This document shows positions 1 to 64,000 of a DNA stretch of 64,000 bases, one piece after another. Under the pieces are notes generated by a model. The model ran no database searches, was not told where the DNA came from, and worked only from the letters and a program-made list of their open reading frames with translations. The position numbers and the translations under genes were made by a program. The DNA is taken from the NCBI GenBank assembly GCA_015060455.1, contig SUYM01000013.1, forward strand, positions 17,692 through 81,691, written 5' to 3'. This DNA is from Bacteroidales bacterium (GTDB lineage Bacteria > Bacteroidota > Bacteroidia > Bacteroidales > UBA932). How positions within the stretch are numbered: position 1 is the first letter of the stretch; each line of letters opens with the position of its first letter.

Positions 1-291
1 ATTATATAGGGTAAAACCTATTGCCGCGACTGCTGCAACTGATGCGGCAACGGCAATAGCCTTCCAAACATTGAAAATCCTGCGACGCAACCTTCCATAT
101 GCCTTTTGAGAATTAAATTCTCCGGCATTGGCCACAGTGCTGTCCCAAACCCTTCTCATGGCATCGTATTTCTCTATGTTACCTTCGGTTGAAAGCCAAG
201 TCTGCAGATCTGTATTCTGAGAGTCTGTCAACTCCCCTCTGAATGAGGCGATTATCAGATCTGTCGGGAGTTTTTTCATAGTTCCGTTCAT
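1..291 (-). CDS. FecR-family anti-sigma factor, N-terminal part (partial)
   Basis: The gene runs off the left edge; it is not in the ORF track because it has no stop in the window. Reading the minus strand from the ATG at 291 gives about 97 residues: a charged N-terminal region with a W-containing helix, a basic stretch (RLRRRIF) and then a hydrophobic segment beginning around residue 75, which fits the cytoplasmic N-terminus and single membrane helix of FecR-type anti-sigma factors. These proteins hold an ECF sigma factor and release it on a signal from a TonB-dependent receptor. The ECF sigma gene at 938-1492 lies on the same strand upstream, but a toxin-antitoxin pair separates the two. 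A second in-frame ATG at 279 is also possible as start. Confidence 0.75.
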   Translation of the reverse strand, partial: MNGTMKKLPTDLIIASFRGELTDSQNTDLQTWLSTEGNIEKYDAMRRVWDSTVANAGEFNSQKAYGRLRRRIFNVWKAIAVAASVAAVAAIGFTLYN

Positions 292-420
292 TTGACATAT
301 CGTTTTCTATACGACACATCAAAACACCCGATACCCTATGAAAATTTTAGAAAATTATCCTTACGTCCTGACAGGCCCATTATTTGTTGGACTCATGATG
401 GAATATTTTGAAAAAAAATC

Positions 421-428
421 TATATTTG
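421..428 (+). promoter_or_regulatory. Bacteroidota -7 box before the antitoxin
   Basis: TATATTTG matches TAnnTTTG and lies 35 bases before the ATG at 464. No good -33 element at the usual 19-21 base spacing was seen. It supports the shorter antitoxin start, because the longer ORF in the track begins upstream of this box. Confidence 0.4.
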
Positions 429-463
429 CCGTTAGTAGTAACAAACTTACTGATATTACTTTT

Positions 464-649
464 ATGACAACATATACGATCACAATTGATGAAAAGACAA
501 AATCGGGGAAAAGCCTTATCGCTTATCTCCGAAGTTTAGGCATTGTACAAGAGCCCGATGATACCACACTCAAAGCCGTCAAAGAATTAAAAGATGGTAA
601 AGTGACCAGATGCACTTCCTTCGAAGACTATTTGGCGAAAGTACAATGA
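464..649 (+). CDS. Type II antitoxin (RelB/DinJ-like) of a YafQ pair
   Basis: This small protein of 61 residues would neutralise the toxin encoded directly downstream. The track starts the ORF at 338, but the extra 42 residues look non-coding. Starting at Met43 (464) gives MTTYTITIDEKTKSGK, the usual beginning of Bacteroidales RelB/DinJ-like antitoxins: a short ribbon-helix-helix-like N-terminus followed by an acidic, flexible toxin-binding tail. The stop is followed one base later by the toxin ATG, so the two are translated together. Such pairs usually repress their own promoter. Family assignment rests on the partner and the N-terminal motif. Confidence 0.8.
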   Translation: MTTYTITIDEKTKSGKSLIAYLRSLGIVQEPDDTTLKAVKELKDGKVTRCTSFEDYLAKVQ

Positions 650-650
650 T

Positions 651-935
651 ATGAGAGAAATAGTTTTCACACATCAATATAAAAAGGACCTCAAACTTGC
701 CAGAAAGAGAAATCTTCCAGAAGACAAACTTAATGAGGTCATTTTTAATTTAGCAAATGATATTCCCTTGACTATGGACAAGAAAGACCATCAACTCACG
801 GGAAAACTTTCTGAATTCAGAGAATGTCATGTTCAACCCGATTGGCTGCTCATTTACAAAAAAGAGGGCAGTGGAGAACTCCACATCTTGAATTTAGTCA
901 GAACAGGCACTCACTCAGACCTGTTCAAGAAATAA
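651..935 (+). CDS. YafQ-family mRNA interferase toxin
   Basis: Type II toxin of the RelE/YafQ superfamily, expected to cleave mRNA on the ribosome. Its 94 residues carry the family hallmarks: H-x-L-x-G in the middle, then PDWLLIY, and the C-terminal RTGTHSDLF motif with the catalytic histidine (His88 here). Length is normal and the reading frame intact, so it is probably functional. It follows the antitoxin by one base. The stop lies two bases from the stop of the convergent ECF sigma gene, leaving no room for a separate terminator between them. Confidence 0.92.
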   Translation: MREIVFTHQYKKDLKLARKRNLPEDKLNEVIFNLANDIPLTMDKKDHQLTGKLSEFRECHVQPDWLLIYKKEGSGELHILNLVRTGTHSDLFKK

Positions 936-937
936 TT

Positions 938-1492
938 TTAGAAAAACAGCGTAAAGATGAAATTGCGCTTGACGACTATATGGAGAAGTTTGCGGATGCG
1001 GGTGACATCGGCTTCAACGGTCTTCTCGGAAATGTCAAGTTCCTTAGCGATCTGAGCATTTGTCTTGCCATCATCCCTTTTCATTTTCCAGATGGAGCGT
1101 GCGCGTTCAGAGACAGTCTCCAGCGCAGCAGTGATAATCATCGAGAGATCTCTTATATCGACATCTGCCAAGGCCGGATCAAAGACGGGCACATCGAAGG
1201 TTTCGTCTAAGACTTCAGGTTTTACACCTCGTAGATGGTTCAGAGAGCGGTTCTTTACGGAAATGAAAAGATATGACCGGATAGATTTTCCAATATTGAT
1301 ACGGTCGGAATTTTTCCAGATAAAGATGAACAGGTCCAGAACTACATCTTCCGCATCCATCTTGTCCCCTATGATCTGAAAGGCATATTCGCACAGTGAC
1401 GGATAGAAATACTCAAAAAGAGGGCGAAACGAATTCGGCTTCCCCTCCTTGAAATTGTTCCACAATATATTTTCCCCGTTGGTCTCTATCAT
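938..1492 (-). CDS. ECF sigma-70 family sigma factor
   Basis: An extracytoplasmic-function sigma factor of 184 residues that would direct RNA polymerase to a small regulon, typically an outer-membrane uptake locus. Region 2 is seen around residues 30-90 (DAEDVVLDLFIFIW, then the SYLF motif) and region 4 around 120-170, with a helix-turn-helix (TNAQIAKELDISEKTVEADV). The hydrophobic, Phe-rich C-terminus is typical of Bacteroidetes FecI-like sigmas. The partner FecR gene lies downstream at 291 but is separated by a toxin-antitoxin pair on the opposite strand. The start codon is only four bases from a -7 box, so the message may have almost no leader. Confidence 0.9.
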   Translation of the reverse strand: MIETNGENILWNNFKEGKPNSFRPLFEYFYPSLCEYAFQIIGDKMDAEDVVLDLFIFIWKNSDRINIGKSIRSYLFISVKNRSLNHLRGVKPEVLDETFDVPVFDPALADVDIRDLSMIITAALETVSERARSIWKMKRDDGKTNAQIAKELDISEKTVEADVTRIRKLLHIVVKRNFIFTLFF

Positions 1493-1496
1493 ATTG

Positions 1497-1504
1497 CAAA
1501 TATA
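1497..1504 (-). promoter_or_regulatory. -7 box of the ECF sigma gene, adjacent to its ATG
   Basis: Read on the minus strand this is TATATTTG (TAnnTTTG). Only four bases separate it from the ATG at 1492, so a transcript starting at the usual distance would begin at or very near the start codon. No clear -33 element was found. Confidence 0.4.
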
Positions 1505-1582
1505 GAAATATTCAAGTGATTATCACCCATTCTTGGAAAAATGTAGTGATTATCAGCAAACGGTGCAGTGAAAATTTTTAGA

Positions 1583-1622
1583 ACGACCGTGACAGGAATC
1601 CGCCTGTTTTTGTCACGGTCGT
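1583..1622. repeat. Palindromic dispersed repeat, copy 1
   Basis: Two perfect 12-base arms, ACGACCGTGACA and TGTCACGGTCGT, with a 16-base loop and a T-rich flank (CCTGTTTTT). The same arms and loop length recur at 20352-20391, and one arm recurs at 1684-1695. It could form a hairpin and act as a terminator, here for leftward transcripts leaving the BASS gene. Confidence 0.75.
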
Positions 1623-1683
1623 CCTGTTTTTAGGGCAAAACATGTTGTTTTGCGGACCTTCGTGACAATTTTTGCTGATTTTT

Positions 1684-1695
1684 TGTCACGGTCGT
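1684..1695. repeat. Half copy of the palindromic repeat
   Basis: TGTCACGGTCGT again, preceded by a T-run and a short GTGACA partner around 1664-1669, so only a shortened hairpin can form. Confidence 0.55.
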
Positions 1696-1922
1696 CAGGT
1701 GGGTAGTGTTGTTACGGCGAACAGAGATGTTACAGGCATCTCATGTAGATAGGATTGAACTGGTCGGCAGTGTTTTTTGCGGAGACCTGATATATCTGTG
1801 CAGCATTTGTGATGCAGGTGCTGTTGAACGACGCGCTGTCCATGAAAACGGCCCAAAACGTGGACGGGAAACGGAAAAATGTAAATGCATTTTGTAGGCT
1901 GACATAGAAACGTACCGGGTGA

Positions 1923-2894
1923 CTACATCTTCGCTGAGCGGTGCAGTTGCCAGGAATTGTAGATGTTATGCCAGATGCTGTAAAGGCCGCCGACTATGGC
2001 AGAGGCGGGGGTCATGAAGGTGTATCCGACCCAGATGATGAATACTGTGTTCTTCTGGCCCAGGGCCTGACCGGCAGTGATGCTCTTCTGGGGCGAGTAA
2101 TGGCCTCCGACAGCCTTGCCGCAGGCGAACTGGATGGCACAGCACAGGAGCGACACTGCTGCCATTGCCGCCAGGGTCCATGCGTTCAGCGAACTGGACA
2201 CCACATAACGCACTGACACCGCTATGGCAAGAGTCAGAGCCACTGACCATATATAGAAGGGCAGGTCCGGATTCTTCACAAGTCTCCTGTGCAGGCGTGG
2301 AGCAAGATAGCGGACCAGCCATGCGGCAAGACAAGGCATGATCAGCAGGGGGAACACCTTGGCCACGATCATATTGAAGGCTGCCCAGAAATTCATTCCC
2401 GAAAACGGATGGACAAGCGGGACAATCAGCGGGATAAGGATGGCTGTCAGTATGTTGATGAGGATTGTATATGAGGTCACTCCTGCCACATAGCCCCCAA
2501 GTTTACGCACCACTACAGCGGCTGCGGTTGCAGTCGGGCATATGAGACACAGCATGGCGCTCTCGACGAGAAGCATCCATGTGCCGCGCTCCAGAGAGGT
2601 CCAGCCCAGGATTGCTACTATGCCAAGACCGAGCAGCGAAAACAGTCCGCCCTGGATCAAAAGCAGCCACCAATGCCATCTGTGAGGCCGCAGTTCGCGC
2701 GGTTCGATCCGGCAGAATGTCAGAAAAAGCATCATGAAGATAAGAAGAGGCTGCACGAAAGAGACCACCTCCTCCAACAGCGGACCCAAACGATGCACCG
2801 GCTCGGGCAGGAAATGATACAGAAGATAAACGGATGCTCCCGTCAGCATAGCGATGGGCAGCATCCATTCCCTTATGGCCTTTCTGAAAGACAT
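1923..2894 (-). CDS. BASS-type (bile acid:sodium symporter-like) permease
   Basis: Inner-membrane transporter of 323 residues with about nine to ten hydrophobic segments. The Gly/Ala-rich helices, the conserved CPTATAAAVV stretch near residue 125 and the AGQALGQKNT motif near residue 270 resemble the bile acid:sodium symporter / SBF-like fold common in Bacteroidales. Substrate cannot be told from sequence; organic anions or small acids are plausible. It starts two bases after the dnaG stop and is probably the last gene of the DUF308-dnaG transcript, although the functions look unrelated. Confidence 0.75.
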   Translation of the reverse strand: MSFRKAIREWMLPIAMLTGASVYLLYHFLPEPVHRLGPLLEEVVSFVQPLLIFMMLFLTFCRIEPRELRPHRWHWWLLLIQGGLFSLLGLGIVAILGWTSLERGTWMLLVESAMLCLICPTATAAAVVVRKLGGYVAGVTSYTILINILTAILIPLIVPLVHPFSGMNFWAAFNMIVAKVFPLLIMPCLAAWLVRYLAPRLHRRLVKNPDLPFYIWSVALTLAIAVSVRYVVSSSLNAWTLAAMAAVSLLCCAIQFACGKAVGGHYSPQKSITAGQALGQKNTVFIIWVGYTFMTPASAIVGGLYSIWHNIYNSWQLHRSAKM

Positions 2895-2896
2895 CC

Positions 2897-4888
2897 CTAC
2901 ACTCTTCCAAGTTCGTTATTCAGTCGGTTACGCTTCTTGTTACAGTCGGATATCCTCAGAAGAATCTCCTCATACTGATCCTCCTGAGCCGTCATCATCT
3001 GCTTGGTGAGGGCATCAAGTTCCAGTTCTATCTTCTTGATATGATAGACAAGCAGGGAGCGCGGCACGAACTGCACAAGCCTTGTGACCAGGGATGTCAA
3101 TGAAGACACATAGTTGGCAACCGTGATCTGATATTTCTCTATCAGGATGTCCCTGGCCACCTCTGCAATGACCGGGTCCATATTGTTAAGAAGCCTGCTG
3201 CTTATCTTCTCCATCTCCAGTCCCTCGTCATACATACGGAAAAACTCATCATAGACCTTCCGGTATGCCGTATTGACAAACTGCGTGTCATCTTCCGCAA
3301 AAGTACCGTCAATAAACTCCGCCACCGTAACACCCTCACCTTCAATATAATACTTGGAGTCCCTGTCAAACTTAAGTTCATCACACCCGTGTTCCAGAAC
3401 AAAACCCAAGATCTCCTTCTCACACGGAGCCAACTGAGGCACCTCCATCAGCAGACCTGTTGTCTGAGGGGCAGGCTCCACTGACGGCTGGACCGGGGAA
3501 GCAGGTGAATCAGGTTCAACCGGCGGCATATCATGAACAGGCTCCGGCAGGCCCTCCCTTTCCTGCCGCTTCCTGTCTTCAACAAGTATACGGGTCCTTG
3601 AGCGGCTGACACTTTCCGTCAGAATATGCTCGGCAATCTCAAACTTATCCGCACAGGTGCGCACATAGACGGCACGCACGATGGCATCAGGAATCAGAGC
3701 AATCGTCTCGGAAATATCCTTTATCAGTTCAGCACGTCTGATGGGATCGTTACCGGCCTCCCCCAGAAGCATGTCAGTCTTGAAGGATATAAAATCCTGC
3801 TCATTGTCCTTTATATATTCCTCGACCTGCTCCAAGGTGTGACTGCGAGCAAAATCATCAGGATCCTGACCTTCCGGCAAAAGTATGACCTTCACATTGA
3901 GCCCTTCCTTCAAGACAAGCCCTATACCCCTGAGAGCCGCCTTGATGCCGGCGGGATCTCCGTCATATATGATGGTTACATTATTGGTGAACTTGCGGAT
4001 CAGACGTATCTGCTCCACGGTGAGAGATGTGCCGCTGGAAGCCACCACATTGGTGATTCCGAGTTGATGCATCGAAAGGACATCAAGGTAGCCTTCCACA
4101 AGGATACACTTGTCCCGGCGCGAGATCTCAGACTTTGCGAAGTTGATTCCGTACAGGGTGTGTCTCTTGTCGTATATTTCCGATGTAGGGGAATTCTGAT
4201 ACTTGGCGACGCTCTTGTCTGTCCTGAGCGTACGTCCGCCGAAGCCTATCACACGTCCGGCGACAGAATATATCGGGAATATGACCCTGTCGCTGAACCG
4301 GTCCACAAGACGCCCGCCGTCATACTTTATGCAGACACCGGTCTCGGTCAGAAACTCCTCCTTGTAGCCCTCCGAACGCGCCTTGTCTGCCAGAGCGGTA
4401 CGTGCAGACGGTCCCCAGCCAAGTCCATATCTGGCTATGGTCTCATCAGTGAGTCCCCTGCTGCGGAAATATTGATATGCCACAGTCTGACCCTCCTGGG
4501 TGAGGAGACTCTCCTTGAAGAATTTCGCCGCATATTCCGACACAAGCATCAGACTCTCCTTATGCTGCTTGCGGGCCAGCATCTCCGCGCTTTCCCCTTC
4601 CTCCACGACCTCGATATTATATTTCTTCGCGAGATATTTCAAGGCCTCCACATAAGACATGCTCTCGTGTTCCATGACAAAGCCGACAGCAGTTCCTGCC
4701 TTGCCGCATCCGAAGCATTTGTATATACCCTTCGAAGGTGACACGGAAAACGACGGGGTCTTTTCGTTATGAAAAGGACAGCATGCCTGATAATTGGCCC
4801 CACTCCTCTTCAAGGTAACAAAGTCCCCTACCACCTCCTCTATACGGGCGGCATCAATTATTCTTTCGACTATGTCGTTAGGAATCAT
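2897..4888 (-). CDS. dnaG: DNA primase DnaG
   Basis: Synthesises RNA primers for the replication fork and works with DnaB, encoded at 21304-22830. The 663 residues show the N-terminal CHC2 zinc finger (CPFHNEKTPSF with CFGCG, residues 37-65), the primase core, and the Toprim domain with its acidic metal ligands in EGYLD and DGDPAG (about residues 265-320). After about residue 440 follows a Pro/Glu-rich linker and a helical C-terminal region corresponding to the DnaB-binding domain. Length is normal. It lies three bases after the DUF308 gene. Confidence 0.98.
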   Translation of the reverse strand: MIPNDIVERIIDAARIEEVVGDFVTLKRSGANYQACCPFHNEKTPSFSVSPSKGIYKCFGCGKAGTAVGFVMEHESMSYVEALKYLAKKYNIEVVEEGESAEMLARKQHKESLMLVSEYAAKFFKESLLTQEGQTVAYQYFRSRGLTDETIARYGLGWGPSARTALADKARSEGYKEEFLTETGVCIKYDGGRLVDRFSDRVIFPIYSVAGRVIGFGGRTLRTDKSVAKYQNSPTSEIYDKRHTLYGINFAKSEISRRDKCILVEGYLDVLSMHQLGITNVVASSGTSLTVEQIRLIRKFTNNVTIIYDGDPAGIKAALRGIGLVLKEGLNVKVILLPEGQDPDDFARSHTLEQVEEYIKDNEQDFISFKTDMLLGEAGNDPIRRAELIKDISETIALIPDAIVRAVYVRTCADKFEIAEHILTESVSRSRTRILVEDRKRQEREGLPEPVHDMPPVEPDSPASPVQPSVEPAPQTTGLLMEVPQLAPCEKEILGFVLEHGCDELKFDRDSKYYIEGEGVTVAEFIDGTFAEDDTQFVNTAYRKVYDEFFRMYDEGLEMEKISSRLLNNMDPVIAEVARDILIEKYQITVANYVSSLTSLVTRLVQFVPRSLLVYHIKKIELELDALTKQMMTAQEDQYEEILLRISDCNKKRNRLNNELGRV

Positions 4889-4891
4889 AGA

Positions 4892-5524
4892 CTATTGCTC
4901 GTCAACCTTTTCGTAATCCACATCCTTGATATGGCCCAGTTCATCCTCCAAAGATGTATCCCGCTGAGGCTCTTCCTGCGGCTCCCTGCTGATGACCTGC
5001 CTCATCTTCCATGTTGAAAAAAGTTCCGAAAGACCATACAGGATAAACGAAACGCCGATGATCACTCCGACGAAATTGCCGATGAAATCCGGATGGAAAA
5101 GAAGGAGCGCACCGCACACAAGCACGACAACCGGAATGGTCATAAATCCCGCCGAAGTGCCGGCCGCCCGTCTCAGACTGCCGAGAATCACAATCTGGAA
5201 CAGTCCGGACAGTACAAGAAGAAGCCCGATGATTCCTATTATCAGATTGCCCAACTGATTGGCGAAAATGAACATCAATGCAGCAACTATGAGGTTGAAA
5301 CTGCTGTTGATGATAATCAGAGGTCTCTGGTCTGCCGCCTCCTGTTTAAGACCTATGAACAGGGAGGTAAGGCCGGAAATCAAGATGAACAACGCGATTA
5401 TATATACTACTATGTCCATGGCATTGCCGACAAAGAGCATTGCGACGCCCATTGCGATTGCGATGGCAGCCCTTACAGTGCCACCGGACTTGCTTTTATA
5501 TCCAAATGTTATCATATCCTTCAA
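4892..5524 (-). CDS. DUF308/HdeD-like membrane protein
   Basis: An integral membrane protein of 210 residues with six hydrophobic segments in three pairs, the layout of HdeD/DUF308 proteins, ending in an acidic, hydrophilic tail of about 40 residues (EPQEEPQRD and onward). HdeD in enterobacteria is linked to acid resistance, but no function can be claimed here. It is the first gene of a leftward transcript with dnaG and the BASS permease; a -7 box lies about 20 bases upstream. Confidence 0.8.
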   Translation of the reverse strand: MKDMITFGYKSKSGGTVRAAIAIAMGVAMLFVGNAMDIVVYIIALFILISGLTSLFIGLKQEAADQRPLIIINSSFNLIVAALMFIFANQLGNLIIGIIGLLLVLSGLFQIVILGSLRRAAGTSAGFMTIPVVVLVCGALLLFHPDFIGNFVGVIIGVSFILYGLSELFSTWKMRQVISREPQEEPQRDTSLEDELGHIKDVDYEKVDEQ

Positions 5525-5541
5525 GTTTATTGAACAACATG

Positions 5542-5549
5542 CAAAAATA
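5542..5549 (-). promoter_or_regulatory. -7 box for the DUF308-dnaG transcript
   Basis: On the minus strand TATTTTTG, matching TAnnTTTG, 17 bases before the ATG at 5524. The -33 side is weak. Confidence 0.45.
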
Positions 5550-5594
5550 GGATTTTTTTGCTAAATTCGCCTCGGTTTTTAAGACTTATACCAT

Positions 5595-7262
5595 ATGAAG
5601 ACGGATATTGAAATCGCAAGAAGCGTCAAGATGCGCAAAATCACGGAGGTTGCTGCCGAAATAGGTGTACCACAGGAGGAAATCGAGCAGTACGGACACT
5701 ATATAGCAAAGGTGCCCGGAACGCTCATCAATCCGGAAAAGATAGCCAAAAGCAAACTCATATTGGTAACGGCAATCACTGCCACCAAGGCCGGCATCGG
5801 AAAGACGACCGTGTCCGTCGGACTTGCTTTGGGTCTTAACAAGATCGGCAAAAACGCCATTGTAGCCCTCCGTGAGCCGTCATTGGGTCCTTGTTTCGGA
5901 ATGAAGGGAGGTGCCGCAGGAGGCGGATATGCACAGGTGCTGCCGATGGAGAAGATCAACCTGCATTTCACCGGGGACTTCCACGCCATCACCTCTGCAC
6001 ACAACATGATCTCAGCCCTGCTGGACAACTATCTCTACCAGAAACAGTCCGAAGGTTTCGCCCTCAAGGAGGTTCTCTGGAAAAGGGTGCTTGACGTGAA
6101 CGACCGCTCGCTCAGAAACATCGTCACAGGACTTGGTCCACGCACAAACGGACTGACAGCCGAATCAGGTTTCGACATCACCCCTGCATCGGAAATCATG
6201 GCCATCCTCTGCCTGTCATCAGACCTTGAAGACATGAGAAGGCGTATAGACAATATTCTTCTCGGATATAAGTTCGATGACACTCCTTTCAGAGTGAAGG
6301 ATCTGGGCATATCGGGAGCCATCCTCGTCCTTCTTGAGACTGCATTGAAGGCAAACCTCGTACAGACAACGGAAGGCACTGCGGCATTTGTGCATGGAGG
6401 TCCGTTTGCAAACATCGCACATGGATGCAACTCCATCATCGCCACCAGGACCGCCATGAGTTTCGGTGATTATGTCATCACGGAAGCAGGTTTCGGCGCA
6501 GACCTCGGAGCAGAGAAATTCTATAACATAAAATGCCGCAAAAGCGGTCTCAAACCTGACCTGACCATCCTTGTGGCCACGCTCAACGGTCTGAAGATGC
6601 ACGGAGGCACTGCGCTTGAAAATATACACAAGCCAGATGCAGAAGGTGTAAGAAAGGGATTTGCAAATCTTGACAGACATATCCGCAACCTCCAGGGCTT
6701 CGGTCAGAGCGTAGTGGTGTGCTTCAACAAATACGCATCGGACACTGCCGAGGAAATCAACCTTGTGAAGGAACATTGCGCGGAACTTGGCGTGCCGTTT
6801 GCGCTCAACAACGCCTGGGCAGAAGGCGGACAGGGCGCAGTCGATCTTGCCAACCTCGTGGTGGAGACCATAGACAGCAATCCTTCCGGTCCGCTCCAGT
6901 TCACATACAGCGACGATGAGAAACTTGCAGACAAGATCAAGGCAGTTGCAACCAAGATCTACGGAGCCGCAAACGTGTCCTTCTCGAGCACAGCGCTCAG
7001 AAAACTTGCAAATGCGGAGAAGATCGGCTGCGCACACTTCCCTGTCTGCATAGCCAAGACACAGTATTCGTTCTCACAGGATGCAAAGGCATACGGCGCT
7101 CCTTCGGGCTTTGATTTCGAGATCAAGGACATAGTGATCAACACAGGTTCTGAAATGGTGGTTGCCATAGCAGGAGACATCATCAGAATGCCGGGACTCC
7201 CAAAGGTTCCGCAGGCTACCAGGATCGACATCGTGAACGGCGAGATTGAAGGTCTGAGTTAG
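5595..7262 (+). CDS. fhs: Formate--tetrahydrofolate ligase
   Basis: ATP-dependent formation of 10-formyl-tetrahydrofolate from formate, feeding purine synthesis and initiator tRNA formylation. The 555 residues contain the P-loop region ([16 protein letters not shown], about residues 60-75), the [19 protein letters not shown] segment and the ITSAHN motif, all typical of Fhs. Full length for the family. The gene stands just before a PHP-domain gene on the same strand with 20 bases between them. Its product supplies the formyl donor used by Fmt, encoded as part of the fusion at 29804. Confidence 0.97.
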
Positions 7263-7282
7263 GGCTCAAAACATCTTACCTG

Positions 7283-8101
7283 ATGAAGAACATCTTTGAC
7301 ACACATAATCATTGCGAATTTTCATTTGACGGAAAGCGCACTACGGCCCTTCGTAGTGCGCAATCTGCATATGAGAAAGGTCTTGGAGGCATCATTTTCA
7401 CCGACCACTGCGACCTGTGGACACCCCCAGGCATTGAAGAGAAGGACCAGGGTTTTGACATAAAGGCCCAGCAGGAGGAAATCGACCGCGTGCAGGGACA
7501 GTTCCGGGACGGCTTCAAGGTGCTGAAAGGAATCGAAATCGGCATGCACCCTGAGAGCATAGGTCAGGTACGGGAGATCATGTCGGAATATGAATTCGAT
7601 CAGGTGATAGCCTCCGTACATTATCTGGACAACGCAGACCCCTACGACGGCAGTTATTTCGAAGGAAAGGACTGGAAACAGGCATACGGGCTCTACCTTG
7701 AAACCATATACAACGAGGCTGTCAGACTCGGCGATTTTGATATCATCGGGCATTTCGATTATGTAGCAAGATATGCCCCCTATCCCCAGGACGGCATCAC
7801 CTACAAAGATTTCGGCGATGTGCTTGACGCGATCTTCCGCCTTCTTATAGAAAACGGCAAAGCCTTGGAAATCAACACAAAGAAGGCAGGAGGAGGCAGA
7901 ACCAGGCCGACAACGCCGGACAAGGACCTGCTGCTGCGCTATCGACAGCTGGGAGGAGAGATTCTGAGTCTCGGTTCCGATTCACATGTGGCGGAAGGAG
8001 TTGCAGTAAGTTTCGGTCATTATATAGACCTGCTCCGCTCGTTGGGCTTCCGTTGGAATGCGCACTACGAAAAACGGCAACTTGTCCAGTTGCCGTTATA
8101 A
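7283..8101 (+). CDS. PHP-domain phosphoesterase, histidinol-phosphatase (HisJ) type
   Basis: Metal-dependent phosphoesterase with the PHP fold, 272 residues. The ligand motifs appear in order: DTHNH near the N-terminus with the following S-DG, FTDHCD around residue 38, the Glu and His of EIGMH, ASVHY, IIGHFDY and LGSDSH near residue 235. This matches HisJ-type histidinol phosphatases, which remove phosphate from histidinol phosphate. No other his genes lie nearby, so the physiological substrate is uncertain. Its stop is followed directly by a dispersed repeat. Confidence 0.85.
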   Translation: MKNIFDTHNHCEFSFDGKRTTALRSAQSAYEKGLGGIIFTDHCDLWTPPGIEEKDQGFDIKAQQEEIDRVQGQFRDGFKVLKGIEIGMHPESIGQVREIMSEYEFDQVIASVHYLDNADPYDGSYFEGKDWKQAYGLYLETIYNEAVRLGDFDIIGHFDYVARYAPYPQDGITYKDFGDVLDAIFRLLIENGKALEINTKKAGGGRTRPTTPDKDLLLRYRQLGGEILSLGSDSHVAEGVAVSFGHYIDLLRSLGFRWNAHYEKRQLVQLPL

Positions 8102-8108
8102 ACCTCTA

Positions 8109-8143
8109 CGTCATTCCGAGGAGCGTAAGCGACGTGGGAATCT
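8109..8143. repeat. Dispersed palindromic repeat (GTCATTCC family)
   Basis: Carries GTCATTCCGAGGAGCG and ends in GTGGGAATCT. The same element in reverse orientation and slightly diverged is at 24774-24807. It fills the gap between two convergent genes and reaches the stop codon of the sigma-54-type regulator. Confidence 0.6.
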
Positions 8144-9290
8144 ACAACACATACGCCCTGACATCCGCCGCAGTGATCCTGTCACCCGAAAGAATCAGCA
8201 GTCTCTCGACGACATTGCGAAGTTCCCTGATGTTTCCGGTCCAGTTCTTATCTATCAGCATCTGCATCGCATCCTCATCCACAGGGCGAGGCAGCATGCC
8301 TGTCTCCGCACATATCTGCTCGATGAAATGGGCGACCAGCAGAGGAATATCTGATTTGCGGTCATCGAGAGTCGGAACATTTATCACTATGACGCTCAAC
8401 CTATGATAGAGGTCCTCACGGAATGTCCCCTTGGCAATCTCATCTTTCAGGTTCTTGTTGGTGGCAGCCACAACCCTGACATCCACGGTTATATCCTTGT
8501 CGCTTCCCACTCTTGACAGTTTTCTTTCCTGCAACACACGCAGAACCTTCGCCTGTGCCGCGAGCGACATGTCTCCGATCTCGTCAAGGAAAAGAGTGCC
8601 TCCGTCTGCCTGCTCAAACTTGCCCTTATGCTGCTTGATGGCCGATGTGAACGAGCCCTTTTCATGTCCGAACAATTCACTTTCAATCAGTTCCGACGGT
8701 ATGGCCGCGCAGTTCACCTCTATGTACGGCATTGTGGATCGACGGCTTTTCTGATGCAGATTGCGGGCGACAAGTTCCTTGCCCGTACCGTTTGCACCGA
8801 TGATCAGCACCCTTGCATCAGTTGCAGCCACCTTCTCTATCATATCCCTTATATTCTCGATTGCCGGAGACTGTCCTATCATCGGCTGTCCATAGACCTT
8901 CTTCTTCAATATGCGCGTCTCCTTGACAAGAGACACCTTTTCAGTTGCATTCTTGATGGTGATCAGGATGCGGTTCAGGTCCAATGGCTTGGAAATGAAA
9001 TCAAATGCACCCTTCTTGATGCATTCCACAGCAGTATCGATATCTCCATGACCGGAAATCATGACAACTGCCGAATCGACTCCCATTTCATTGAGTCTGT
9101 CCAGAACCTCCAGGCCGTCCATGCCGGGCATCTTTATGTCGCAGAAGATGACATTGTATTTTTCCTTCTGCACCATTTCACAGCCCACAGTTCCATCCTC
9201 AGCCACATCCACATCATAACCTTCGTCGGAAAGTATCTCCCCGAGGGAATTCCTGATCGATCTTTCGTCATCAATAATAAGAATCTTCAT
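8142..9290 (-). CDS. Sigma-54-type response regulator without DNA-binding domain
   Basis: NtrC-like regulator of 382 residues. The receiver domain spans about 1-120, with the phospho-acceptor Asp in FCDIKMPG and Lys in SKPLD. The AAA+ domain spans about 140-370, with Walker A GANGTGKE, Walker B GGTLFLDEIGD and the arginine-finger region. Two departures from NtrC: the sigma-54 contact loop reads GSFTSA where GAFTGA is usual, and the protein ends at the close of the AAA+ domain with no Fis-type helix-turn-helix. As I recall, similar short forms occur across Bacteroidota, so this may be a family trait. Its kinase partner is not in the window. Confidence 0.9.
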   Translation of the reverse strand: MKILIIDDERSIRNSLGEILSDEGYDVDVAEDGTVGCEMVQKEKYNVIFCDIKMPGMDGLEVLDRLNEMGVDSAVVMISGHGDIDTAVECIKKGAFDFISKPLDLNRILITIKNATEKVSLVKETRILKKKVYGQPMIGQSPAIENIRDMIEKVAATDARVLIIGANGTGKELVARNLHQKSRRSTMPYIEVNCAAIPSELIESELFGHEKGSFTSAIKQHKGKFEQADGGTLFLDEIGDMSLAAQAKVLRVLQERKLSRVGSDKDITVDVRVVAATNKNLKDEIAKGTFREDLYHRLSVIVINVPTLDDRKSDIPLLVAHFIEQICAETGMLPRPVDEDAMQMLIDKNWTGNIRELRNVVERLLILSGDRITAADVRAYVL

Positions 9291-9424
9291 ATTATTAGAG
9301 TTTATTGTATTATTATCGTTGTTTCTTCTACTGCTTTTATGACGGTTTGTGAAAGCAATATGAAGATTGGTCCACGTTACCCTCTCCCTAAGTTTATATT
9401 TCCTGAACTACAAATATCAACATT

Positions 9425-9456
9425 TTTGGGAGTTTAAGCAATATTTTATACTTTTG
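9425..9456 (+). promoter_or_regulatory. Promoter of cmk
   Basis: TTTG at 9425-9428 and TACTTTTG at 9449-9456 with 20 bases between, an almost ideal Bacteroidota promoter, ending 20 bases before the cmk ATG. Confidence 0.7.
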
Positions 9457-9476
9457 CTTAATTTTAAAAAAGGCTA

Positions 9477-10157
9477 ATGCATATACCTGATATAATCATC
9501 GCCATCGACGGCTGTTCATCCACAGGGAAAAGTTCCTTTGCAAAAATCATAGCAAAGGAATTCTCATTCCTGTATCTTGATTCCGGTGCCCTGTACAGAG
9601 GTGTCACCCTGCTGTCCATGGAGAACGGACTCATCGGCGACGACAATACAATTAACGTGCCTGCGCTGACTGAGGCTTTGAAGAGTCTTGACCTTCATTT
9701 CGGAGAAAAAGGGACCTACATGGGTGAGAGATGCATAGAGGAAGATATCCGGTCTCTTGCCGTTGCCGGAAAGGTCAGTCCCATTGCAGCCGTTCCGCAG
9801 GTGCGGGACTGGGTTGACAACAGACTCCGCGAGTTCGGCAGGAACAGAAGGGTCGTGATGGACGGAAGAGACATAGGCACCACAGTGTTCCCTGATGCAG
9901 AACTGAAGATATTCATGACTGCGAATCATCAGGTGCGCGCACAAAGAAGGGCAGATGAAATGAGGGCAAAGGGCATCGACGTCAATCTTGAAGATGTCAT
10001 GAGGAACCTCCAGGAGAGGGATCATATAGACTCCAGCAGAGAGACATCCCCATTGACCCAGGCGAAGGATGCTGTCGTGCTTGACAATTCCTATATGACC
10101 ATGGAGCAGCAGATGGACTGGCTGAAAAGGCTTATCGTTGAGAAGTTCGGGTGTTAA
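9477..10157 (+). CDS. cmk: Cytidylate kinase
   Basis: Phosphorylates CMP and dCMP with ATP. The 226 residues open with the P-loop AIDGCSSTGKSSFAK, followed by the LDSGALYRG substrate motif, the MDGRDIGTTVFPDA motif around residues 123-136 and the lid-region arginines of the RRADEMR segment. Length is normal. It begins a rightward operon with ispH and efp; its stop overlaps or abuts the ispH start region, depending on which ispH start is used. Confidence 0.97.
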   Translation: MHIPDIIIAIDGCSSTGKSSFAKIIAKEFSFLYLDSGALYRGVTLLSMENGLIGDDNTINVPALTEALKSLDLHFGEKGTYMGERCIEEDIRSLAVAGKVSPIAAVPQVRDWVDNRLREFGRNRRVVMDGRDIGTTVFPDAELKIFMTANHQVRAQRRADEMRAKGIDVNLEDVMRNLQERDHIDSSRETSPLTQAKDAVVLDNSYMTMEQQMDWLKRLIVEKFGC

Positions 10158-10168
10158 AAGATTTTTCT

Positions 10169-11137
10169 ATGCTTACAGTAGATATAGACAGCAATTCCGG
10201 ATTCTGCGCAGGCGTCATCCGGGCCATTGGAAAGGCTGAGGAATTTCTTAAAGAGGGTAAGGCCGACAAGTTATATTCCTTAGGGGCCATCGTTCACAAC
10301 GACGCCGAACTCACAAGGCTCGTTGACAAGGGTCTGGTGACAATAGACAAGGAAGACCTTGACGAAATGGTGGATGCCTGTGGAGAGACCTTGCTCATCA
10401 GGGCTCATGGCGAGCCACCTACAACATATCAGCAGGCGGAAAAACTTGGTTTCAAGATCATCGACTGCACCTGTCCGGTAGTGCTTCAACTCCAGAAGGA
10501 GATTCATCAGACATATCATCAAATATGCGAGGAGGGTCGTGGACAGATCATCATCTTCGGAAAGCCGGGACATGCGGAGGTGCTTGGTCTGGTGGGACAG
10601 ACAGACGGGAATGCCATTGTCATCGAGAGCCCGGCCATGCTTGAACAGGCCGTATCTGACGGGATCATCGGACTGGACGTTCCGACCCATATATTCAGCC
10701 AGACGACCAAAAGCCCTGATGAATATTCCAGAGTGTGTGCAAGACTTGAAGAGATGATGGCGGCGGAGTGCGAACTCTCAATCGAAAGATTCAAAGGCAG
10801 GGGTCTGCTGGTCGTTCATGACACAATATGCTCACAGGTGGCGAAAAGACACGAAAGGCTGTCGAAATTTGCCTTGGAGCACGATGTGATCATATTCGTT
10901 TCCGGCAAGTCATCATCAAACGGAAAGGTCCTTTGCGACCTGTGCAAGTCACTGAATATCAGAACCTACCATATAGACCTCGTTTCCGAAATCAAAAGAG
11001 AATGGTTCAGAGCGGACGACAAGGTCGGCGTATGCGGAGCCACATCCACACCAAAGTGGCTGCTGGAAGAGGCTGCAAAGCATATTCTGGAACTGAACAA
11101 ATATGTCCCTGCTTGGGAAGAAAAGTTTAACAACTAA
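10169..11137 (+). CDS. ispH: 4-hydroxy-3-methylbut-2-enyl diphosphate reductase
   Basis: Last enzyme of the MEP isoprenoid pathway, an iron-sulfur reductase making IPP and DMAPP. The three cluster cysteines are in SGFCAGV near the N-terminus, DCTCP near residue 95 and GVCGATSTP near residue 290. The track begins at an upstream GTG (10151) overlapping cmk; I prefer the ATG at 10169 because homologues start just before the V-D/E-I-D-x-N-SGFC segment. It sits in an operon with cmk upstream and efp 17 bases downstream. Confidence 0.95.
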   Translation: MLTVDIDSNSGFCAGVIRAIGKAEEFLKEGKADKLYSLGAIVHNDAELTRLVDKGLVTIDKEDLDEMVDACGETLLIRAHGEPPTTYQQAEKLGFKIIDCTCPVVLQLQKEIHQTYHQICEEGRGQIIIFGKPGHAEVLGLVGQTDGNAIVIESPAMLEQAVSDGIIGLDVPTHIFSQTTKSPDEYSRVCARLEEMMAAECELSIERFKGRGLLVVHDTICSQVAKRHERLSKFALEHDVIIFVSGKSSSNGKVLCDLCKSLNIRTYHIDLVSEIKREWFRADDKVGVCGATSTPKWLLEEAAKHILELNKYVPAWEEKFNN

Positions 11138-11154
11138 TATAAATATCAATTATT

Positions 11155-11721
11155 ATGGCAACAACTGCAGATTTCAAAAACGGACTTTACCTTAATTTCA
11201 ATGGAAAGCCATGCCAGATCGTATGGTTCCAGCACGTGAAGCCAGGTAAGGGTCCTGCTTTCGTAAAGACAAAACTCAGAAACCTTGAGAACGGTCGTAT
11301 CCTTGAGAACACCTTCACAGCAGGTGCAAAGATCGACACCATCAACGTAGAGAGAAGGCCTTACCAGTTCCTTTACAAGGATGAGGACGGATTCAACTTC
11401 ATGCACGAGGAGACTTACGAGCAGATCCACCTCGACACTGACCTCGTTGACAACGCTGACCTGATGAAGGAAGGACAGCACGTGGAGATGATGTTCCTTG
11501 CTGACGAGGAGCGCTGCCTCACCTGCGAACTCCCTACTTACGTTGAACTTGAGGTAACCTACACAGAGCCTGCAGTAAAGGGTGACACAGCCTCTACAAA
11601 CGCCCAGAAGGAGGTTACTCTTGAGACCGGAGCGATCATCATGGCGCCTCTGTTCATCAACATCGGTGAGAGAATCCGCGTGAACACCACTGACCGTTCA
11701 TACGGCGAGCGTGTGAAATAA
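11155..11721 (+). CDS. efp: Translation elongation factor P
   Basis: EF-P relieves ribosome stalling at consecutive prolines. The 188 residues show the three-domain beta structure: KOW-like N-terminal domain with the KPGKGPAFVKTKLRN loop around residue 35 (the modified tip position is a lysine here), and the C-terminal region ending with GERIRVNTTDRSYGERV. It follows ispH by 17 bases and is closed by a clear hairpin terminator. Confidence 0.97.
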   Translation: MATTADFKNGLYLNFNGKPCQIVWFQHVKPGKGPAFVKTKLRNLENGRILENTFTAGAKIDTINVERRPYQFLYKDEDGFNFMHEETYEQIHLDTDLVDNADLMKEGQHVEMMFLADEERCLTCELPTYVELEVTYTEPAVKGDTASTNAQKEVTLETGAIIMAPLFINIGERIRVNTTDRSYGERVK

Positions 11722-11745
11722 TTATATATTGTTCATAAAATTTGG

Positions 11746-11772
11746 TCGGAATAATAGTAATTATTGTTCCGA
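11746..11772 (+). terminator. Rho-independent-type terminator after efp
   Basis: Arms TCGGAATAATA and TATTGTTCCGA with a five-base loop, one mismatch, followed by TTTTGTTATTTTT. It ends the cmk-ispH-efp transcript; the T-tract overlaps the -7 box of the next gene. Confidence 0.75.
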
Positions 11773-11778
11773 TTTTGT

Positions 11779-11786
11779 TATTTTTG
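11779..11786 (+). promoter_or_regulatory. -7 box for the 11839 barrel gene
   Basis: TATTTTTG fits TAnnTTTG, 52 bases before the ATG. The -33 side is not clear because the region also forms the efp terminator. Confidence 0.45.
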
Positions 11787-11838
11787 CATATCGTAAGACC
11801 TGTCAAGGAAACGTACATTAACCAAAACCCTTTATATT

Positions 11839-12291
11839 ATGAAGAAAATCATTCTTATGGCAGTCGCAGTGCTTGGTTTCACTGTTGCTGCAGTCGCTCA
11901 GCCAAGAGCAGTCGGAGCAAAGCTCGGATGGGGCGTAGATGCCAGTTATCAGCACACGGTAGGAAAGGACTTTGTTGAAGTTGGTCTCGGTCTCAACAAC
12001 TTCATTTCACTTGATGCCTATGCTACATACAACTTTATGATTGCACAACCTCAGTGGACAGACAGAGGTGAATGGGGATTCTATGCCGGTCCCGGTGCGG
12101 CAGTCGGCATGAACCTGATTGGCGACAACTCATATTTCCACCTTGCCGCAGCAGGTATGGTTGGTCTCGAATACACATTCTGGTTCCCACTCCAGCTTTC
12201 ATTCGATCTCAAGCCACAGCTCGGATACGGTTTCGGATACGGATTCCATTGGAGTGTAACACCTTCACTTGGCGTACGCTACAGATTCTAA
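11839..12291 (+). CDS. Small outer-membrane beta-barrel-like protein
   Basis: Unnamed exported protein of 150 residues. A signal peptide ends after AVAQ (about residue 20). The rest is rich in alternating aromatic and Gly residues and ends in GVRYRF with a terminal Phe, the usual last strand of outer-membrane barrels. A conserved segment, GLEYTFWFPLQLSFDLKP, recurs in the paralogue at 13125-13715. The two are probably duplicated barrel proteins. Substrate or role is unknown. A hairpin terminator follows. Confidence 0.75.
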   Translation: MKKIILMAVAVLGFTVAAVAQPRAVGAKLGWGVDASYQHTVGKDFVEVGLGLNNFISLDAYATYNFMIAQPQWTDRGEWGFYAGPGAAVGMNLIGDNSYFHLAAAGMVGLEYTFWFPLQLSFDLKPQLGYGFGYGFHWSVTPSLGVRYRF

Positions 12292-12309
12292 TCTGACTAC
12301 ACAATACAA

Positions 12310-12342
12310 GACTGCGGCTCCCGTTCCTCGGAAGCCGCAGTC
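12310..12342. terminator. Bidirectional terminator hairpin
   Basis: GACTGCGGCT and AGCCGCAGTC arms around a 13-base loop, followed by TTTATA on the plus strand. It lies between two convergent genes and can serve both. Confidence 0.8.
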
Positions 12343-12356
12343 TTTATATCTCCGGA

Positions 12357-12938
12357 TTACCTTGTAAGAGTCGTAAGCAGAGAAGCGTCGGCAGCAATTG
12401 CGCTGTTCATATCGAAATGTGAGCAGACTTCTTCTTTCAGGAATCGGGAGGTCGATGCCGTATTGGCGGGATCCCATGTAAGCAGAACCACATGAGTCTT
12501 GAGAGCCTTCAACTTACGGGCAAGCATTTCGTGGTCCGCATCTCCGGTAATGAGGACCACATAGTCAAACTGCCTGAACAAGGTCAGTTCATAAGTGTCC
12601 AGGGCGAACCACGTATCGACGCCCTTCTCAATGACTCCGCCACGAGGATCTGTCCTGAGATGCTTATAATGGAAAATCACATCATTCTCAATCAGCATGT
12701 CCTCGAATTTCCTTTCATCATAGAGAAGGTTTCTGGTTCTGGCATCATTCGCCCTATAACGTCCCCTGTAATAATGGCATTCAGTAATATACAGATGCCT
12801 TATTTCTATTCGTTCTTCGGCAGAGATCCTCTGACATATATAGTCCAGCAGTCCCCTCAGGTTCACCTCTCTCGTTCCGGAAAAGCCCTCATTGATCTTT
12901 GCATAGTAACCGCCGTCAATGAATACGCCGATTGACAT
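12357..12938 (-). CDS. NYN-domain (LabA/DUF88-like) protein
   Basis: NYN domains are PIN-like metal-dependent ribonucleases. The protein begins VFIDGGYYAK with the first catalytic Asp, then has GVDTWFALD near the middle and VLITGDADHEMLARKL with further acidic residues, the standard NYN set. The track starts at 12968, but a -7 box (12983-12990) lies only 14 bases from that codon. The ATG at 12938 directly before SIGVFIDGG gives a normal leader and the usual family start. RNA target unknown. It stands alone between two paralogous barrel genes. Confidence 0.85.
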   Translation of the reverse strand: MSIGVFIDGGYYAKINEGFSGTREVNLRGLLDYICQRISAEERIEIRHLYITECHYYRGRYRANDARTRNLLYDERKFEDMLIENDVIFHYKHLRTDPRGGVIEKGVDTWFALDTYELTLFRQFDYVVLITGDADHEMLARKLKALKTHVVLLTWDPANTASTSRFLKEEVCSHFDMNSAIAADASLLTTLTR

Positions 12939-12982
12939 GTTGTTTTCGTGAGTCATATAAGTAATCATTGGTTCAACTCCTG

Positions 12983-13014
12983 CAAAGTTATAAAAATAGA
13001 GAGATGATTTACAA
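12983..13014 (-). promoter_or_regulatory. Promoter of the NYN gene
   Basis: On the minus strand: TTG, 21 bases, then TAACTTTG. Good Bacteroidota consensus. Its position argues for a start codon downstream of the one in the ORF track. Confidence 0.6.
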
Positions 13015-13077
13015 GTTCGGGATTGCTGCGACAGGTAATTCGTCTGAAATTTCGTGCCGGCTTTCGCTTCTTTATGC

Positions 13078-13085
13078 TATCTTTG
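13078..13085 (+). promoter_or_regulatory. -7 box for the 13125 barrel gene
   Basis: TATCTTTG, followed by a leader of about 35 bases. The -33 element is weak. Confidence 0.5.
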
Positions 13086-13124
13086 CAGGTAAGGTTTGAA
13101 ATTTGCAGTTCAAGACTATAACAT

Positions 13125-13715
13125 ATGAAGAAGATACTACTTGCAATCATAATTGCTGCAACAGCAATCAGCGCATACGCACAGCCGCGCGCCGCAGGTC
13201 TGCGTGTCGGTGTAAGCGGATTTGAAGCGGACTATCAGCACACTTTCGTCAACAACGACCAGTTCCTCGAAGGTACGTTCGGAGTCGATTTCGGATATAA
13301 CATCAACGGAGAGCCAGGAGTAAAGGCTGCTGCCACATATAATTTCATATGGGCACATCCTGCATGGACAAACAAGGGTTCATGGGCATTGTACGCCGGT
13401 CCGGGAGTGGCAATCGGATATGTCAACGACAATACTGCATGGAAAGGTGCAGACGGCAACATTCAGATTTCCGGAGAGATGAACGGTTTCATGCTCGGCA
13501 TCTGCGGGCAGGTCGGTCTGGAATACACATTCTGGTTTCCACTCCAGTTGTCTGTCGATCTGAGGCCTGTTGTCGGACTGCATGTCAGTGAATCTTACAG
13601 AGTCAACAATCCGATAGAGCCGTCAAAACCATTTATTTACAAATCACAGGCAAGTTTCTACGACAACGGTCTGCTCGGACTTGTTCCGTCGATTTCAGTG
13701 CGCTACCGATTCTGA
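13125..13715 (+). CDS. Small outer-membrane beta-barrel-like protein, paralogue
   Basis: Exported protein of 196 residues with a signal peptide ending near AYAQ and a barrel-like body ending ISVRYRF. It shares with the 11839 gene the QPRA start of the mature protein, an ADYQHT/ASYQHT motif, YAGPG, and GLEYTFWFPLQLS near the C-terminus. It is longer by two insertions around residues 100-120 and 155-175. Function is unknown. Two hairpins follow at 13747 and 13861. Confidence 0.75.
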   Translation: MKKILLAIIIAATAISAYAQPRAAGLRVGVSGFEADYQHTFVNNDQFLEGTFGVDFGYNINGEPGVKAAATYNFIWAHPAWTNKGSWALYAGPGVAIGYVNDNTAWKGADGNIQISGEMNGFMLGICGQVGLEYTFWFPLQLSVDLRPVVGLHVSESYRVNNPIEPSKPFIYKSQASFYDNGLLGLVPSISVRYRF

Positions 13716-13746
13716 CGGGACGCTCCGCACAGTTTTGCATAAACGA

Positions 13747-13788
13747 GCCACGACGCAACAATTTTCGGAAAAAACCTTGCGTCGTGGC
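13747..13788 (+). terminator. Hairpin after the barrel gene
   Basis: Perfect 12-base arms GCCACGACGCAA and TTGCGTCGTGGC with an 18-base loop. There is no strong T-tract, so termination is likely but not certain. Confidence 0.6.
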
Positions 13789-13860
13789 CTCTAATGAGTT
13801 GGCACAGCGAATATTAAGATCCATTATAGGTTCAGATCATCTGTAACGTTTTTACAATAA

Positions 13861-13891
13861 AAGTGTCGCTTTGTGGGTACCTGCGACACTT
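13861..13891. terminator. Hairpin between convergent genes
   Basis: AAGTGTCGC and GCGACACTT arms with a 13-base loop, flanked by T-rich sequence on the plus side and A-rich sequence on the other. It lies just past the stop of the small leftward gene at 13915. Confidence 0.65.
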
Positions 13892-13914
13892 TCTATATGT
13901 TTTCGTTGCGGGTG

Positions 13915-14109
13915 CTATGGATTCATCAGGTCCGTGTTTACGAATCCGTTGATTTCCTGGATAAGGTCTATGGAGACCCTGGCCTTGCGGCGCTGCTGAT
14001 CTGTCGCATCAGGAGATTCGATAACCTGCATATACACGTTAATGGCATCACCGAAACGGCACTCCCGTCTCAACTGTTCCGCCTTTTCCAATAATTTTTC
14101 CGATTCCAT
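13915..14109 (-). CDS. Small conserved protein, TPR-like helix pair
   Basis: The track starts this ORF at 14280, inside a structured element; the real start is probably the ATG at 14109, giving 64 residues beginning MESEKLLEKAEQLRR. The pattern of Leu/Ala with FGDAINVYMQVIE resembles a single tetratricopeptide helix pair, and the acidic helix ends INGFVNTDLMNP. I recognise it as a short protein of Bacteroidales without known function. It lies downstream of the rnf operon on the same strand, 45 bases past the 143-base structured element. Confidence 0.7.
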   Translation of the reverse strand: MESEKLLEKAEQLRRECRFGDAINVYMQVIESPDATDQQRRKARVSIDLIQEINGFVNTDLMNP

Positions 14110-14153
14110 ACTAATAGTTTTAACGAACGGGCTGGTATTAGAAACTTTTATAT

Positions 14154-14296
14154 AAACGACACAGCGAGGATTGCTGGAGGTGACATGCCACCCCGGCCAG
14201 GGTCGAGAGCGACTTGTACAAATGGTCCTGTGGACCTTTGTAGCGAGCAGCCATCGGGAGGACGGGGTCACCGGAAACAACCTCGCTGTGTCGTTT
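14154..14296. ncRNA. 143-base structured element, candidate small RNA
   Basis: The ends are a perfect 16-base inverted repeat, AAACGACACAGCGAGG and its complement. Inside, further pairings nest symmetrically: GGTGAC with GTCACC, CCCCG with CGGGG, and an apical ACAAATGGTCC / GGACCTTTGT hairpin. The whole can fold as one long rod with internal loops, as 6S-like RNAs do. T- or A-rich tracts flank both ends, so the strand is not decided. It lies between rnfA and the small gene at 13915. It did not match SRP RNA, tmRNA or RNase P motifs that I know. Confidence 0.4.
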
Positions 14297-14308
14297 TACA
14301 CTATAGTA

Positions 14309-14881
14309 CTAAACCAGTCCGGAGAATCCCATGAAGGCCATTGCAAGAAGGCTGGCTGTGATCAGGGCGATCGGAATGCCTCTGAATGCCTTTGGCACGT
14401 TGTTGAGGGCGAGTTGTTCGCGAAGTCCGGCAAAGAGTACCATCGCAAGGCCGAAGCCGAGGGATGTTGCGAAGGCATACCATGTAGCCTGACCGAGGTT
14501 ATAGTCCTTTGTCACCACTGTGAGGGCGACTCCGAGAACGGCGCAGTTTGTGGTGATCAGAGGAAGGAAGATACCGAGCGCTGCATAAAGCGACGGGCTG
14601 ATCTTCTTCAGGACGATTTCCACCATCTGCACGAGGGCCGCTATCACAAGGATGAACGAGATGGTCTGCAGGAACTCGAGTCCGAATGCCACAAGGGCCA
14701 TGTTCAGCAGGTATGTAACCACAGTCGCAAGCGTGATCACGAAGCATACTGCCATGGACATGCCGGCTGCGGTGCTGAGCTTGTTGGACACTCCAAGGAA
14801 CGGGCACACTCCAAGGAACTGTGCAAGCAGGATATTGTTTACGAATATCGCCGATATGAATATTATTGCAAATTCTGCCAT
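14309..14881 (-). CDS. rnfA: Rnf electron transport complex subunit RnfA
   Basis: Integral membrane subunit of the ion-pumping ferredoxin:NAD+ oxidoreductase. The 190 residues make six helices; NNILLAQFLGVCPFLGVSNK near the N-terminus contains the conserved Cys that binds the membrane iron-sulfur centre together with its homologue RnfE. It is the last gene of the leftward rseC-rnfBCDGEA operon. About 100 bases with a dispersed repeat separate it from rnfE. Confidence 0.96.
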   Translation of the reverse strand: MAEFAIIFISAIFVNNILLAQFLGVCPFLGVSNKLSTAAGMSMAVCFVITLATVVTYLLNMALVAFGLEFLQTISFILVIAALVQMVEIVLKKISPSLYAALGIFLPLITTNCAVLGVALTVVTKDYNLGQATWYAFATSLGFGLAMVLFAGLREQLALNNVPKAFRGIPIALITASLLAMAFMGFSGLV

Positions 14882-14901
14882 GATATTATTTATTTATTCC
14901 T

Positions 14902-14964
14902 TGTCATGCTGAACAAAGTGAAGTTCCGTATTCAACAGATCCTTCGCTGGCGCTCAGGATGACA
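14902..14964. repeat. Dispersed repeat between rnfE and rnfA
   Basis: Begins TGTCATGCTGAAC and ends CAGGATGACA, forming imperfect inverted ends. Same family as 17262-17365 and the in-gene copy at 15582. Confidence 0.65.
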
Positions 14965-14980
14965 GTCAGGTGTGTCTTTT

Positions 14981-15562
14981 TTACTTAGATGTAAGTTTTT
15001 TAAATATCACTATAAGATATCCCAGCGCCATGAAGGCTCCCGGAGCAAGGACGAATGCGAGGATGCCGTCGCCCTCGATGAACTTGAAGCCGAATGCCGA
15101 GCCACTGCCGAGCATCTCGCGCACGAGACCGAGGATGGTGAGAGACATGGTGAAGCCGAGTCCGATGCCGATGCCGTCAAGAGCCGAATCCACTACACTG
15201 TTCTTGTTGGCAAAAGCCTCCGCACGGCCGAGGACGATACAGTTCACAACGATGAGCGGAATGAACAGACCGAGAGTCTCGTATATATCCTGAAAGTAGG
15301 CCTGCATGATGAACTGAAGCAGGGTCACGAAAGTCGCAATCACAACGATATACGACGGTATGCGCACCTTGTCTGGAATATAGGCAGCGATCGCCGAAAT
15401 AACTATGTTGGAGAGTATGAGGACAAACATTGTGGCAAGTCCCATGCTCATTCCGTTGATGGCCGATGTGGTGGTGGCCAGGGTCGGACACATACCCAGG
15501 AGGAGGACAAACGTAGGGTTCTCCTTGATGAGGCCTTTGGTTATAAGTTGAAATTTTCCCAT
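14981..15562 (-). CDS. rnfE: Rnf electron transport complex subunit RnfE
   Basis: Membrane subunit homologous to RnfA, 193 residues, six helices, with the conserved ENPTFVLLLGMCPTLATT motif near residue 15 carrying the iron-sulfur Cys. RnfA and RnfE insert in opposite orientations and share a cluster in the membrane. It begins two bases after the rnfG stop. Confidence 0.96.
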   Translation of the reverse strand: MGKFQLITKGLIKENPTFVLLLGMCPTLATTTSAINGMSMGLATMFVLILSNIVISAIAAYIPDKVRIPSYIVVIATFVTLLQFIMQAYFQDIYETLGLFIPLIVVNCIVLGRAEAFANKNSVVDSALDGIGIGLGFTMSLTILGLVREMLGSGSAFGFKFIEGDGILAFVLAPGAFMALGYLIVIFKKLTSK

Positions 15563-15564
15563 GA

Positions 15565-16263
15565 TTATTCCTCCGTGTTAGATTTCTCGACTTCGCTCGA
15601 AATGACAGAAGTGCGCTCGCTCGAAATGACAGAATCACCTTCGGCAGATGCGGCCGACGATGTTGTTGAGGAGCCGGTAGCGGCATCCAACGGCATCGGT
15701 GTACCTACGATGGTTGCAAACACATTGGCTGCAACTGCAAGACCGTCAGCATAAGCCCGGGAAGTTATGGTCGAAGCTGTTATCGCATCGACATCACCAC
15801 CGTCTTTCTTTACCTTAAGAGTCTTCTCTGCTGGATTGAAACCCTTGAACTGATCTGTAAATGCAGGCTCCACACATTTCGCTCCAAGACCCGGAGTCTC
15901 AGCCTGTGAAAGCACCTTGGTGTTCCAGATCACTCCATCCACATCGAATCCGACCTTGATGACAATAGGGCCGCCAAAGCCGAGAGGGGTAACATTTATG
16001 GCACAGCCCACCGTATTGCCGTCCTTGTCATAGGCGAGATTATATGTATAGGTGCCACCATTGTACTCGACGGTTCTTTCCTCTTCGATGGCCACAGCCG
16101 TTTCCGGCAGGACCTCCTTGATTGCCGCCTCGTTCTTGGCAGCAGCCGCAGCAGCGATAGGCTCAGCAGTGAGGGCATATACTCCTGCGAGCAGAGCCGA
16201 ACATACAAGACAGATTGCAAAGAGGCAAAGGGTCATGTTCCTGAATGATGATTTGACTGCCAT
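15565..16263 (-). CDS. rnfG: Rnf electron transport complex subunit RnfG
   Basis: Periplasmic-facing flavoprotein subunit with one N-terminal membrane anchor (about residues 10-32) and a covalently bound FMN at the Thr of the ITASTITSRA motif around residue 180. The first 205 or so residues are normal. The last 30 residues, including VISSERTSVISSEVEKS, are the translation of a dispersed DNA repeat (15582-15633), so the C-terminus has been replaced or extended. The fold is probably unharmed since the tail lies after the FMN domain. Confidence 0.93.
   Translation of the reverse strand: MAVKSSFRNMTLCLFAICLVCSALLAGVYALTAEPIAAAAAAKNEAAIKEVLPETAVAIEEERTVEYNGGTYTYNLAYDKDGNTVGCAINVTPLGFGGPIVIKVGFDVDGVIWNTKVLSQAETPGLGAKCVEPAFTDQFKGFNPAEKTLKVKKDGGDVDAITASTITSRAYADGLAVAANVFATIVGTPMPLDAATGSSTTSSAASAEGDSVISSERTSVISSEVEKSNTEE
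15582..15633. repeat. Dispersed repeat inside the 3' end of rnfG
   Basis: CTCGAAATGACAGAA occurs twice about 24 bases apart. Read through on the minus strand it encodes the SVISSE-type tail of RnfG. The element belongs to the same group of AATGACA-containing repeats as the copies in the rnf gaps. Confidence 0.7.
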
Positions 16264-16268
16264 AACTC

Positions 16269-17234
16269 CTACCTCCCGTATTTTTTAGTGTGGCACACCT
16301 TGTTGATGAGCGGAACCACAGAGTTCATGATAAGGATTGCGAACGAGACGCCTTCCGGATATGCTCCGAAATAACGTATGAGCATGGTGATGAGACCTAT
16401 TCCCACACCGAAGATCACTCCTCCCCAGTTGCTCATAGGTGAGGTCACATAGTCGGTAGCCATGAAGATGGAACCGAGCATGAGACCACCTGTGAGAAGA
16501 TTGAATACAGGGTCGGTATATACCTCAGGATTGATGAGCCAGAAGATTCCGGAGAAGATAGCAACGGTAGCCCAGATCGACAGGGTGATGTATGGTCTGA
16601 TCACTCTGCGGGCGAGCAGATATACGAATCCTATCAGAAGGGCGATGGCAGAAAGTTCTCCGGCGGAACCACCGATGTTATAGAACAGGGTCTGGAGATA
16701 ATCCATTCCTTCGAGTGCCTTGACTCCGCCTTCCTTTGCGATGCCGAGAAGAGTTGCTCCTGTGTAGCCGTCAGCAAGGGCATTGCCGATGAATCCTGCC
16801 GGCTTTGTCCAGTCTGTCATATAGGTCGGGAAGGATATGAGCAGGAACACACGGCCTGCGATGGCAGGGTTGAAGAGGTTCTGTCCGAGACCTCCGAAGG
16901 TCATTTTTGCCACTCCGATTGCCACAACCGCTCCGATAAATACCACCCACCAAGGTGTAGTGGCAGGAAGGTTGAGTGCAAGGAGCACACCGGTGATGAC
17001 TGCGGACCAGTCTCCGATGGTGCATTTTCCTTTCAGAAGGAATCTGGTTATAAGGTACTCCAGCAGTACGCATGAAGCAACGCTGACTCCGAGGACGAGG
17101 AGTTCCGACCAGCCGTAGAAGAGGACGGAAACCACCACTGCCGGGAGCAGCGCAATCACGACGTCACGCATCAAAGACTTGGTGGAAGTCTTTGTATGAA
17201 GGTGCGGTGACGGTGAAACGATTAGTTTATCCAT
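16269..17234 (-). CDS. rnfD: Rnf electron transport complex subunit RnfD
   Basis: Membrane subunit of 321 residues with about ten hydrophobic segments. The DGYTGATLLG motif near residue 165 is the site of covalent FMN attachment at Thr. Other hallmarks are the SPSPHLHTKTST N-terminus and GGLGQNLFNPA near residue 130. It pairs with RnfG in moving electrons through the membrane and pumping Na+ or H+. Five bases separate it from rnfG; 145 bases with a repeat separate it from rnfC. Confidence 0.96.
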   Translation of the reverse strand: MDKLIVSPSPHLHTKTSTKSLMRDVVIALLPAVVVSVLFYGWSELLVLGVSVASCVLLEYLITRFLLKGKCTIGDWSAVITGVLLALNLPATTPWWVVFIGAVVAIGVAKMTFGGLGQNLFNPAIAGRVFLLISFPTYMTDWTKPAGFIGNALADGYTGATLLGIAKEGGVKALEGMDYLQTLFYNIGGSAGELSAIALLIGFVYLLARRVIRPYITLSIWATVAIFSGIFWLINPEVYTDPVFNLLTGGLMLGSIFMATDYVTSPMSNWGGVIFGVGIGLITMLIRYFGAYPEGVSFAILIMNSVVPLINKVCHTKKYGR

Positions 17235-17261
17235 ATTAATAATCTGTTATTAATTTATTCC

Positions 17262-17365
17262 TGTCATCTTGAGCGTCAGCGAAAGATCTTGATTGAACAG
17301 ATTCTTCACTTCGTTCAGAATGACATATGATAGTTCAGAATGACATATGATAGTTCAGAATGACA
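17262..17365. repeat. Dispersed repeat between rnfC and rnfD, with tandem end
   Basis: Begins TGTCATCTTGAGCG and ends in TTCAGAATGACA. The right end is tandemly duplicated: GTTCAGAATGACATATGATA occurs twice and a third partial copy follows. Such slippage-prone ends suggest the element still changes length. Confidence 0.7.
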
Positions 17366-17379
17366 ATAAAAATTCCTTT

Positions 17380-18741
17380 TTATTTTTGTCCCCTGCCACG
17401 TATAATTCTGATGACGTCGCCCTTGGCTATACGGATGATGTCCAGAAGCGGGATGTTCGCCGGACAACTGTAAAGACAGCAGCCGCACTCGATACAGTCC
17501 TGAACAGCATTGTCTTCAAGTTCTTCCATCATATTGTTGCGTGCATATTTCTGCAACAGGAATGGTTCCAGACCCATAGGACAGGCCTCCGCACATTTTC
17601 CGCAACGGATACATGCGCTCTCGACTCCGCGCACTGTCTGTTCTGCCGTCAGATAAAGCAGCGAAGACGAGCCCTTCACAGTCGTTGCATCCAGATTGGC
17701 AATCGCCTTACCCATCATAGGACCGCCGCTGATGATCTTCGCAGCCTCCTCAGGCACTCCGCCTGCATATTCTGCAATATAGGAAAGCGGCATACCGATA
17801 CGGAACTTGTAGTTGTGCTGCTTCTCCATCGGCACACAGTCTCCGGTTACAGTCAGTACATTGGTAATGAGCGGCATATTCTTCTGAACAGCCTCATATA
17901 CTGCAAGCGAAGTGGCCACATTCTGCACCACGGCACCCACATCGATAGGAAGTCCCATGGACTTGACCTGACGCTTCATCACAGCGTCGATGAGTTGCTT
18001 CTCACCACCCTGCGGATATTTCTTTTTGAGAGGCATGACTGATATTCCATCATATCCCTTCGCCGAAGCCTGAAGTTCGGCAACGGCAGCCTTCATTGCG
18101 GCGATGGCCTCAGGCTTGTTCTCCTCGATGCCGATGACGGCCGGACAGCCTCCGAGAACCTGCTTCATTATTGCAGCGCCGATGACAATCTCCTTGCTTC
18201 TTTCAAGCATGATGCGGTTGTCAGACGTAAGATAAGGTTCACACTCTGCGCCATTGAGAATCAGGCAGTCAGCAGTCTTGCCCGGAGGCGGACAGAGTTT
18301 CACATGAGCAGGGAAGGTCGCGCCGCCGAGTCCTACGACACCGTTGAGTTTGATCTTTTCAAGTATAACCTTGTTGTCCTCCGGAATATCAGTTACGATA
18401 TCCTCCGAAAGGTCAATGCCTTCTGCCCACTCGTCACCCTCGACATCAATCTCTATATGCATCACATTGTTTCCTGCAAGGTCCTTGCGAGGTGCAACAG
18501 CCTTGACTGTTCCCGACACAGACGAATGAACGTATGCGGAAATGAATCCCGCAGGTTCAGCAATCACCTGACCCGCCTTGACCTTGTCACCTGCCTTTAC
18601 AATTGGGGTCGCAGGTGCTCCAAGATGCTGGGCCACAGATATATATACCTTCGAAGGAACTGGAAGAACCTCTATCTTGCAGTCCTTTGATATCTTCTTG
18701 TCGCTTGGGTGGATACCACCGATTGAAAAAGTCTTCAACAT
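17380..18741 (-). CDS. rnfC: Rnf electron transport complex subunit RnfC
   Basis: Peripheral subunit of 453 residues that takes or gives electrons at NADH. It shows the N-terminal barrel-sandwich part (residues 30-110), the flavin/NADH fold with GVVGLGGATFPAHVKL and LNGAECEPYLTSD, and two [4Fe-4S] motifs near the C-terminus: CIRCGKCAEACP and CIECGCCLYSCP. It lies three bases after rnfB. Confidence 0.97.
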   Translation of the reverse strand: MLKTFSIGGIHPSDKKISKDCKIEVLPVPSKVYISVAQHLGAPATPIVKAGDKVKAGQVIAEPAGFISAYVHSSVSGTVKAVAPRKDLAGNNVMHIEIDVEGDEWAEGIDLSEDIVTDIPEDNKVILEKIKLNGVVGLGGATFPAHVKLCPPPGKTADCLILNGAECEPYLTSDNRIMLERSKEIVIGAAIMKQVLGGCPAVIGIEENKPEAIAAMKAAVAELQASAKGYDGISVMPLKKKYPQGGEKQLIDAVMKRQVKSMGLPIDVGAVVQNVATSLAVYEAVQKNMPLITNVLTVTGDCVPMEKQHNYKFRIGMPLSYIAEYAGGVPEEAAKIISGGPMMGKAIANLDATTVKGSSSLLYLTAEQTVRGVESACIRCGKCAEACPMGLEPFLLQKYARNNMMEELEDNAVQDCIECGCCLYSCPANIPLLDIIRIAKGDVIRIIRGRGQK

Positions 18742-18744
18742 AGC

Positions 18745-19656
18745 CTATTCCTCCTTGGTTACTGGTTTCTCGACTTCTGCCGGTGCAGCAGGTTTCGGCG
18801 CCTCGGCTGGTGCCGGTGCTGCTGGCTTCGGCTTGATTACCGGGAAATTCACAGCATGGATTGCTCCAGTAGGACACTCAGCGACACATTTCTTGCAAAG
18901 TCTGCACTTTGTATAGTCAATATATGCGAGATTGTTCTCAACAGTAATCGCATCGAACGGACATACTTTCGCACACTTGCTGCAACCGATGCAGGCAGCC
19001 TTGCATGCCTTGCGGGCAGCAGCACCCTTGTCCTTGTTGACGCATGAGACAAAGACGCGCATATTCCTGCGACCCTTGTTACGAAGTTCAATGACATTTT
19101 TCGGACAAGCCTTCACACAGGCACCACAGGCCGTACATTTTTCCTCATCAACCACAGGAAGACCGGTCTGGGGATCCATTGAAATGGCTCCGAACTGGCA
19201 GACTGCCACACAATCTCCGCATCCGAGACAACCGTAAGCACAAGCCGTATCTCCGCTGTAAAGGGCAGCCTTCACGCGACAAGACTGATGTCCGCCGTAC
19301 TCATTGATCTTCGGGCGGTTCTCACAAGATCCGTTGCATCGTACCACAGCCACCATAGGCGCCTTCTCGGCAACCTCGCGGCCAAGCACAGATGCAACCT
19401 TCTGCATGACGTCATTTCCTCCGACAGGACAGAAGCACTTGTCCATATCTTCTGATTCCACGCAGAACTGAGCGAATGCACGGCAGCCTGCCTGTCCGCA
19501 GCCTCCGCAGTTCGCTCCCGGCAATACCTTCTCCACCTCGTCAATCCTCGGGTCTTCCTCCACCTTGAACTTTTCAGCCACGATGTAAAGGACAACAGCG
19601 AGGACCACTCCGAGCATGACAAGGATTGCAATAGTCCATATTACTGTTTGTGTCAT
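18745..19656 (-). CDS. rnfB: Rnf electron transport complex subunit RnfB
   Basis: Entry point for ferredoxin electrons. The 303 residues begin with one membrane anchor, then a CGGCGQAGC-type Fe-S motif near residue 50, followed by three or four ferredoxin-like motifs ([47 protein letters not shown]). It ends in a Pro/Ala/Glu-rich tail. Longer than the E. coli form because of the extra ferredoxin domains, as is usual in anaerobes. It follows rseC by two bases. Confidence 0.97.
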
Positions 19657-19658
19657 AA

Positions 19659-20081
19659 TTATTTGATGTAAAATACAAATTCGTTATTGAGTTTTCCGCG
19701 AAGCAGCCAGACAACAAAGTAATAGACCGCAACTCCGGCAACAGAGCCAAGTCCGGCGATTATCTCCTTATGATCAGAGTTCCCGAAAACCGCCGACAAA
19801 GATAATATTAAAATCATCAAAATGAGCAAAGGAACTACATAAGATATCCACACTGCCTTCATTCCCATGGACATTTTTGTACAAAGTTCGACCTCGTCTC
19901 CCACATTATACGTAGCGTACGGGTCAGTAGGAAGGGAAATCAGTTTCTCCTCTTCCTCCGACATGCCGCAGAGCCCCTTGGCATGGCACTCGGCACAGGC
20001 AGACGAAACAATGATTTCCACCGTTGTAAATTCGGGAGTCATCTCCACGACTTTTGCTTTATGTCTTATTTCATTTTTCAT
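19659..20081 (-). CDS. rseC: RseC/MucC-family protein
   Basis: A 140-residue protein with the RseC pattern: an N-terminal beta region containing the Cys cluster [14 protein letters not shown] near residue 30, then two membrane helices around residues 75-95 and 105-130. In Bacteroidales it regularly heads the rnf operon; it is thought to support reduction of SoxR or assembly of the complex. Same strand, two bases before rnfB. Confidence 0.88.
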
Positions 20082-20092
20082 ACTTTCAGTTG

Positions 20093-20239
20093 TTAATCAA
20101 ACTTCTCCCAAAGATCTTCTAACGACTTGATACTTTCAAAGTCTTCAATATAGATTCCGCGAGATTTCCTGGCAACATCTTTGAGTTCTGTAATCATTGC
20201 CTTCCTAGCATCTTTACCATCCGATAAATCCTTCCAAAA
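20093..20239 (-). pseudogene. Possible gene remnant or 34-residue small ORF
   Basis: An open stretch of 48 codons reading FWKDLSDGKDARKA, then an ATG (20197) and GIYIEDFESIKSLEDLWEKFD to a stop. The residue composition looks coding, but an in-frame stop lies just upstream and no full domain is present. A -7-like TAATTTTG (20235-20242, minus strand) could transcribe it together with rseC and rnf. I do not recognise the family. Confidence 0.3.
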
Positions 20240-20351
20240 TTATTTAGTTTTAAAGGGTTACTTCTTTTTACCTGTAACGTTACTTAATTACATTGCTGAA
20301 AGAACTATCAAAATTAGTCATTTTTTCGAGATATAATTCAAATTTTTGAGA

Positions 20352-20391
20352 ACGACCGTGACAAAACCAGGCAGATTTTTGTCACGGTCGT
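20352..20391. repeat. Palindromic dispersed repeat, copy 2
   Basis: Same 12-base arms (ACGACCGTGACA / TGTCACGGTCGT) and 16-base loop as 1583-1622. It sits 49 bases past the stop of the leftward DUF3108 gene and may terminate that operon. The rest of the 20082-20439 gap holds the remnant above and a GTAACGTTAC palindrome at 20274-20283. Confidence 0.75.
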
Positions 20392-20439
20392 CCCGTTTTC
20401 AAGGCAGCGGCGCGCCACGAACGTCAGATATATATAACA

Positions 20440-21300
20440 TCATTTCACCAGTGATGTAAACGGATATTTCAAATTTTTATACGAAGTCATGCGACCTTTG
20501 GCTGTACCGACAAGAAGAGGGGCCTCGAAATAGACCGGAAGGCGGTTGTCGTCATCGGTGACCCATATCAGCATGTCGGCCTCTCCCTTGAACACCTCTC
20601 CTTCAAGCAGTTTGGCTCCGAACTTTATGGTCTTCACCACTCCAAGACCCGGAACCTTGATGGTCTCCCTGCCATGTAGAATGAAGTAAACATTGAACAC
20701 CTCTTCGTCGATGGCGAAGGTCATGGGATATTTGCGGCCCGGCTCTATGATGTCAAAATTCATATTACGGGCATAGTAGAAGAGTGTAGGCAGGTCGAAG
20801 GTGCAGGGTGTCAACGGGATATCCACATTGCTTGCGCCGACCTTCGATGTATAGAGTTCAGCCCTGATGACAGGCTCTGCGGCAGACCAGTCATATACGT
20901 ATGAATTCTTTGCCTCATAGTCCCCCTCCCGGGAATGACGGAAGAATTTCAACGGCTTCAATCCGTCACGGGTGAAACATGATGAAAAATCCTCCCGGAC
21001 CTTGAAGAAAAAGTCATACATCGGCGTAGTGCGGCCGTGCATGGTGCATCTGTATGCCTTCTGTCCGTTGAAGGTCAGACTGTCAAGCCTTACGGTCGCA
21101 GATCCCACATCGGAATCTATCATTCCCCACTCATACTCCAAGGTAAAGGTCGCCTCCTCACCATGGGCAAAGGCCAGAGAGTCGTCAGAAACCGTCCTTA
21201 CAGGAATGCAGGAGGCAGAAACAGAATTCTCCTGAGCAGACAGAGGCATGACTGCCGCAGCAATGCACAGGAGAACCGATATTATCTTAGGTATAAGCAT
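20440..21300 (-). CDS. DUF3108-domain exported protein
   Basis: Exported protein of 286 residues with a signal peptide ending near LSAQ. The body is beta-rich and matches DUF3108 in its G-E-x-A-T-F-x-L-E-Y beginning (about residue 48) and the late VPGLGVVKTIKFGAKL and WVTDDDNRLPVYFEAP motifs. No enzymatic role is known. It is the last gene of a leftward operon with merR, nif3, the zinc-ribbon gene and dnaB, three bases after dnaB. Confidence 0.85.
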   Translation of the reverse strand: MLIPKIISVLLCIAAAVMPLSAQENSVSASCIPVRTVSDDSLAFAHGEEATFTLEYEWGMIDSDVGSATVRLDSLTFNGQKAYRCTMHGRTTPMYDFFFKVREDFSSCFTRDGLKPLKFFRHSREGDYEAKNSYVYDWSAAEPVIRAELYTSKVGASNVDIPLTPCTFDLPTLFYYARNMNFDIIEPGRKYPMTFAIDEEVFNVYFILHGRETIKVPGLGVVKTIKFGAKLLEGEVFKGEADMLIWVTDDDNRLPVYFEAPLLVGTAKGRMTSYKNLKYPFTSLVK

Positions 21301-21303
21301 CTG

Positions 21304-22830
21304 TTACATGAAATCCGATGTTCCATCAAGACCTGCGCCAGAATCAGAAGGGGCAGGAGAATATACGGCTGCATCATCATTGTTCATGGCCGAAGCGACT
21401 GAAACAGTCTGAGCGATGTTGACAAGGCTTTCCTTCTCATCGACGAAGCGCACCTCGTCCGAACGGAAGCGCATATCGATGTCGCCGATGGCACCGTTAC
21501 GATGCTTTGCGATGATAAGTTGAGTCCTTCCGACATCGGCTGCATCCGAACTGATACCCTGATAATCATGCCTATGAATAAAGAGCACCATATCTGCATC
21601 CTGCTCGATGGAGCCTGATTCCCTGAGGTCACTGAGTTGAGGCCTGCGGTTGCTGCCCACACGATCTTCCGACTTACGGGACAACTGGGACAGAGCGATG
21701 ATAGGCACATTCATCTCCTTGGCGGTGGCCTTCAATGTTCTTGAAATGGCTGCAACCTCCTGCTCACGCATGGCACGAAGTTCGGCAGGACCCTGCATCA
21801 ATTGAAGATAATCGACGACCACAAGACGCACTCCCTTCTGCTTGACAAGTTTCTTCACCTTGGAACGGAACTCCATGACAGGAAGCGAAGGTGTGTCATC
21901 TATATAGATAGGCGCGCTTTGCAGACGGGTAAGTTGGATATTGAGTTGCTCCCACTCCCAGTCTTCGAGTTTGACACCTCCCTTGATCTTATCTGCACTG
22001 AGCCTTGTCTCCGACACCATCATACGCTTGGCCAACTGTATCGCAGGCATTTCAAGCGAGAAGAATGCAACAGGCATATTGTGATCCACGGCGGCATTTC
22101 TTGTGAGGTTGAGAACAAATGCAGTCTTTCCCACAGACGGACGGGCGGCAAGAATGATAAGGTCGGAAGGCTGCCAGCCCTGGGTCATCTGATCCAATGT
22201 AGGAAAACCGGAAGGCACTCCGCTCAATCCGGAGACCTTCTGCAGACGCTCAATGTCGTCCAATGCGGCGGTTATAACCTTTCCGATGTCCTGGACATCC
22301 CTCTTCACATTGTTCTGGATGGCTGCAAACAGTTTTGTCTGAGCCATGTCGATGAGGTTGTCCACATTGATTGCATCGTCGTATGAAGACTTGAGGATAT
22401 CATAGGAGGCGGTAATCAGTTCTCTCTGGATACATTTCTGCTTGAGTATCCTCACATAGTATTCGATATGGGCAGCCGCACCGATCTTCTGGGACAACTG
22501 TACCAATGCGACAGTTCCACCTATCGCATCAAGGGTCTTCTTTGCCTTCATCTTCTGAGATACCGACAGAAAATCAAGGGCGATATGCTCGTTGTTCAAC
22601 TCCTTCATCGCCTCGAAGATCATACGGTTCTTCTCACTGTAAAAGCAACTTTCAGTCAGTTCGCCCAGCACCTCATCGATGCAGTTCGGTTCTATCAGAA
22701 GGGCGCCGAGGACTGCCTCTTCGACATCAAGAGCCTGAGGCGGAATATTTCCCACTTCAAGCCCTAATGTATCCAAGTTGACCTTTTCGTCCTTACTTCT
22801 GACGGACCTTCTTTTTCCGCCTTCCGCCAT
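21304..22830 (-). CDS. dnaB: Replicative DNA helicase DnaB
   Basis: Hexameric fork helicase, 508 residues. The N-terminal helical domain (about 25-130) starts with PPQALDVEEAVLGALL; the RecA-like domain carries Walker A ARPSVGKTAF (about residue 222), FSLEMP, the Walker B strand VVVDYLQLM and the DLRESGSIEQDADMV arginine-finger region. The acidic/Ser-rich C-terminal extension is common in Bacteroidota. Two bases after the zinc-ribbon gene. Confidence 0.98.
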   Translation of the reverse strand: MAEGGKRRSVRSKDEKVNLDTLGLEVGNIPPQALDVEEAVLGALLIEPNCIDEVLGELTESCFYSEKNRMIFEAMKELNNEHIALDFLSVSQKMKAKKTLDAIGGTVALVQLSQKIGAAAHIEYYVRILKQKCIQRELITASYDILKSSYDDAINVDNLIDMAQTKLFAAIQNNVKRDVQDIGKVITAALDDIERLQKVSGLSGVPSGFPTLDQMTQGWQPSDLIILAARPSVGKTAFVLNLTRNAAVDHNMPVAFFSLEMPAIQLAKRMMVSETRLSADKIKGGVKLEDWEWEQLNIQLTRLQSAPIYIDDTPSLPVMEFRSKVKKLVKQKGVRLVVVDYLQLMQGPAELRAMREQEVAAISRTLKATAKEMNVPIIALSQLSRKSEDRVGSNRRPQLSDLRESGSIEQDADMVLFIHRHDYQGISSDAADVGRTQLIIAKHRNGAIGDIDMRFRSDEVRFVDEKESLVNIAQTVSVASAMNNDDAAVYSPAPSDSGAGLDGTSDFM

Positions 22831-22832
22831 GA

Positions 22833-23642
22833 TTATTCAAAGTCAGGATTTACCAATATTCTACCGCAGTACTCGCAGACAATCATCTTTCTGTTGGCTG
22901 CAATGTCGATAAGTTTCTGCGGAGCAATTGTATTGAAGCAGCCTCCGCAAGAGTCCCCGTTGAAGAGTGAAACCACAGCAAGGTGGTTCCTGCAACTGAG
23001 GCGGATATGCTCATATGCGCTCATTGTCCTTGCATCGATCTTAGCGGCACAGGCATCTCTGTTGGCACGAAGCACCTCTTCCTCTCTTGAAGTAGATTCA
23101 ACGATGGTAGCAAGTTCCTCGTTCTTCACCCTGAGGTCTTCCTCCCTTACGGCAATCTTCTCTTTCAGAATTTCAAGTTCATTCTTCTTGTCCAGAATAC
23201 GCTCCTTTGTCTCGGTAATATTCTTCTCCGCAATCTGTCTGAGAAGTTCCTGGTTCTCGATCTCCTTGTTGAGAGAGTCATACTCACGGCTGTTTGCCAC
23301 ATTCTCGATCTGGGTCTTGTACTTCTCGATCTGTGCATCGCACTCGGCAATATTGAGTTTGTTGTCAGAAATCGACTTTGTATAACCCTCAATCAACTCT
23401 GATGTACGAACTGACTTTGCTGTAAGTTCTGCAATTTCAGTTTCGAGAGCCTCAACCTCCATCGGAAGATCACCCCTGAGTTGAAGGATCTTGTCAATCT
23501 CAGTATCAGCCTGCTGAAGTGCATAAAGAGTCTTAAGTTTCTCTGCAACAGAAAGTTCAGAATCCGCAAAACTCTTCTGAATCGATACGAAGGTCTCCCT
23601 CTGGTCGATAGGAGTTTCGATTTTCTTTGTCTTTTTAGCCAT
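22833..23642 (-). CDS. Coiled-coil protein with C4-type zinc ribbon
   Basis: Cytosolic protein of 269 residues. Residues 25-200 form a long antiparallel coiled coil, and the C-terminus carries two CxxC pairs (CGGCFNTI and CEYCGRILV) of a C4 zinc ribbon. The arrangement matches a widespread family often annotated as nucleic-acid-binding; in Bacteroidales it usually follows the nif3 gene, as here with 18 bases between. Precise function is not known. Confidence 0.88.
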   Translation of the reverse strand: MAKKTKKIETPIDQRETFVSIQKSFADSELSVAEKLKTLYALQQADTEIDKILQLRGDLPMEVEALETEIAELTAKSVRTSELIEGYTKSISDNKLNIAECDAQIEKYKTQIENVANSREYDSLNKEIENQELLRQIAEKNITETKERILDKKNELEILKEKIAVREEDLRVKNEELATIVESTSREEEVLRANRDACAAKIDARTMSAYEHIRLSCRNHLAVVSLFNGDSCGGCFNTIAPQKLIDIAANRKMIVCEYCGRILVNPDFE

Positions 23643-23660
23643 ATCGCTTAAAAATAATAT

Positions 23661-24437
23661 CTAAAAATATAAAACTGGGTTACTGTTTAAATTCCGCGTA
23701 ATGCGAACCGCAAAGGTAGGAAAATTTTTCTTTATCAAAGAAAATAAAATATCAACTATCTCTCTTTCACTCTCATAATGACCTATATCCATTATCATGA
23801 AGCCCTCCGGAGTGAAGAAATTGTGATATGAAATATCGCCGCTTATGTACAGTTGCGCTCCCGAGCGACGGGCTGCGGATATGAGCGAACCGCCAGACCC
23901 TCCACACACAGCCACACGTGAGATCTCGCCACCCGACGGTCTTGATGCCCTTATTGTCTTCAACGAGAACCTGTCCTTGACCAACTGAAGGGCTTCCTGT
24001 GCGCTGACCGGCTGCGGAAGATCTCCGACCACCCCGAGTCCGACACCATCCCCCTCGTCTGCCAATATCCTCACATTTTCAAGACCCAGCCTTGCCGCCA
24101 TCGCGCCGCTCACCCCTTCAAGCACCTTGTCTGCATTGGTGTGGGCCGCATATATGCTTATCCCTGCCCTGACAGCCTTGATGACGGCGGCTCCCACCAT
24201 ATCGTCCGGACTGATCTTCTTCAAGCCGGAAAAAATCAGCGGATGATGGGTGATGATCATATCGGCACCTGCGGAAACCGCCTCATCGACAAGATCCGGA
24301 GTGCAGTCCAGCGCCATGAGCACCGATGTCACCTCATCCTCAGGAGACCCGACACACAGTCCGCTGTTGTCCCATCCTTCCTGGATAGAAAGCGGGGCGA
24401 AATCCTCTATTACCTTTATTATATCCTTTACCTTCAT
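23661..24437 (-). CDS. Nif3-like dinuclear metal-centre protein
   Basis: Nif3/YbgI family protein of 258 residues. Metal ligands are seen in ITHHPLIFSGLKK (about residue 60), YAAHTNAD (about 97) and near the C-terminus in DIGHYESERE. The family forms hexamers with two metal ions and is annotated as a GTP cyclohydrolase-like hydrolase of uncertain substrate. In an operon, four bases after merR and before the zinc-ribbon gene. Confidence 0.9.
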   Translation of the reverse strand: MKVKDIIKVIEDFAPLSIQEGWDNSGLCVGSPEDEVTSVLMALDCTPDLVDEAVSAGADMIITHHPLIFSGLKKISPDDMVGAAVIKAVRAGISIYAAHTNADKVLEGVSGAMAARLGLENVRILADEGDGVGLGVVGDLPQPVSAQEALQLVKDRFSLKTIRASRPSGGEISRVAVCGGSGGSLISAARRSGAQLYISGDISYHNFFTPEGFMIMDIGHYESEREIVDILFSLIKKNFPTFAVRITRNLNSNPVLYF

Positions 24438-24441
24438 ACAC

Positions 24442-24759
24442 TTACAGTTCCTTGCGTATTTCCGAGAGTTGCTGTCTGATCTGCCTGAGCGAGGCCAGCA
24501 CCTTCTCTTTGTTCATGCCTCCGTTCCTGTTCTCGTTCAGACGCTTGGCCGCGCCTTCAAGAGTGAGGCCCTCGACCTTTACAAGATGGTAGATGGTCCT
24601 GAATGTCTCCACATCAAGTGGGGTGAACAGCCTGTTGCCCTTGGCATTGCGCTGAGGGCGTATGAATTTCGGAAATTCATTGGACCAGAAACGCACAAGG
24701 GATGTGCTTTCGTTCAGAATGGCTGCAACTTCGCCGATTGTATAAAAATGTTTCTCCAT
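24442..24759 (-). CDS. MerR-family transcriptional regulator
   Basis: Compact regulator of 105 residues with a MerR winged-helix domain at the N-terminus (YTIGEVAAILNESTSLVRFWSNEF) and a short helical tail with RLNENRNG and a dimerisation helix. It has no effector-binding domain. This form is common in Bacteroidota at the head of the nif3-zinc ribbon cluster. It probably controls its own operon. Confidence 0.9.
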   Translation of the reverse strand: MEKHFYTIGEVAAILNESTSLVRFWSNEFPKFIRPQRNAKGNRLFTPLDVETFRTIYHLVKVEGLTLEGAAKRLNENRNGGMNKEKVLASLRQIRQQLSEIRKEL

Positions 24760-24773
24760 AGTCTGTTGTTTTC

Positions 24774-24807
24774 AGATCCCCACGTCACTGCGTTCCTCGG
24801 GATGACG
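24774..24807. repeat. Dispersed palindromic repeat (GTCATTCC family), reverse copy
   Basis: AGATCCCCACGTCACTGCG followed by TTCCTCGGGATGACG is the reverse complement of the 8109-8143 element with few changes. It continues into CGATGACGTG-type sequence up to the next stop codon. Confidence 0.6.
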
Positions 24808-24834
24808 TGTCATGTCAGTACGATGACGTGCACG

Positions 24835-25785
24835 TCAATCCAGCGACTGTCCTGTGCTTGCCGACATGATAAGCATATTCACATATTCGTCCGGCGAGAC
24901 CGATTCAAAGAAATGATGAACCGGATCCACCGTCACCGTATCTCTTATGATTTCATAATGAAGGTGCGGAGCAAAGGAGTTGCCGGAAACACCGACATAG
25001 CCTATCACCTTTCCCTTCTTTACGCGGTTGCCTTTTCTCACCTCCATGTCGGCAAGATGGGCATATCTTGTGACATATCCACCCTTATGAGTGATCGACA
25101 CCACATTCCCAAGACCCTTCCTTGACCTGACGACCTCAGTAACCACACCGTCACCCGCCGCCCTCACCGGACTGCCGCTCGGGGCAATCAGATCAAGTCC
25201 GTTGTGCATTATCTTCACCTTATAGAACGGATTGACCCTCTCCCCAATGGATGCTCCTGTCTGCGCAAAGGAAAAGTCACTCAATGGATTGGCCATAGGA
25301 GGCATCGTGAAGTCTTTCTCCTGGAGCATCGATATTATGGCCCTGAAATTATCCTCCACATCTGACGCACGGGTCTTCAGCACAGCAAGCCTGTCCTCGG
25401 ACCGCTTCACTATGTCCCTGTCCTGAATCGTATCAAGGCTCATCAGATAGTCAAGGGACGCTCCCGGGTCCATATTCGGGGCGGAAGCATGAAAAATCTC
25501 CTCATAGATATTGTCATCCCTGACCATCAGTCCGTCTATCACCCCTGAAAGCATATCCTCCTTCTGCTGAAGTTTCGGATATTCTCTGGCATACATCCTG
25601 TTCTCATTTCTGAGACGGCGTTCCTGCTCCGTACTGAAAAACAGGGAGAATATCACATAATAGAGAACTGCCATGGACAGCGAAGCCACAAACAGCAGAA
25701 GCACCTTGCGGACAACCCCCCAGATGGAAGTCCTGACCCTCTTGAAATCGAACTTGTTCCCGTCAAATTCATACTGTCTTCCCAT
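24835..25785 (-). CDS. M23-family (LytM) peptidase, membrane-anchored
   Basis: Murein endopeptidase-type protein of 316 residues. One membrane helix at about residues 25-48, a coiled-coil stalk, then an M23 domain with NGLDLIAPSGSPV (His-x-x-x-Asp region, here N-G-L-D so the first ligand is shifted to HNGLD), YAHLADME and HLHYEIIR near the C-terminus. The metal ligands H-D-H-H are therefore present. It overlaps the stop of the second M23 gene upstream by one base. Such paired LytM genes often activate amidases at division. Confidence 0.9.
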   Translation of the reverse strand: MGRQYEFDGNKFDFKRVRTSIWGVVRKVLLLFVASLSMAVLYYVIFSLFFSTEQERRLRNENRMYAREYPKLQQKEDMLSGVIDGLMVRDDNIYEEIFHASAPNMDPGASLDYLMSLDTIQDRDIVKRSEDRLAVLKTRASDVEDNFRAIISMLQEKDFTMPPMANPLSDFSFAQTGASIGERVNPFYKVKIMHNGLDLIAPSGSPVRAAGDGVVTEVVRSRKGLGNVVSITHKGGYVTRYAHLADMEVRKGNRVKKGKVIGYVGVSGNSFAPHLHYEIIRDTVTVDPVHHFFESVSPDEYVNMLIMSASTGQSLD

Positions 25786-26801
25786 CAGCCTTTCCTCCTG
25801 TTCTTATGAGACGGATGAAGGGTCACCCTTTCCGAGGCATCCGCCGTATTCTGCACCATTGTGGAATATTCCTCCGGTGTTATCGTAAGGTCAAAATAGT
25901 TGGCCGGATTCACATGGGCACCCTTATACAGGACCTCATAGTGAAGATGAGGGCCGGACGACCTGCCGGAATTACCGCTTTCTCCTATACACTCACCCCT
26001 CTTGACCTTCATGCCTTCGGTGACACCGATGGATTTCAGATGGGCATATCTCGTCTTGTATCCGAAACCATGATCCACAAGCACCGAGTTGCCATATCCG
26101 AAGAACTCGAAACGCACCGACTCGACCACTCCGTCGCCGGTGACATAGACCGGATTGCCGGGTTTAAGGGCGAAATCAACGCCGCTGTGCCTTTTCGAGC
26201 GTCCGGTGAAAGGGTCTTTTCTGAATCCGAAACTGCTGGAAAGACGATATATCTTCCTGTCAGGAACAACAGGCGGGATTGCGGGCACACAGGAAGCCAT
26301 GTCACCGGCACGCTTGGACAACAGGGCAACCTCATCGAAGGATTTGCTCTGGACGTATGACTTCTTCGTAAGGACATCAAGCCGCATGACCGTGCTTTTC
26401 AGCAGGCCGTTCTGATCGATTCCTTCAAGATATTCATATCTGTTCACTCCTCCAAAACCCGCTTCTCTGACCTCCGTCGGTATCTCGTGCATACCGAAGA
26501 TGGAACGGTATATGTCATCATCCCTCATCTGCAACGACACCAGCGCGTCCTCGTATTTGTCCAACTGGCTGTTCATCACCTGCATCCTTGACACCCACTC
26601 TGCGTTCTCCTTCTTCAATATCGCTGTCTTCGGAAGTTCCATGTCAAACACAGAAACATATAGCCAGAAATACAGCAACGTCAACAGAATGCTGCACGCA
26701 AAAAGCCCTAATGAACGCAGGAGACGCGACTTTCTGGAACGTCTGGACACCTCGTACGAGAGGGTACGCGGATTGAGAACATATTTACTTGTCTTTGCCA
26801 T
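25785..26801 (-). CDS. M23-family (LytM) peptidase, membrane-anchored
   Basis: Paralogue of the previous gene. After a basic N-terminus and a membrane helix (about residues 30-50) comes a coiled-coil stalk, then the M23 domain with HSGVDFALKPGNPV, YAHLKSIG and HLHYEVLYKG. The track starts at a TTG at 26810; the ATG at 26801 (MAKTSKYVL) is more likely. A strong promoter ends six bases before this ATG, implying a leaderless or nearly leaderless message. Confidence 0.9.
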   Translation of the reverse strand: MAKTSKYVLNPRTLSYEVSRRSRKSRLLRSLGLFACSILLTLLYFWLYVSVFDMELPKTAILKKENAEWVSRMQVMNSQLDKYEDALVSLQMRDDDIYRSIFGMHEIPTEVREAGFGGVNRYEYLEGIDQNGLLKSTVMRLDVLTKKSYVQSKSFDEVALLSKRAGDMASCVPAIPPVVPDRKIYRLSSSFGFRKDPFTGRSKRHSGVDFALKPGNPVYVTGDGVVESVRFEFFGYGNSVLVDHGFGYKTRYAHLKSIGVTEGMKVKRGECIGESGNSGRSSGPHLHYEVLYKGAHVNPANYFDLTITPEEYSTMVQNTADASERVTLHPSHKNRRKG

Positions 26802-26807
26802 AGCCCG

Positions 26808-26837
26808 CAAAGTTAGTCATTTTTTGAATTTCGACAA
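26808..26837 (-). promoter_or_regulatory. Promoter of the M23 pair, adjacent to its ATG
   Basis: On the minus strand TTTG, 18 bases, TAACTTTG. The -7 box ends six bases before the ATG at 26801. Confidence 0.6.
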
Positions 26838-26940
26838 AAAATAATTGACTGTCATAACCTTATGGTTCCTTACTTAAAGTCAGCGGAAGGCGCATTGGAG
26901 GTGCTTCTCATGGGCATATGACACAAGGACAGGCCCAGTA

Positions 26941-26972
26941 TTGCGGATAATCAGAATTTTTTCGTATTTTTG
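26941..26972 (+). promoter_or_regulatory. Promoter of alaS
   Basis: TTG at 26941-26943 and TATTTTTG at 26965-26972 with 21 bases between. The leader to the alaS ATG is about 67 bases and G/C-rich. Confidence 0.6.
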
Positions 26973-27045
26973 CAGGCTATTATGCCCGTGCGCGCACGAC
27001 CTAAGCGGCAGGGGTGAGGAAATACGGATATAAAAATTACGAAAT

Positions 27046-29661
27046 ATGACTTCAAAAGAGATTAGAAAAGCCTTTCTTGACTTCTTCGCTTCAAAGGGGC
27101 ATCAGATTGTGCCTTCGGCACCTATGGTCGTAAAGAACGACCCTACGCTCATGTTCACCAATGCCGGTATGAATCAGTTCAAGGACTGGTTCCTCGGCAA
27201 CAGCCCTGCAAAATGGAAGAGGGTTGCGGACAGCCAGAAATGCCTTCGCGTGAGCGGAAAGCACAACGACCTTGAAGAGGTGGGACGCGACACCTACCAC
27301 CACACAATGTTCGAGATGCTCGGAAACTGGAGTTTCGGAGATTATTTCAAGGTGGAGGCCATCGACTGGGCATGGGAACTGCTGACCGAGGTATATAAAC
27401 TTGACAAGGACAGACTTTATGCAACGGTGTTCGAAGGCTCCGAGGCAGACGGCACCACCCTTGACACAGAGGCCCTGGAAGCATGGAAGAAGCACCTGCC
27501 GGAGGACCGCATCCTGCTCGGAAACAAGAAGGACAATTTCTGGGAAATGGGAGATACAGGCCCATGCGGACCATGTTCGGAGATCCATATCGACCTGCGC
27601 AGCGACGAGGAAAGGGCTGCGGTGCCGGGAGCGTCTCTCGTGAACAAGGACCACCATCTGGTCATCGAGATATGGAACAATGTGTTCATGCAGTACAACC
27701 GCAAGGCGAGCGGAGAACTGGAACTGCTTCCTAACAAGAACGTGGACACAGGTATGGGCTTCGAGCGTCTGTGCATGGCATTGCAAGGCAAGCAGTCCAA
27801 CTATGACACCGACGTGTTTACCGGAATGATAGCAAAGATCGAGGAACTTTCCGGACATAAATACGGCAACACCACCGAGGAGGACATCGCGATGCGTGTG
27901 ATCGCCGACCATATCCGTGCAATCAGTTTCTCCATCGCAGACGGCCAGTTGCCATCAAATGTGAAGGCAGGATATGTGATCAGACGTATCCTCCGCCGTG
28001 CCGTACGCTACGGATATACCTTCCTCGGTTTCAACGAGCCGTTCATCTGCCGCCTCGTGCAGCAACTTGTGGATGACATGGGCGAGTTCTATCCTGAAAT
28101 CGTAAAGCAGCAGACGCTCATCGAGCGTGTGATCAAGGAAGAGGAAATGGCCTTCCTCCGCACCCTTGACAGAGGTATCCGTCTGATGGACAACATCATG
28201 GCAAAGTCCGCAGAAACAAAGATCATCAGCGGCGAGGATGCATTCGTGCTCTATGACACCTTCGGATTCCCTATCGACCTTTCTGAACTGATTGCCTCAG
28301 AGAAGGGATATAAGATTGACCTTGAAGGTTTCCAGACCGAACTTCAGAAGCAGAAGGACCGCGCCCGCAACGCCACTGCCATCGAGTCGGGCGACTGGGT
28401 CGAGTTCACCCATTGCGACAATATCGAGTTCCTCGGATATGACCTCACAGAAATCGAGGGCGTGCAACTTACCCGCCACCGCACGGTGAAGGCAAAGAAC
28501 AAGACCATGTACCAACTCGTGTTCGAGCGCACTCCGTTCTATGGTGAGATGGGTGGTCAGGTCGGTGACACCGGATATATCGTATCAGAAAGCGGCGAGA
28601 AGATCAATATCGTCAACACTATCAAGGAGAACAACCTCACAATCCATGTGGCCGAGCGCATCCCTGCCGATTGCAGCGAGAGTTTCAGCCTCCATGTCGA
28701 TGCGGAGAGAAGGCTCCAGATCGAGAACAACCACAGTGCTACCCACCTCCTCCATCAGGCTCTCCGCGAAATCCTCGGAACGCATGTGGAGCAGAAGGGC
28801 TCATACGTATGTGACAAATATTTCCGCTTCGACTTCTCACATTTCGAGAAACTCAGCGAAGAGCAGATCGACCTTGTGGAGAACCGTGTGAATGCCCTTA
28901 TCAGAGCGAACTACCCTCTTGACGAGAACCGCAACGCCACGATGGAGCAGGCTCAGCAGATGGGTGCGATGGCGCTGTTCGGAGAGAAATACGGGGACAC
29001 TGTCCGTGTGGTTAAGTTCGGAGACTCATGCGAACTCTGCGGAGGTACACATGCTGCCGCTACAGGTCAGATCGGATTCTTCAAGATTGTTTCGGAATCG
29101 GCGATCGCAGCAGGCGTGCGCCGTATCGAGGCAGTGACAGGAGTTCATGCGGAACTTCTTGTGGACGGAATGGAGACTACGCTTCGCATCGCAAAGGCAT
29201 TCTTCAACAATGTCCCTGACCTTGCAGGAGCGATAAGGAAAATGATAGAGGAGAACGAGAACTACAAGAAGCAGATGGAAGAGGTCATCAAGGAGAAGAC
29301 AGTGACCATGAAGAACACTCTCAAGGGTCTGGCAAAAGAAATCAATGGTGCCAATGTAGTCACCATCGACCACTCCGTCGATCCTGTCATGCTCAAGAAT
29401 GCAGCGTTCATGCTCCAGAAAGAGGCTCAGAACCTTGTGATAGCAGCAGCATTCGAGGCTGCCGGCAAGCCGCAACTTCTGCTTATGTACTCGGAGGATC
29501 TTGTGAAGGCAGGCAAGAATGCCGGTGCCGATGTCCGCGAGGCTGCAAAACTCATCATGGGAGGTGGCGGAGGCCAGCCGGGATTGGCTACTGCCGGTGG
29601 AAAGAACACCGACGGCCTAGCAGACGCGCTTGCCAAACTCGTCGAATCAGCAACGAAATAA
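27046..29661 (+). CDS. alaS: Alanine--tRNA ligase
   Basis: Charges tRNA-Ala. The 871 residues contain the class II catalytic domain (about 1-245, with [13 protein letters not shown] and [10 protein letters not shown]), the tRNA-recognition domain, the editing domain with the zinc ligands in [12 protein letters not shown] (about 565) and CELCGGTH (about 663), and the C-terminal oligomerisation/DHHA1 domain ending with the [13 protein letters not shown] glycine loop. Full length and well conserved. Confidence 0.98.
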
Positions 29662-29676
29662 AAATAGCATTAACAA

Positions 29677-29763
29677 CCTTGTACCTGTTCTTGTATTTAG
29701 TGCAGGTGCAAGGCAGTCAAGGAGTGAGTACCGCAGCATACTTTCGTATGTGAGGACACTCAC
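29677..29763 (+). repeat. Structured intergenic element with two hairpins
   Basis: First hairpin: CCTTGTACCTG with CAGGTGCAAGG (one G-U pair). Second: GTGAGT pairs with ACTCAC around an inner CATAC-TTTC-GTATG stem. It fills most of the gap between alaS and the fusion gene and may be a dispersed element, a terminator for alaS, or both. Confidence 0.45.
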
Positions 29764-29803
29764 GACGAAGACAACGCAGTAACTGTGCTAAAGACTGAAC
29801 AGA

Positions 29804-32263
29804 ATGAAAAAATTAGACCAGTTCATACTCAGATCATTCATAGGACCGTTCTTCGCGATCCTGTTTGTGGTCATATTCATCCTGATGATGCAGTTCCTGT
29901 GGCTGTACATCGACGAACTGGTCGGCAAAGGCCTCAGCATGAAGGTCATCCTGGAATTCCTCGGCTGGGGAAGCGCAACTCTTCTGCCGCTGTCCCTGCC
30001 GCTTGCCACACTACTGGCTTCCATGATGACACTCGGAACGCTTGGAGAGAACAATGAACTACTGGCAATCAAGGCTGCCGGCATTTCATTGCAGCGCATC
30101 ATGATACCTCTTGCGACGGTCTGCATGCTGGTCAGCATAGGTGCATTCTTCATATCCAACGACCTTATACCGTTGGCTTACAATAAGATATACACTCTCA
30201 GAGACGACATCGGCAAGACCAAGGAAGAGATAAAGATACCTGCAAAGGTCTTCTACAACGGCATCGATGGATATATCCTGCGCGTCAATGAAAGAAACGA
30301 CGAGACCGGCATGATGCACGGGGTCATGGTGTATAACCATACGGGCAACAAAGGCAACACAAGCCTTACGATCGCTGACTCGGCCGAAATGAAGATGTCC
30401 AAGGACAAGACTTATCTTACATTCGTGATGTATCACGGAAGCAACTATGACGAGACCAACAACAAGAAATATCGCGACACGACCCTCCAACTTCAGAAAA
30501 TAGACTTCGACAAGCAGACCATGGTCATCCCGCTGGAAAACTATGCGTTCCAGAAGTCAGACACCAGCCGCTTCAATGACCAGGTAAAGTCCATGAACCT
30601 CAAGCAACTCACCTACAGTCAGGACTCTATCGGCAGACTGAACGCCGCCGGAAAGGTAGAGAATCTGGAGGCAATGCAAAGGTCAAGACTGCTCAGATAC
30701 AACGCACAGTTGGATACATCTCAAACCGGTCAGAAAAGAGCATTTACACACGAGAAACTGCTGACATGGGAAAATATCGACGATGAGATAAAGGCTGTGG
30801 AGAAGGCAAAGAAGAACGCTGAGGAAATGCAGATGAACCTGACTTCCTTTTCAAGAGAGCGGTACCATCACACCTTCATACTCAGGCTGATAGACATCGA
30901 AATCCTGAAGAAATTCGCCCTTTCTATCGCGTGTTTCATATTCTTCTTTATCGGAGCCCCATTAGGTGCGCTCATCAGAAAAGGAGGACTGGGAAGTTCA
31001 GCCATCATATCTGTGCTGTTCTTCGTCGCATACTGGGTGATTGACATATCAGGAGTCAAACTCGCCAGGGACGGAGCGGTGGCGCCTTTCAGCGGAGTCT
31101 TCTTCTCCAGTTTCGTACTCTTCCCCACCGGACTGTTTCTGACATGGAAAGCAATAAACGACTCTGCAATATTCAATCTGGATGCAATAAAGAGCGGGTT
31201 CAGAAAAATAAAGACAAAAGTCATGAGCATATTCAAGAAGAAACGTATCGTATATATGGGTACGCCGGAGTTTGCAGTTGCGCCGCTTGACGCTCTGATT
31301 AAGGAAGGCTACAATATAGTGGGAGTGGTTACAGTTGCCGACAAGGCCAGCGGACGCGGACTGAAGGTGAACGAGAGTGCAGTAAAGAAATATGCTGTTG
31401 AACACAACATCCCTGTACTGCAGCCGCTTTCGCTCAAAGACCCTGAGTTCCTCGACGCGCTGAGGGCCTGGAAGGCAGACCTTTTCGTGGTTGTTGCGTT
31501 CCGAATGCTGCCTAAGGTAGTCTGGGAGATGCCGCCACTGGGAACATTCAACCTTCACGCCGCGCTCCTGCCTCAATACCGTGGAGCCGCCCCTATCAAC
31601 TGGGCCGTGATCAACGGAGACAAGGCAACAGGAGTAACTACCTTCATGATAGATGACGGAATGGATACAGGAAAGATCATGTACAGAGAGCAGTATATCA
31701 TCGATCCTGATGAAAATGTAGGTTCAGTGCATGACAACCTCATGGAGATAGGTTCGCGACTCGTCGTACAGACTGTCGAGGCAATCTTCGACGGCAGCGT
31801 AGAGTTCCGCGTGCAGAGAAGTTTCATCCAGGGTTCCGAGATCCTGCGCCCTGCTCCGAAACTCAGCCGTGAACTCTGCCACATAGACTGGAACGACAAG
31901 ACAAGACATCTGTACAATCTCATCCGCGGTCTGAGTCCTTATCCTGCCGCATTTACGGAACTGGTGAGGGACGGCAAGGTAACCCAGATGAAGATATACG
32001 GCTCTCAGAAGGTGACAGGAGACGAGTATGCTGACATGCTCTCACGAAGCGCACTGGACAGCGCCGCACCGGGCACGATCCTCTCGGACGGCAGGACCTA
32101 CCTTGCTGTCGCGACCGCAGACGGAGCCATCTCGATCACCGAGTTGCAACTTGCCGGCAAGAAGAGGATGCCGGTCAAGGACTTCCTCATCGGATTCCGC
32201 GATCCTGAGTCATATACGACCACGCAGGGAACATCATCACAGATAACAGGCAAGAAGGCTTAA
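29804..32263 (+). CDS. fmt: LptF/LptG permease fused to methionyl-tRNA formyltransferase
   Basis: One 819-residue reading frame with two complete proteins. Residues 1 to about 475 are an LptF/LptG (YjgP/YjgQ) permease of lipopolysaccharide export: three N-terminal and three C-terminal membrane helices around a periplasmic beta domain. Residues from about 480 are Fmt, which formylates initiator Met-tRNA: YMGTPEFAVAPL, then NLHAALLPQYRGAAPINWA with the catalytic Asn/His, and MDTGKI. The junction is a basic linker (KTKVMSIFKKKR). A Met in the linker, just before the Fmt part, could also serve as an internal start. 12 bases before ilvA. Confidence 0.9.
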   Translation: MKKLDQFILRSFIGPFFAILFVVIFILMMQFLWLYIDELVGKGLSMKVILEFLGWGSATLLPLSLPLATLLASMMTLGTLGENNELLAIKAAGISLQRIMIPLATVCMLVSIGAFFISNDLIPLAYNKIYTLRDDIGKTKEEIKIPAKVFYNGIDGYILRVNERNDETGMMHGVMVYNHTGNKGNTSLTIADSAEMKMSKDKTYLTFVMYHGSNYDETNNKKYRDTTLQLQKIDFDKQTMVIPLENYAFQKSDTSRFNDQVKSMNLKQLTYSQDSIGRLNAAGKVENLEAMQRSRLLRYNAQLDTSQTGQKRAFTHEKLLTWENIDDEIKAVEKAKKNAEEMQMNLTSFSRERYHHTFILRLIDIEILKKFALSIACFIFFFIGAPLGALIRKGGLGSSAIISVLFFVAYWVIDISGVKLARDGAVAPFSGVFFSSFVLFPTGLFLTWKAINDSAIFNLDAIKSGFRKIKTKVMSIFKKKRIVYMGTPEFAVAPLDALIKEGYNIVGVVTVADKASGRGLKVNESAVKKYAVEHNIPVLQPLSLKDPEFLDALRAWKADLFVVVAFRMLPKVVWEMPPLGTFNLHAALLPQYRGAAPINWAVINGDKATGVTTFMIDDGMDTGKIMYREQYIIDPDENVGSVHDNLMEIGSRLVVQTVEAIFDGSVEFRVQRSFIQGSEILRPAPKLSRELCHIDWNDKTRHLYNLIRGLSPYPAAFTELVRDGKVTQMKIYGSQKVTGDEYADMLSRSALDSAAPGTILSDGRTYLAVATADGAISITELQLAGKKRMPVKDFLIGFRDPESYTTTQGTSSQITGKKA

Positions 32264-32275
32264 AATATTATAAAT

Positions 32276-33535
32276 ATGAGCACAACCAAATATTTCCCAA
32301 CTACGGAAAACATAGAGAAGGCATCGGAGATCCTGAAAGAGATTCTGGAGCCCACGCCTTTCCAACTGAACGCTGACCTGTCGTCCAAGTATAACGCAGA
32401 TGTATTTCTCAAGAGAGAGGACCTGCAGATGGTCCGTTCATACAAGATACGCGGAGCGTACAACAAGATCAGGTCGATAGACCCTGAAACCTTGAAATAT
32501 GGTATCGTATGTGCAAGCGCAGGAAACCACGCCCAGGGAGTGGCCTTCTCATGCAACAAGTTGCATATCATGGGTTCTATATATATGCCTACAACCACTC
32601 CTAAGCAGAAGATCGAGCAGGTGAGGATGTTCGGCAAGGACTATATAGACATTGTGCTGACCGGCGACACCTTCGATGCTGCCAACACTGCTGCAATGGA
32701 ATTTGCCCGCAAGAGCGGAAAGACATTCATCCCGCCGTTCGACGATCCTAAGATCATGGAAGGACAGGGCACAATAGGCCACGAAATCATGACCCAGACA
32801 AAGGACAAACTTGATTATGTATTCATTCCTATCGGTGGAGGCGGACTGGCATCCGGTCTGGGAGCATATATCAGGCAGATGTCACCCGAGACGAAGATCA
32901 TCGGAGTAGAACCGGCAGGCGCACCCTGCATGAAGGCAGCCATCGACAAGGGCGAGGTCGTGGAACTTGAAAACATCAACAAGTTCGTGGATGGAGCGGC
33001 TGTCAAGAAGGCCGGTGCAATGACCTATCAGGTGTGCAAGGAAATCCTTGACGACATCGTAGTCGTTCCTGAGGGAGCCGTCTGCACCACCATCATACAC
33101 ATGTATAATAAGAGTGCCATCGTGGTAGAGCCAGCAGGAGCGCTCTCGATCGCAGCCCTGAACTTCTATGCCGACAAGATAAAGGGCAAGAAGGTGGCAT
33201 GCGTGGTCAGCGGAAGCAACAACGACATCACCCGCATGGAGGAAATTCGTGAGAAATCCCTGCTTTACGAAGGACTGAAACACTATTTCATCATCACCTT
33301 CCCGCAGAAGCCGGGCGTGATGCTTTCATTCATCAGGGACATCATCGGTCCTACTGACGATATGGTATATTTCCAGTACATCAAGAAGACCAACAAGGAG
33401 TTCGGTCCGGCAATCGTCGGTATCGAACTTGCAGACAAGGCTGATTTCCATGCTCTTCTGCGCAGGATGGAGGCTCATCATATAATGTATGAGCATATAA
33501 ACGAGAACAATAAATTATTTGAAATACTAATCTGA
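32276..33535 (+). CDS. ilvA: Threonine ammonia-lyase (threonine dehydratase)
   Basis: PLP enzyme turning threonine into 2-oxobutanoate for isoleucine synthesis. The 419 residues show the PLP lysine in SYKIRGAYNK (about residue 60), ASAGNHAQGVAF, GGGGLASGLG and the VVSGSNND serine motif near residue 315, followed by one short ACT-like regulatory domain (about 335-415). It lies 12 bases after the Lpt-Fmt fusion and 14 bases before ilvE. Confidence 0.96.
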   Translation: MSTTKYFPTTENIEKASEILKEILEPTPFQLNADLSSKYNADVFLKREDLQMVRSYKIRGAYNKIRSIDPETLKYGIVCASAGNHAQGVAFSCNKLHIMGSIYMPTTTPKQKIEQVRMFGKDYIDIVLTGDTFDAANTAAMEFARKSGKTFIPPFDDPKIMEGQGTIGHEIMTQTKDKLDYVFIPIGGGGLASGLGAYIRQMSPETKIIGVEPAGAPCMKAAIDKGEVVELENINKFVDGAAVKKAGAMTYQVCKEILDDIVVVPEGAVCTTIIHMYNKSAIVVEPAGALSIAALNFYADKIKGKKVACVVSGSNNDITRMEEIREKSLLYEGLKHYFIITFPQKPGVMLSFIRDIIGPTDDMVYFQYIKKTNKEFGPAIVGIELADKADFHALLRRMEAHHIMYEHINENNKLFEILI

Positions 33536-33549
33536 TAAAACGAACTATC

Positions 33550-34584
33550 ATGAGCACACCTAACTGGAACAATCTGACATTCTCTTACAGCAAGACGAAT
33601 ACGATTCTCCGTGCAACCTATAAGGACGGAGCATGGTCAGAGGTAGAAAGTCTGACTGACGACAATCTGAAACTCAGCGCATTTGCAGGCTGTCTTCACT
33701 ATGCAATCGAGTGTTTCGAGGGTTTGAAGGCATTCCGCGGCAAGGACGGCAAGGTGCGCATCTTCCGCCCGGAGGAAAACGCAAAGCGTCTCCAGAGATC
33801 TGCGGCATATCTGGGCATCGAGGCACCTTCAGTTGAGATGTTCGTGGATATGTGCAAGAGAGTGGTCAAGGAGAATATCGATTTCCTCCCTCCATACGAG
33901 GTGACAGGAGCATCGATGTACATCCGCCCTACCCTCATCGGAAGCAATCCTCAACTCGGCGTGCAGTCTTCAAAAGAGGCTACGTTCCTTATGCTCTGCG
34001 CTCCGGTAGGTGCATACGTGGGCGGAGCGCTTGACGCAGTCGATGTGGTCATCGCACGCAACTATGACAGGGCTGCCCCTAACGGTTCAGGTTCATATAA
34101 GGTGGGCGGAAACTATGCCTGCTCGCTCTATTCATTGAACGTGGCACACTCGTTGGGCTACAAGGCTGTGCTTTACCTTGACCCACGCACAAGAGAGCAT
34201 ATCGACGAGTTCAATTCATCAAACTTCTTCGGAATCAAGGGCAACACCTATGTGACTCCGGAGTCTCCATCTATCCTCCCATCCATCACAAACAAGTCTC
34301 TTGAAACCGTTGCAAGACATCTGGGAATGGAGGTTGAGCGCAGACCTGTACCGGTGTCGGAACTTGCAGAGTTCGAGGAGGTCGGAGAATGCGGAACAGC
34401 CGTGGTGATCACCCCTGTACACAAACTCGTTGACAAGCCGTTCCTTGAATCAGAGGAAGAGACCGTTTACACCTACGGCGACGGCAAGTGCGGCCCTAAG
34501 TCCCTGAAACTTTACAACTACATCGTAAGCATCCAGAAAGGCGAGATCGAGGATCCGTTCGGCTGGATTACATACGTGGAATAG
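33550..34584 (+). CDS. ilvE: Branched-chain-amino-acid aminotransferase
   Basis: Class IV PLP aminotransferase for Val, Leu and Ile. The 344 residues contain HYAIECFEGLKAFRG near residue 57, YIRPTLIGS, the PLP lysine in GSGSYKVGGNYA (about residue 184), DEFNSSNFFGIK and the CGTAVVITPV motif. Full length. In an operon with ilvA, making both ends of the isoleucine pathway adjacent. A hairpin terminator follows. Confidence 0.96.
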   Translation: MSTPNWNNLTFSYSKTNTILRATYKDGAWSEVESLTDDNLKLSAFAGCLHYAIECFEGLKAFRGKDGKVRIFRPEENAKRLQRSAAYLGIEAPSVEMFVDMCKRVVKENIDFLPPYEVTGASMYIRPTLIGSNPQLGVQSSKEATFLMLCAPVGAYVGGALDAVDVVIARNYDRAAPNGSGSYKVGGNYACSLYSLNVAHSLGYKAVLYLDPRTREHIDEFNSSNFFGIKGNTYVTPESPSILPSITNKSLETVARHLGMEVERRPVPVSELAEFEEVGECGTAVVITPVHKLVDKPFLESEEETVYTYGDGKCGPKSLKLYNYIVSIQKGEIEDPFGWITYVE

Positions 34585-34605
34585 CATACCTTTCATACGA
34601 TCATG

Positions 34606-34632
34606 AGCAGCATGGCACTAAGCCATGCTGCT
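34606..34632 (+). terminator. Terminator after ilvE
   Basis: Arms AGCAGCATGGC and GCCATGCTGCT with a five-base loop, then TTCTTTATA. The same sequence, slightly diverged, forms the 3' coding end of the Panacea antitoxin gene near 55205-55240. Confidence 0.75.
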
Positions 34633-34642
34633 TCTTTATAGA

Positions 34643-35938
34643 TCAAAAAACATTCAATGTATCAACACATGAACGAGCACGCTCATGCAGTTTTTGCATT
34701 GTCGATAATTTAGAATTAACAGGCATCTTCAACACCAAATTCCCATAATATAAAGCCTTTGCTTTATTGTCTGTTTTAACGTGCATCTCCATCAACAATA
34801 TAAGGGGATATAGGCGTGATGGGACCATATAATGAGCGTGGATATAACATTTTTCTGCTTTGTCGTACTGCATCATACCTTCATAGTTTTTTCCCATTAT
34901 ATTGTAAAACATGGGGTCGGAAGATATACGCGAGCCTTTTTCAAGCACCTCATTACTTTTTTGATATTGTCCGAGTTTATGTAGTGCATATCCGTAATCA
35001 TATAGGAAGCGGTAATTATCACTCAACGTATTATATAAATTGTCATACTCCTGCACAACTTCATCATAGAGTTCGTAAGATGAAAGGTATCTGGTGCTTT
35101 TCCATACACTTTCTGCCTCACTTTCAATATGGAATACACTCAACGGATATGAAAAGAAGGCAAATACGGAAAGTGAGATTAGTCCATACCCAAGAGGACT
35201 TTTTTTACGAATAAGAACAATTAATAGAATAATTAAAATCAAAATAGTCGCAATCATTGCCACTACTCCATATTCAACACCAATCCTTAAATACTCGTTG
35301 AACGCATACTCCGGACATCCGGCGACCCTGACAATCATCTCACACCTCTCTTTTTCCGCAAAATATTCTGCCTGAGTTCTTCCATATACGCCCAATATCG
35401 CGTTCGGTCCGCTGCCGGTCAAAGGATTATCGCATATCGCTCTTAATTCCATATGCCATATATGTAGTCTTCCAATGGCAGAATCCCATTTAATACAGAA
35501 AATTCCAACTAAAAGGGTCACGACAGATATGGCAACTATAGCCGCTAATTTTCGATTCTCTGTTACCCATTTGTGTAACCCATATTCCGTATATGCAAGA
35601 ATTAAACACACTATCCCAAAACCTAACCATGCTGCTCTGCTCATTGATGCGGGAAGTACCAACATACATAGCACAGCAGAAACTGCCGCCACAATCTGAC
35701 AAAATCTGACACACCTGTACTTCTCACCTCGGCTGATGATCAGATAAGAAACAAGTATTGATAGAAATATAGATATCCATCCGCCGAATGGTCCCGGATT
35801 TTCAAAACTGCCAGTCATAGCAAACTGTACATGTCCGGAGGCTCGAACGCCTAATATCTGAAGTAATCCTAAGATAGACTCGTAAGATGCGATAACTGAT
35901 ATCAGTAAAACAAGAATTATGTTAAACGTTTTCTTCAT
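34643..35938 (-). CDS. O-antigen ligase-like membrane protein with TPR tail
   Basis: Inner-membrane protein of 431 residues. The first 270 have about seven hydrophobic segments and the SFENPGPFGGW motif typical of the Bacteroidales members of the Wzy/WaaL (O-antigen ligase) superfamily; the CDNPLTGSGPN motif follows near residue 190. Residues 290-425 form TPR-like helices (YDYGYALHKLGQYQKSNEVLEKG). Its ATG overlaps the RND permease stop by four bases, so it is translated with the exporter genes. Whether it joins glycans or does something else for the peptide cluster is unknown. Confidence 0.8.
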   Translation of the reverse strand: MKKTFNIILVLLISVIASYESILGLLQILGVRASGHVQFAMTGSFENPGPFGGWISIFLSILVSYLIISRGEKYRCVRFCQIVAAVSAVLCMLVLPASMSRAAWLGFGIVCLILAYTEYGLHKWVTENRKLAAIVAISVVTLLVGIFCIKWDSAIGRLHIWHMELRAICDNPLTGSGPNAILGVYGRTQAEYFAEKERCEMIVRVAGCPEYAFNEYLRIGVEYGVVAMIATILILIILLIVLIRKKSPLGYGLISLSVFAFFSYPLSVFHIESEAESVWKSTRYLSSYELYDEVVQEYDNLYNTLSDNYRFLYDYGYALHKLGQYQKSNEVLEKGSRISSDPMFYNIMGKNYEGMMQYDKAEKCYIHAHYMVPSRLYPLILLMEMHVKTDNKAKALYYGNLVLKMPVNSKLSTMQKLHERARSCVDTLNVF

Positions 35939-38900
35939 GAAATAACTCTATCGCATTTACTGAGACAGAATACAGGCAAAACCATAATAACAGCAATAAG
36001 TGAAACGATCATTCCTCCGATAGTTCCTATGGCGAAATCGAACCAAAAGACTTCCTGCGGGCCGTCTATAAGGAAAGGTATCAATCCCAGAACCGTAGAA
36101 ATTACTGTCAGCATTATAGGGTTTATCTTTCTACCGAGCGCCTTCACATAGCCGCGGATTCCTGTCAGTTCTGGATTATGTTGTATTACATCCTTATATG
36201 TCAACACTAAATATATTCCTGCATTCACGACAATTCCACATAGCATTACGAATGCCGCAAATCCGCCCTGATCAAAAGATAGATCGGACAAGCCAAAAGT
36301 CAGGAAAAGACCTATGAATGAAATCGGAATCATAAATATTACAGCCAGCGGAAGGCGAAACGATTCAAAGATAATTGCCAGCATCACGAAAATAACTGCC
36401 ACTATCAGGAATATCAGCCAGGCATACTTGTCTTTGTTCTCATCCCACCAGCCTCCTTGAGGGTTATAAGCCTTATAGCCTATCGGAAGTATTTCTTCGT
36501 TCATATGCTCTACAGCATTATTTATAACCTTGTTGGACAGTTCATAGCTTCCAATAAAGTCAAAACGCACACTTAGTTCATACGATTGATTATTTTTAGA
36601 TATGGTAACTCCAGATATTTTTTTTTCAATATTACCTATTTCTTGCAGAGGGACAGAGACATCTTCTACACAAACTGGAGTATGCAGAAAGTGCCAGTAG
36701 TCATATTTTTCTTTTTCAGATGATCGCAAAACCACCTCCGTCATTTCGCCTTCAGTGATGATAGATGATACGGAATTATCATATAATTGCGAAGCCAATG
36801 CTGAATAATACTGATATGGAGTGATATTCACTAAAGCCATTCTCTTGAAGTCATATGCCATATTAAGCTCGGTTTTGGGGCGCCCGTTCCATCCGGTTCC
36901 CCAAACCTCAGCTCCAGAGACTCGTCTATTCTTGGATATGTTTTCAATCAGATATTCTGCATATAGTTTAAGTTCCTGATAGTTGTAACCCCTGAGAGTT
37001 ATTCCATGTGACTTATGATTTGTCACAATATTGTTATTAAATCCGTTATCGTCTATACCATAAATCAACCAGTTAGCACCACCAAAGTTTATAGCCATTG
37101 AGGTTACCAGAGACTTGAGTTGCAACGGAAATGCAGTGTCTTCATATTCCGGTTTGAATTCTACTATTATTGACGCATTATCATATGAAGATATTTTTGT
37201 TGTAAACACCTTGATTTCATCAAACCCTGCAAGATAATTCTCCATTGATTTCACCACCTCATTCAACTGATGTACGGTACATCCTTCAAGCATTCCTGCT
37301 TTGATATGCAGAGTCTTCTGCTGAGGCTCACGATAGAAATTTGATCTATCTAATGCTCTATAGAATGCTCCAAAAGAAGATCCAGCGATTTTGTCTATTG
37401 CCTGTCTGTTGTCAGCATATGGTCTCCAGGATACAACTTTCTCCACCCCTTTCTGCCAGAGGTTCTTGTCCGTTTTCTTCTCCAACTGTGCGGAAGTCGG
37501 AAGCAGGCAAAGTGGCAAACCGAAAATAAGAATGAAAACGAAGATATAGACCCATCTGTGCCTTAGGCCCCATCCTATATATATTCTATAACTCTCTGCC
37601 CATCTTACCTGACGTCTGTGCTTTTTCATTGACGACACAGAAGCCGAAGTCTGCACCGGAAGATAATCCATCAGCGCCGGTATGAACAGCCAAGACACAA
37701 AAAGAGAAGCCACAAGATTAAGCGAAATGACCCAAATGAAGTCCTTCAGGTTTGCCTTCTCGCTCTCCGGCAGAAGGAGGACCATCAGCAGAGCCGCAAT
37801 AGTTGTCCCCACGGCAGCGAGCAGAGAAGGAAATGCCTTCCTGTCGCGGAAATGGGCATAATGGTCTATCATCACGATAGTGGTATCTATCACTATACCC
37901 AGAGAAACGGTAATTCCAGCAAGGGTGTATATGTGGATGCTGATACCGGCAAAGGCATAAATTGCAAGTGCAATCAGCAGATTTACAGCAAGAGTCAGGA
38001 CTATTATGAGCATATATCTCCACGAACGACTCACTGCAAAGACAAACAGCAGAAGAATCAGCAGGCATAGTCCTGTACGAAGATATATCTTATCAAGCTC
38101 TCCCGACACATATTCGGATGAATCGTATGCTATGCTCGCGGTTATCTCTTCCGGAAATTCACGTTGCAGTTTCAGCATTGTCTCGCGGACATCTTTTGTC
38201 ACGGTTAAGAGATTGACGTCTCCAGCTACTCCAACAGAGAGGGTGATGGTGTTAAGTCCGTTGACTCTGTAGTATGATTCTGGGAGCGACTCCTGATATT
38301 TCCAGTCCGCAACATCTCGCAGATGAACGATTCTTCCCTCTGAATTCTTCACAGGGATGCTTCCAAAATCCTCTCCTTCATTCATAGAGGCAAGCCTTAC
38401 GGCCATAGTTTCACTCCCAGCCTCGGATATTCCTATCAAAGTCTCGGAATATGCGTTACGGAATGCTTCTGCGATATCAGATGGGTTCACCCCGGCAGAC
38501 GCAGTCTTGGCTGCATCAAAGGTTATCACCCAATGGTATGGAGTCACACCATAAAGCGACACGTTGTCAACACCCTTTACAGCGGAAATGTCCGGCATGA
38601 CGTGCTCGCGGACATACCTCTCTATCTCCTGTGAAGGCAAGCTGCCTTTTATAAGATAGGACATTGCAGTTGTAACCCTTTGTCCTTGGGCATTATGAGA
38701 GATTGATGGGTATGATACATCGTCTGGTAGGTCCGGGTATATGTATCTGATTGCCGAAGCAATTTCAAGACGAGCCACAGACAAGTCTGTCCCTCTCCCA
38801 AATTTTGCCCTTACTCGCCCTCGTCCAAGATACGAATCCGATGACACTTCCGTGACACCTTCTACACGTGAGATCACCCCTTCCAATTTTGATGTAACTT

Positions 38901-39072
38901 CAGACTCTACAATTTCAGGAGATGCTCCCGGATAAGAAAACGATATAGTTACAGTTCTACTGGCAGAAGATGGTTTATACTGAATATTCAGCATAGGAAG
39001 CGATACTATGCCGATCACCGACAGCACAGCCATCACTAACAATACTGAGAATGATGAAATCTTTCTACTCAT
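35935..39072 (-). CDS. RND-family efflux permease, second subunit
   Basis: Inner-membrane transporter of the AcrB/MdtB-C type. It starts MSRKISSFSVLLVMAV at 39072, overlapping the previous RND gene by eight bases; the longer track start at 39114 is unlikely. Twelve helices and two large periplasmic loops are seen. At the TM4 relay position it reads VIDTTIV, keeping one Asp of the usual D-D pair, and TM10 has VVNAG where AcrB has its Lys. Two adjacent, unequal RND genes suggest a hetero-oligomer like MdtBC. Part of set A with the adaptor, TolC and an NVEALA peptide. Confidence 0.88.
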   Translation of the reverse strand: MSRKISSFSVLLVMAVLSVIGIVSLPMLNIQYKPSSASRTVTISFSYPGASPEIVESEVTSKLEGVISRVEGVTEVSSDSYLGRGRVRAKFGRGTDLSVARLEIASAIRYIYPDLPDDVSYPSISHNAQGQRVTTAMSYLIKGSLPSQEIERYVREHVMPDISAVKGVDNVSLYGVTPYHWVITFDAAKTASAGVNPSDIAEAFRNAYSETLIGISEAGSETMAVRLASMNEGEDFGSIPVKNSEGRIVHLRDVADWKYQESLPESYYRVNGLNTITLSVGVAGDVNLLTVTKDVRETMLKLQREFPEEITASIAYDSSEYVSGELDKIYLRTGLCLLILLLFVFAVSRSWRYMLIIVLTLAVNLLIALAIYAFAGISIHIYTLAGITVSLGIVIDTTIVMIDHYAHFRDRKAFPSLLAAVGTTIAALLMVLLLPESEKANLKDFIWVISLNLVASLFVSWLFIPALMDYLPVQTSASVSSMKKHRRQVRWAESYRIYIGWGLRHRWVYIFVFILIFGLPLCLLPTSAQLEKKTDKNLWQKGVEKVVSWRPYADNRQAIDKIAGSSFGAFYRALDRSNFYREPQQKTLHIKAGMLEGCTVHQLNEVVKSMENYLAGFDEIKVFTTKISSYDNASIIVEFKPEYEDTAFPLQLKSLVTSMAINFGGANWLIYGIDDNGFNNNIVTNHKSHGITLRGYNYQELKLYAEYLIENISKNRRVSGAEVWGTGWNGRPKTELNMAYDFKRMALVNITPYQYYSALASQLYDNSVSSIITEGEMTEVVLRSSEKEKYDYWHFLHTPVCVEDVSVPLQEIGNIEKKISGVTISKNNQSYELSVRFDFIGSYELSNKVINNAVEHMNEEILPIGYKAYNPQGGWWDENKDKYAWLIFLIVAVIFVMLAIIFESFRLPLAVIFMIPISFIGLFLTFGLSDLSFDQGGFAAFVMLCGIVVNAGIYLVLTYKDVIQHNPELTGIRGYVKALGRKINPIMLTVISTVLGLIPFLIDGPQEVFWFDFAIGTIGGMIVSLIAVIMVLPVFCLSKCDRVIS

Positions 39073-42000
39073 CTTTTCTTCTGTATATCGAATAATAGAG
39101 CGCCGGAAGCACAAACAGGCTCACAAGAGTTCCAATGGTCATACCCACAATGATCACAATTGACATCGGATATTGGAGGTCATCACCCATATTGCCTCTG
39201 CTGAGGAACGGGCAAACAGCCAAAATCGTCGTAAGCGAAGTCATTATGATTGCCTTCCGCCTTCGGCTACTAGCCTCGGTCACGGCCTGTCTGAGCGCAT
39301 AGCCTTCCTTCCTCATCCTGTTTATCGTGTCTATCTTCAGAATCGAGTCGTTGATCACGATTCCACATATGACTACAAGACCGATCATCGACATCAGATT
39401 GATGCTTAACCCCATAACCCACAGGACAATCAGTGAAGCGAACACATCCACGACTATCTCAGACAAGATTATCACCGGCTGAAGGAGCGACTCAAATTGG
39501 GAAGCCAGAATCAGATATAGCAGCACAACAGCAATAATCAGGACCAGCATGAGTTCCAACACCATCTTCCTGTTCGAGAACCACGAGCCACTATAACTCA
39601 CCTCATATCCGTCATTTTCGCCAACCACGGAATTCACAATTGCCATCACTTCAGGGACATTATCCACATCCAGAGAGACGGGATAATAGTTACCCTCTGC
39701 CCCGGACACAACGGTCTTGAAATCCGCCATATAAGTTTGACGCATAAGTACCGAAACAGGAATCCTTACACCATCCTTGACAATAAATTTCTCCGAAAGA
39801 ATTTCAGCAAGGCTTCCTGCGTCATCTCCGGTAAGCACGGGGATCGTTCTTGCCCCCTGAACAATCGAGAACAATCTGTTTTCATTAAGGGAATTCCTGA
39901 GAACAGATGACAACTCCAAATATGACACATCATACAATGTCATCATCTGCGGATCTGCAATGAAAAGCGCATCGGTCTTTACCGGAACATCCTCAATATG
40001 CACTCCCGGCAGTTTAGCGCGAAGTTTCCCCAGCAACCCACGTAATCCTTCTACCTCAAGACGCGGAAGCGATGCTGGTCTTATCCTTGCGACCAGCGGA
40101 GCCTCGCTTTCGGCGAAAACAGCATCAAAGATATTGCCCGAGACTTCAAACCCATATACAGCAGAAGGATATTTCTCTGAAACGGCCTTTGCCAAAGCAG
40201 TCTTTACTTCTTCGACAGTCTTCATATCCTCGCAGTTCACATAGATTGAGGTTTCTCCGGTTCCAAGTTCACCGCTATGACCGAGGATGAACCTCTGCAT
40301 TCCCACCATTGAGGTGGTCTGAAGGCATTCATTCCGGATCATATTCTCCAGAGATGCTACTCTGCGTTCATTCTCCCAAATGCTTATCTGCTCGTTCCAG
40401 TCGATGGTCATTATAGTCTCCGTATAGGTCATCTCCGGAAGTCTTTCCTTTGGCATCAGTGCAAAACAAACCACGGCTCCCACCACGGACACTGCAAGAA
40501 TGCTCCACGCCACGACTCTATGCTCTATGAACCATCCCATTATTTTCTCGTCCCATCTGCGGAGCGGTTCATCAAAGGATATGCGCTCAAGCAGAGGATT
40601 GGCACGGAAGGACGGAAGCTTGCGATACCACCAATAGTAATAGACAGGTATCACAGTAAGTGTGACCACATAGGATGTCAGCAGGACAATTGTCACAGCC
40701 ATCGCCTGGTCGAAGAAGAGTTCGCCGGCGATTCCGCTGACGAAGATCAAAGGAATGAAAACCGCACACGTAGTAAGTACAGAACTGAGCATCGGTCCTG
40801 CGACCTCCTTGGTGCCTTCAATCACAGCATCCCGCAAAGCCTCTCCTCGCTGCCATCTTCCAGTGATGTTATCTACAAGGACGATGGTATTGTCCGCCAT
40901 CATTCCCACTCCCAGAAGAAGGCCTGAAAGAGATATTATGTTGATGGAAAGCCCCATCACGTAAAAAACGGCCATCGAAAATATCAACGCAACAGGCATC
41001 GTCAGAGACACAAGTGCAGGAGAACGGAAGTCCTTCATAAAGAAGAATATCACAAGACAGGCAAGAATAACTCCTACCATGATGTTCTGCACAAGATTGT
41101 TGATCGAATATTCCAGCAACTGGGTCTGGTCTCGGGTAACAGTAAACTTTATCTCCGGATACTCATTTGAGAAGTTTCCCATCATTGTATCCATACTTCT
41201 TCTCAAAGCGGACATTCTTGCATCGTTCTGCTTGATCACTGCCATACACACTGACCTTTTCCCGTCAGAGCGGACAAGTCCGGTCTTCTTGCCCGGTTGC
41301 TGCTGAACGCTTGCAATATCCTTTATCTGCATCACCCTGTCCCCGGTCCTGAACCAGATGTTCGCAATATCCTCGCAGGCGGCGACGCTAGAAAGGAACT
41401 TTACATTATACCTATACTGGCCGTCGTGGATGGTAAGCGATCCGAGATGGATGTTTGACGAATTTACGATATTCTCGAACTGAGCCTGAGTCAGTCCCAA
41501 CTGATCCAGCTTCCTCTGGTCAGGGATTATCATTATCTGATCATCGATATAACCGCTTATATCCACCATAGCCACCTCTTCCTGCTGTTCCAGACGCTTG
41601 CATATCACGTCCTGCGCAAAGCGGCTCATCTGATTGAATGCCTCTTCGGTATCCTCTACAGGAGTCAGATTTATGTAGAACGCAGGAATATCGGTAGCGC
41701 TGGCTTTCAACACCTTAGGACGGTCTATATCAGGAAGGACAGACATACATCTGTCGATCTTCTCATTCACCTCCACAAACACATAGTCCATGTCAGATCC
41801 GTGACTGAATCTAAGTCTGATAGTGCCGAATCCGTCTCTGGACTCGGTAGTGATCTCTTCCACTCCGTTCACCTGCATCAGTTGTTGACGTAGCGTCTTT
41901 ATGACGCTTTCATCCATCTCTCGTGCAGACATCTGAGAAGAAACCGCCTGAATGGTTATGTAAGGAATATCCATATCCGGAATCAACGACACAGGCAGAA

Positions 42001-42085
42001 GTCTCATGCTCACAATACCGAGCACGACCACCACCAGCATCATCATAGTCACGGAAATCGGTCTATCCAACAGGGTCTTCAGCAT
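39065..42085 (-). CDS. RND-family efflux permease, first subunit
   Basis: AcrB-like inner-membrane pump subunit of 1006 residues. It begins MLKTLLDRPISVTMMML, has the periplasmic porter loops after TM1 and TM7, and reads GMMADNTIVLVDN in TM4 (one Asp of the usual pair kept) and CGIVINDSILKID in TM10. Five bases after the adaptor gene and overlapping the second RND gene. The neighbours (peptide, signal peptidase, TolC) suggest a peptide or its modified product as substrate rather than a drug; this is inference. Confidence 0.9.
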   Translation of the reverse strand: MLKTLLDRPISVTMMMLVVVVLGIVSMRLLPVSLIPDMDIPYITIQAVSSQMSAREMDESVIKTLRQQLMQVNGVEEITTESRDGFGTIRLRFSHGSDMDYVFVEVNEKIDRCMSVLPDIDRPKVLKASATDIPAFYINLTPVEDTEEAFNQMSRFAQDVICKRLEQQEEVAMVDISGYIDDQIMIIPDQRKLDQLGLTQAQFENIVNSSNIHLGSLTIHDGQYRYNVKFLSSVAACEDIANIWFRTGDRVMQIKDIASVQQQPGKKTGLVRSDGKRSVCMAVIKQNDARMSALRRSMDTMMGNFSNEYPEIKFTVTRDQTQLLEYSINNLVQNIMVGVILACLVIFFFMKDFRSPALVSLTMPVALIFSMAVFYVMGLSINIISLSGLLLGVGMMADNTIVLVDNITGRWQRGEALRDAVIEGTKEVAGPMLSSVLTTCAVFIPLIFVSGIAGELFFDQAMAVTIVLLTSYVVTLTVIPVYYYWWYRKLPSFRANPLLERISFDEPLRRWDEKIMGWFIEHRVVAWSILAVSVVGAVVCFALMPKERLPEMTYTETIMTIDWNEQISIWENERRVASLENMIRNECLQTTSMVGMQRFILGHSGELGTGETSIYVNCEDMKTVEEVKTALAKAVSEKYPSAVYGFEVSGNIFDAVFAESEAPLVARIRPASLPRLEVEGLRGLLGKLRAKLPGVHIEDVPVKTDALFIADPQMMTLYDVSYLELSSVLRNSLNENRLFSIVQGARTIPVLTGDDAGSLAEILSEKFIVKDGVRIPVSVLMRQTYMADFKTVVSGAEGNYYPVSLDVDNVPEVMAIVNSVVGENDGYEVSYSGSWFSNRKMVLELMLVLIIAVVLLYLILASQFESLLQPVIILSEIVVDVFASLIVLWVMGLSINLMSMIGLVVICGIVINDSILKIDTINRMRKEGYALRQAVTEASSRRRKAIIMTSLTTILAVCPFLSRGNMGDDLQYPMSIVIIVGMTIGTLVSLFVLPALYYSIYRRKDE

Positions 42086-42089
42086 AACC

Positions 42090-43169
42090 TTATTTCTTTA
42101 ACTGTACCTTTGAACCGTCAGCAAGATTAAGATTACCCTTGACGATTACTTTGTCTCCGTCATTGAGTTTAGCGCCCCTGTCTGCATTGGCCGTAACTAC
42201 ATGTGAATCTCCGTTAGAACGGATAATATTCACGTATGTCCAGTGTGCGACACCATCGTCAGTATAAGTGAAGAGCACATCTAGATTGTCACGCACAACT
42301 ACGGCATTTCTCGGTACCACCAACTGTCTCGGAATCATGCGTTCTACGATCACCTTCACATTCATTCCATCAATCAACGAACCGTCATTACGGACTGTAG
42401 CACGGACCGCAATCTGACCGTTCTTATCGACTGTCGGGTTTATCTCGCTGACCTTGCCTGTAACTGACTTCGACGGATCAGCAAAAGGAATCACCTTCAC
42501 CTGAAGCCCTTTCTCCAGAAATGCATATTCTGATTCCATTACCGAGAAATCCACATCAAGGCTGCTGTCGTCAATCACTGTGCAGAACGGATCAACAGTT
42601 ATCCTGTCGTACTCCTTCAGTTTCAAATCTGCGACTTTTCCACTGTATGGAGCCTTTAGAACGGCCCCCTCAAAGTCCAGTCGGGCTCTTTCCAGACTGT
42701 TCTTTGCAGAAGTATAGCCCGAACGCATCTTTGCCATAGCAAGAACCTTCTGAGGTACGCCTGCAGTATCCTTGGCAGCATAACCCTGACCGGCAAGCAC
42801 ATCGTAAAGTTCCAGTTCCGCCTTTCCCAAAGCAATCTGAGCAGCCTCCATAGAAAGTTTGAGATCAGGTCTGTCAAGTTCCGCAATCACGCTTCCTGCA
42901 GACACCTTTCCCCCATTGACCACATTCAACTCCGACACGATGCCACTGCTTCCAAAAGACAGAGAAGCCCTGCGTCCGGCCTTAAGTTTTCCGTTTGACA
43001 GCAACTGATGGGCAAAGTCCGTCCTCTTCAAAGTAATGACTTCCACCTCATTTATCCCCGGCATGGCAACGATCTTTCCATCCTTAAACTCATCTGCAGA
43101 AGGATTCCCACAGGCTGTGATTGCCATTGTCGTACACATGACGACCATTATATTCAAAAACTTTCTCAT
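42090..43169 (-). CDS. RND periplasmic adaptor (membrane fusion) lipoprotein
   Basis: HlyD/AcrA-type adaptor of 359 residues linking the RND pump to TolC. A lipoprotein signal (MAITACGNP) gives Cys20 as lipid anchor. Then the lipoyl/barrel-sandwich halves: SLSFGSSGIVSELNVVNGGKVSAGSVIAELD and LKAPYSGKVADLKL, with a short helical hairpin (about 105-165) between, followed by the beta-barrel and membrane-proximal domains. Five bases before the first RND gene. Confidence 0.93.
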   Translation of the reverse strand: MRKFLNIMVVMCTTMAITACGNPSADEFKDGKIVAMPGINEVEVITLKRTDFAHQLLSNGKLKAGRRASLSFGSSGIVSELNVVNGGKVSAGSVIAELDRPDLKLSMEAAQIALGKAELELYDVLAGQGYAAKDTAGVPQKVLAMAKMRSGYTSAKNSLERARLDFEGAVLKAPYSGKVADLKLKEYDRITVDPFCTVIDDSSLDVDFSVMESEYAFLEKGLQVKVIPFADPSKSVTGKVSEINPTVDKNGQIAVRATVRNDGSLIDGMNVKVIVERMIPRQLVVPRNAVVVRDNLDVLFTYTDDGVAHWTYVNIIRSNGDSHVVTANADRGAKLNDGDKVIVKGNLNLADGSKVQLKK

Positions 43170-43267
43170 CTTGCTGTCATTTCAATGTATATTTAATAAT
43201 TGCTGCTCCTTCCTTGTAAATAACTTTATCATATTCTGCCTGAGACGAACTGTTCACGTATCCCACC

Positions 43268-44263
43268 TTAGTCCTTGAAATAGTGATAATATAAGATGTT
43301 GGCTTGATTTGTATTCATACCATATAAAAGGTCATTTGCGTTATCTATTACAAAAACATTTATATATTTATCCAACAAAATACGTTTCCTGAGATTTCCC
43401 TCCCAATCAAACACATGAATTTCCGGTAAAATATCTTCATTAAAAGATCCATTAAAACAAAGCGCATAGATATTATCATTGTAAATACATGGGTAAGAGC
43501 CATAGGCTATATGATTTTCCTTTTCTCCAGGCTTGTATCTACGAAAAGTATTTGGCACACGCACATCTACATCTATTGTGTTCTCCTCATTTATATCCAA
43601 TATTCTAATCTTTCTAAAATTTGCATACAAACTGGCGACTTTATTCTCCGTAGGATGTTTTAGAATATGCTTTATGTAAGTGAATGCCTTCATCTCCCCA
43701 TTATAGTCACCCCATTCCGGATACGCACACAAATACTCCGGCTCATTGTCAGTATATTTATATAAAATGAACTCGGCATCCTCGTTGGCAAGATTCATAG
43801 ACAAATAACCATTTTCTACAAATATTCCATTCTGCGGATGCTTCCGAGTATTTATCTTTGATGACGACAAAATATTAATTTTATCTCCATCAACAACCAC
43901 CTCCTTCTTTAGTCCTCCTACATCCATGCATACAAATCCCTCATTGGTTCCAACTATACTTCTAGCATCAATATGCATAAATTCATTTGGTCCTCTTCCT
44001 TTTATACCAATATTAGTATAATGCCCTGAAAGTGGATCACTGAATATTGAAAACAAGGTATCGCCTTCACACTGATATACAACTAAATTATCACCTTGCA
44101 TAAACATCTTTGCGGGCATCAGCATTTCTCGTGACAAATCTATTTCATGCAGCGAAACTTCACTTGTCACTTCTGCATTTTCAACTATTCGAACGTTTGT
44201 CCGATTGCAGCAAACAAAAATTACCAAAAGGAAGGGTAAAGATATTTTTATAACAGTATTCAT
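43268..44263 (-). CDS. 6-bladed beta-propeller lipoprotein (set A)
   Basis: Bacteroidales 6-bladed beta-propeller family member of about 331 residues. The lipobox VIFVCCN puts a lipid on Cys near residue 19. Blade-like repeats follow, with the family GIKGRGPNEFMHID motif near residue 85. I use the ATG at 44263, four bases overlapping (ATGA) the NVEALA stop, matching the arrangement at 53752; the track begins three codons earlier. No enzymatic residues are seen. The constant pairing with NVEALA peptides suggests that it binds the peptide. A 98-base gap to the adaptor gene follows. Confidence 0.85.
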   Translation of the reverse strand: MNTVIKISLPFLLVIFVCCNRTNVRIVENAEVTSEVSLHEIDLSREMLMPAKMFMQGDNLVVYQCEGDTLFSIFSDPLSGHYTNIGIKGRGPNEFMHIDARSIVGTNEGFVCMDVGGLKKEVVVDGDKINILSSSKINTRKHPQNGIFVENGYLSMNLANEDAEFILYKYTDNEPEYLCAYPEWGDYNGEMKAFTYIKHILKHPTENKVASLYANFRKIRILDINEENTIDVDVRVPNTFRRYKPGEKENHIAYGSYPCIYNDNIYALCFNGSFNEDILPEIHVFDWEGNLRKRILLDKYINVFVIDNANDLLYGMNTNQANILYYHYFKD

Positions 44264-44541
44264 CGCATGCATTTTTGATTTACATTTGATGCAGAGGATA
44301 CTTTTTTGATTGTACAGTCAAAACAATCACGAACCTCCAAATATAAAGAAGGATCATAGTTATCATTGTCCACCTTCCAGCAGTCAACGTAACCATCTGT
44401 ACCTATTTCATTTCGGGCCAAAGCTTCAATGTTTGCGTGAAATAAAGAATCGGACCGATTACTTTTAACAAGCAAAGCAATAGCAATAACATTACATAAA
44501 AGTACAGTAGTAGCGACACAAGCATAAATTCTTTTCATCAT
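44260..44541 (-). CDS. NVEALA-family precursor peptide (set A)
   Basis: Small exported peptide of 93 residues. A single hydrophobic segment (about residues 8-27) is followed about ten residues later by NIEALA, the hallmark of the NVEALA family. The C-terminal part has four Cys in the order C-x18-CxxC-x16-C and would be the mature peptide. It lies 21 bases after tolC and overlaps the propeller gene by four bases. Biological activity of the family is unknown to me. Confidence 0.8.
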   Translation of the reverse strand: MMKRIYACVATTVLLCNVIAIALLVKSNRSDSLFHANIEALARNEIGTDGYVDCWKVDNDNYDPSLYLEVRDCFDCTIKKVSSASNVNQKCMR

Positions 44542-44562
44542 ACGATAATTTTAAATTAAACA

Positions 44563-46035
44563 TTAGTCTATCATTTCTTTAACATCAAGATTCAGATTAC
44601 TTCCCTTGATGAAATCATAAAGGGTATATTGTCTCAAAGTGTAATAGTAATCCCAGAAGTTGCTCACATCTGTGATATATTTCCGGAGGGCAGTATTGTT
44701 TTCCAACTGAGCGGTATTAAGTTCCATCACGCTTGCCTTGCCGCTACGGAACTTCTCCATCATAAGTTCATACCTCTCCTGGGCAATCAGCATCGCCCTT
44801 TTAGATACAGAACACTGATGTCTCTGATTATTGAACTGTCCTACTGCAGTAAATATCTTACGACGGAAATCATTCTCTGACTGCTGCACCTGAGCCCTCA
44901 CAACTTCCTGTGCCGCCTTGGCCTTCTGCACCTTACCCTTACCAAGTCCCCAATCAAAGATCGGCACACTGAAAGACAGACCAACAACCTCCTGATCAAG
45001 CAGATCAGAATACACTCCACCGAAATCCGGAGCTGTCTGAGATAATCCGAAACGTGCATTCAGAGACATAGATATCCCTCTCGATGCTTTAGCCTGTGCA
45101 ACAGCCGCCTCAGCATTCAGAAGATTGATCTCATTATTCAGACTGAAGGTTGAATTCTCCAAAGCCTTAGCCATTACCAAATCATAATCAATATACACAT
45201 CCGGAAGATTCGTCTCCAGCACAGGTGTTATCTCATAAGACTCATCGTATCCAAGAACGGAGTTCAACACCATCTGAGCCTCACGGACAGCAACAGAGGT
45301 TTCATTAATGGATATACTGTCATTGAGGACACGCAGTTCCAACTGCAGGAGTTCATCTCTGGTCACTGAGCCCAACGCCTGACGTTCCCTTGCCACACTC
45401 AGCATCTTTCCTGTATTAGTATAGTTACTGGTAGCAATCTCATAGTTCATCCTTGCTAGAATCAGCGAATAATATGCTCGCACAGTATTAATGGTAATCT
45501 GTTCCATAGACTCCAGATACTGTCTCTTTCCCTTCTCATACTCCTTTGGCTCAATCTTCTTGTCCCACTTGAACTGATTGTATGTAAAGAGGGGCTGATG
45601 ATACGATATCGTGATAGGCTGCGAATACCAGGTAAGACTTTTATCCATACCGAACTGATCAATACGGGACAGATCGGAATAAACTGACAGAGTGCCACCT
45701 GTGAATGTCAGATTCTGCTTCACTTGTATGCCTATACTATTCTGAAGGTTATATGAATTCACATACTGGAAACTACCGTCCTCATAACTCTGAATTAAAG
45801 TCAGCGACCTGTCGAAGTTCATAAGCCCTCCGTACAGATTGAACGACGGCAACCGGCTTGCTCTATATGAGCGATATGCCCAATATGTTGAAATAAAGGA
45901 CTGTTTGGCTTCCTTAGCCTCAACCGACTGAGTACGGGAAATGGAAATAGCCTCTGCCATAGATACTGTTTGTGCATCTATGCCAGGCAAAAATGATAAC
46001 CACAGACCAATTGATATAACTAAAAGTTTTTTCAT
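44563..46035 (-). CDS. TolC-family outer-membrane efflux protein
   Basis: Outer-membrane channel of 490 residues with a signal peptide ending near GIDAQ. Two long coiled-coil repeats are seen (for example about residues 165-230 and 385-445), and the body has the alternating pattern of a TolC/OEP barrel. It starts by ATGA overlap with the signal peptidase gene and precedes an NVEALA peptide. With the adaptor and the RND pair it completes a tripartite exporter. Confidence 0.93.
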   Translation of the reverse strand: MKKLLVISIGLWLSFLPGIDAQTVSMAEAISISRTQSVEAKEAKQSFISTYWAYRSYRASRLPSFNLYGGLMNFDRSLTLIQSYEDGSFQYVNSYNLQNSIGIQVKQNLTFTGGTLSVYSDLSRIDQFGMDKSLTWYSQPITISYHQPLFTYNQFKWDKKIEPKEYEKGKRQYLESMEQITINTVRAYYSLILARMNYEIATSNYTNTGKMLSVARERQALGSVTRDELLQLELRVLNDSISINETSVAVREAQMVLNSVLGYDESYEITPVLETNLPDVYIDYDLVMAKALENSTFSLNNEINLLNAEAAVAQAKASRGISMSLNARFGLSQTAPDFGGVYSDLLDQEVVGLSFSVPIFDWGLGKGKVQKAKAAQEVVRAQVQQSENDFRRKIFTAVGQFNNQRHQCSVSKRAMLIAQERYELMMEKFRSGKASVMELNTAQLENNTALRKYITDVSNFWDYYYTLRQYTLYDFIKGSNLNLDVKEMID

Positions 46036-46835
46036 TCAGCATTGTTTACTATCCCAACAATAAAATCACCTGGCATAAAACCAATATACCTGCTGTCACG
46101 TGAATTCAAGACATTATCTCCGCCTAAAAAATACCAATCTGATAAAAATTGATATTCTGATATAACCTTCCCATTCAACAGCAGAACTTCATCTTTTTCC
46201 TCAAGCCACATCCCTGTCTCATAATGAATCTGTTTCCTATAACTTCTATAATTCCCTAACGTCAAATGAATACTCCCACCTTTTTTAGGAACATATATTG
46301 GTCCCATGTCAAGTATTGTCCAGTTCCGCGGTCTGTCCACATTCCATGCATCAACATAGACCCCCATATTCCTCAACTCAGCGTCACCAAGTTCTGAGAT
46401 TTCATTCTGAAAACACTTAGGTCCGAAAGATATTCCATTCTGAGGATGAACATAATGACCATCAACAATCTTGATTGTATCTCCCGGACACCCGTAACAC
46501 CGCTTGACATATACTCGGTTGATAGTAAACGTAATGGAATCACGACACCTGAAATACGGATCATTTATCACAACAATATCCCCCACATTCGCTTCGCGCA
46601 ATCCTGGCATGCGGAAGCACTTAAGTTCAGGAGAATCGAAATTAAAATCAGTATATATTCTTGCACCAAGAGTCAGCTTATTCACACAAACTCTTTCTCC
46701 ATCAAATAACGTTGGTTCCATTGACGATCCCCGTACTATGAAAGTATCACAGATGAACACTCTGACCAGCAGACTAATCACCAATAAAATAGCAGCAGTT
46801 AAAACAACTATTGTTATATACCTGAAAACCTTCAT
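46032..46835 (-). CDS. Signal peptidase I (S26), cluster-specific
   Basis: Membrane-bound leader peptidase of 267 residues. One N-terminal helix (about residues 8-28), then the catalytic Ser38 in RGSSMEPTL, the catalytic Lys111 in VKRCYGCPGD, and the conserved LGGDNVLNSRDSRYIGF motif near the C-terminus. It is probably not the housekeeping enzyme, because it is the first gene of an operon for TolC, an NVEALA peptide and an RND exporter. It may cut the NVEALA leader. A propeller pseudogene ends nine bases upstream. Confidence 0.9.
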   Translation of the reverse strand: MKVFRYITIVVLTAAILLVISLLVRVFICDTFIVRGSSMEPTLFDGERVCVNKLTLGARIYTDFNFDSPELKCFRMPGLREANVGDIVVINDPYFRCRDSITFTINRVYVKRCYGCPGDTIKIVDGHYVHPQNGISFGPKCFQNEISELGDAELRNMGVYVDAWNVDRPRNWTILDMGPIYVPKKGGSIHLTLGNYRSYRKQIHYETGMWLEEKDEVLLLNGKVISEYQFLSDWYFLGGDNVLNSRDSRYIGFMPGDFIVGIVNNAE

Positions 46836-46844
46836 CCCGTATCA

Positions 46845-47139
46845 TCAAAGAATTATTACCTGTGTCAGCACAGTGCCTGATTTCATACTATATAATTCTA
46901 TCATATAGTCACCTGTCGGCTTATTCAATACTATCAGCACCGTATCCTGATATACCCAAAAGTCCTTTGCATGCAGAAGTTCTCTGGATAGCGGCAAAAT
47001 TTCATAAGTCGTCAGGACTTCCGTATCAATTTTATCTAAATCGAAGTTTTTCCTCTTGCCATTCAAAAACATAATCAGCGTTGTATTGACAACTATACAA
47101 AACAGATAGAACGCATATGACAAAAAAGGAAGCTCTCAT
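46845..47139 (-). pseudogene. Truncated, frameshifted propeller lipoprotein
   Basis: Remnant closely related to the start of the propeller gene at 52712. The leader (MRASFFVICVLSVLYSC, then QYNADYVFEW) reads from an ATG at 47139, but one base seems lost in an A-run near 47050 so the body continues in another frame. The body matches the intact gene through LLHAKDFWVYQDTVLIVLNK and then stops after about 90 codons. All later blades are missing. The DNA between about 46895 and 47139 is a duplicate of 53490-53752. Confidence 0.75.
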
Positions 47140-47208
47140 AATATCCCAAAAGGACTATTAAACACGCAAATATAATTATATATTTGATTTATAGGAATTC
47201 TAATGTTC

Positions 47209-47242
47209 AAATTTACGGAATTATCCCTTTTAGGCATGTAAA
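47209..47242 (+). repeat. 34-bp inverted repeat, left copy
   Basis: Contains CGGAATTATCCCTTTTAGGC. The reverse complement, with two mismatches in 34, is at 48335-48368. The two copies face inward and enclose the PARP-like toxin pair. Confidence 0.8.
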
Positions 47243-47274
47243 TCTCCTAAACAAAAAAGTAAGAGATACTTATA

Positions 47275-47856
47275 TTATCTCTTACTAACTCTGGGAAGAA
47301 AATATCCTAAAACACATTTAGGATTCCTTACGCATAATTGAATATGATTTTTCTCTTTGAAACCAGCTGTATTATATAAATCTCTTCCTTCCCAAAATGC
47401 AGCACGAATTGAATCATACGGCTTAATTCCATTTTTCTCGTGAAAGTCATGAATTGCTTGAATTACAGCGCAATCAAGGTCTCTTAATAACAAATCACCA
47501 TTTATCCCTCCTTGACGTCCGGCTCTATTTGTGATACTTATCTTTATACTGTCTTCAATAAGACTATCATATGAGGTCTTAATAATCTCTGAAGATTTGC
47601 GTTGTGTCAAATCAAGACAATTACCAAGGTATAAAACAGCACCAACAACAAAAGGGTCATCCTTCTTATACTCTGTAGCAAACTCTAAGGCTCTATCATA
47701 ATCATTTTCCCAAAAATAAATACCACTTCCCAACCAATCATATTTATTTTTGCTTGGCTCTAGGTCTTTTGTACCATTAATCACATCCAAACCAAGCGAC
47801 TTTGCACACCCATGGTAGCCAATTATCAAATTAGGGTAATGTTGTTCCATTTTCAT
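47275..47856 (-). CDS. PARP-like ADP-ribosyltransferase-fold toxin candidate
   Basis: 193-residue protein. The N-terminus reads GYHGC (His15) and, about 30 residues later, YDWLGSGIYFWEND, the H and Y signature and G-x-GIYF turn of PARP-type ADP-ribosyltransferases. A third catalytic residue (E/Q) near the C-terminal side cannot be fixed by eye. Its start overlaps the stop of a 68-residue gene by four bases, as in toxin-antitoxin operons. Locally AT-rich compared with the core genes. Function as a toxin is inference from layout and motif. Confidence 0.65.
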   Translation of the reverse strand: MKMEQHYPNLIIGYHGCAKSLGLDVINGTKDLEPSKNKYDWLGSGIYFWENDYDRALEFATEYKKDDPFVVGAVLYLGNCLDLTQRKSSEIIKTSYDSLIEDSIKISITNRAGRQGGINGDLLLRDLDCAVIQAIHDFHEKNGIKPYDSIRAAFWEGRDLYNTAGFKEKNHIQLCVRNPKCVLGYFLPRVSKR

Positions 47857-48059
47857 TTACTACCTATAACTTCTCCGTCCCGATTCAACTCAAGTCCCAA
47901 ACTTCTCAAATACCGACGAGCGGTTCTAACACTTCTTGACTTCTGTCGTCCATATTCCTTCATTTCCTGAATATAATCATCTATTGTAATCGTTGTTTGA
48001 GAACTTTCTCCTTCCCAGACAATAGTTCGACACATAGTTATTTTCTTAATTGATGCCAT
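47853..48059 (-). CDS. Putative antitoxin of the PARP-like pair
   Basis: Small basic protein of 68 residues (MASIKKITMCRTIVWEG start, then an arginine-rich helix SRSVRTARRYLRSLGLEL). It is first in the two-gene operon and overlaps the toxin-like gene by ATGA. Antitoxin role is inferred from size and position. A -7 box TACATTTG lies at 48091-48098. Confidence 0.55.
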   Translation of the reverse strand: MASIKKITMCRTIVWEGESSQTTITIDDYIQEMKEYGRQKSRSVRTARRYLRSLGLELNRDGEVIGSK

Positions 48060-48090
48060 ATTACAACCTCCTATTTTAAGTAAGTCCCTG

Positions 48091-48098
48091 CAAATGTA
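48091..48098 (-). promoter_or_regulatory. -7 box of the PARP-like pair
   Basis: TACATTTG on the minus strand, about 32 bases before the ATG at 48059. A TTTG lies 12 bases further upstream, closer than the usual -33 spacing. Confidence 0.4.
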
Positions 48099-48234
48099 AT
48101 AATTAATTTACAAACTAGACATTGTACAGATGCTATTTCATATATAAATATGACCACTTTCATGCAAATTCTGTACGGTTACTAAAGAGCCTATGAGATT
48201 TACGAAGTGTAATCATCCTATTTTGTTACATGTT

Positions 48235-48277
48235 ATCCCATATATGCTGTGTGTAACTACATATATGGGATTTTTTT
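48235..48277 (+). terminator. Strong rightward terminator without a rightward gene
   Basis: Perfect 12-base arms ATCCCATATATG and CATATATGGGAT, 13-base loop, followed by TTTTTT. All nearby genes run left, so it may end an unseen rightward small RNA or belong to the repeat-bounded module. A TATATTTG box directly overlaps its end. The rest of the 48060-48369 gap shows nothing else besides the repeat. Confidence 0.6.
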
Positions 48278-48326
48278 ATATTTGTGCTTTACAAGTAGTA
48301 GAGTAACAATCTACATTATTAACGTA

Positions 48327-48346
48327 TAGGCTTCTTTACAAGCCTA
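48327..48346 (-). terminator. Hairpin past the transglutaminase-like gene
   Basis: TAGGCTT and AAGCCTA arms with a six-base loop, partly inside the right inverted repeat. Possible terminator of set B. Confidence 0.45.
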
Positions 48347-48368
48347 AAAGGGATAATTCCGCAAATTT
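48335..48368 (-). repeat. 34-bp inverted repeat, right copy
   Basis: Partner of 47209-47242. It begins two bases after the stop of the transglutaminase-like gene and reads in the opposite direction to the left copy. Confidence 0.8.
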
Positions 48369-48369
48369 A

Positions 48370-50268
48370 TCAATGCCAAATTATTGTCTTCTTTTCATCA
48401 TCCCACACGAATATACGATTCTGAACCCCGCGGGATATACCTTTTATATAATATAATGCTCCTGACGGAAGATCGGAAACTCTCAAACAAACATCATCAG
48501 CTGTTATTGAGGTATGAAATTTCCATGACGAGTCATGCCAATAATATATTTCATACTCATCTCCCGGGATAATCGCATTACCGTCTCCTCGTCTTACATA
48601 CATAATCTCCTTCAGGGTAACAGGTTCGCCAAGATCAATGATTTCCAATAGTTTATTTTCGTTCGGGCTATAATTAGTCAAGGGGTCTCCATCCACAAGT
48701 GAATTTCCAATTATAGGCCTTATAAAGTTACCATCAACGCCCACGAAGAAAAGTTCTGCCATATCACACTTTCTGCCATCCTCTGCACATAAACGCCAAT
48801 ATCTATGCGGTTTTGTTTGACGAACTATGACCTTCCCGGAAGTGAGCAACCATTCAGGCAACTCAGATACAATCTCTGACTTACTGAACAACGGGTCGTC
48901 TGAGGCTTCAATATAGCCGCCATGGAGTGCTTTGTGTATAACAAAGACATGCTGAAACATCGGATATTTCCTACAAATCTCAAAAGATTCAGTATCCCTA
49001 AAATTGGGAGTAAATTCATTTATATTCCCGTCAAAGTCCAAATGAAACGGCTTACTTAACGGTATCTGCTCACCATTCTCATAACCGACTACCATATAAG
49101 TAATATTTTTTCCCATTCCTTTAAAAAATGCCCTTCCACAACACTTATTTCCCCAATAGACCGGTTTCCAATCGAAATTATCAAATACCGCTATATACAC
49201 ATCACGCCGAGAATATCCGGTTCCCTTTATCAGAGGCACTTCGATATCTACAGTTTGCATATATTCATCTGTAACATCCTTAAAGAACGGGGTACGACAG
49301 AGAGGTGGCACATCGCCTTGATACTTCTTCAAAAGAGCCATACACTCCTTGTTCTGAGCGTATGTCCTTCTAAACACTTTTGCAAATTTGCAATGTGAAT
49401 AGTGTGGATAATCCGGATTACTCGCGTATGGATTAAACATGGTCGTCTTCCCTCTAAGATTAGGAAAAATACACCAATAATGCCCATAATATCTATCTGG
49501 CCACTGTGGCGTATAATCAATACCAACAGGAATACCCTTACTGCGCATGATTCTGACGGCCATCTCTGAGTAATCCTCGCAAGAAGCACCGGGCAAAAGT
49601 GCGAAAGTTGAAGGACGATATATGTTATGACCAAACGAGTCGTGATGCCATTTCTGCTTCACTATCATTCCCTTTAACTTATCATTAACGCGACAAATAG
49701 CCGCACGCGGACAGCCCTTATAGTCATCACACTCGTTCAGTTTATCAATATAACTTTTGGCAATAGGTTCCAAATCCACACGCCATTCATCCATTGGCTC
49801 CGACTGTCCACATGTATAAGGAAGCAGCCACTCGCAAAATTCTTCGAAATCTATATGTTGCGCCCACTCTCCTTCTCTCCACTGAGCGAAAGCCAAGTCT
49901 ATATTACGAATAAGAAAATCTGCACGAATTACTCTACTGTCAAACTCATAAGAAATCCTGTCATCGTATCCCGAAGAAAGTTCCGGCAATTTTCGAAAGG
50001 CTATATCAGGCGATTCACTAAATTCGAAGAGACTGTCTACAGCATCATAATATGTGGAGTAATCCCCAATCATAGATTTATGACCTGGCATGTTCGTAAT
50101 AAGCCACTCTGCTGCCTGTAACTTCTCTTCATCCCCGGATGCAGCATAATGTTCAAGCACCTTTTCCAATTCGCCTCTATTGTCACCTGCAAACTCCAAT
50201 GCCTGCTGCAATCCATCAGCACACGAAACAGTCAACACAAAAACAACCAATAATATAAATCTATTCAT
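48370..50268 (-). CDS. Transglutaminase-like lipoprotein with discoidin-like tail
   Basis: Exported lipoprotein of 632 residues (lipobox VLTVSCAD, lipid Cys16). A helical N-terminal region precedes a transglutaminase-like core with Cys in GASCEDYSEMA (about residue 230) and His in YYGHYWCIF (about 264) followed by the TMFNPYASN stretch. The C-terminal part is beta-rich (SLVDGDPLTNYSP), like discoidin/F5-8 modules. It follows the set B propeller gene by 24 bases. It might cross-link or cleave the NVEALA peptides, or act on cell-wall peptides; sequence cannot decide. Confidence 0.75.
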   Translation of the reverse strand: MNRFILLVVFVLTVSCADGLQQALEFAGDNRGELEKVLEHYAASGDEEKLQAAEWLITNMPGHKSMIGDYSTYYDAVDSLFEFSESPDIAFRKLPELSSGYDDRISYEFDSRVIRADFLIRNIDLAFAQWREGEWAQHIDFEEFCEWLLPYTCGQSEPMDEWRVDLEPIAKSYIDKLNECDDYKGCPRAAICRVNDKLKGMIVKQKWHHDSFGHNIYRPSTFALLPGASCEDYSEMAVRIMRSKGIPVGIDYTPQWPDRYYGHYWCIFPNLRGKTTMFNPYASNPDYPHYSHCKFAKVFRRTYAQNKECMALLKKYQGDVPPLCRTPFFKDVTDEYMQTVDIEVPLIKGTGYSRRDVYIAVFDNFDWKPVYWGNKCCGRAFFKGMGKNITYMVVGYENGEQIPLSKPFHLDFDGNINEFTPNFRDTESFEICRKYPMFQHVFVIHKALHGGYIEASDDPLFSKSEIVSELPEWLLTSGKVIVRQTKPHRYWRLCAEDGRKCDMAELFFVGVDGNFIRPIIGNSLVDGDPLTNYSPNENKLLEIIDLGEPVTLKEIMYVRRGDGNAIIPGDEYEIYYWHDSSWKFHTSITADDVCLRVSDLPSGALYYIKGISRGVQNRIFVWDDEKKTIIWH

Positions 50269-50292
50269 GGCACCAAAACTTACGTTTCTACA

Positions 50293-51369
50293 TCAGTCAA
50301 ACACCAGGGAGTGTTCCATAGGAAATTTTATCACTTTTTCTGTGTCATAGTCAATCACATACAGTTCTCGCTGCTTTACATCAATATCGAAATACAATGC
50401 CCTGACAGGAAGTTTTATCTTAGCCAGTGGTGTGCCATTCCATTTGAAGAGATAAATTACAGGCGGTCCGAAAGCACCTTTATCCAACTCTTCAATCGTG
50501 CACCCGATATGTAAGCCTGCAAAAAAACTCTCATATACCTTTGCGTCATAGAACATCTTTCTTCTTTCATATCCATCTTCTCTCTCCAATTCATTTACAT
50601 CAGTAATCGATTCTCCGATGACAAGGGTCCTTTGAAAATCATTATCATAAGAATATAGATGAATAACATTCATAAGCGAACCAAATTCAACAATCATCTG
50701 TTTATCCTGGTTAACCACTATGGATGTTGCCAACAGATTGGCATCAGACACATTAACTGAGTTCAGTTTTACCATAGCCCGGTTAAAATACTCCTTCTTG
50801 TGGCCTGACAACATAAATCTTTCAAATCCCGTAGCATCCACATTCCATCTTCTGCAAAGCAATGTATCACCCGCTATCTTGAAATATCGCGCTCCAGAGG
50901 CGAGAGATAACGAATCAGCAACAACATCCCACGTCCCATATCCTAATTTCAACGACTCAACCAAATCATACACAAGGTAGTTACCTTTATAATCAAACAG
51001 ACCTACGTTATATGTTCCATCTTGAACATCGAAGTCAAGCCAGGAAACAAAAGGCTGATACAGAACCTCACCCGGTCCTCGTCCAATTCTAAGGAAAGGA
51101 GGATATCGACACTCTATGTCCTTTGAATAAACAGACAGACAACCCATAGTATCATGACACGATATCAGAATATAATCGTCCAACACTTTGAGTCCATGAC
51201 TACCAATAGTTTCGATTCCAATATTCTCGTATGATTCGGGTTCTATTTCCATCGGAAAGTCACTAACATAAACAATGTCGTCAAATGCGAACTGTTCTCT
51301 CCTGTTGCAGGACAAAAGCAACATGAGAGAACAAACAACCATCGCTAAATATCTACAAACATTGACCAT
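50293..51369 (-). CDS. 6-bladed beta-propeller lipoprotein (set B)
   Basis: Lipoprotein of 358 residues with the lipobox LMLLLSCNRR. The propeller body carries the FLRIGRGPGEVLYQP motif typical of the family and ends at DYDTEKVIKFPMEHSL. It lies 12 bases after an NVEALA gene and before the transglutaminase-like gene. Probably faces the periplasm or, after outer-membrane sorting, the outside. Confidence 0.85.
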   Translation of the reverse strand: MVNVCRYLAMVVCSLMLLLSCNRREQFAFDDIVYVSDFPMEIEPESYENIGIETIGSHGLKVLDDYILISCHDTMGCLSVYSKDIECRYPPFLRIGRGPGEVLYQPFVSWLDFDVQDGTYNVGLFDYKGNYLVYDLVESLKLGYGTWDVVADSLSLASGARYFKIAGDTLLCRRWNVDATGFERFMLSGHKKEYFNRAMVKLNSVNVSDANLLATSIVVNQDKQMIVEFGSLMNVIHLYSYDNDFQRTLVIGESITDVNELEREDGYERRKMFYDAKVYESFFAGLHIGCTIEELDKGAFGPPVIYLFKWNGTPLAKIKLPVRALYFDIDVKQRELYVIDYDTEKVIKFPMEHSLVFD

Positions 51370-51381
51370 CTGTGAAAAATC

Positions 51382-51651
51382 TTACTTACAAAACCCCATA
51401 CCACTGTAACCTCGACCTGGAATCACACTACACGTACCACAATACCTTACATCATCCGTCGGATCAGACATAACTGTCTCCCAACATCTGACATACTCTC
51501 CTGATTCTACCTGAGACAACGCTTCTACATTTTCCTCAAACAACATAACAATATTTAACACCCTCGGACTATCCGCCCTAAAGGTAACACACACCCAACT
51601 GGCGAACATTGCAATAACAATCGTCAATACTATAGTCGTCGTAATTTTCAT
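51382..51651 (-). CDS. NVEALA-family precursor peptide (set B, second)
   Basis: 89-residue precursor from the ATG at 51651 (MKITTTIVLTIVIAM); the track start eight codons earlier would overlap the previous gene. The hydrophobic segment (about 5-22) is followed by ENVEALSQVE. The mature part has four Cys with RYCGTCSVIPGRG, nearly the same as the CGTCSILPGRG of the peptide encoded just upstream, so the two are close paralogues. Confidence 0.85.
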   Translation of the reverse strand: MKITTTIVLTIVIAMFASWVCVTFRADSPRVLNIVMLFEENVEALSQVESGEYVRCWETVMSDPTDDVRYCGTCSVIPGRGYSGMGFCK

Positions 51652-51665
51652 ATCAATACCCTTTA

Positions 51666-51920
51666 TCAGTAACACGCACTCTTATCTGCACCACGACCCG
51701 GCAAAATACTACACGTACCACAATACATACATTGTTCTGACGGATCAGATGTTATTCTCCGATAGCACTTCGAACCTCCACTCTCCGCTCCAGCTAGTGC
51801 TTCGACATTTTTTGAAAAAACTGGATTCATAGTGCCAGTCCCGTTAAAAACGTAACCTGACAAAGAAATCACCACTGCAAGGGAAAAAATTGCAAATGCA
51901 AAGAAAAATTTGCGTATCAT
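51666..51920 (-). CDS. NVEALA-family precursor peptide (set B, first)
   Basis: 84-residue precursor. Hydrophobic segment at about 7-26, then KNVEALAGAE at about 38-47 and a Cys-rich tail (KCYRR, QCMYCGTCSILPGRG, SACY). It is the first gene of set B, with a clear promoter 36-66 bases upstream. Confidence 0.87.
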   Translation of the reverse strand: MIRKFFFAFAIFSLAVVISLSGYVFNGTGTMNPVFSKNVEALAGAESGGSKCYRRITSDPSEQCMYCGTCSILPGRGADKSACY

Positions 51921-51955
51921 ATTATCATATAAATTATTAATAATCTAATATACTA

Positions 51956-51986
51956 TAAATATAAAGTTTCCTTTCAATATTAACAA
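51956..51986 (-). promoter_or_regulatory. Promoter of set B
   Basis: On the minus strand TTG, 20 bases, TATATTTA. One base off the -7 consensus. The leader to the NVEALA ATG is about 30 bases. Confidence 0.55.
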
Positions 51987-52075
51987 TTCTTCAAGTCACC
52001 ATTATACTCTATTAACAAATCCGTGGTTACAAGGTAAGAAACAGTCCCATCACACCGCTATTCTTGTCGTTGGGA

Positions 52076-52633
52076 TTACGGCTTTTCGGTATTCATCTCA
52101 TCCACTACTTTACAGAATAAATTCCAAAGAGCATCACCTGCTAAAGGGTCCCCCACAAATATAGGCTTTCCATTTCGACCTATCAAAAAGCTATGAAAAC
52201 GCTTATCTGACGGGATATGAAAGTTTTGTCTCGCAAAACTTCTATCATAATCAAGATAAACTGGAAAATCCTGATTCCGTCCTCGCAACGCATCTACTAC
52301 ATCTCCATATTCTTCTGCACCTGGAGACAATATCGTCATGACGACAAATGTCCCGAGACTATCAGCCAATTCATATATTGGTTTTCTCTCATGAAGATAA
52401 TTAATCTGACACAGACTACATGACAGGGAATCACTGTAAAAAATCATCACCGGCATATCCTCTTTTGTCTTTGACATAGAAAGTACACCTGACTCCACTT
52501 CTTGAAAACACGCAGGCAAGACTATATCCCGGCTCGTAAATTTTGCCAACTCGCGAGAAATTCTCGTCCGTTCGGAGCAAGAAAGCATCACAAGCAAAAG
52601 CATATTACAGATAAAAAATCTTGCAAGCCTCAT
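52076..52633 (-). CDS. Thioredoxin-like lipoprotein with CSLC motif (set C)
   Basis: Lipoprotein of 185 residues (lipobox VMLSCSE). The strand MPVMIFYSDSLSCSLCQINYL holds a CxxC pair at the position of a thioredoxin active site, and the later FPVYLDYDRSF and FLIGRNGKPIFVGDP segments fit the thioredoxin fold, with the usual cis-Pro position replaced or shifted. It probably handles disulfides in the periplasm. It follows the set C propeller gene by about 80 bases and may serve the Cys-rich NVEALA peptides. Confidence 0.72.
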   Translation of the reverse strand: MRLARFFICNMLLLVMLSCSERTRISRELAKFTSRDIVLPACFQEVESGVLSMSKTKEDMPVMIFYSDSLSCSLCQINYLHERKPIYELADSLGTFVVMTILSPGAEEYGDVVDALRGRNQDFPVYLDYDRSFARQNFHIPSDKRFHSFLIGRNGKPIFVGDPLAGDALWNLFCKVVDEMNTEKP

Positions 52634-52711
52634 TGTAAAGAAATTTTAAAATTGTCCGATGCTGTATTGAGTTGGGCGCAGGATTTGGTTCAAATCATAA
52701 TAAATTACCAT

Positions 52712-53752
52712 CTATCTGTGAAATTTATACAATACCACAAGACCATCATCATCTTTTCCCCTAACGTATAAAGTATTCCCATCTGAGGAGGTCGATATTG
52801 TAGCAAGATATTTATCAAGGAAGAAAGATCCAAGCAAGTTACCAGACCAGTCAAATTGAAAAATATAAGTTCCGCTGATTTTTTCTACATTTTGGCCAGA
52901 ATATGTAACATAAAAAGAATCGCCCGCATTACATGCCCCCATATAACTATAAAACACCGCTTCGAAAAACGACACGCGCCCATCGTTATAGGAATACTTT
53001 ACATTCAATTTTTTCGGTCCTGTAATTTTAGTTAACGGAGCAAGAGAATAATCATAAATCTCAATTTGGCTCAAATCCAAACCGGCAAAAAGTACAAGTC
53101 TTTTGCTTTCATTTATAAGTATGTGTCCTTGAGAGACGTTAAACGCATTCAATTTACGAGTATCCGGGTTCCTACCATCAGAGTAAAAAAAACGAGGTTC
53201 CTTGTTGTCCACACCATCATCAGATGAACTAAAACAGTACGGATTCAGAAACAACATTTTACCACCTATTTCATGAACATCATACACATTCAATTCTTCT
53301 TTATATTTCTTGAATGGTTCTAATTCATAGGCATCTTTATATTGTATGATTTCCTTTAAATCAATAACAGTATAGTTGCCCTTGACAAAATCTCTTACAT
53401 ATAAGGAATCTGTATTTACTCTGGCATTGCAATTCAACATTTCCATCGGACCATTCCCTTTCCTTATCTTCCTTGTCAACATTGCGCCTGATTTTGTGCT
53501 GTAGAATTCCACCCAATAGTCACTCGTCGGCTTATTCAATACTATCAGCACCGTATCCTGATATACCCAAAAGTCCTTTGCATGTAGAAGTTCTCGGGAA
53601 AGTGGCAAAATTTCATAAGAGGTAAGTACCTCCGTATTTATTTCATCCAACTTGAAAGTTTTTTCTTCATGCCATTCAATTACATAATCAGTGTTGTATT
53701 GACAACCACACAACACTGACAGAGCGCACATGACTAAAAGGTTAACTCTCAT
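52712..53752 (-). CDS. 6-bladed beta-propeller lipoprotein (set C)
   Basis: Lipoprotein of 346 residues starting MRVNLLVMCALSVLCGCQ; the ATG at 53752 overlaps the NVEALA stop by ATGA, so the track start 19 codons upstream is not used. The lipid Cys is in LCGCQ. The body contains RKGNGPMEMLN, the family motif region, and repeated beta strands to the end. Its first third is duplicated as a pseudogene at 46845-47139. Confidence 0.85.
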   Translation of the reverse strand: MRVNLLVMCALSVLCGCQYNTDYVIEWHEEKTFKLDEINTEVLTSYEILPLSRELLHAKDFWVYQDTVLIVLNKPTSDYWVEFYSTKSGAMLTRKIRKGNGPMEMLNCNARVNTDSLYVRDFVKGNYTVIDLKEIIQYKDAYELEPFKKYKEELNVYDVHEIGGKMLFLNPYCFSSSDDGVDNKEPRFFYSDGRNPDTRKLNAFNVSQGHILINESKRLVLFAGLDLSQIEIYDYSLAPLTKITGPKKLNVKYSYNDGRVSFFEAVFYSYMGACNAGDSFYVTYSGQNVEKISGTYIFQFDWSGNLLGSFFLDKYLATISTSSDGNTLYVRGKDDDGLVVLYKFHR

Positions 53753-53982
53753 AAGTCTACTTGTTTTCCGGAGCATGATAACGTATTCCCCAAATAGGAC
53801 CCTTCGCACTCACCTTCTTCTCCTACACACTTGAAGATAACTTTACCTCTGACATTAGTGATCTCACAAGCTGCCAATGCCTCAACCTCTAAATTCCAAA
53901 CGCATGTGCTCTTTGAAATATTTAACACTACTGCGACTATTGCTGCAACAGCCACAAGCATAAAAAATAAAATCTTTTTCAT
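53749..53982 (-). CDS. NVEALA-family precursor peptide (set C)
   Basis: 77-residue precursor. Hydrophobic segment at about 5-21, then LEVEALAACE at about 31-40. The mature part has four Cys but no CxxC, so it is the most diverged of the four peptides. It begins 27 bases after the CxxC lipoprotein gene and overlaps the propeller gene by four bases. Confidence 0.78.
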   Translation of the reverse strand: MKKILFFMLVAVAAIVAVVLNISKSTCVWNLEVEALAACEITNVRGKVIFKCVGEEGECEGSYLGNTLSCSGKQVDL

Positions 53983-54009
53983 AGAACATTTGATGTTAAT
54001 AAAGTGTTA

Positions 54010-54396
54010 TTAAATATCTACATTTTCTTCATCCGCCTCAAAAATATGCCCCTCTATTATACTTTCAAAAGGATAATCATCCTCTACAAAAATAATCTTA
54101 ATTTTTGTTTTTCCTACATACTGGTCTAAATAATATGAAAATATTTCTTTATACATCCCCTCCAAATACATACAGCAGGGGGTATGGATATTAGATTTTT
54201 CATATGCTTGAATAAATATGATAGCCTTTGCAATACAAGCCGAACATGAGGCATCTAAATTATAGCGAATAAACCCTCCTTTGTTAATTTGTTTTGAAAA
54301 AGCCTTAATTTCATTGTTCATATCCAAAACGGCTCTATTAGAGTCATCTACACAACTAAAGAAAAGGGCACAAAGAAGAATAAGCAGTCTTTTCAT
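54010..54396 (-). CDS. Small CxxC lipoprotein, thioredoxin-like (set C)
   Basis: Lipoprotein of 128 residues with the lipobox ALFFSCVD. Residues around 50 read LDASCSACIAKAI, a CxxC at the start of a helix as in thioredoxin-like proteins, followed by two more Cys (TPCCMYLEG). The protein is short for a full thioredoxin fold. First gene of set C. The transposase remnant starts about 110 bases upstream on the other strand. Confidence 0.65.
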   Translation of the reverse strand: MKRLLILLCALFFSCVDDSNRAVLDMNNEIKAFSKQINKGGFIRYNLDASCSACIAKAIIFIQAYEKSNIHTPCCMYLEGMYKEIFSYYLDQYVGKTKIKIIFVEDDYPFESIIEGHIFEADEENVDI

Positions 54397-54506
54397 CTTA
54401 CCATTAATGTCAGTTCGACGAAATTAAGTTATTGATTATTAGGTAAATAGTAATATATTTTGTAAATTTGAAATCGCCACAAGTCAGCTTCACAAAATAC
54501 ATTGCT

Positions 54507-55130
54507 ATGATCTCAAGGGATAAAATTACTAAAATTTTCTGTATGGCCGATGACTTTTGCAAACTTTATGACCGCTTTATCAAGGCTAATGGTCTTGCAC
54601 CTAAGCGCGACAAGTCCAAACGCAAGTATCATCGCGACCCGAAGATGTCCTCTGCTGAGATCATAACCATAATGATATTGTTTCATTTAAGTGGATATAA
54701 GTGTTTCAAGCATTTCTATATCAATGAAGTACAGGAGCATATAACGGATATGTTTCCTGTAACGGTTTCCTATAACCGCTTTACTGAACTTGAAAGGACT
54801 GTTGTGATCCCGTTCATACTCTTTGTGAAGAAATGCTGTATGGGGAAATGCACTGGAATCAGTTTCGTCGACAGCACGTTGCTTAGAGTATGCAGGAACC
54901 AGCGCATTCATATGCACAAGGTCTTTAAAGGTATAGCTCAGCGAGGACAGTGTTCGATGGGATGGTTCTATGGCTTCAAACTTCATCTGATCTGCAATGA
55001 GATGGAAGAATTGTTGAGCTTTATGGTAACTCCAGGCAATGTTGATGACCGTGAACCTCTGAAGAACAAGACTTTCGTTGAACAGCTGTCTGGAAAGTTG
55101 GTCGGCGCAGGTGTGGGATTTCAGCAGTGA
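54507..55130 (+). pseudogene. IS982-type transposase, 3' truncated
   Basis: Starts MISRDKITKIFCMADDFCKLYD, typical of IS982-family transposases (a further 13 codons upstream in the track may be leader). The first catalytic Asp is seen in GISFVDSTLLR. The reading frame follows the family to EQLSGKLVG, about residue 200, and then turns into unrelated sequence and stops, so the last third with the remaining acidic residues is lost. Only a possible left end near 54415-54430 remains; no right end was found. Confidence 0.75.
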
Positions 55131-55155
55131 CAAACCTGAACTGAAATCACTGTAA

Positions 55156-56139
55156 TCACACCGCCTTCAGTTCAAAAGCATAATCATAAGGAATCCTTTC
55201 ATGAGCAGCGTGGCACTCAAGCCATGCTGCTTCTTTATGACTGATATTCGAAATCTCCACAGATGAACTATCCATGAAATGGGAACAGACCTGTTCCATT
55301 ATAGCCAATTCCTGTTGCGAAAAAAGTGCAATGTCAGGTTTTATGGTTGAAGATAATGTAATTCCCTCCTTACCCCACGATTGCTTAGGTTCCTGCACTA
55401 TTTCATCAAAGTGACTATATATCCGGCTCCAACGCTCCGGCACCGGGCCATAATCCAATGCCTTATATGACAATCCTGTTATCGACATACCATTCTGACG
55501 ATAGGACATGAAGTCAATATAAAAGAGCAATTTATTCATTTTTGTACAGAACACACCATCACATTTATCAATTATATATAATAATGCATTCTTGAGTCTG
55601 TCAAGGGATATCCTTCCGAAACCGTTTTCCTGCCCACGCCCGCAAGCAAAAAGACGGCTGAGTTCATAAGAATGTATATTCGACGGTTCTTCGGAAAGAC
55701 TCTTCAGTCGCAAAGTCAACTTTTCGTATTCCTTTTGTAAAAGGAGATGTCTGGAGTTCTCTACCATATCCAGAAAGACCTCAGCTTTCATTATGGACCG
55801 GATCATTCTTCCGTTTGACACACTCGGTACTTCTCCTCCTTCATACAGTCTCCACTGATTAGGTCCGAATCCCAAAATCAACGACATTTTAGACGCAGAC
55901 ACACCATAGAACTCACGCAGTGTCACAATTTCATCTACAAACGGTAGCCCATACTTAGCCCTATACTGATTTGTCACCTGAAGGAATGACACGGCATCCG
56001 ATTCATCTGTGGTGAACATTTCACCCGTATCTTCACATAGCCACGAGGCGTGAGTATATTCAAATTTCTCACCTCTGAAGTTCCATGTACGCTTATCGTA
56101 CACCTGCTTCATTTCCTTACCTGTAAACGGACTTTTCAT
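55156..56139 (-). CDS. Panacea/SocA-domain (DUF4065) antitoxin with HTH
   Basis: 327-residue protein from the ATG at 56139 (MKSPFTGKEMKQVYDK); the track start 47 codons upstream is inside the toxin. The N-terminal region resembles the MqsA/YgiT module with its Cys replaced, then an XRE-like helix-turn-helix (TLREFYGVSASKMSLILGFGPNQWRLYEGGEVPS, about 75-110), then a Panacea (DUF4065) domain (about 190-320) with LLFYIDFMSY, YKALDYGPVP and SHKEAAW. It overlaps the toxin stop by ATGA. As a Panacea antitoxin it would neutralise the adjacent MqsR-like toxin. Confidence 0.8.
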   Translation of the reverse strand: MKSPFTGKEMKQVYDKRTWNFRGEKFEYTHASWLCEDTGEMFTTDESDAVSFLQVTNQYRAKYGLPFVDEIVTLREFYGVSASKMSLILGFGPNQWRLYEGGEVPSVSNGRMIRSIMKAEVFLDMVENSRHLLLQKEYEKLTLRLKSLSEEPSNIHSYELSRLFACGRGQENGFGRISLDRLKNALLYIIDKCDGVFCTKMNKLLFYIDFMSYRQNGMSITGLSYKALDYGPVPERWSRIYSHFDEIVQEPKQSWGKEGITLSSTIKPDIALFSQQELAIMEQVCSHFMDSSSVEISNISHKEAAWLECHAAHERIPYDYAFELKAV

Positions 56140-56503
56140 TTTGTTACTGCCTGTTTCAAAGGATACTTCATCCGCATTTCTGCCAAATGAAAAGAAATAC
56201 AAATTGTCTGCCCTCCAAAATCGCTGATCATTATCTTTATATAGATTTCCCTCCCTTTGACATCTTTTCCGAAAACCCACATCTCACCCAATCTGTTAAG
56301 GCTATCAACGACCGGTCCCTCAACGTAGTCTTCTGCATTCAGACTTTCAATAACTACTTTTCGATACGAAGGCACTATCTCCAACTCTTCAAGAGCTTTC
56401 TGATTCTTCCCATATCATCACGATAAATTATTCCATAGATCTTCATCTTTGCATGGAACATATCAAAAAAACTCTGGACCTCGTCTTTCGTCAAAACACT
56501 CAT
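56136..56503 (-). pseudogene. MqsR-like toxin with a frameshift
   Basis: The ORF track shows only the last 82 residues (56136-56384). Reading upstream on the minus strand finds the missing start: an ATG at 56503 gives MSVLTKDEVQSFF and IYGIIYRDDMG, then the frame breaks near 56408, and the other frame continues GKNQKALEELEIVPSYRK. Adding one base in a GGG run restores a continuous protein of about 121 residues ending with SFHLAEMRMKYP. MqsR toxins are RelE-like ribonucleases. In the sequence as given the toxin would not be made whole. Confidence 0.7.
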
Positions 56504-56527
56504 ATCCTTCTTCTTGTTCCTCAAACG

Positions 56528-56558
56528 CAAAGATATGGTCATATTTGGAAAAATGCAA
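56528..56558 (-). promoter_or_regulatory. Promoter of the MqsR-like/Panacea pair
   Basis: On the minus strand TTG, 20 bases, TATCTTTG. The -7 box ends 24 bases before the ATG at 56503 and supports that start. Confidence 0.6.
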
Positions 56559-56615
56559 GTTTTTCAACCTTAAAGTTGAACGTCAACTCCTATAAGACCC
56601 AAAAGAACAAGGCAT

Positions 56616-56645
56616 GCCGATTCCCTTCGGTCGCTCGATATGACA
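56616..56645. repeat. Short dispersed-repeat copy
   Basis: GATTCCCTTCGGTCGCTCGA followed by TATGACA resembles the ATGACA-ended elements in the rnf gaps. It lies just past the stop of the 665-residue protein. Confidence 0.45.
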
Positions 56646-56650
56646 GAGTT

Positions 56651-58648
56651 TTACAGCTTTTCAGTCAATACATCGTCCAGTGATATTACCACCCTGATCG
56701 GAACCTTGTATTCACGGACTATATTCTCGTCCTTGTCCGTCTCTACCACGTTCATCTCTGACTTGGACATTATAGCATCCCCCGCAGCATCTGCTATCTC
56801 ATGACATATGACCGCTGATTCTTCTGACCTGATCAGAGCTCCCCTGTATGTATTGTCTATCAGAAAACAAGGATTTTCTGGTTCTCCAGAACGGGCTCCC
56901 AAAACCATCAACAGTTCTCCTGCAGAGTTCTGCAGGATATCATATTCACCCCTTGCATAGTCTGTGGCTTCATCAGACTGGATGTCGACAGCATCGGATA
57001 TATCATATTCGCAACTTCCACCCAATGCTGCAACAGACCTTACGAGAAGGACTTTCACATAATATTCCCTTACCACCTCGTCATCGTGAGTTTCTACAAC
57101 AAGAATATTCTGTTTATTCAGCAACTCCCTGCGAGCCACAGAATCAATATCAAGCATTAACGCAGACTCGCGCGAGATATAAAGCAGGGCTTCTTTTCCC
57201 GAGTAATCCATGACAAATCTCGGATTCTGTGGTGCAGCTTCTCTCGCTTCTATAAACAGGCATATTTCACCCTGCTCATTCATGCTCATATCGTATGTAC
57301 CTGCGCCCCGGTTTTGATTTTTGGTCCGGTCACCTGCCTCGACAGAAGTCTCCCTGGTGCAATACAGACACTCATAAAATTCTTCTCCTGTAAAAGTGAC
57401 ACGATATAACGCCTCGACATCCTCATATGACTCCTTTATGAAGGAATTGACAAACTTCGGCATATATCTGATGATGACAACATCTGAACTGAAAATTTCC
57501 TTCAGAGCCTTTTTATTGTTTTCAAACTCTATCCTATAATATCTTATATCGATACGCTTGTCATCCATCTTCTTACGGAAAGGCAATTCATACTGCTTAC
57601 CATCCTTGACATAGACAAGCATAGGTTCAAAAAGTTCTTTCTTGAAGGAGTACAGTCTTAGTTCCTCATCCATGAAGAACATATCCGCACAGCCATAATT
57701 AGATTTGTTTTTTTTCGTATGGCTTGGGGTTGCCAGCTTTATTCCCGACCATGCCTTTATATATGGTCTGCCGTAATCCTGCCCCATGTCAAAGTCATAA
57801 AAACACAGGTCCGAAGAAGACAGATACCAGGCCGTAACCTTTGACAGATGCTCAATCAATCCCTCTTTGGAAGTTATCCTGCCGGAAAGATTTTCCTTTC
57901 TGCCGATGATGACATCTATGAAGCCTTCGATGCGCCTGTCCTTGACACTCACCATCTTTTGACGGATCGGGATAGTGAGGGCAGCACTATACTCGGCAGT
58001 ACGCATGTCTGCAATACTGTCAAGATTGTCTCCCCTTGTCCCTGCATAGTATTTACAGAACAGTTCACAGACATCCTGCATCACACTCTTAAGATCGGAT
58101 TGGATCAGATATAAGGCATCCCACCGGTCTTCGCGAGGAGAGTCCATATCCGATAATGTTTTGGCACACTCCAATAGCACGGCATTATAGTCCGAAATTT
58201 TCTCACGAAGCATTGAAATAGCAATGTATATCCTGCTATCCTCATGCATATCTGAGGTTTCGTGCACATAACTCAGGGACAGTTTCAGTTCATTCAGAAA
58301 TTTCCTGCTCGGATAAGCCGTGAAATCATGATTGACAAGATACAGTTCTACCGCATACATCTTGGCAAACCGCTCGAAGATATCGGCTCGGAGAGCAGAG
58401 AGCAATTCACTCTGAACATCAAAGGAAATCCTTCTTGTGTTCCTTTCTGTCCTTTCCTGTGACCGGAGAGTCGCCACCGCATAATACAGGGAGAAAAATG
58501 ACACCATAAGGGCTATTGTGGCCACGGCAAAGGAACACCAGTCGAATGTTCCCAAAGTCGTATTACTGGCTGTTGTCGCACTTGCTTCGGCAATCCTTGT
58601 GAGGACTGTATCGTTCTGTGTATTCAGAATATTCAGAATATGTATCAT
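56651..58648 (-). CDS. Unrecognised 665-residue membrane-anchored protein with tandem repeat
   Basis: I do not recognise this family. One membrane helix lies at about residues 38-62 (FAVATIALMVSFFSLYYAVA), preceded by a short N-terminus and followed by a charged, helical region to about 240. A middle region of mixed structure runs to about 480. The last 185 residues hold two related units of about 80-90 residues, each starting YDM/YDI and containing Q-G-E / A-G-E, A-R-x-x-x-P-x-N-P, then VVET-D and V-REY. It lies five bases after the lptG-type gene and is likely co-transcribed with tgt and lptG. Confidence 0.8.
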   Translation of the reverse strand: MIHILNILNTQNDTVLTRIAEASATTASNTTLGTFDWCSFAVATIALMVSFFSLYYAVATLRSQERTERNTRRISFDVQSELLSALRADIFERFAKMYAVELYLVNHDFTAYPSRKFLNELKLSLSYVHETSDMHEDSRIYIAISMLREKISDYNAVLLECAKTLSDMDSPREDRWDALYLIQSDLKSVMQDVCELFCKYYAGTRGDNLDSIADMRTAEYSAALTIPIRQKMVSVKDRRIEGFIDVIIGRKENLSGRITSKEGLIEHLSKVTAWYLSSSDLCFYDFDMGQDYGRPYIKAWSGIKLATPSHTKKNKSNYGCADMFFMDEELRLYSFKKELFEPMLVYVKDGKQYELPFRKKMDDKRIDIRYYRIEFENNKKALKEIFSSDVVIIRYMPKFVNSFIKESYEDVEALYRVTFTGEEFYECLYCTRETSVEAGDRTKNQNRGAGTYDMSMNEQGEICLFIEAREAAPQNPRFVMDYSGKEALLYISRESALMLDIDSVARRELLNKQNILVVETHDDEVVREYYVKVLLVRSVAALGGSCEYDISDAVDIQSDEATDYARGEYDILQNSAGELLMVLGARSGEPENPCFLIDNTYRGALIRSEESAVICHEIADAAGDAIMSKSEMNVVETDKDENIVREYKVPIRVVISLDDVLTEKL

Positions 58649-58653
58649 AATTA

Positions 58654-59751
58654 CTATTTAGGAGCGATGCGGTACAGGAAGACTGCAATGATGGTAAAGA
58701 CCACATTAGGCAGCCAGAGGGCTATCGCCGGTGGCAGTGCACCCGTATGCACGAACATCTGACTGAAACGGAGGAAGAGGATGTAGGTGAAGGCGAGGGC
58801 GATGCCTATACCGATGTTCCAGCCGATGCCGCCGCGACGTTTCTTCGATGAGAGCGCCACGCCCATGATGGTCAGGATGAAGGCGGAGAACGGAAGGGCG
58901 AAACGTGTGTTCTTCTCTATGAGGGCGAACTTCACATTGCCGTCACCTCTGTTGAGCTGGGTCTCGATGAGTTCATTCAACTCACTGTAGTTCAGCGTCT
59001 CCACTGTATTTTCTGTAAGATAGAAATCCTTGACGGTGAGCGGAATGATGGTGTCTATCTGCCTTCCGCTGCGGACGCGGTCGGTCAGGTCGGCGTTATA
59101 ATCCCTTATAAAGTATTTCTTCAATGTCCAGCACCCCTTTGTGGTGTCATAGACAGCAGATTCCGCAGAAATCTTGGAAACGAGTTTGCTATCCTCTATC
59201 TTTTCGAGGGTGAAACGATATGCGGTGTTGTTCCATGAACTGAACGACTCTGCAAAGACATACTCTCCCGGTGCAATCTCATAATGCACGTTTCTTCCCA
59301 CGCCCTTGAAGCGCTGCTTGATATATTGGTTCTCGAATTCCAGACGCGTCTTATTGGCCTCAGGGATGACAAACAGGTTCAAGCCCAACGAGAACATGGC
59401 TATCAAAGTGGCGGAGAATATATACGGGACCATCATCCTGTGAAAACTCACGCCACAGGAAAGAATCGCCACAATCTCGGTGTCCGCAGCCATCTTCGAC
59501 GTGAAGAATATCACCGTTATGAACACGAACAGCGGACTGAACATATTCATGAAGTACGGCACGAAGTTAAGATAATAATCAAATACGATGGCCTTGAGCG
59601 GCGCCTCCTTGCTGACGAAGTCATCGATCTTCTCGCTGATGTCGAAGATGATGACGATGCCGATGATAAGAAGCAACGCCACAAAGAAGGTGGTTATGAA
59701 TTTCTTGACTATGTATACGTCAAGTTTTCTTGGTCTGAGATCAAACTCCAT
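58654..59751 (-). CDS. LptF/LptG-family permease
   Basis: Inner-membrane part of the LptB2FG lipopolysaccharide exporter, 365 residues. Three N-terminal helices (about 15-120), the periplasmic beta domain (about 130-260) and three C-terminal helices (about 275-362). It probably pairs with the LptF/G half of the fusion at 29804 to make the heterodimer. Four bases after tgt, as is usual in Bacteroidales. Confidence 0.92.
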   Translation of the reverse strand: MEFDLRPRKLDVYIVKKFITTFFVALLLIIGIVIIFDISEKIDDFVSKEAPLKAIVFDYYLNFVPYFMNMFSPLFVFITVIFFTSKMAADTEIVAILSCGVSFHRMMVPYIFSATLIAMFSLGLNLFVIPEANKTRLEFENQYIKQRFKGVGRNVHYEIAPGEYVFAESFSSWNNTAYRFTLEKIEDSKLVSKISAESAVYDTTKGCWTLKKYFIRDYNADLTDRVRSGRQIDTIIPLTVKDFYLTENTVETLNYSELNELIETQLNRGDGNVKFALIEKNTRFALPFSAFILTIMGVALSSKKRRGGIGWNIGIGIALAFTYILFLRFSQMFVHTGALPPAIALWLPNVVFTIIAVFLYRIAPK

Positions 59752-59755
59752 TTCC

Positions 59756-60886
59756 TTACAGTCTTGTTGTTATCCTCCTGATGGTCTCGTCCTTCCATGC
59801 CTTGAAATCACCCGCCTTGATGTGCTTGCGTGCCTCACGCACAAGGTCAAGATAGAAGGCAAGGTTGTGCTCGCTGGCAATCTGTCCGGCAAAGATCTCT
59901 CCTGCCACGAACAGATGGCGCAGGTATGCCTTGGTATATGTATGATCGACGAACGATGTTCCCTTAGGGTCGAGCGGAGAGAAATCATCCGCCCATTTCT
60001 TGTTCTTCATGTTGATGATGCCGTCCCATGTGAAGAGCATTCCGTTGCGGCCGTTTCTTGTCGGCATCACGCAGTCGAACATATCCACTCCCCTGGCGAT
60101 ACCCTCCAGAAGGTTTGCAGGCGTGCCGACACCCATCAGGTAACGCGGCTTGTCCTGCGGAAGTATAGGACATACCACCTCCAGCATCTCATACATCTTC
60201 TCGGTAGGTTCACCCACGGCAAGACCTCCGATAGCATATCCCTCGCGGTCCAGGGCTGCTGCATGTTCGACCGCCTCCCGACGAAGTTCCGGATAGACAC
60301 ACCCCTGAATTATAGGGAAAAGGGCCTGGGAGTATCCGTAAAGAGGTTCTGTCGCGTCAAAATGCTTTACGCAGCGCTCCAGCCACCTCTGAGTCAGTTT
60401 GAGTGACTTCTTCGCATACTCGTATGTCGCATCGCCTGGGCAGCACTCGTCAAGGGCCATCACGATGTCGGCCCCGATGATACGCTGGGTGTCCATATTG
60501 TTTTCAGGCGTGAATATATGCTTCGAACCGTCTATATGCGAGCGGAAAATGCACCCGTCTTCAGTGAGTTTTCTGATAGAGCTGAGGGAAAACACCTGAA
60601 ATCCGCCGCTGTCCGTAAGGATAGGCCTGTCCCATGACTCGAACTTATGGAGTCCGCCGGCAGCCTTGAGCACATTCAGACCGGGACGCAGATAGAGATG
60701 ATAGGTGTTGCCGAGGATGATCTCGGCCTTGATATCTTCCTTAAGGTCTCTATGATATATGCCCTTTACAGAGCCTACGGTGCCCACAGGCATGAATATA
60801 GGCGTCTCTATCTGTCCGTGGTCCGTGGTGATCACACCGCAGCGGGCAGAGGAATTGGGGTCATTATGCGTCTTAACGAACTTCAT
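59756..60886 (-). CDS. tgt: Queuine/preQ1 tRNA-ribosyltransferase
   Basis: Exchanges guanine for preQ1 at the wobble position of tRNAs with GUN anticodons. The 376 residues show the catalytic Asp motifs TDSGGFQVFSL (about residue 92) and FDCVMPTRNGRNG (about 262). The usual C-x-C-x2-C zinc ligands near residue 305 are absent: the segment reads PLDPKGTSFVDHTYTKAYL, while the later His in SEHNLAFY remains. This fits other Bacteroidota Tgt proteins that I know. First gene of a leftward transcript with lptG. Confidence 0.95.
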   Translation of the reverse strand: MKFVKTHNDPNSSARCGVITTDHGQIETPIFMPVGTVGSVKGIYHRDLKEDIKAEIILGNTYHLYLRPGLNVLKAAGGLHKFESWDRPILTDSGGFQVFSLSSIRKLTEDGCIFRSHIDGSKHIFTPENNMDTQRIIGADIVMALDECCPGDATYEYAKKSLKLTQRWLERCVKHFDATEPLYGYSQALFPIIQGCVYPELRREAVEHAAALDREGYAIGGLAVGEPTEKMYEMLEVVCPILPQDKPRYLMGVGTPANLLEGIARGVDMFDCVMPTRNGRNGMLFTWDGIINMKNKKWADDFSPLDPKGTSFVDHTYTKAYLRHLFVAGEIFAGQIASEHNLAFYLDLVREARKHIKAGDFKAWKDETIRRITTRL

Positions 60887-60905
60887 TCAAATTCTTTTTA
60901 ACCTG

Positions 60906-60944
60906 CGAAGATAAGAATTTTATGAATAATAAAGTGTATCTTTG
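60906..60944. promoter_or_regulatory. Divergent -7 boxes between tgt and hsdM
   Basis: Minus strand: TATCTTCG at 60906-60913, near the tgt ATG. Plus strand: TATCTTTG at 60937-60944, 19 bases before the hsdM ATG. Neither has a strong -33 element. Confidence 0.45.
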
Positions 60945-60963
60945 AGGTTTCAACCCACTAAAT

Positions 60964-62457
60964 ATGATAACAGGCGAAATCAAAAATCGTATTGACACGA
61001 TTTGGGATACCTTTTGGACTGGAGGTATTACCAATTCTATAACTATATTGGAACAGATGACTTATCTGTTCTTCATGAAGATGTTGGATGACTCCCAGAA
61101 GACAAAGGAAGCAAACGCATCATTCATGGGTGTCGCGGTAAAGGACCCTACATTCAAGTCTGGAATGTGGAAGAATCCTGACACTGGAATGGATGTTCCT
61201 TATGACAATCTTCGTTGGTCGGTCTTCAAGAACAAGGAAGCAGAGGAAATGTATCGTATCATCAGTCGTGATGCTTTCTCTTTCATCAAGAACTTGAATG
61301 ACGGTCGAGAAAGCGCATACAGCAGATTCATGTCTAATGCAACTTTCCTTATTCAGAATCCAAGGACTCTTGTCAAGGTTGTAGAGGGTATCGATGCCCT
61401 TGATATGAACAACCGTGACACAATGGGTGATGTCTATGAGTATGTGCTGGGCAAGATGGCAGCATCCGGTAACAACGGTCAGTTCCGTACCCCAAGACAT
61501 ATCATCAAGATGATGGTTGAGATGATGAAACCGACCTTGAAAGATAGCATCTGTGACCCTGCAATGGGTTCGGCAGGCTTCATCGTTGAAAGTGCGAAGT
61601 ATATTCAGGAGCACTACAAGTCAGAACTGTTGCAGAGGGCGAATGCAGATCACTATAAAAATGGTCTTCTTCATGGATTTGATACTGATACAACAATGCT
61701 TCGCATCGGTGCCATGAACCTCATGCTTCATGGTGTGGATAATCCTGATGTAGAGTATAAGGATAGTCTTTCAACTGACAATACCGATGAGAATAAATAC
61801 ACCTTGTGTCTTGCGAATCCACCATTTGCAGGCAGTCTGGATTATGATGCGGTAAGCAAGTCTATCCTTGCTATCACAAAGACCAAGAAGACCGAACTGC
61901 TGTTCATGGCACTGTTCGTAAGAATGTTGCAGATGGGTGGAAGGTGTGCTTCTATCGTTCCTGATGGTGTGCTTTTCGGTACAAGTACAGGTCACTTGTC
62001 AATCCGTAAGGAGATAGTTGACAATCAGAGATTGCAGGCAGTTATCTCAATGCCATCAGGTGTGTTTAAACCATACGCAGGAGTATCTACTGCGATTTTG
62101 GTGTTCACGAAGACCAATGCAGGTGGTACTGACAAGGTATGGTTCTATGACATGAAGGCAGATGGATTCTCTTTGGATGACAAGAGAAATCCTGTTGCTG
62201 ACAATGATATTCCGGACATCATCAATCGTTTCCATAACCTTGCCGGGGAAGAAGGCAGGACACGAAAGGAACAGTCTTTCCTTGTTCCGGTAGAGGAAAT
62301 CCGTGAGAAGGGTTATGACCTGTCTATCAATAAGTACAAGGAAATCGAAAGGGAGAAAGTTGAGTATGAAAGCAGTGATGTGATTCTTGACAGAATAACA
62401 TCATTGGAAAGGGACATCATATCTGCCTTGAATGATTTCAGGACTAAGTTTATGTAG
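60964..62457 (+). CDS. hsdM: Type I restriction-modification DNA methyltransferase subunit
   Basis: N6-adenine methyltransferase subunit of a type I system, 497 residues. The helical N-terminal domain (about 1-140) is followed by the methylase domain with the SAM motif DPAMGSAGFIVE (about 198-209), RIGAMNLMLHG, and the catalytic ANPPFAGS (about 283-290). The C-terminal helices would clasp HsdS. It is separated from hsdS by a small membrane-protein gene. The nuclease subunit hsdR is not in the window. Confidence 0.95.
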   Translation: MITGEIKNRIDTIWDTFWTGGITNSITILEQMTYLFFMKMLDDSQKTKEANASFMGVAVKDPTFKSGMWKNPDTGMDVPYDNLRWSVFKNKEAEEMYRIISRDAFSFIKNLNDGRESAYSRFMSNATFLIQNPRTLVKVVEGIDALDMNNRDTMGDVYEYVLGKMAASGNNGQFRTPRHIIKMMVEMMKPTLKDSICDPAMGSAGFIVESAKYIQEHYKSELLQRANADHYKNGLLHGFDTDTTMLRIGAMNLMLHGVDNPDVEYKDSLSTDNTDENKYTLCLANPPFAGSLDYDAVSKSILAITKTKKTELLFMALFVRMLQMGGRCASIVPDGVLFGTSTGHLSIRKEIVDNQRLQAVISMPSGVFKPYAGVSTAILVFTKTNAGGTDKVWFYDMKADGFSLDDKRNPVADNDIPDIINRFHNLAGEEGRTRKEQSFLVPVEEIREKGYDLSINKYKEIEREKVEYESSDVILDRITSLERDIISALNDFRTKFM

Positions 62458-62458
62458 T

Positions 62459-62713
62459 ATGGATAGTATAGGAACAATAGCATCTGTTGTCGCAGCAGTA
62501 GGCACTGTGCTTTCTTTGTGGTATAGCAGAAGAATGAGCAAAGGCAGTATCAGAAAACGAATTGCAAAGAAACAAAGACAGATAAGTGATATTGACAATG
62601 AACTGGTAAGGAGATATGGAATCAATAGAGGTCATTGTCATCCTATAACATCATTAGACCAGAAGAAAGCAAAACTTATTCAGGAGATTACAGATTTGCA
62701 AAACGAATTATAG
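62459..62713 (+). CDS. Small membrane-anchored coiled-coil protein between hsdM and hsdS
   Basis: 84-residue protein from the ATG at 62459 (MDSIGTIASVVAAVGTVLSLWYSRR); the track start nine codons earlier lies inside hsdM. One hydrophobic helix at about 3-22 is followed by a basic stretch (RKRIAKKQRQ) and a helical region rich in charge, ending DLQNEL. It starts one base after the hsdM stop and ends five bases before hsdS, so it is part of the operon. I do not recognise it. Confidence 0.65.
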   Translation: MDSIGTIASVVAAVGTVLSLWYSRRMSKGSIRKRIAKKQRQISDIDNELVRRYGINRGHCHPITSLDQKKAKLIQEITDLQNEL

Positions 62714-62718
62714 TCGAG

Positions 62719-63876
62719 ATGAAACAAGGGTGGAAAATAAAGAAACTTGCTGATGTATGCACAAGTGATTTGGGTAAAACATTAAATCAGTCCAAAGACA
62801 CGGGTGACATGCATCCATATCTATGTGCCATAAACATCTTCTGGGATAAGGTAGACTTTACTACGGTAAAGCAGACCCGATTTGAACTATCAGAAATTGA
62901 AAGATATTCAGTTAGGAAGGATGATTTACTTATTTGTGAAGGTGGAGATATAGGTAGAGCAGCAATATGGGATAAAGATGAGACGATGCTATATCAAAAT
63001 GCTTTACACCGAGTGCGTTTTGATGGGAGCATAATTCCGAGATTTTGTTTATTGTATCTTCGTTTCTTGAAAAATACAGGTATTTTAGATGGACGTTATG
63101 GTAAAGGTGTAACAATAAAACATCTTGTAAAATCATCATTACTTTCAATACCTATTCCCGTTCCACCTATCGCAGAACAGGAAAAGATAGTTGCTGAACT
63201 TGATTGTCTTTCGGGGATTATTGAGAAGAAGAAACAGCAGTTGAAAGAACTTGATAATCTTGCACAATCTATCTTCTATGAGATGTTTGGTGACCCTGTG
63301 GAGAATGATAAGGGGTGGGAGAAAAAAAGACTTGATGAGATTGGTAAGGTTATAACAGGTAATACACCTTCAACAAAGGATGAAAGTAATTACTCTTCTG
63401 CAGACTATTGCTTCGTAAAACCAAGTGATATTGCAAAGGATAGTATATCCTACATTTCCAATACTGAGTTTTATGTTTCTGAAAAGGCATATATTAATTC
63501 CAGACAATTACCCAAAGGCAGTGTGCTGACAACCTGCATTGGAATAATAGGTAAAGTTGGAATATTACAGAAAGATGCAACTTGTAACCAGCAAATCAAT
63601 GCTATCATTCCCAATAAGGATATTGATGCTAAATTCCTTGCCCATGTCTTGTTTATGATAAGAGATGTTTTGACAGATGTGGCAAATGCCCCAATTGTAC
63701 CAATAATTAACAAGAAAGAATTTTCATCAGTAAGCATTCCATTCCCACCACTTGACTTACAACAAAACTTCGCATCCAAAATTGAATCAATCGAAAAGCA
63801 GAAAGAACTGATTGCCCGGTCTATCAAGGAGACTGAAACGCTTTTCAACAGCAGGATGGACTACTATTTCAACTGA
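62719..63876 (+). CDS. hsdS: Type I restriction-modification specificity subunit
   Basis: DNA-recognition subunit, 385 residues from the ATG at 62719 (MKQGWKIKKLADVCTS). Two target-recognition domains (about 1-150 and 205-350) are each followed by a conserved helix: IPVPPIAEQEKIVAELD with its coiled-coil spacer at about 155-195, and IPFPPLDLQQNFASKIESIEKQ near the end. The two-domain layout predicts a bipartite recognition sequence. AT-rich relative to the core genes, as usual for exchanged hsdS alleles. Confidence 0.93.
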   Translation: MKQGWKIKKLADVCTSDLGKTLNQSKDTGDMHPYLCAINIFWDKVDFTTVKQTRFELSEIERYSVRKDDLLICEGGDIGRAAIWDKDETMLYQNALHRVRFDGSIIPRFCLLYLRFLKNTGILDGRYGKGVTIKHLVKSSLLSIPIPVPPIAEQEKIVAELDCLSGIIEKKKQQLKELDNLAQSIFYEMFGDPVENDKGWEKKRLDEIGKVITGNTPSTKDESNYSSADYCFVKPSDIAKDSISYISNTEFYVSEKAYINSRQLPKGSVLTTCIGIIGKVGILQKDATCNQQINAIIPNKDIDAKFLAHVLFMIRDVLTDVANAPIVPIINKKEFSSVSIPFPPLDLQQNFASKIESIEKQKELIARSIKETETLFNSRMDYYFN

Positions 63877-63905
63877 TGTAAGGGAATTCCTAAAGCCGCA
63901 TAAGA

Positions 63906-63936
63906 TTTGCAGAGAGAAGAGAAATTATTATATTTG
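63906..63936 (+). promoter_or_regulatory. Promoter of the gene at the right edge
   Basis: TTTG at 63906-63909 and TATATTTG at 63929-63936 with 19 bases between, a full consensus match. Confidence 0.7.
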
Positions 63937-63953
63937 CGAAAATGGGAACTGAA

Positions 63954-64000
63954 ATGACACAGATTATTTTGAATGTAGAAAACCCTGACATTATTCCGAG
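63954..64000 (+). CDS. Small antitoxin-like protein, start only (partial)
   Basis: Too short for the ORF track. From the ATG at 63954 it reads MTQIILNVENPDIIP and runs off the edge; an in-frame ATG at 63942 is the alternative start. This beginning resembles small Bacteroidales proteins that pair with a downstream toxin. The identity needs the next few hundred bases. Confidence 0.45.
   Translation, partial: MTQIILNVENPDIIP

Follow-up and report, generated by a model that had tools for sequence, protein, structure and literature searches.

Small secreted peptides of Bacteroidales include the bacteroidetocins, which have 42 residues, four cysteines and a thiol oxidoreductase gene nearby, and whose 15-16 residue leaders are removed by a C39-type transporter that cleaves behind GG (PMC6671954). 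Signal peptidases tied to one cargo or one gene cluster have also been described. SipW of Bacillus subtilis, assigned to TasA, is characterized in passages of PMC10269814 as resembling enzymes of archaeal organisms, and the same passages report poorer cleavage by LepB when the P2' residue is aromatic, as it is in TasA. SipA, a signal-peptidase homologue encoded in Streptococcus pyogenes pilus clusters, acts in pilus polymerisation (PMC4049620). As for ordinary signal peptidase I (SPase I), a review gives Gram-negative c-regions as usually 5-6 residues, and processing of a tested amylase ceased at 13 (PMC12190922). The NVEALA family (PF14055) was named from its motif alone. Its peptides are widespread in Bacteroidales (a match in 38 of 393 sampled genomes, 22 of them above the cut-off), with no known function found. 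Our searches of the open-access literature for NVEALA, PF14055 and the cluster partners returned no paper on NVEALA and nothing on such a system; text matches to PF14055 were mostly Plasmodium papers, none on the family.

The window, i.e., the whole 64-kb stretch of DNA analysed, encodes four NVEALA-type precursors (Table 1). Precursor 1 exceeded the curated PF14055 cut-off of 27 bits, and precursors 2-4 share its motif and layout. Precursor 4 had no match in the Pfam profile search and was matched by our leader profile, which had been trained with precursor 4 itself. A preliminary description had read EAL followed by A or S in all four precursors, as we did, but had placed them all within 44260-46835, where only precursor 1 lies. 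It had also assigned the S26 peptidase (signal peptidase I type) to their operon; this applies to precursor 1, in the order S26-TolC-precursor 1-propeller-HlyD-RND, whereas precursors 2-4 are 5-8 kb upstream. Cysteine made up 8.1% of residues after the motif versus 1.1% before it in 82 related precursors, and the sequences indicate that the cluster codes for small cysteine-rich secreted peptides. A precursor structure model (pLDDT 62, pTM 0.22) was too poor for a fold search. Unlike bacteroidetocins, NVEALA precursors have a hydrophobic leader and no conserved GG, and the source genome (83% complete) had no match to the C39 peptidase PF03412; double-glycine/C39 processing was ruled out on these grounds.

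Table 1 Features of the NVEALA cluster in the window (arrow, predicted cut)
Feature	Position	Strand	Description	Basis
O-antigen-ligase-like membrane protein	34643..35938	-	with TPR region	PF04932, 61.4 bits
RND pump subunit 2	35935..39114	-		PF00873, 387.9 bits
RND pump subunit 1	39065..42085	-	homologues recur in other clusters	
HlyD/RND adaptor lipoprotein	42090..43169	-		TIGR01730, 157.4 bits
TolB-like six-bladed propeller lipoprotein	43268..44272	-	overlaps precursor 1 end	PF15869, 53.4 bits; lipobox from sequence
Precursor 1	44260..44541	-	93 aa; NIEALA↓RNE; predicted cargo 51 residues, 4 Cys	PF14055, 29.8 bits
Precursor 1 motif NIEALA	44416..44433	-	predicted cut after last motif codon; predicted cargo 44263-44415	position arithmetic, putative cleavage
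TolC-type outer-membrane channel	44563..46035	-	start overlaps S26 stop by 4 bases	PF02321, 118.8 bits
Cluster S26	46032..46835	-	267 aa, one N-terminal membrane helix; Ser38 46722-46724, Lys111 46503-46505	PF10502, TIGR02227
Truncated propeller gene	46845-47123		between S26 operon and precursors 2-4	
Unrelated ORFs	47275-48059		between S26 operon and precursors 2-4	
Transglutaminase-like lipoprotein	48370..50268	-	weak F5/8 C domain	recurrent in such clusters
Propeller-like lipoprotein	50293..51369	-	downstream of precursor 2	seed of propeller profile; no Pfam match
Precursor 2	51382..51675	-	97 aa from GTG, 89 aa from internal ATG at 51651; NVEALS↓QVE; predicted cargo 43 residues, 4 Cys	PF14055, 19.9 bits
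Precursor 2 motif NVEALS	51514..51531	-		
Precursor 3	51666..51920	-	84 aa; NVEALA↓GAE; predicted cargo 41 residues, 5 Cys	PF14055, 21.8 bits
Precursor 3 motif NVEALA	51792..51809	-		
Thioredoxin-like lipoprotein	52076..52633	-	CSLC; homologues in most clusters	no Pfam match
TolB-like propeller lipoprotein	52712..53809	-	overlaps precursor 4 end	PF15869, 28.5 bits, just under cut-off
Precursor 4	53749..53982	-	77 aa; EVEALA↓ACE; predicted cargo 40 residues, 4 Cys	architecture, motif, place in cluster
Precursor 4 motif EVEALA	53872..53889	-		
Small lipoprotein, thioredoxin-like	54010..54396	-	CSAC	sequence only

The 82 relatives, which stem partly from a motif-based search, gave the consensus L(-10)...N-[VI]-E-A-L-[A/S/T]↓xxE, with N(-6) in 80, E(-4) in 78, A(-3) in 78 and L(-2) in 80 of them, and with A, S or T at -1 in every one. 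When no motif was prescribed, a profile search recovered extra sequences in which -1 can be G or C, and in which -3, a position that is A or L in the set of 82, can be M or V; the residues seen at -1 are all small ones of the kind accepted by SPase I. The residue rule of ordinary signal peptides (a small residue at -1, with a small or aliphatic one at -3) holds here. Within one cluster, paralogue identity was 99% from -6 to -1, 24% at +1/+2, 89% at +3 and 9% from +7 to +25; +1 is free, and no residue is conserved past +3. A chance motif was ruled out by the 82 relatives together with the paralogue profiles. Sequence comparison shows a boundary between leader and cargo whose -1 position resembles that of signal peptidase sites, and indicates that the conserved six residues mark the predicted cut site of the leader. 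With such a site defined, the mature peptides could be synthesised in their exact form and assayed for activity as bacteriocins or signals.

Glu+3 was found in 65 of the 82 precursors and was unchanged (100% identity) among nine paralogues that differ from one another at +1, +2 and +4. It lies outside any A-x-A site, and cleavage alone does not account for it; the strictness of E-4, N-6 and L-2 likewise exceeds SPase I needs. With the acidic residues at -11 and -4 it makes up a heptad-spaced stripe, no Pro occurred from -10 to +2 in the precursors checked, and the low-confidence model has a helix (residues 33-46, pLDDT about 57 there) that crosses the site and ends at Glu+3. Glu+3 and the spaced acids suggest a recognition helix spanning the site. 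These features, and propeller genes within 400 bp after 61 of the 82 precursors with or without S26, speak for a reading in which NVEALAxxE would be a recognition helix for the exporter, the propeller lipoprotein or a protease, like a double-glycine leader helix, the cut falling elsewhere (e.g., after Glu+3 or in the following small-residue stretch). We consider this unlikely, given that -1 is always small while +1 is unconstrained, that conservation ends at +3, that the genome yielded no C39 peptidase, and that the leaders are associated with an S26 clade.

The distance between the hydrophobic segment and the motif was also distinctive. The motif starts 11, 16, 17 and 11 residues past the segment in precursors 1-4, as the 10-17 residues previously estimated correctly anticipated, and its last residue lies at 17, 22, 23 and 17. 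The distance to -1 in the 82 relatives was 17-28 residues (median 22), and TolC proteins from the same loci, taken as a control and scored with a crude rule, mostly gave 4-8. The spacing in the window (17-23) departs from the ordinary Sec/SPase I arrangement, in which the site follows the h-region by about 5-7 residues, and the precursor site lies beyond the reported working range of ordinary SPase I (PMC12190922), in agreement with the earlier remark on its unusual width.

The cluster S26 passed the cut-offs of both PF10502 (90.7 bits, cut-off 22.9) and TIGR02227 (79 bits, cut-off 47), and its structure model (pLDDT 86) matched structures of E. coli LepB and S. aureus SpsB (1kn9, 1b12 and 4wvj), with SipA (4n31) also among the fold matches. 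Ser38 and Lys111, already noted as intact, form the catalytic dyad of the SM and KR boxes and were invariant among 24 relatives, as were G239-D240 and D247-S248-R249 of the GDN..DSR..G box, and the two catalytic residues were also invariant in a set that included housekeeping LepB. The enzyme therefore has the PF10502 domain, Ser/Lys dyad and fold in common with E. coli LepB (S26A). In the archaeal/ER-type S26B dyad, His replaces Lys. Lys111 being invariant, a SipW-type S26B assignment was ruled out, and the cluster S26, though like SipW in its putative assignment to one cargo, is of the Ser/Lys bacterial type. It differs from SipA in its intact catalytic residues and in having peptide precursors as neighbours. 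The suggested comparison of cluster-linked with housekeeping S26 peptidases placed them in separate clades, parted by a branch with SH-aLRT 99. Compared with Bacteroidales LepB, clade members are shorter (265-310 versus about 440-500 aa) and placed in peptide clusters, and the window S26 reads VRGSSM where LepB has IPSGSM. The source genome's own LepB (L074) is on another contig.

Among the 393 genomes, NVEALA exceeded the Pfam cut-off in 16 of 17 with the S26 clade versus 6 of 376 without it (p about 1e-22, kinship ignored), and leaders were present at 12 of 23 loci around clade S26 versus 0 of 57 around LepB. Four genomes of the window's family without NVEALA carry LepB only. Cultured commensals with a cluster of this type include Phocaeicola vulgatus ATCC 8482 (L125) and Bacteroides timonensis (L114). 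No NVEALA leader was detectable within the 20 kb read at S26-clade locus L205 (same genome as L105), which has a pump, propellers and a transglutaminase-like gene, nor at L115 of Parabacteroides distasonis, whose S26 is without the usual neighbours. Conversely, the motif is retained in genomes G290 and G108 (99% complete), in each of which the sole S26 matched by PF10502 is the housekeeping one; G121, G280 and G389 keep it with LepB and its tandem neighbour as their only S26s. With at least five NVEALA genomes lacking an S26 beyond the LepB locus, the cluster S26 is not obligatory, and a strictly obligatory role was ruled out. The proposed specialisation of this enzyme for the motif fits the sharp boundary, the small -1, the distance and a clade nearly confined to NVEALA genomes, but its exclusivity is not supported.

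The genomes whose sole S26 type is LepB bear on whether housekeeping LepB cuts the NVEALA site, with the cluster S26 as a helper of overlapping specificity or processing something else. Eleven sampled precursors from such genomes have strict A at both -3 and -1, a LepB-compatible form. Nevertheless, we judge this distinctly improbable: 17-28 residues is far past the reported SPase I range (PMC12190922), nearly all genomes carrying the S26 clade also have NVEALA, and, TolC aside, no obvious recurrent SPase I substrate was seen in the clusters. Other S26 substrates in the cluster were considered and rejected, the neighbours being lipoproteins or TolC as judged from their N-termini. As the other exported cluster proteins are lipoproteins (handled by SPase II) or TolC, the peptides are likely the S26 substrates. 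The best reading of the sequences is a dedicated signal peptidase for NVEALA leaders.

On balance, we think it fairly probable that the precursors are cut after the last small motif residue, by the own-clade cluster S26 where one is present. The Sec-type N-terminal hydrophobic segment would put the remaining chain into the periplasm, and the 17-28 residue extension ending in N-V/I-E-A-L-A/S/T would act as the processing signal. The cutter, in genomes having it, would be the cluster S26, a Ser/Lys protease specialised for a membrane-distant site, and the cut would release peptides of 40-51 residues in the window. We infer that the acid stripe and a hydrophobic face form an amphipathic helix, which could lie along the membrane and offer the site to the enzyme. 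The thioredoxin-like lipoproteins could make the disulfides, and export of the peptide could fall to the RND/HlyD/TolC complex. The hydrophobic segment could instead act as an anchor, the products remaining in the membrane and the motif being structural, but the hypervariable Cys-rich cargo, the export machine and protease in the cluster and the small-residue rule at -1 make this highly improbable. A defined cut site would also connect NVEALA peptides with a subfamily of signal peptidases, with a pump for their export and with a partner of the propeller type, and if cleavage does occur some 20 residues past the membrane segment, the known range of SPase I type enzymes would be broadened. It counts against processing by the cluster S26 that SPase I binds extended substrates, whereas the low-confidence model has a helix across the site. 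The PF04932 domain recurs in S26-linked clusters (4 of 66 neighbours).

More tentatively, and with some doubt on our part, NVEALA leaders might be a class of bacterial signal sequence in their own right, a hydrophobic segment plus a membrane-lying helix, in which a code spanning the cut (L-10, N-6, E-4, A-3, L-2, small -1, E+3) would be read by a co-evolved S26 clade acting at a distance of some 20 residues from the membrane segment. Position -3 is L or M in three genomes from two families (G255, G387 and G371), and their clade S26s fall into one six-row subclade, which is suggestive of co-evolution of S26 and leader.

The four precursors and the S26 (signal-peptidase-I-type) gene named in a preliminary description of this cluster were all present, at its positions or nearby, with precursors 2-4 lying outside its interval (44260-46835). 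Gene order was tightly packed (S26-TolC-precursor 1-propeller-HlyD-RND-RND-Wzy-like), with overlaps of 4 bases between S26 and TolC and of 13 between precursor 1 and the propeller gene. In precursors 1-4, the last motif residue lies 17, 22, 23, and 17 residues beyond the end of the hydrophobic segment, and the predicted cargos comprise 51, 43, 41, and 40 residues. Directly upstream of S26, a truncated propeller gene copy (46845-47123) closely resembles part of 52712-53809; it is a remnant of a duplication or rearrangement, an event that possibly parted S26 from the upstream precursors. Two ORFs between the cluster halves (47275-48059; 193 and 68 aa) had no Pfam match and look like a small inserted module. 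The upstream cluster edge (54468-55130 and 55156-56280) holds a partial DDE transposase and a SocA/Panacea-domain antitoxin-like gene.

Precursor, S26, and TolC genes of the cluster (slash, predicted cut)
Feature	Position	Motif and following residues	Relative to 44260-46835
Precursor 1	44260-44541	NIEALA/RNE	inside
Precursor 2	51382-51675	NVEALS/QVE	outside
Precursor 3	51666-51920	NVEALA/GAE	outside
Precursor 4	53749-53982	EVEALA/ACE	outside
Cluster S26	46032-46835		inside
TolC	44563-46035		inside

The Pfam NVEALA profile (PF14055) matched in 38 of 393 genomes of the order at E<=0.01 and exceeded the Pfam cut-off in 22. Regions around these matches, together with those surrounding 80 S26 matches from named genomes, yielded 82 distinct precursors. 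Counting from the predicted cut, positions -6 to -1 and +3 carry the most information: N (80/82), V/I (73/82), E (78/82), A (78/82), and L (80/82) occupy -6 to -2, followed by A (65), S (13), or T (4) at -1 and by E at +3 in 65/82, while -10 is L in 58/82 and hydrophobic in 99%. Because the first candidates came from a motif pattern, the search was repeated with a profile lacking fixed letters. This added VEMLA, AELLA, VEVLA, VEAQA, and IQALA, plus G or C at -1, so that -1 accepts A/S/T/G/C and -3 also allows L, M, and V. Such tolerances at -1 and -3 match the residue rule known for signal peptidase I.

Within clusters holding several paralogues, pairwise identity rose from 66% (-30 to -15) through 78% (-14 to -7) to 99% (-6 to -1), then fell to 24% at +1/+2, 14% at +4 to +6, and 9% at +7 to +25, with 89% at +3. 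Nine paralogues of a congener (L050) were 100% identical from -7 to -1 and at +3, against 11% at +1, 16% at +2, and 5% at +4; their leaders are near-identical and their cargos unrelated. They lie at L050:1658-18543, mostly 1.4-3 kb apart, several followed by propeller-like genes. Cysteine makes up 8.1% of residues past the motif versus 1.1% ahead of it. Judged from sequence, a conserved leader thus joins a fast-changing cargo behind the motif, Glu+3 excepted.

The distance from the hydrophobic segment to -1 had a median of 22 (range 17-28) across the 82 precursors. TolC proteins of the same loci, taken as ordinary signal peptidase I substrates, mostly gave 4-8 under a crude site rule that sometimes chose earlier positions; Gram-negative c-regions reportedly span 5-6 residues, and processing of a tested amylase was absent at 13 (PMC12190922). 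The preliminary description was therefore right that the site is unusually far. In the precursor model, which is of poor quality (pLDDT 62), a helix covers residues 33-46, spanning the motif and reaching Glu+3. Acids are spaced seven apart (-11, 52%; -4, 95%; +3, 85%), hydrophobic residues prevail at -13, -10, -9, -8, -5, and -2, and no Pro occurs from -10 through +2. Together these features are compatible with a possible amphipathic helix, which could hold the cut site close to the membrane. Such a helix could instead be a recognition element, with the cut lying elsewhere, a less likely reading. With moderate confidence, we infer that the motif is a signal-peptidase-like cleavage site at unusual distance and that the cluster S26 is its usual, but not its sole, enzyme.

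Ser38 and Lys111, previously described as intact, are invariant in the S26 alignments. The predicted S26 model (pLDDT 86, pTM 0.84) matched structures of E. coli LepB, S. aureus SpsB, and S. pyogenes SipA with probability 1.00 but superposed poorly overall (TM 0.3-0.4 relative to the query). Residues 34-39 read VRGSSM in the window and VGGDSM in the congener instead of the IPxxSM of most of the clade and LepB, and therefore place Gly at the residue aligning with oxyanion-hole Ser88 of E. coli LepB.

Besides the cluster S26, the window's genome encodes one further S26, a 447-aa housekeeping LepB on another contig. A 75-row tree set 41 cluster-type enzymes apart from LepB (SH-aLRT 99, stem 1.09); this group takes in the enzymes of Phocaeicola vulgatus, Bacteroides, Parabacteroides, Prevotella, and Paraprevotella. 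A profile of this clade showed a clear gap over the 393 genomes and placed a member in 17 (E<1e-80), spread over 10 family codes. NVEALA exceeded the cut-off in 16/17 genomes with the clade enzyme versus 6/376 without (Fisher p 1.1e-22, too small because the genomes share ancestry). Independently, leaders occurred in 12/23 named-genome loci around clade S26 versus 0/57 around LepB-type S26. Since the latter include lineages without NVEALA, a same-genome comparison is fairer: across 25 NVEALA genomes, one LepB-length S26 lay <=20 kb from an NVEALA match versus 18 shorter ones; the former (G074:C87) is distinct from its genome's LepB. An S26 lay within 20 kb on 17/50 NVEALA contigs; many of the others are short, or are satellites in genomes with the enzyme elsewhere.

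A dedicated enzyme had been proposed; the association held, with clade S26 in 16/22 over-cut-off genomes, and exclusivity did not, six lacking it (G074, G121, G239, G280, G290, and G389; G239 is 65% complete). It is likewise absent from G108, which has weaker motif-bearing matches. In clade-lacking genomes motif and distance are unchanged, and any cut, if made, must come from LepB or another enzyme. G074 carries its own S26 type, of 413-482 aa, beside NVEALA genes (L065, L199, L200), outside the clade and on long branches, perhaps a second, independent recruitment. In eleven sampled precursors from these few genomes, both -3 and -1 are invariably A; G239 also shows G at -1. S or T at -1, like L at -3, occurred only alongside clade S26 (small numbers, few genomes). 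Enzymes of genomes with L or M at -3 (L054, L081, L186, L083, L185) all fall in one subclade, and site and S26 possibly co-vary.

Recurring neighbours were TolB-like/DUF5128/DUF4934 propellers, DUF1573, S26, HlyD/RND, Wzy-like, and transglutaminase-like proteins. A propeller gene follows 61/82 precursors within 400 bp, making it, rather than S26, the most constant partner. Variable sets of peptides, each paired with its own lipoprotein, suggest bacteriocin/immunity or signal/receptor systems. Among characterised peptides of the order, the closest analogues are the bacteroidetocins, which match the cluster peptides in size and carry four cysteines but rely on a GG leader with a C39 transporter (PMC6671954). 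Many cargos, three in the window among them, share C-x(n)-C-x-x-C-x(n)-C. The form C-x(n)-[YR]xC-x-x-C-x(9-12)-C occurs in the otherwise hypervariable cargos at 44263-44415, 51385-51513, and 51669-51791 and in a Prevotella locus (L106).
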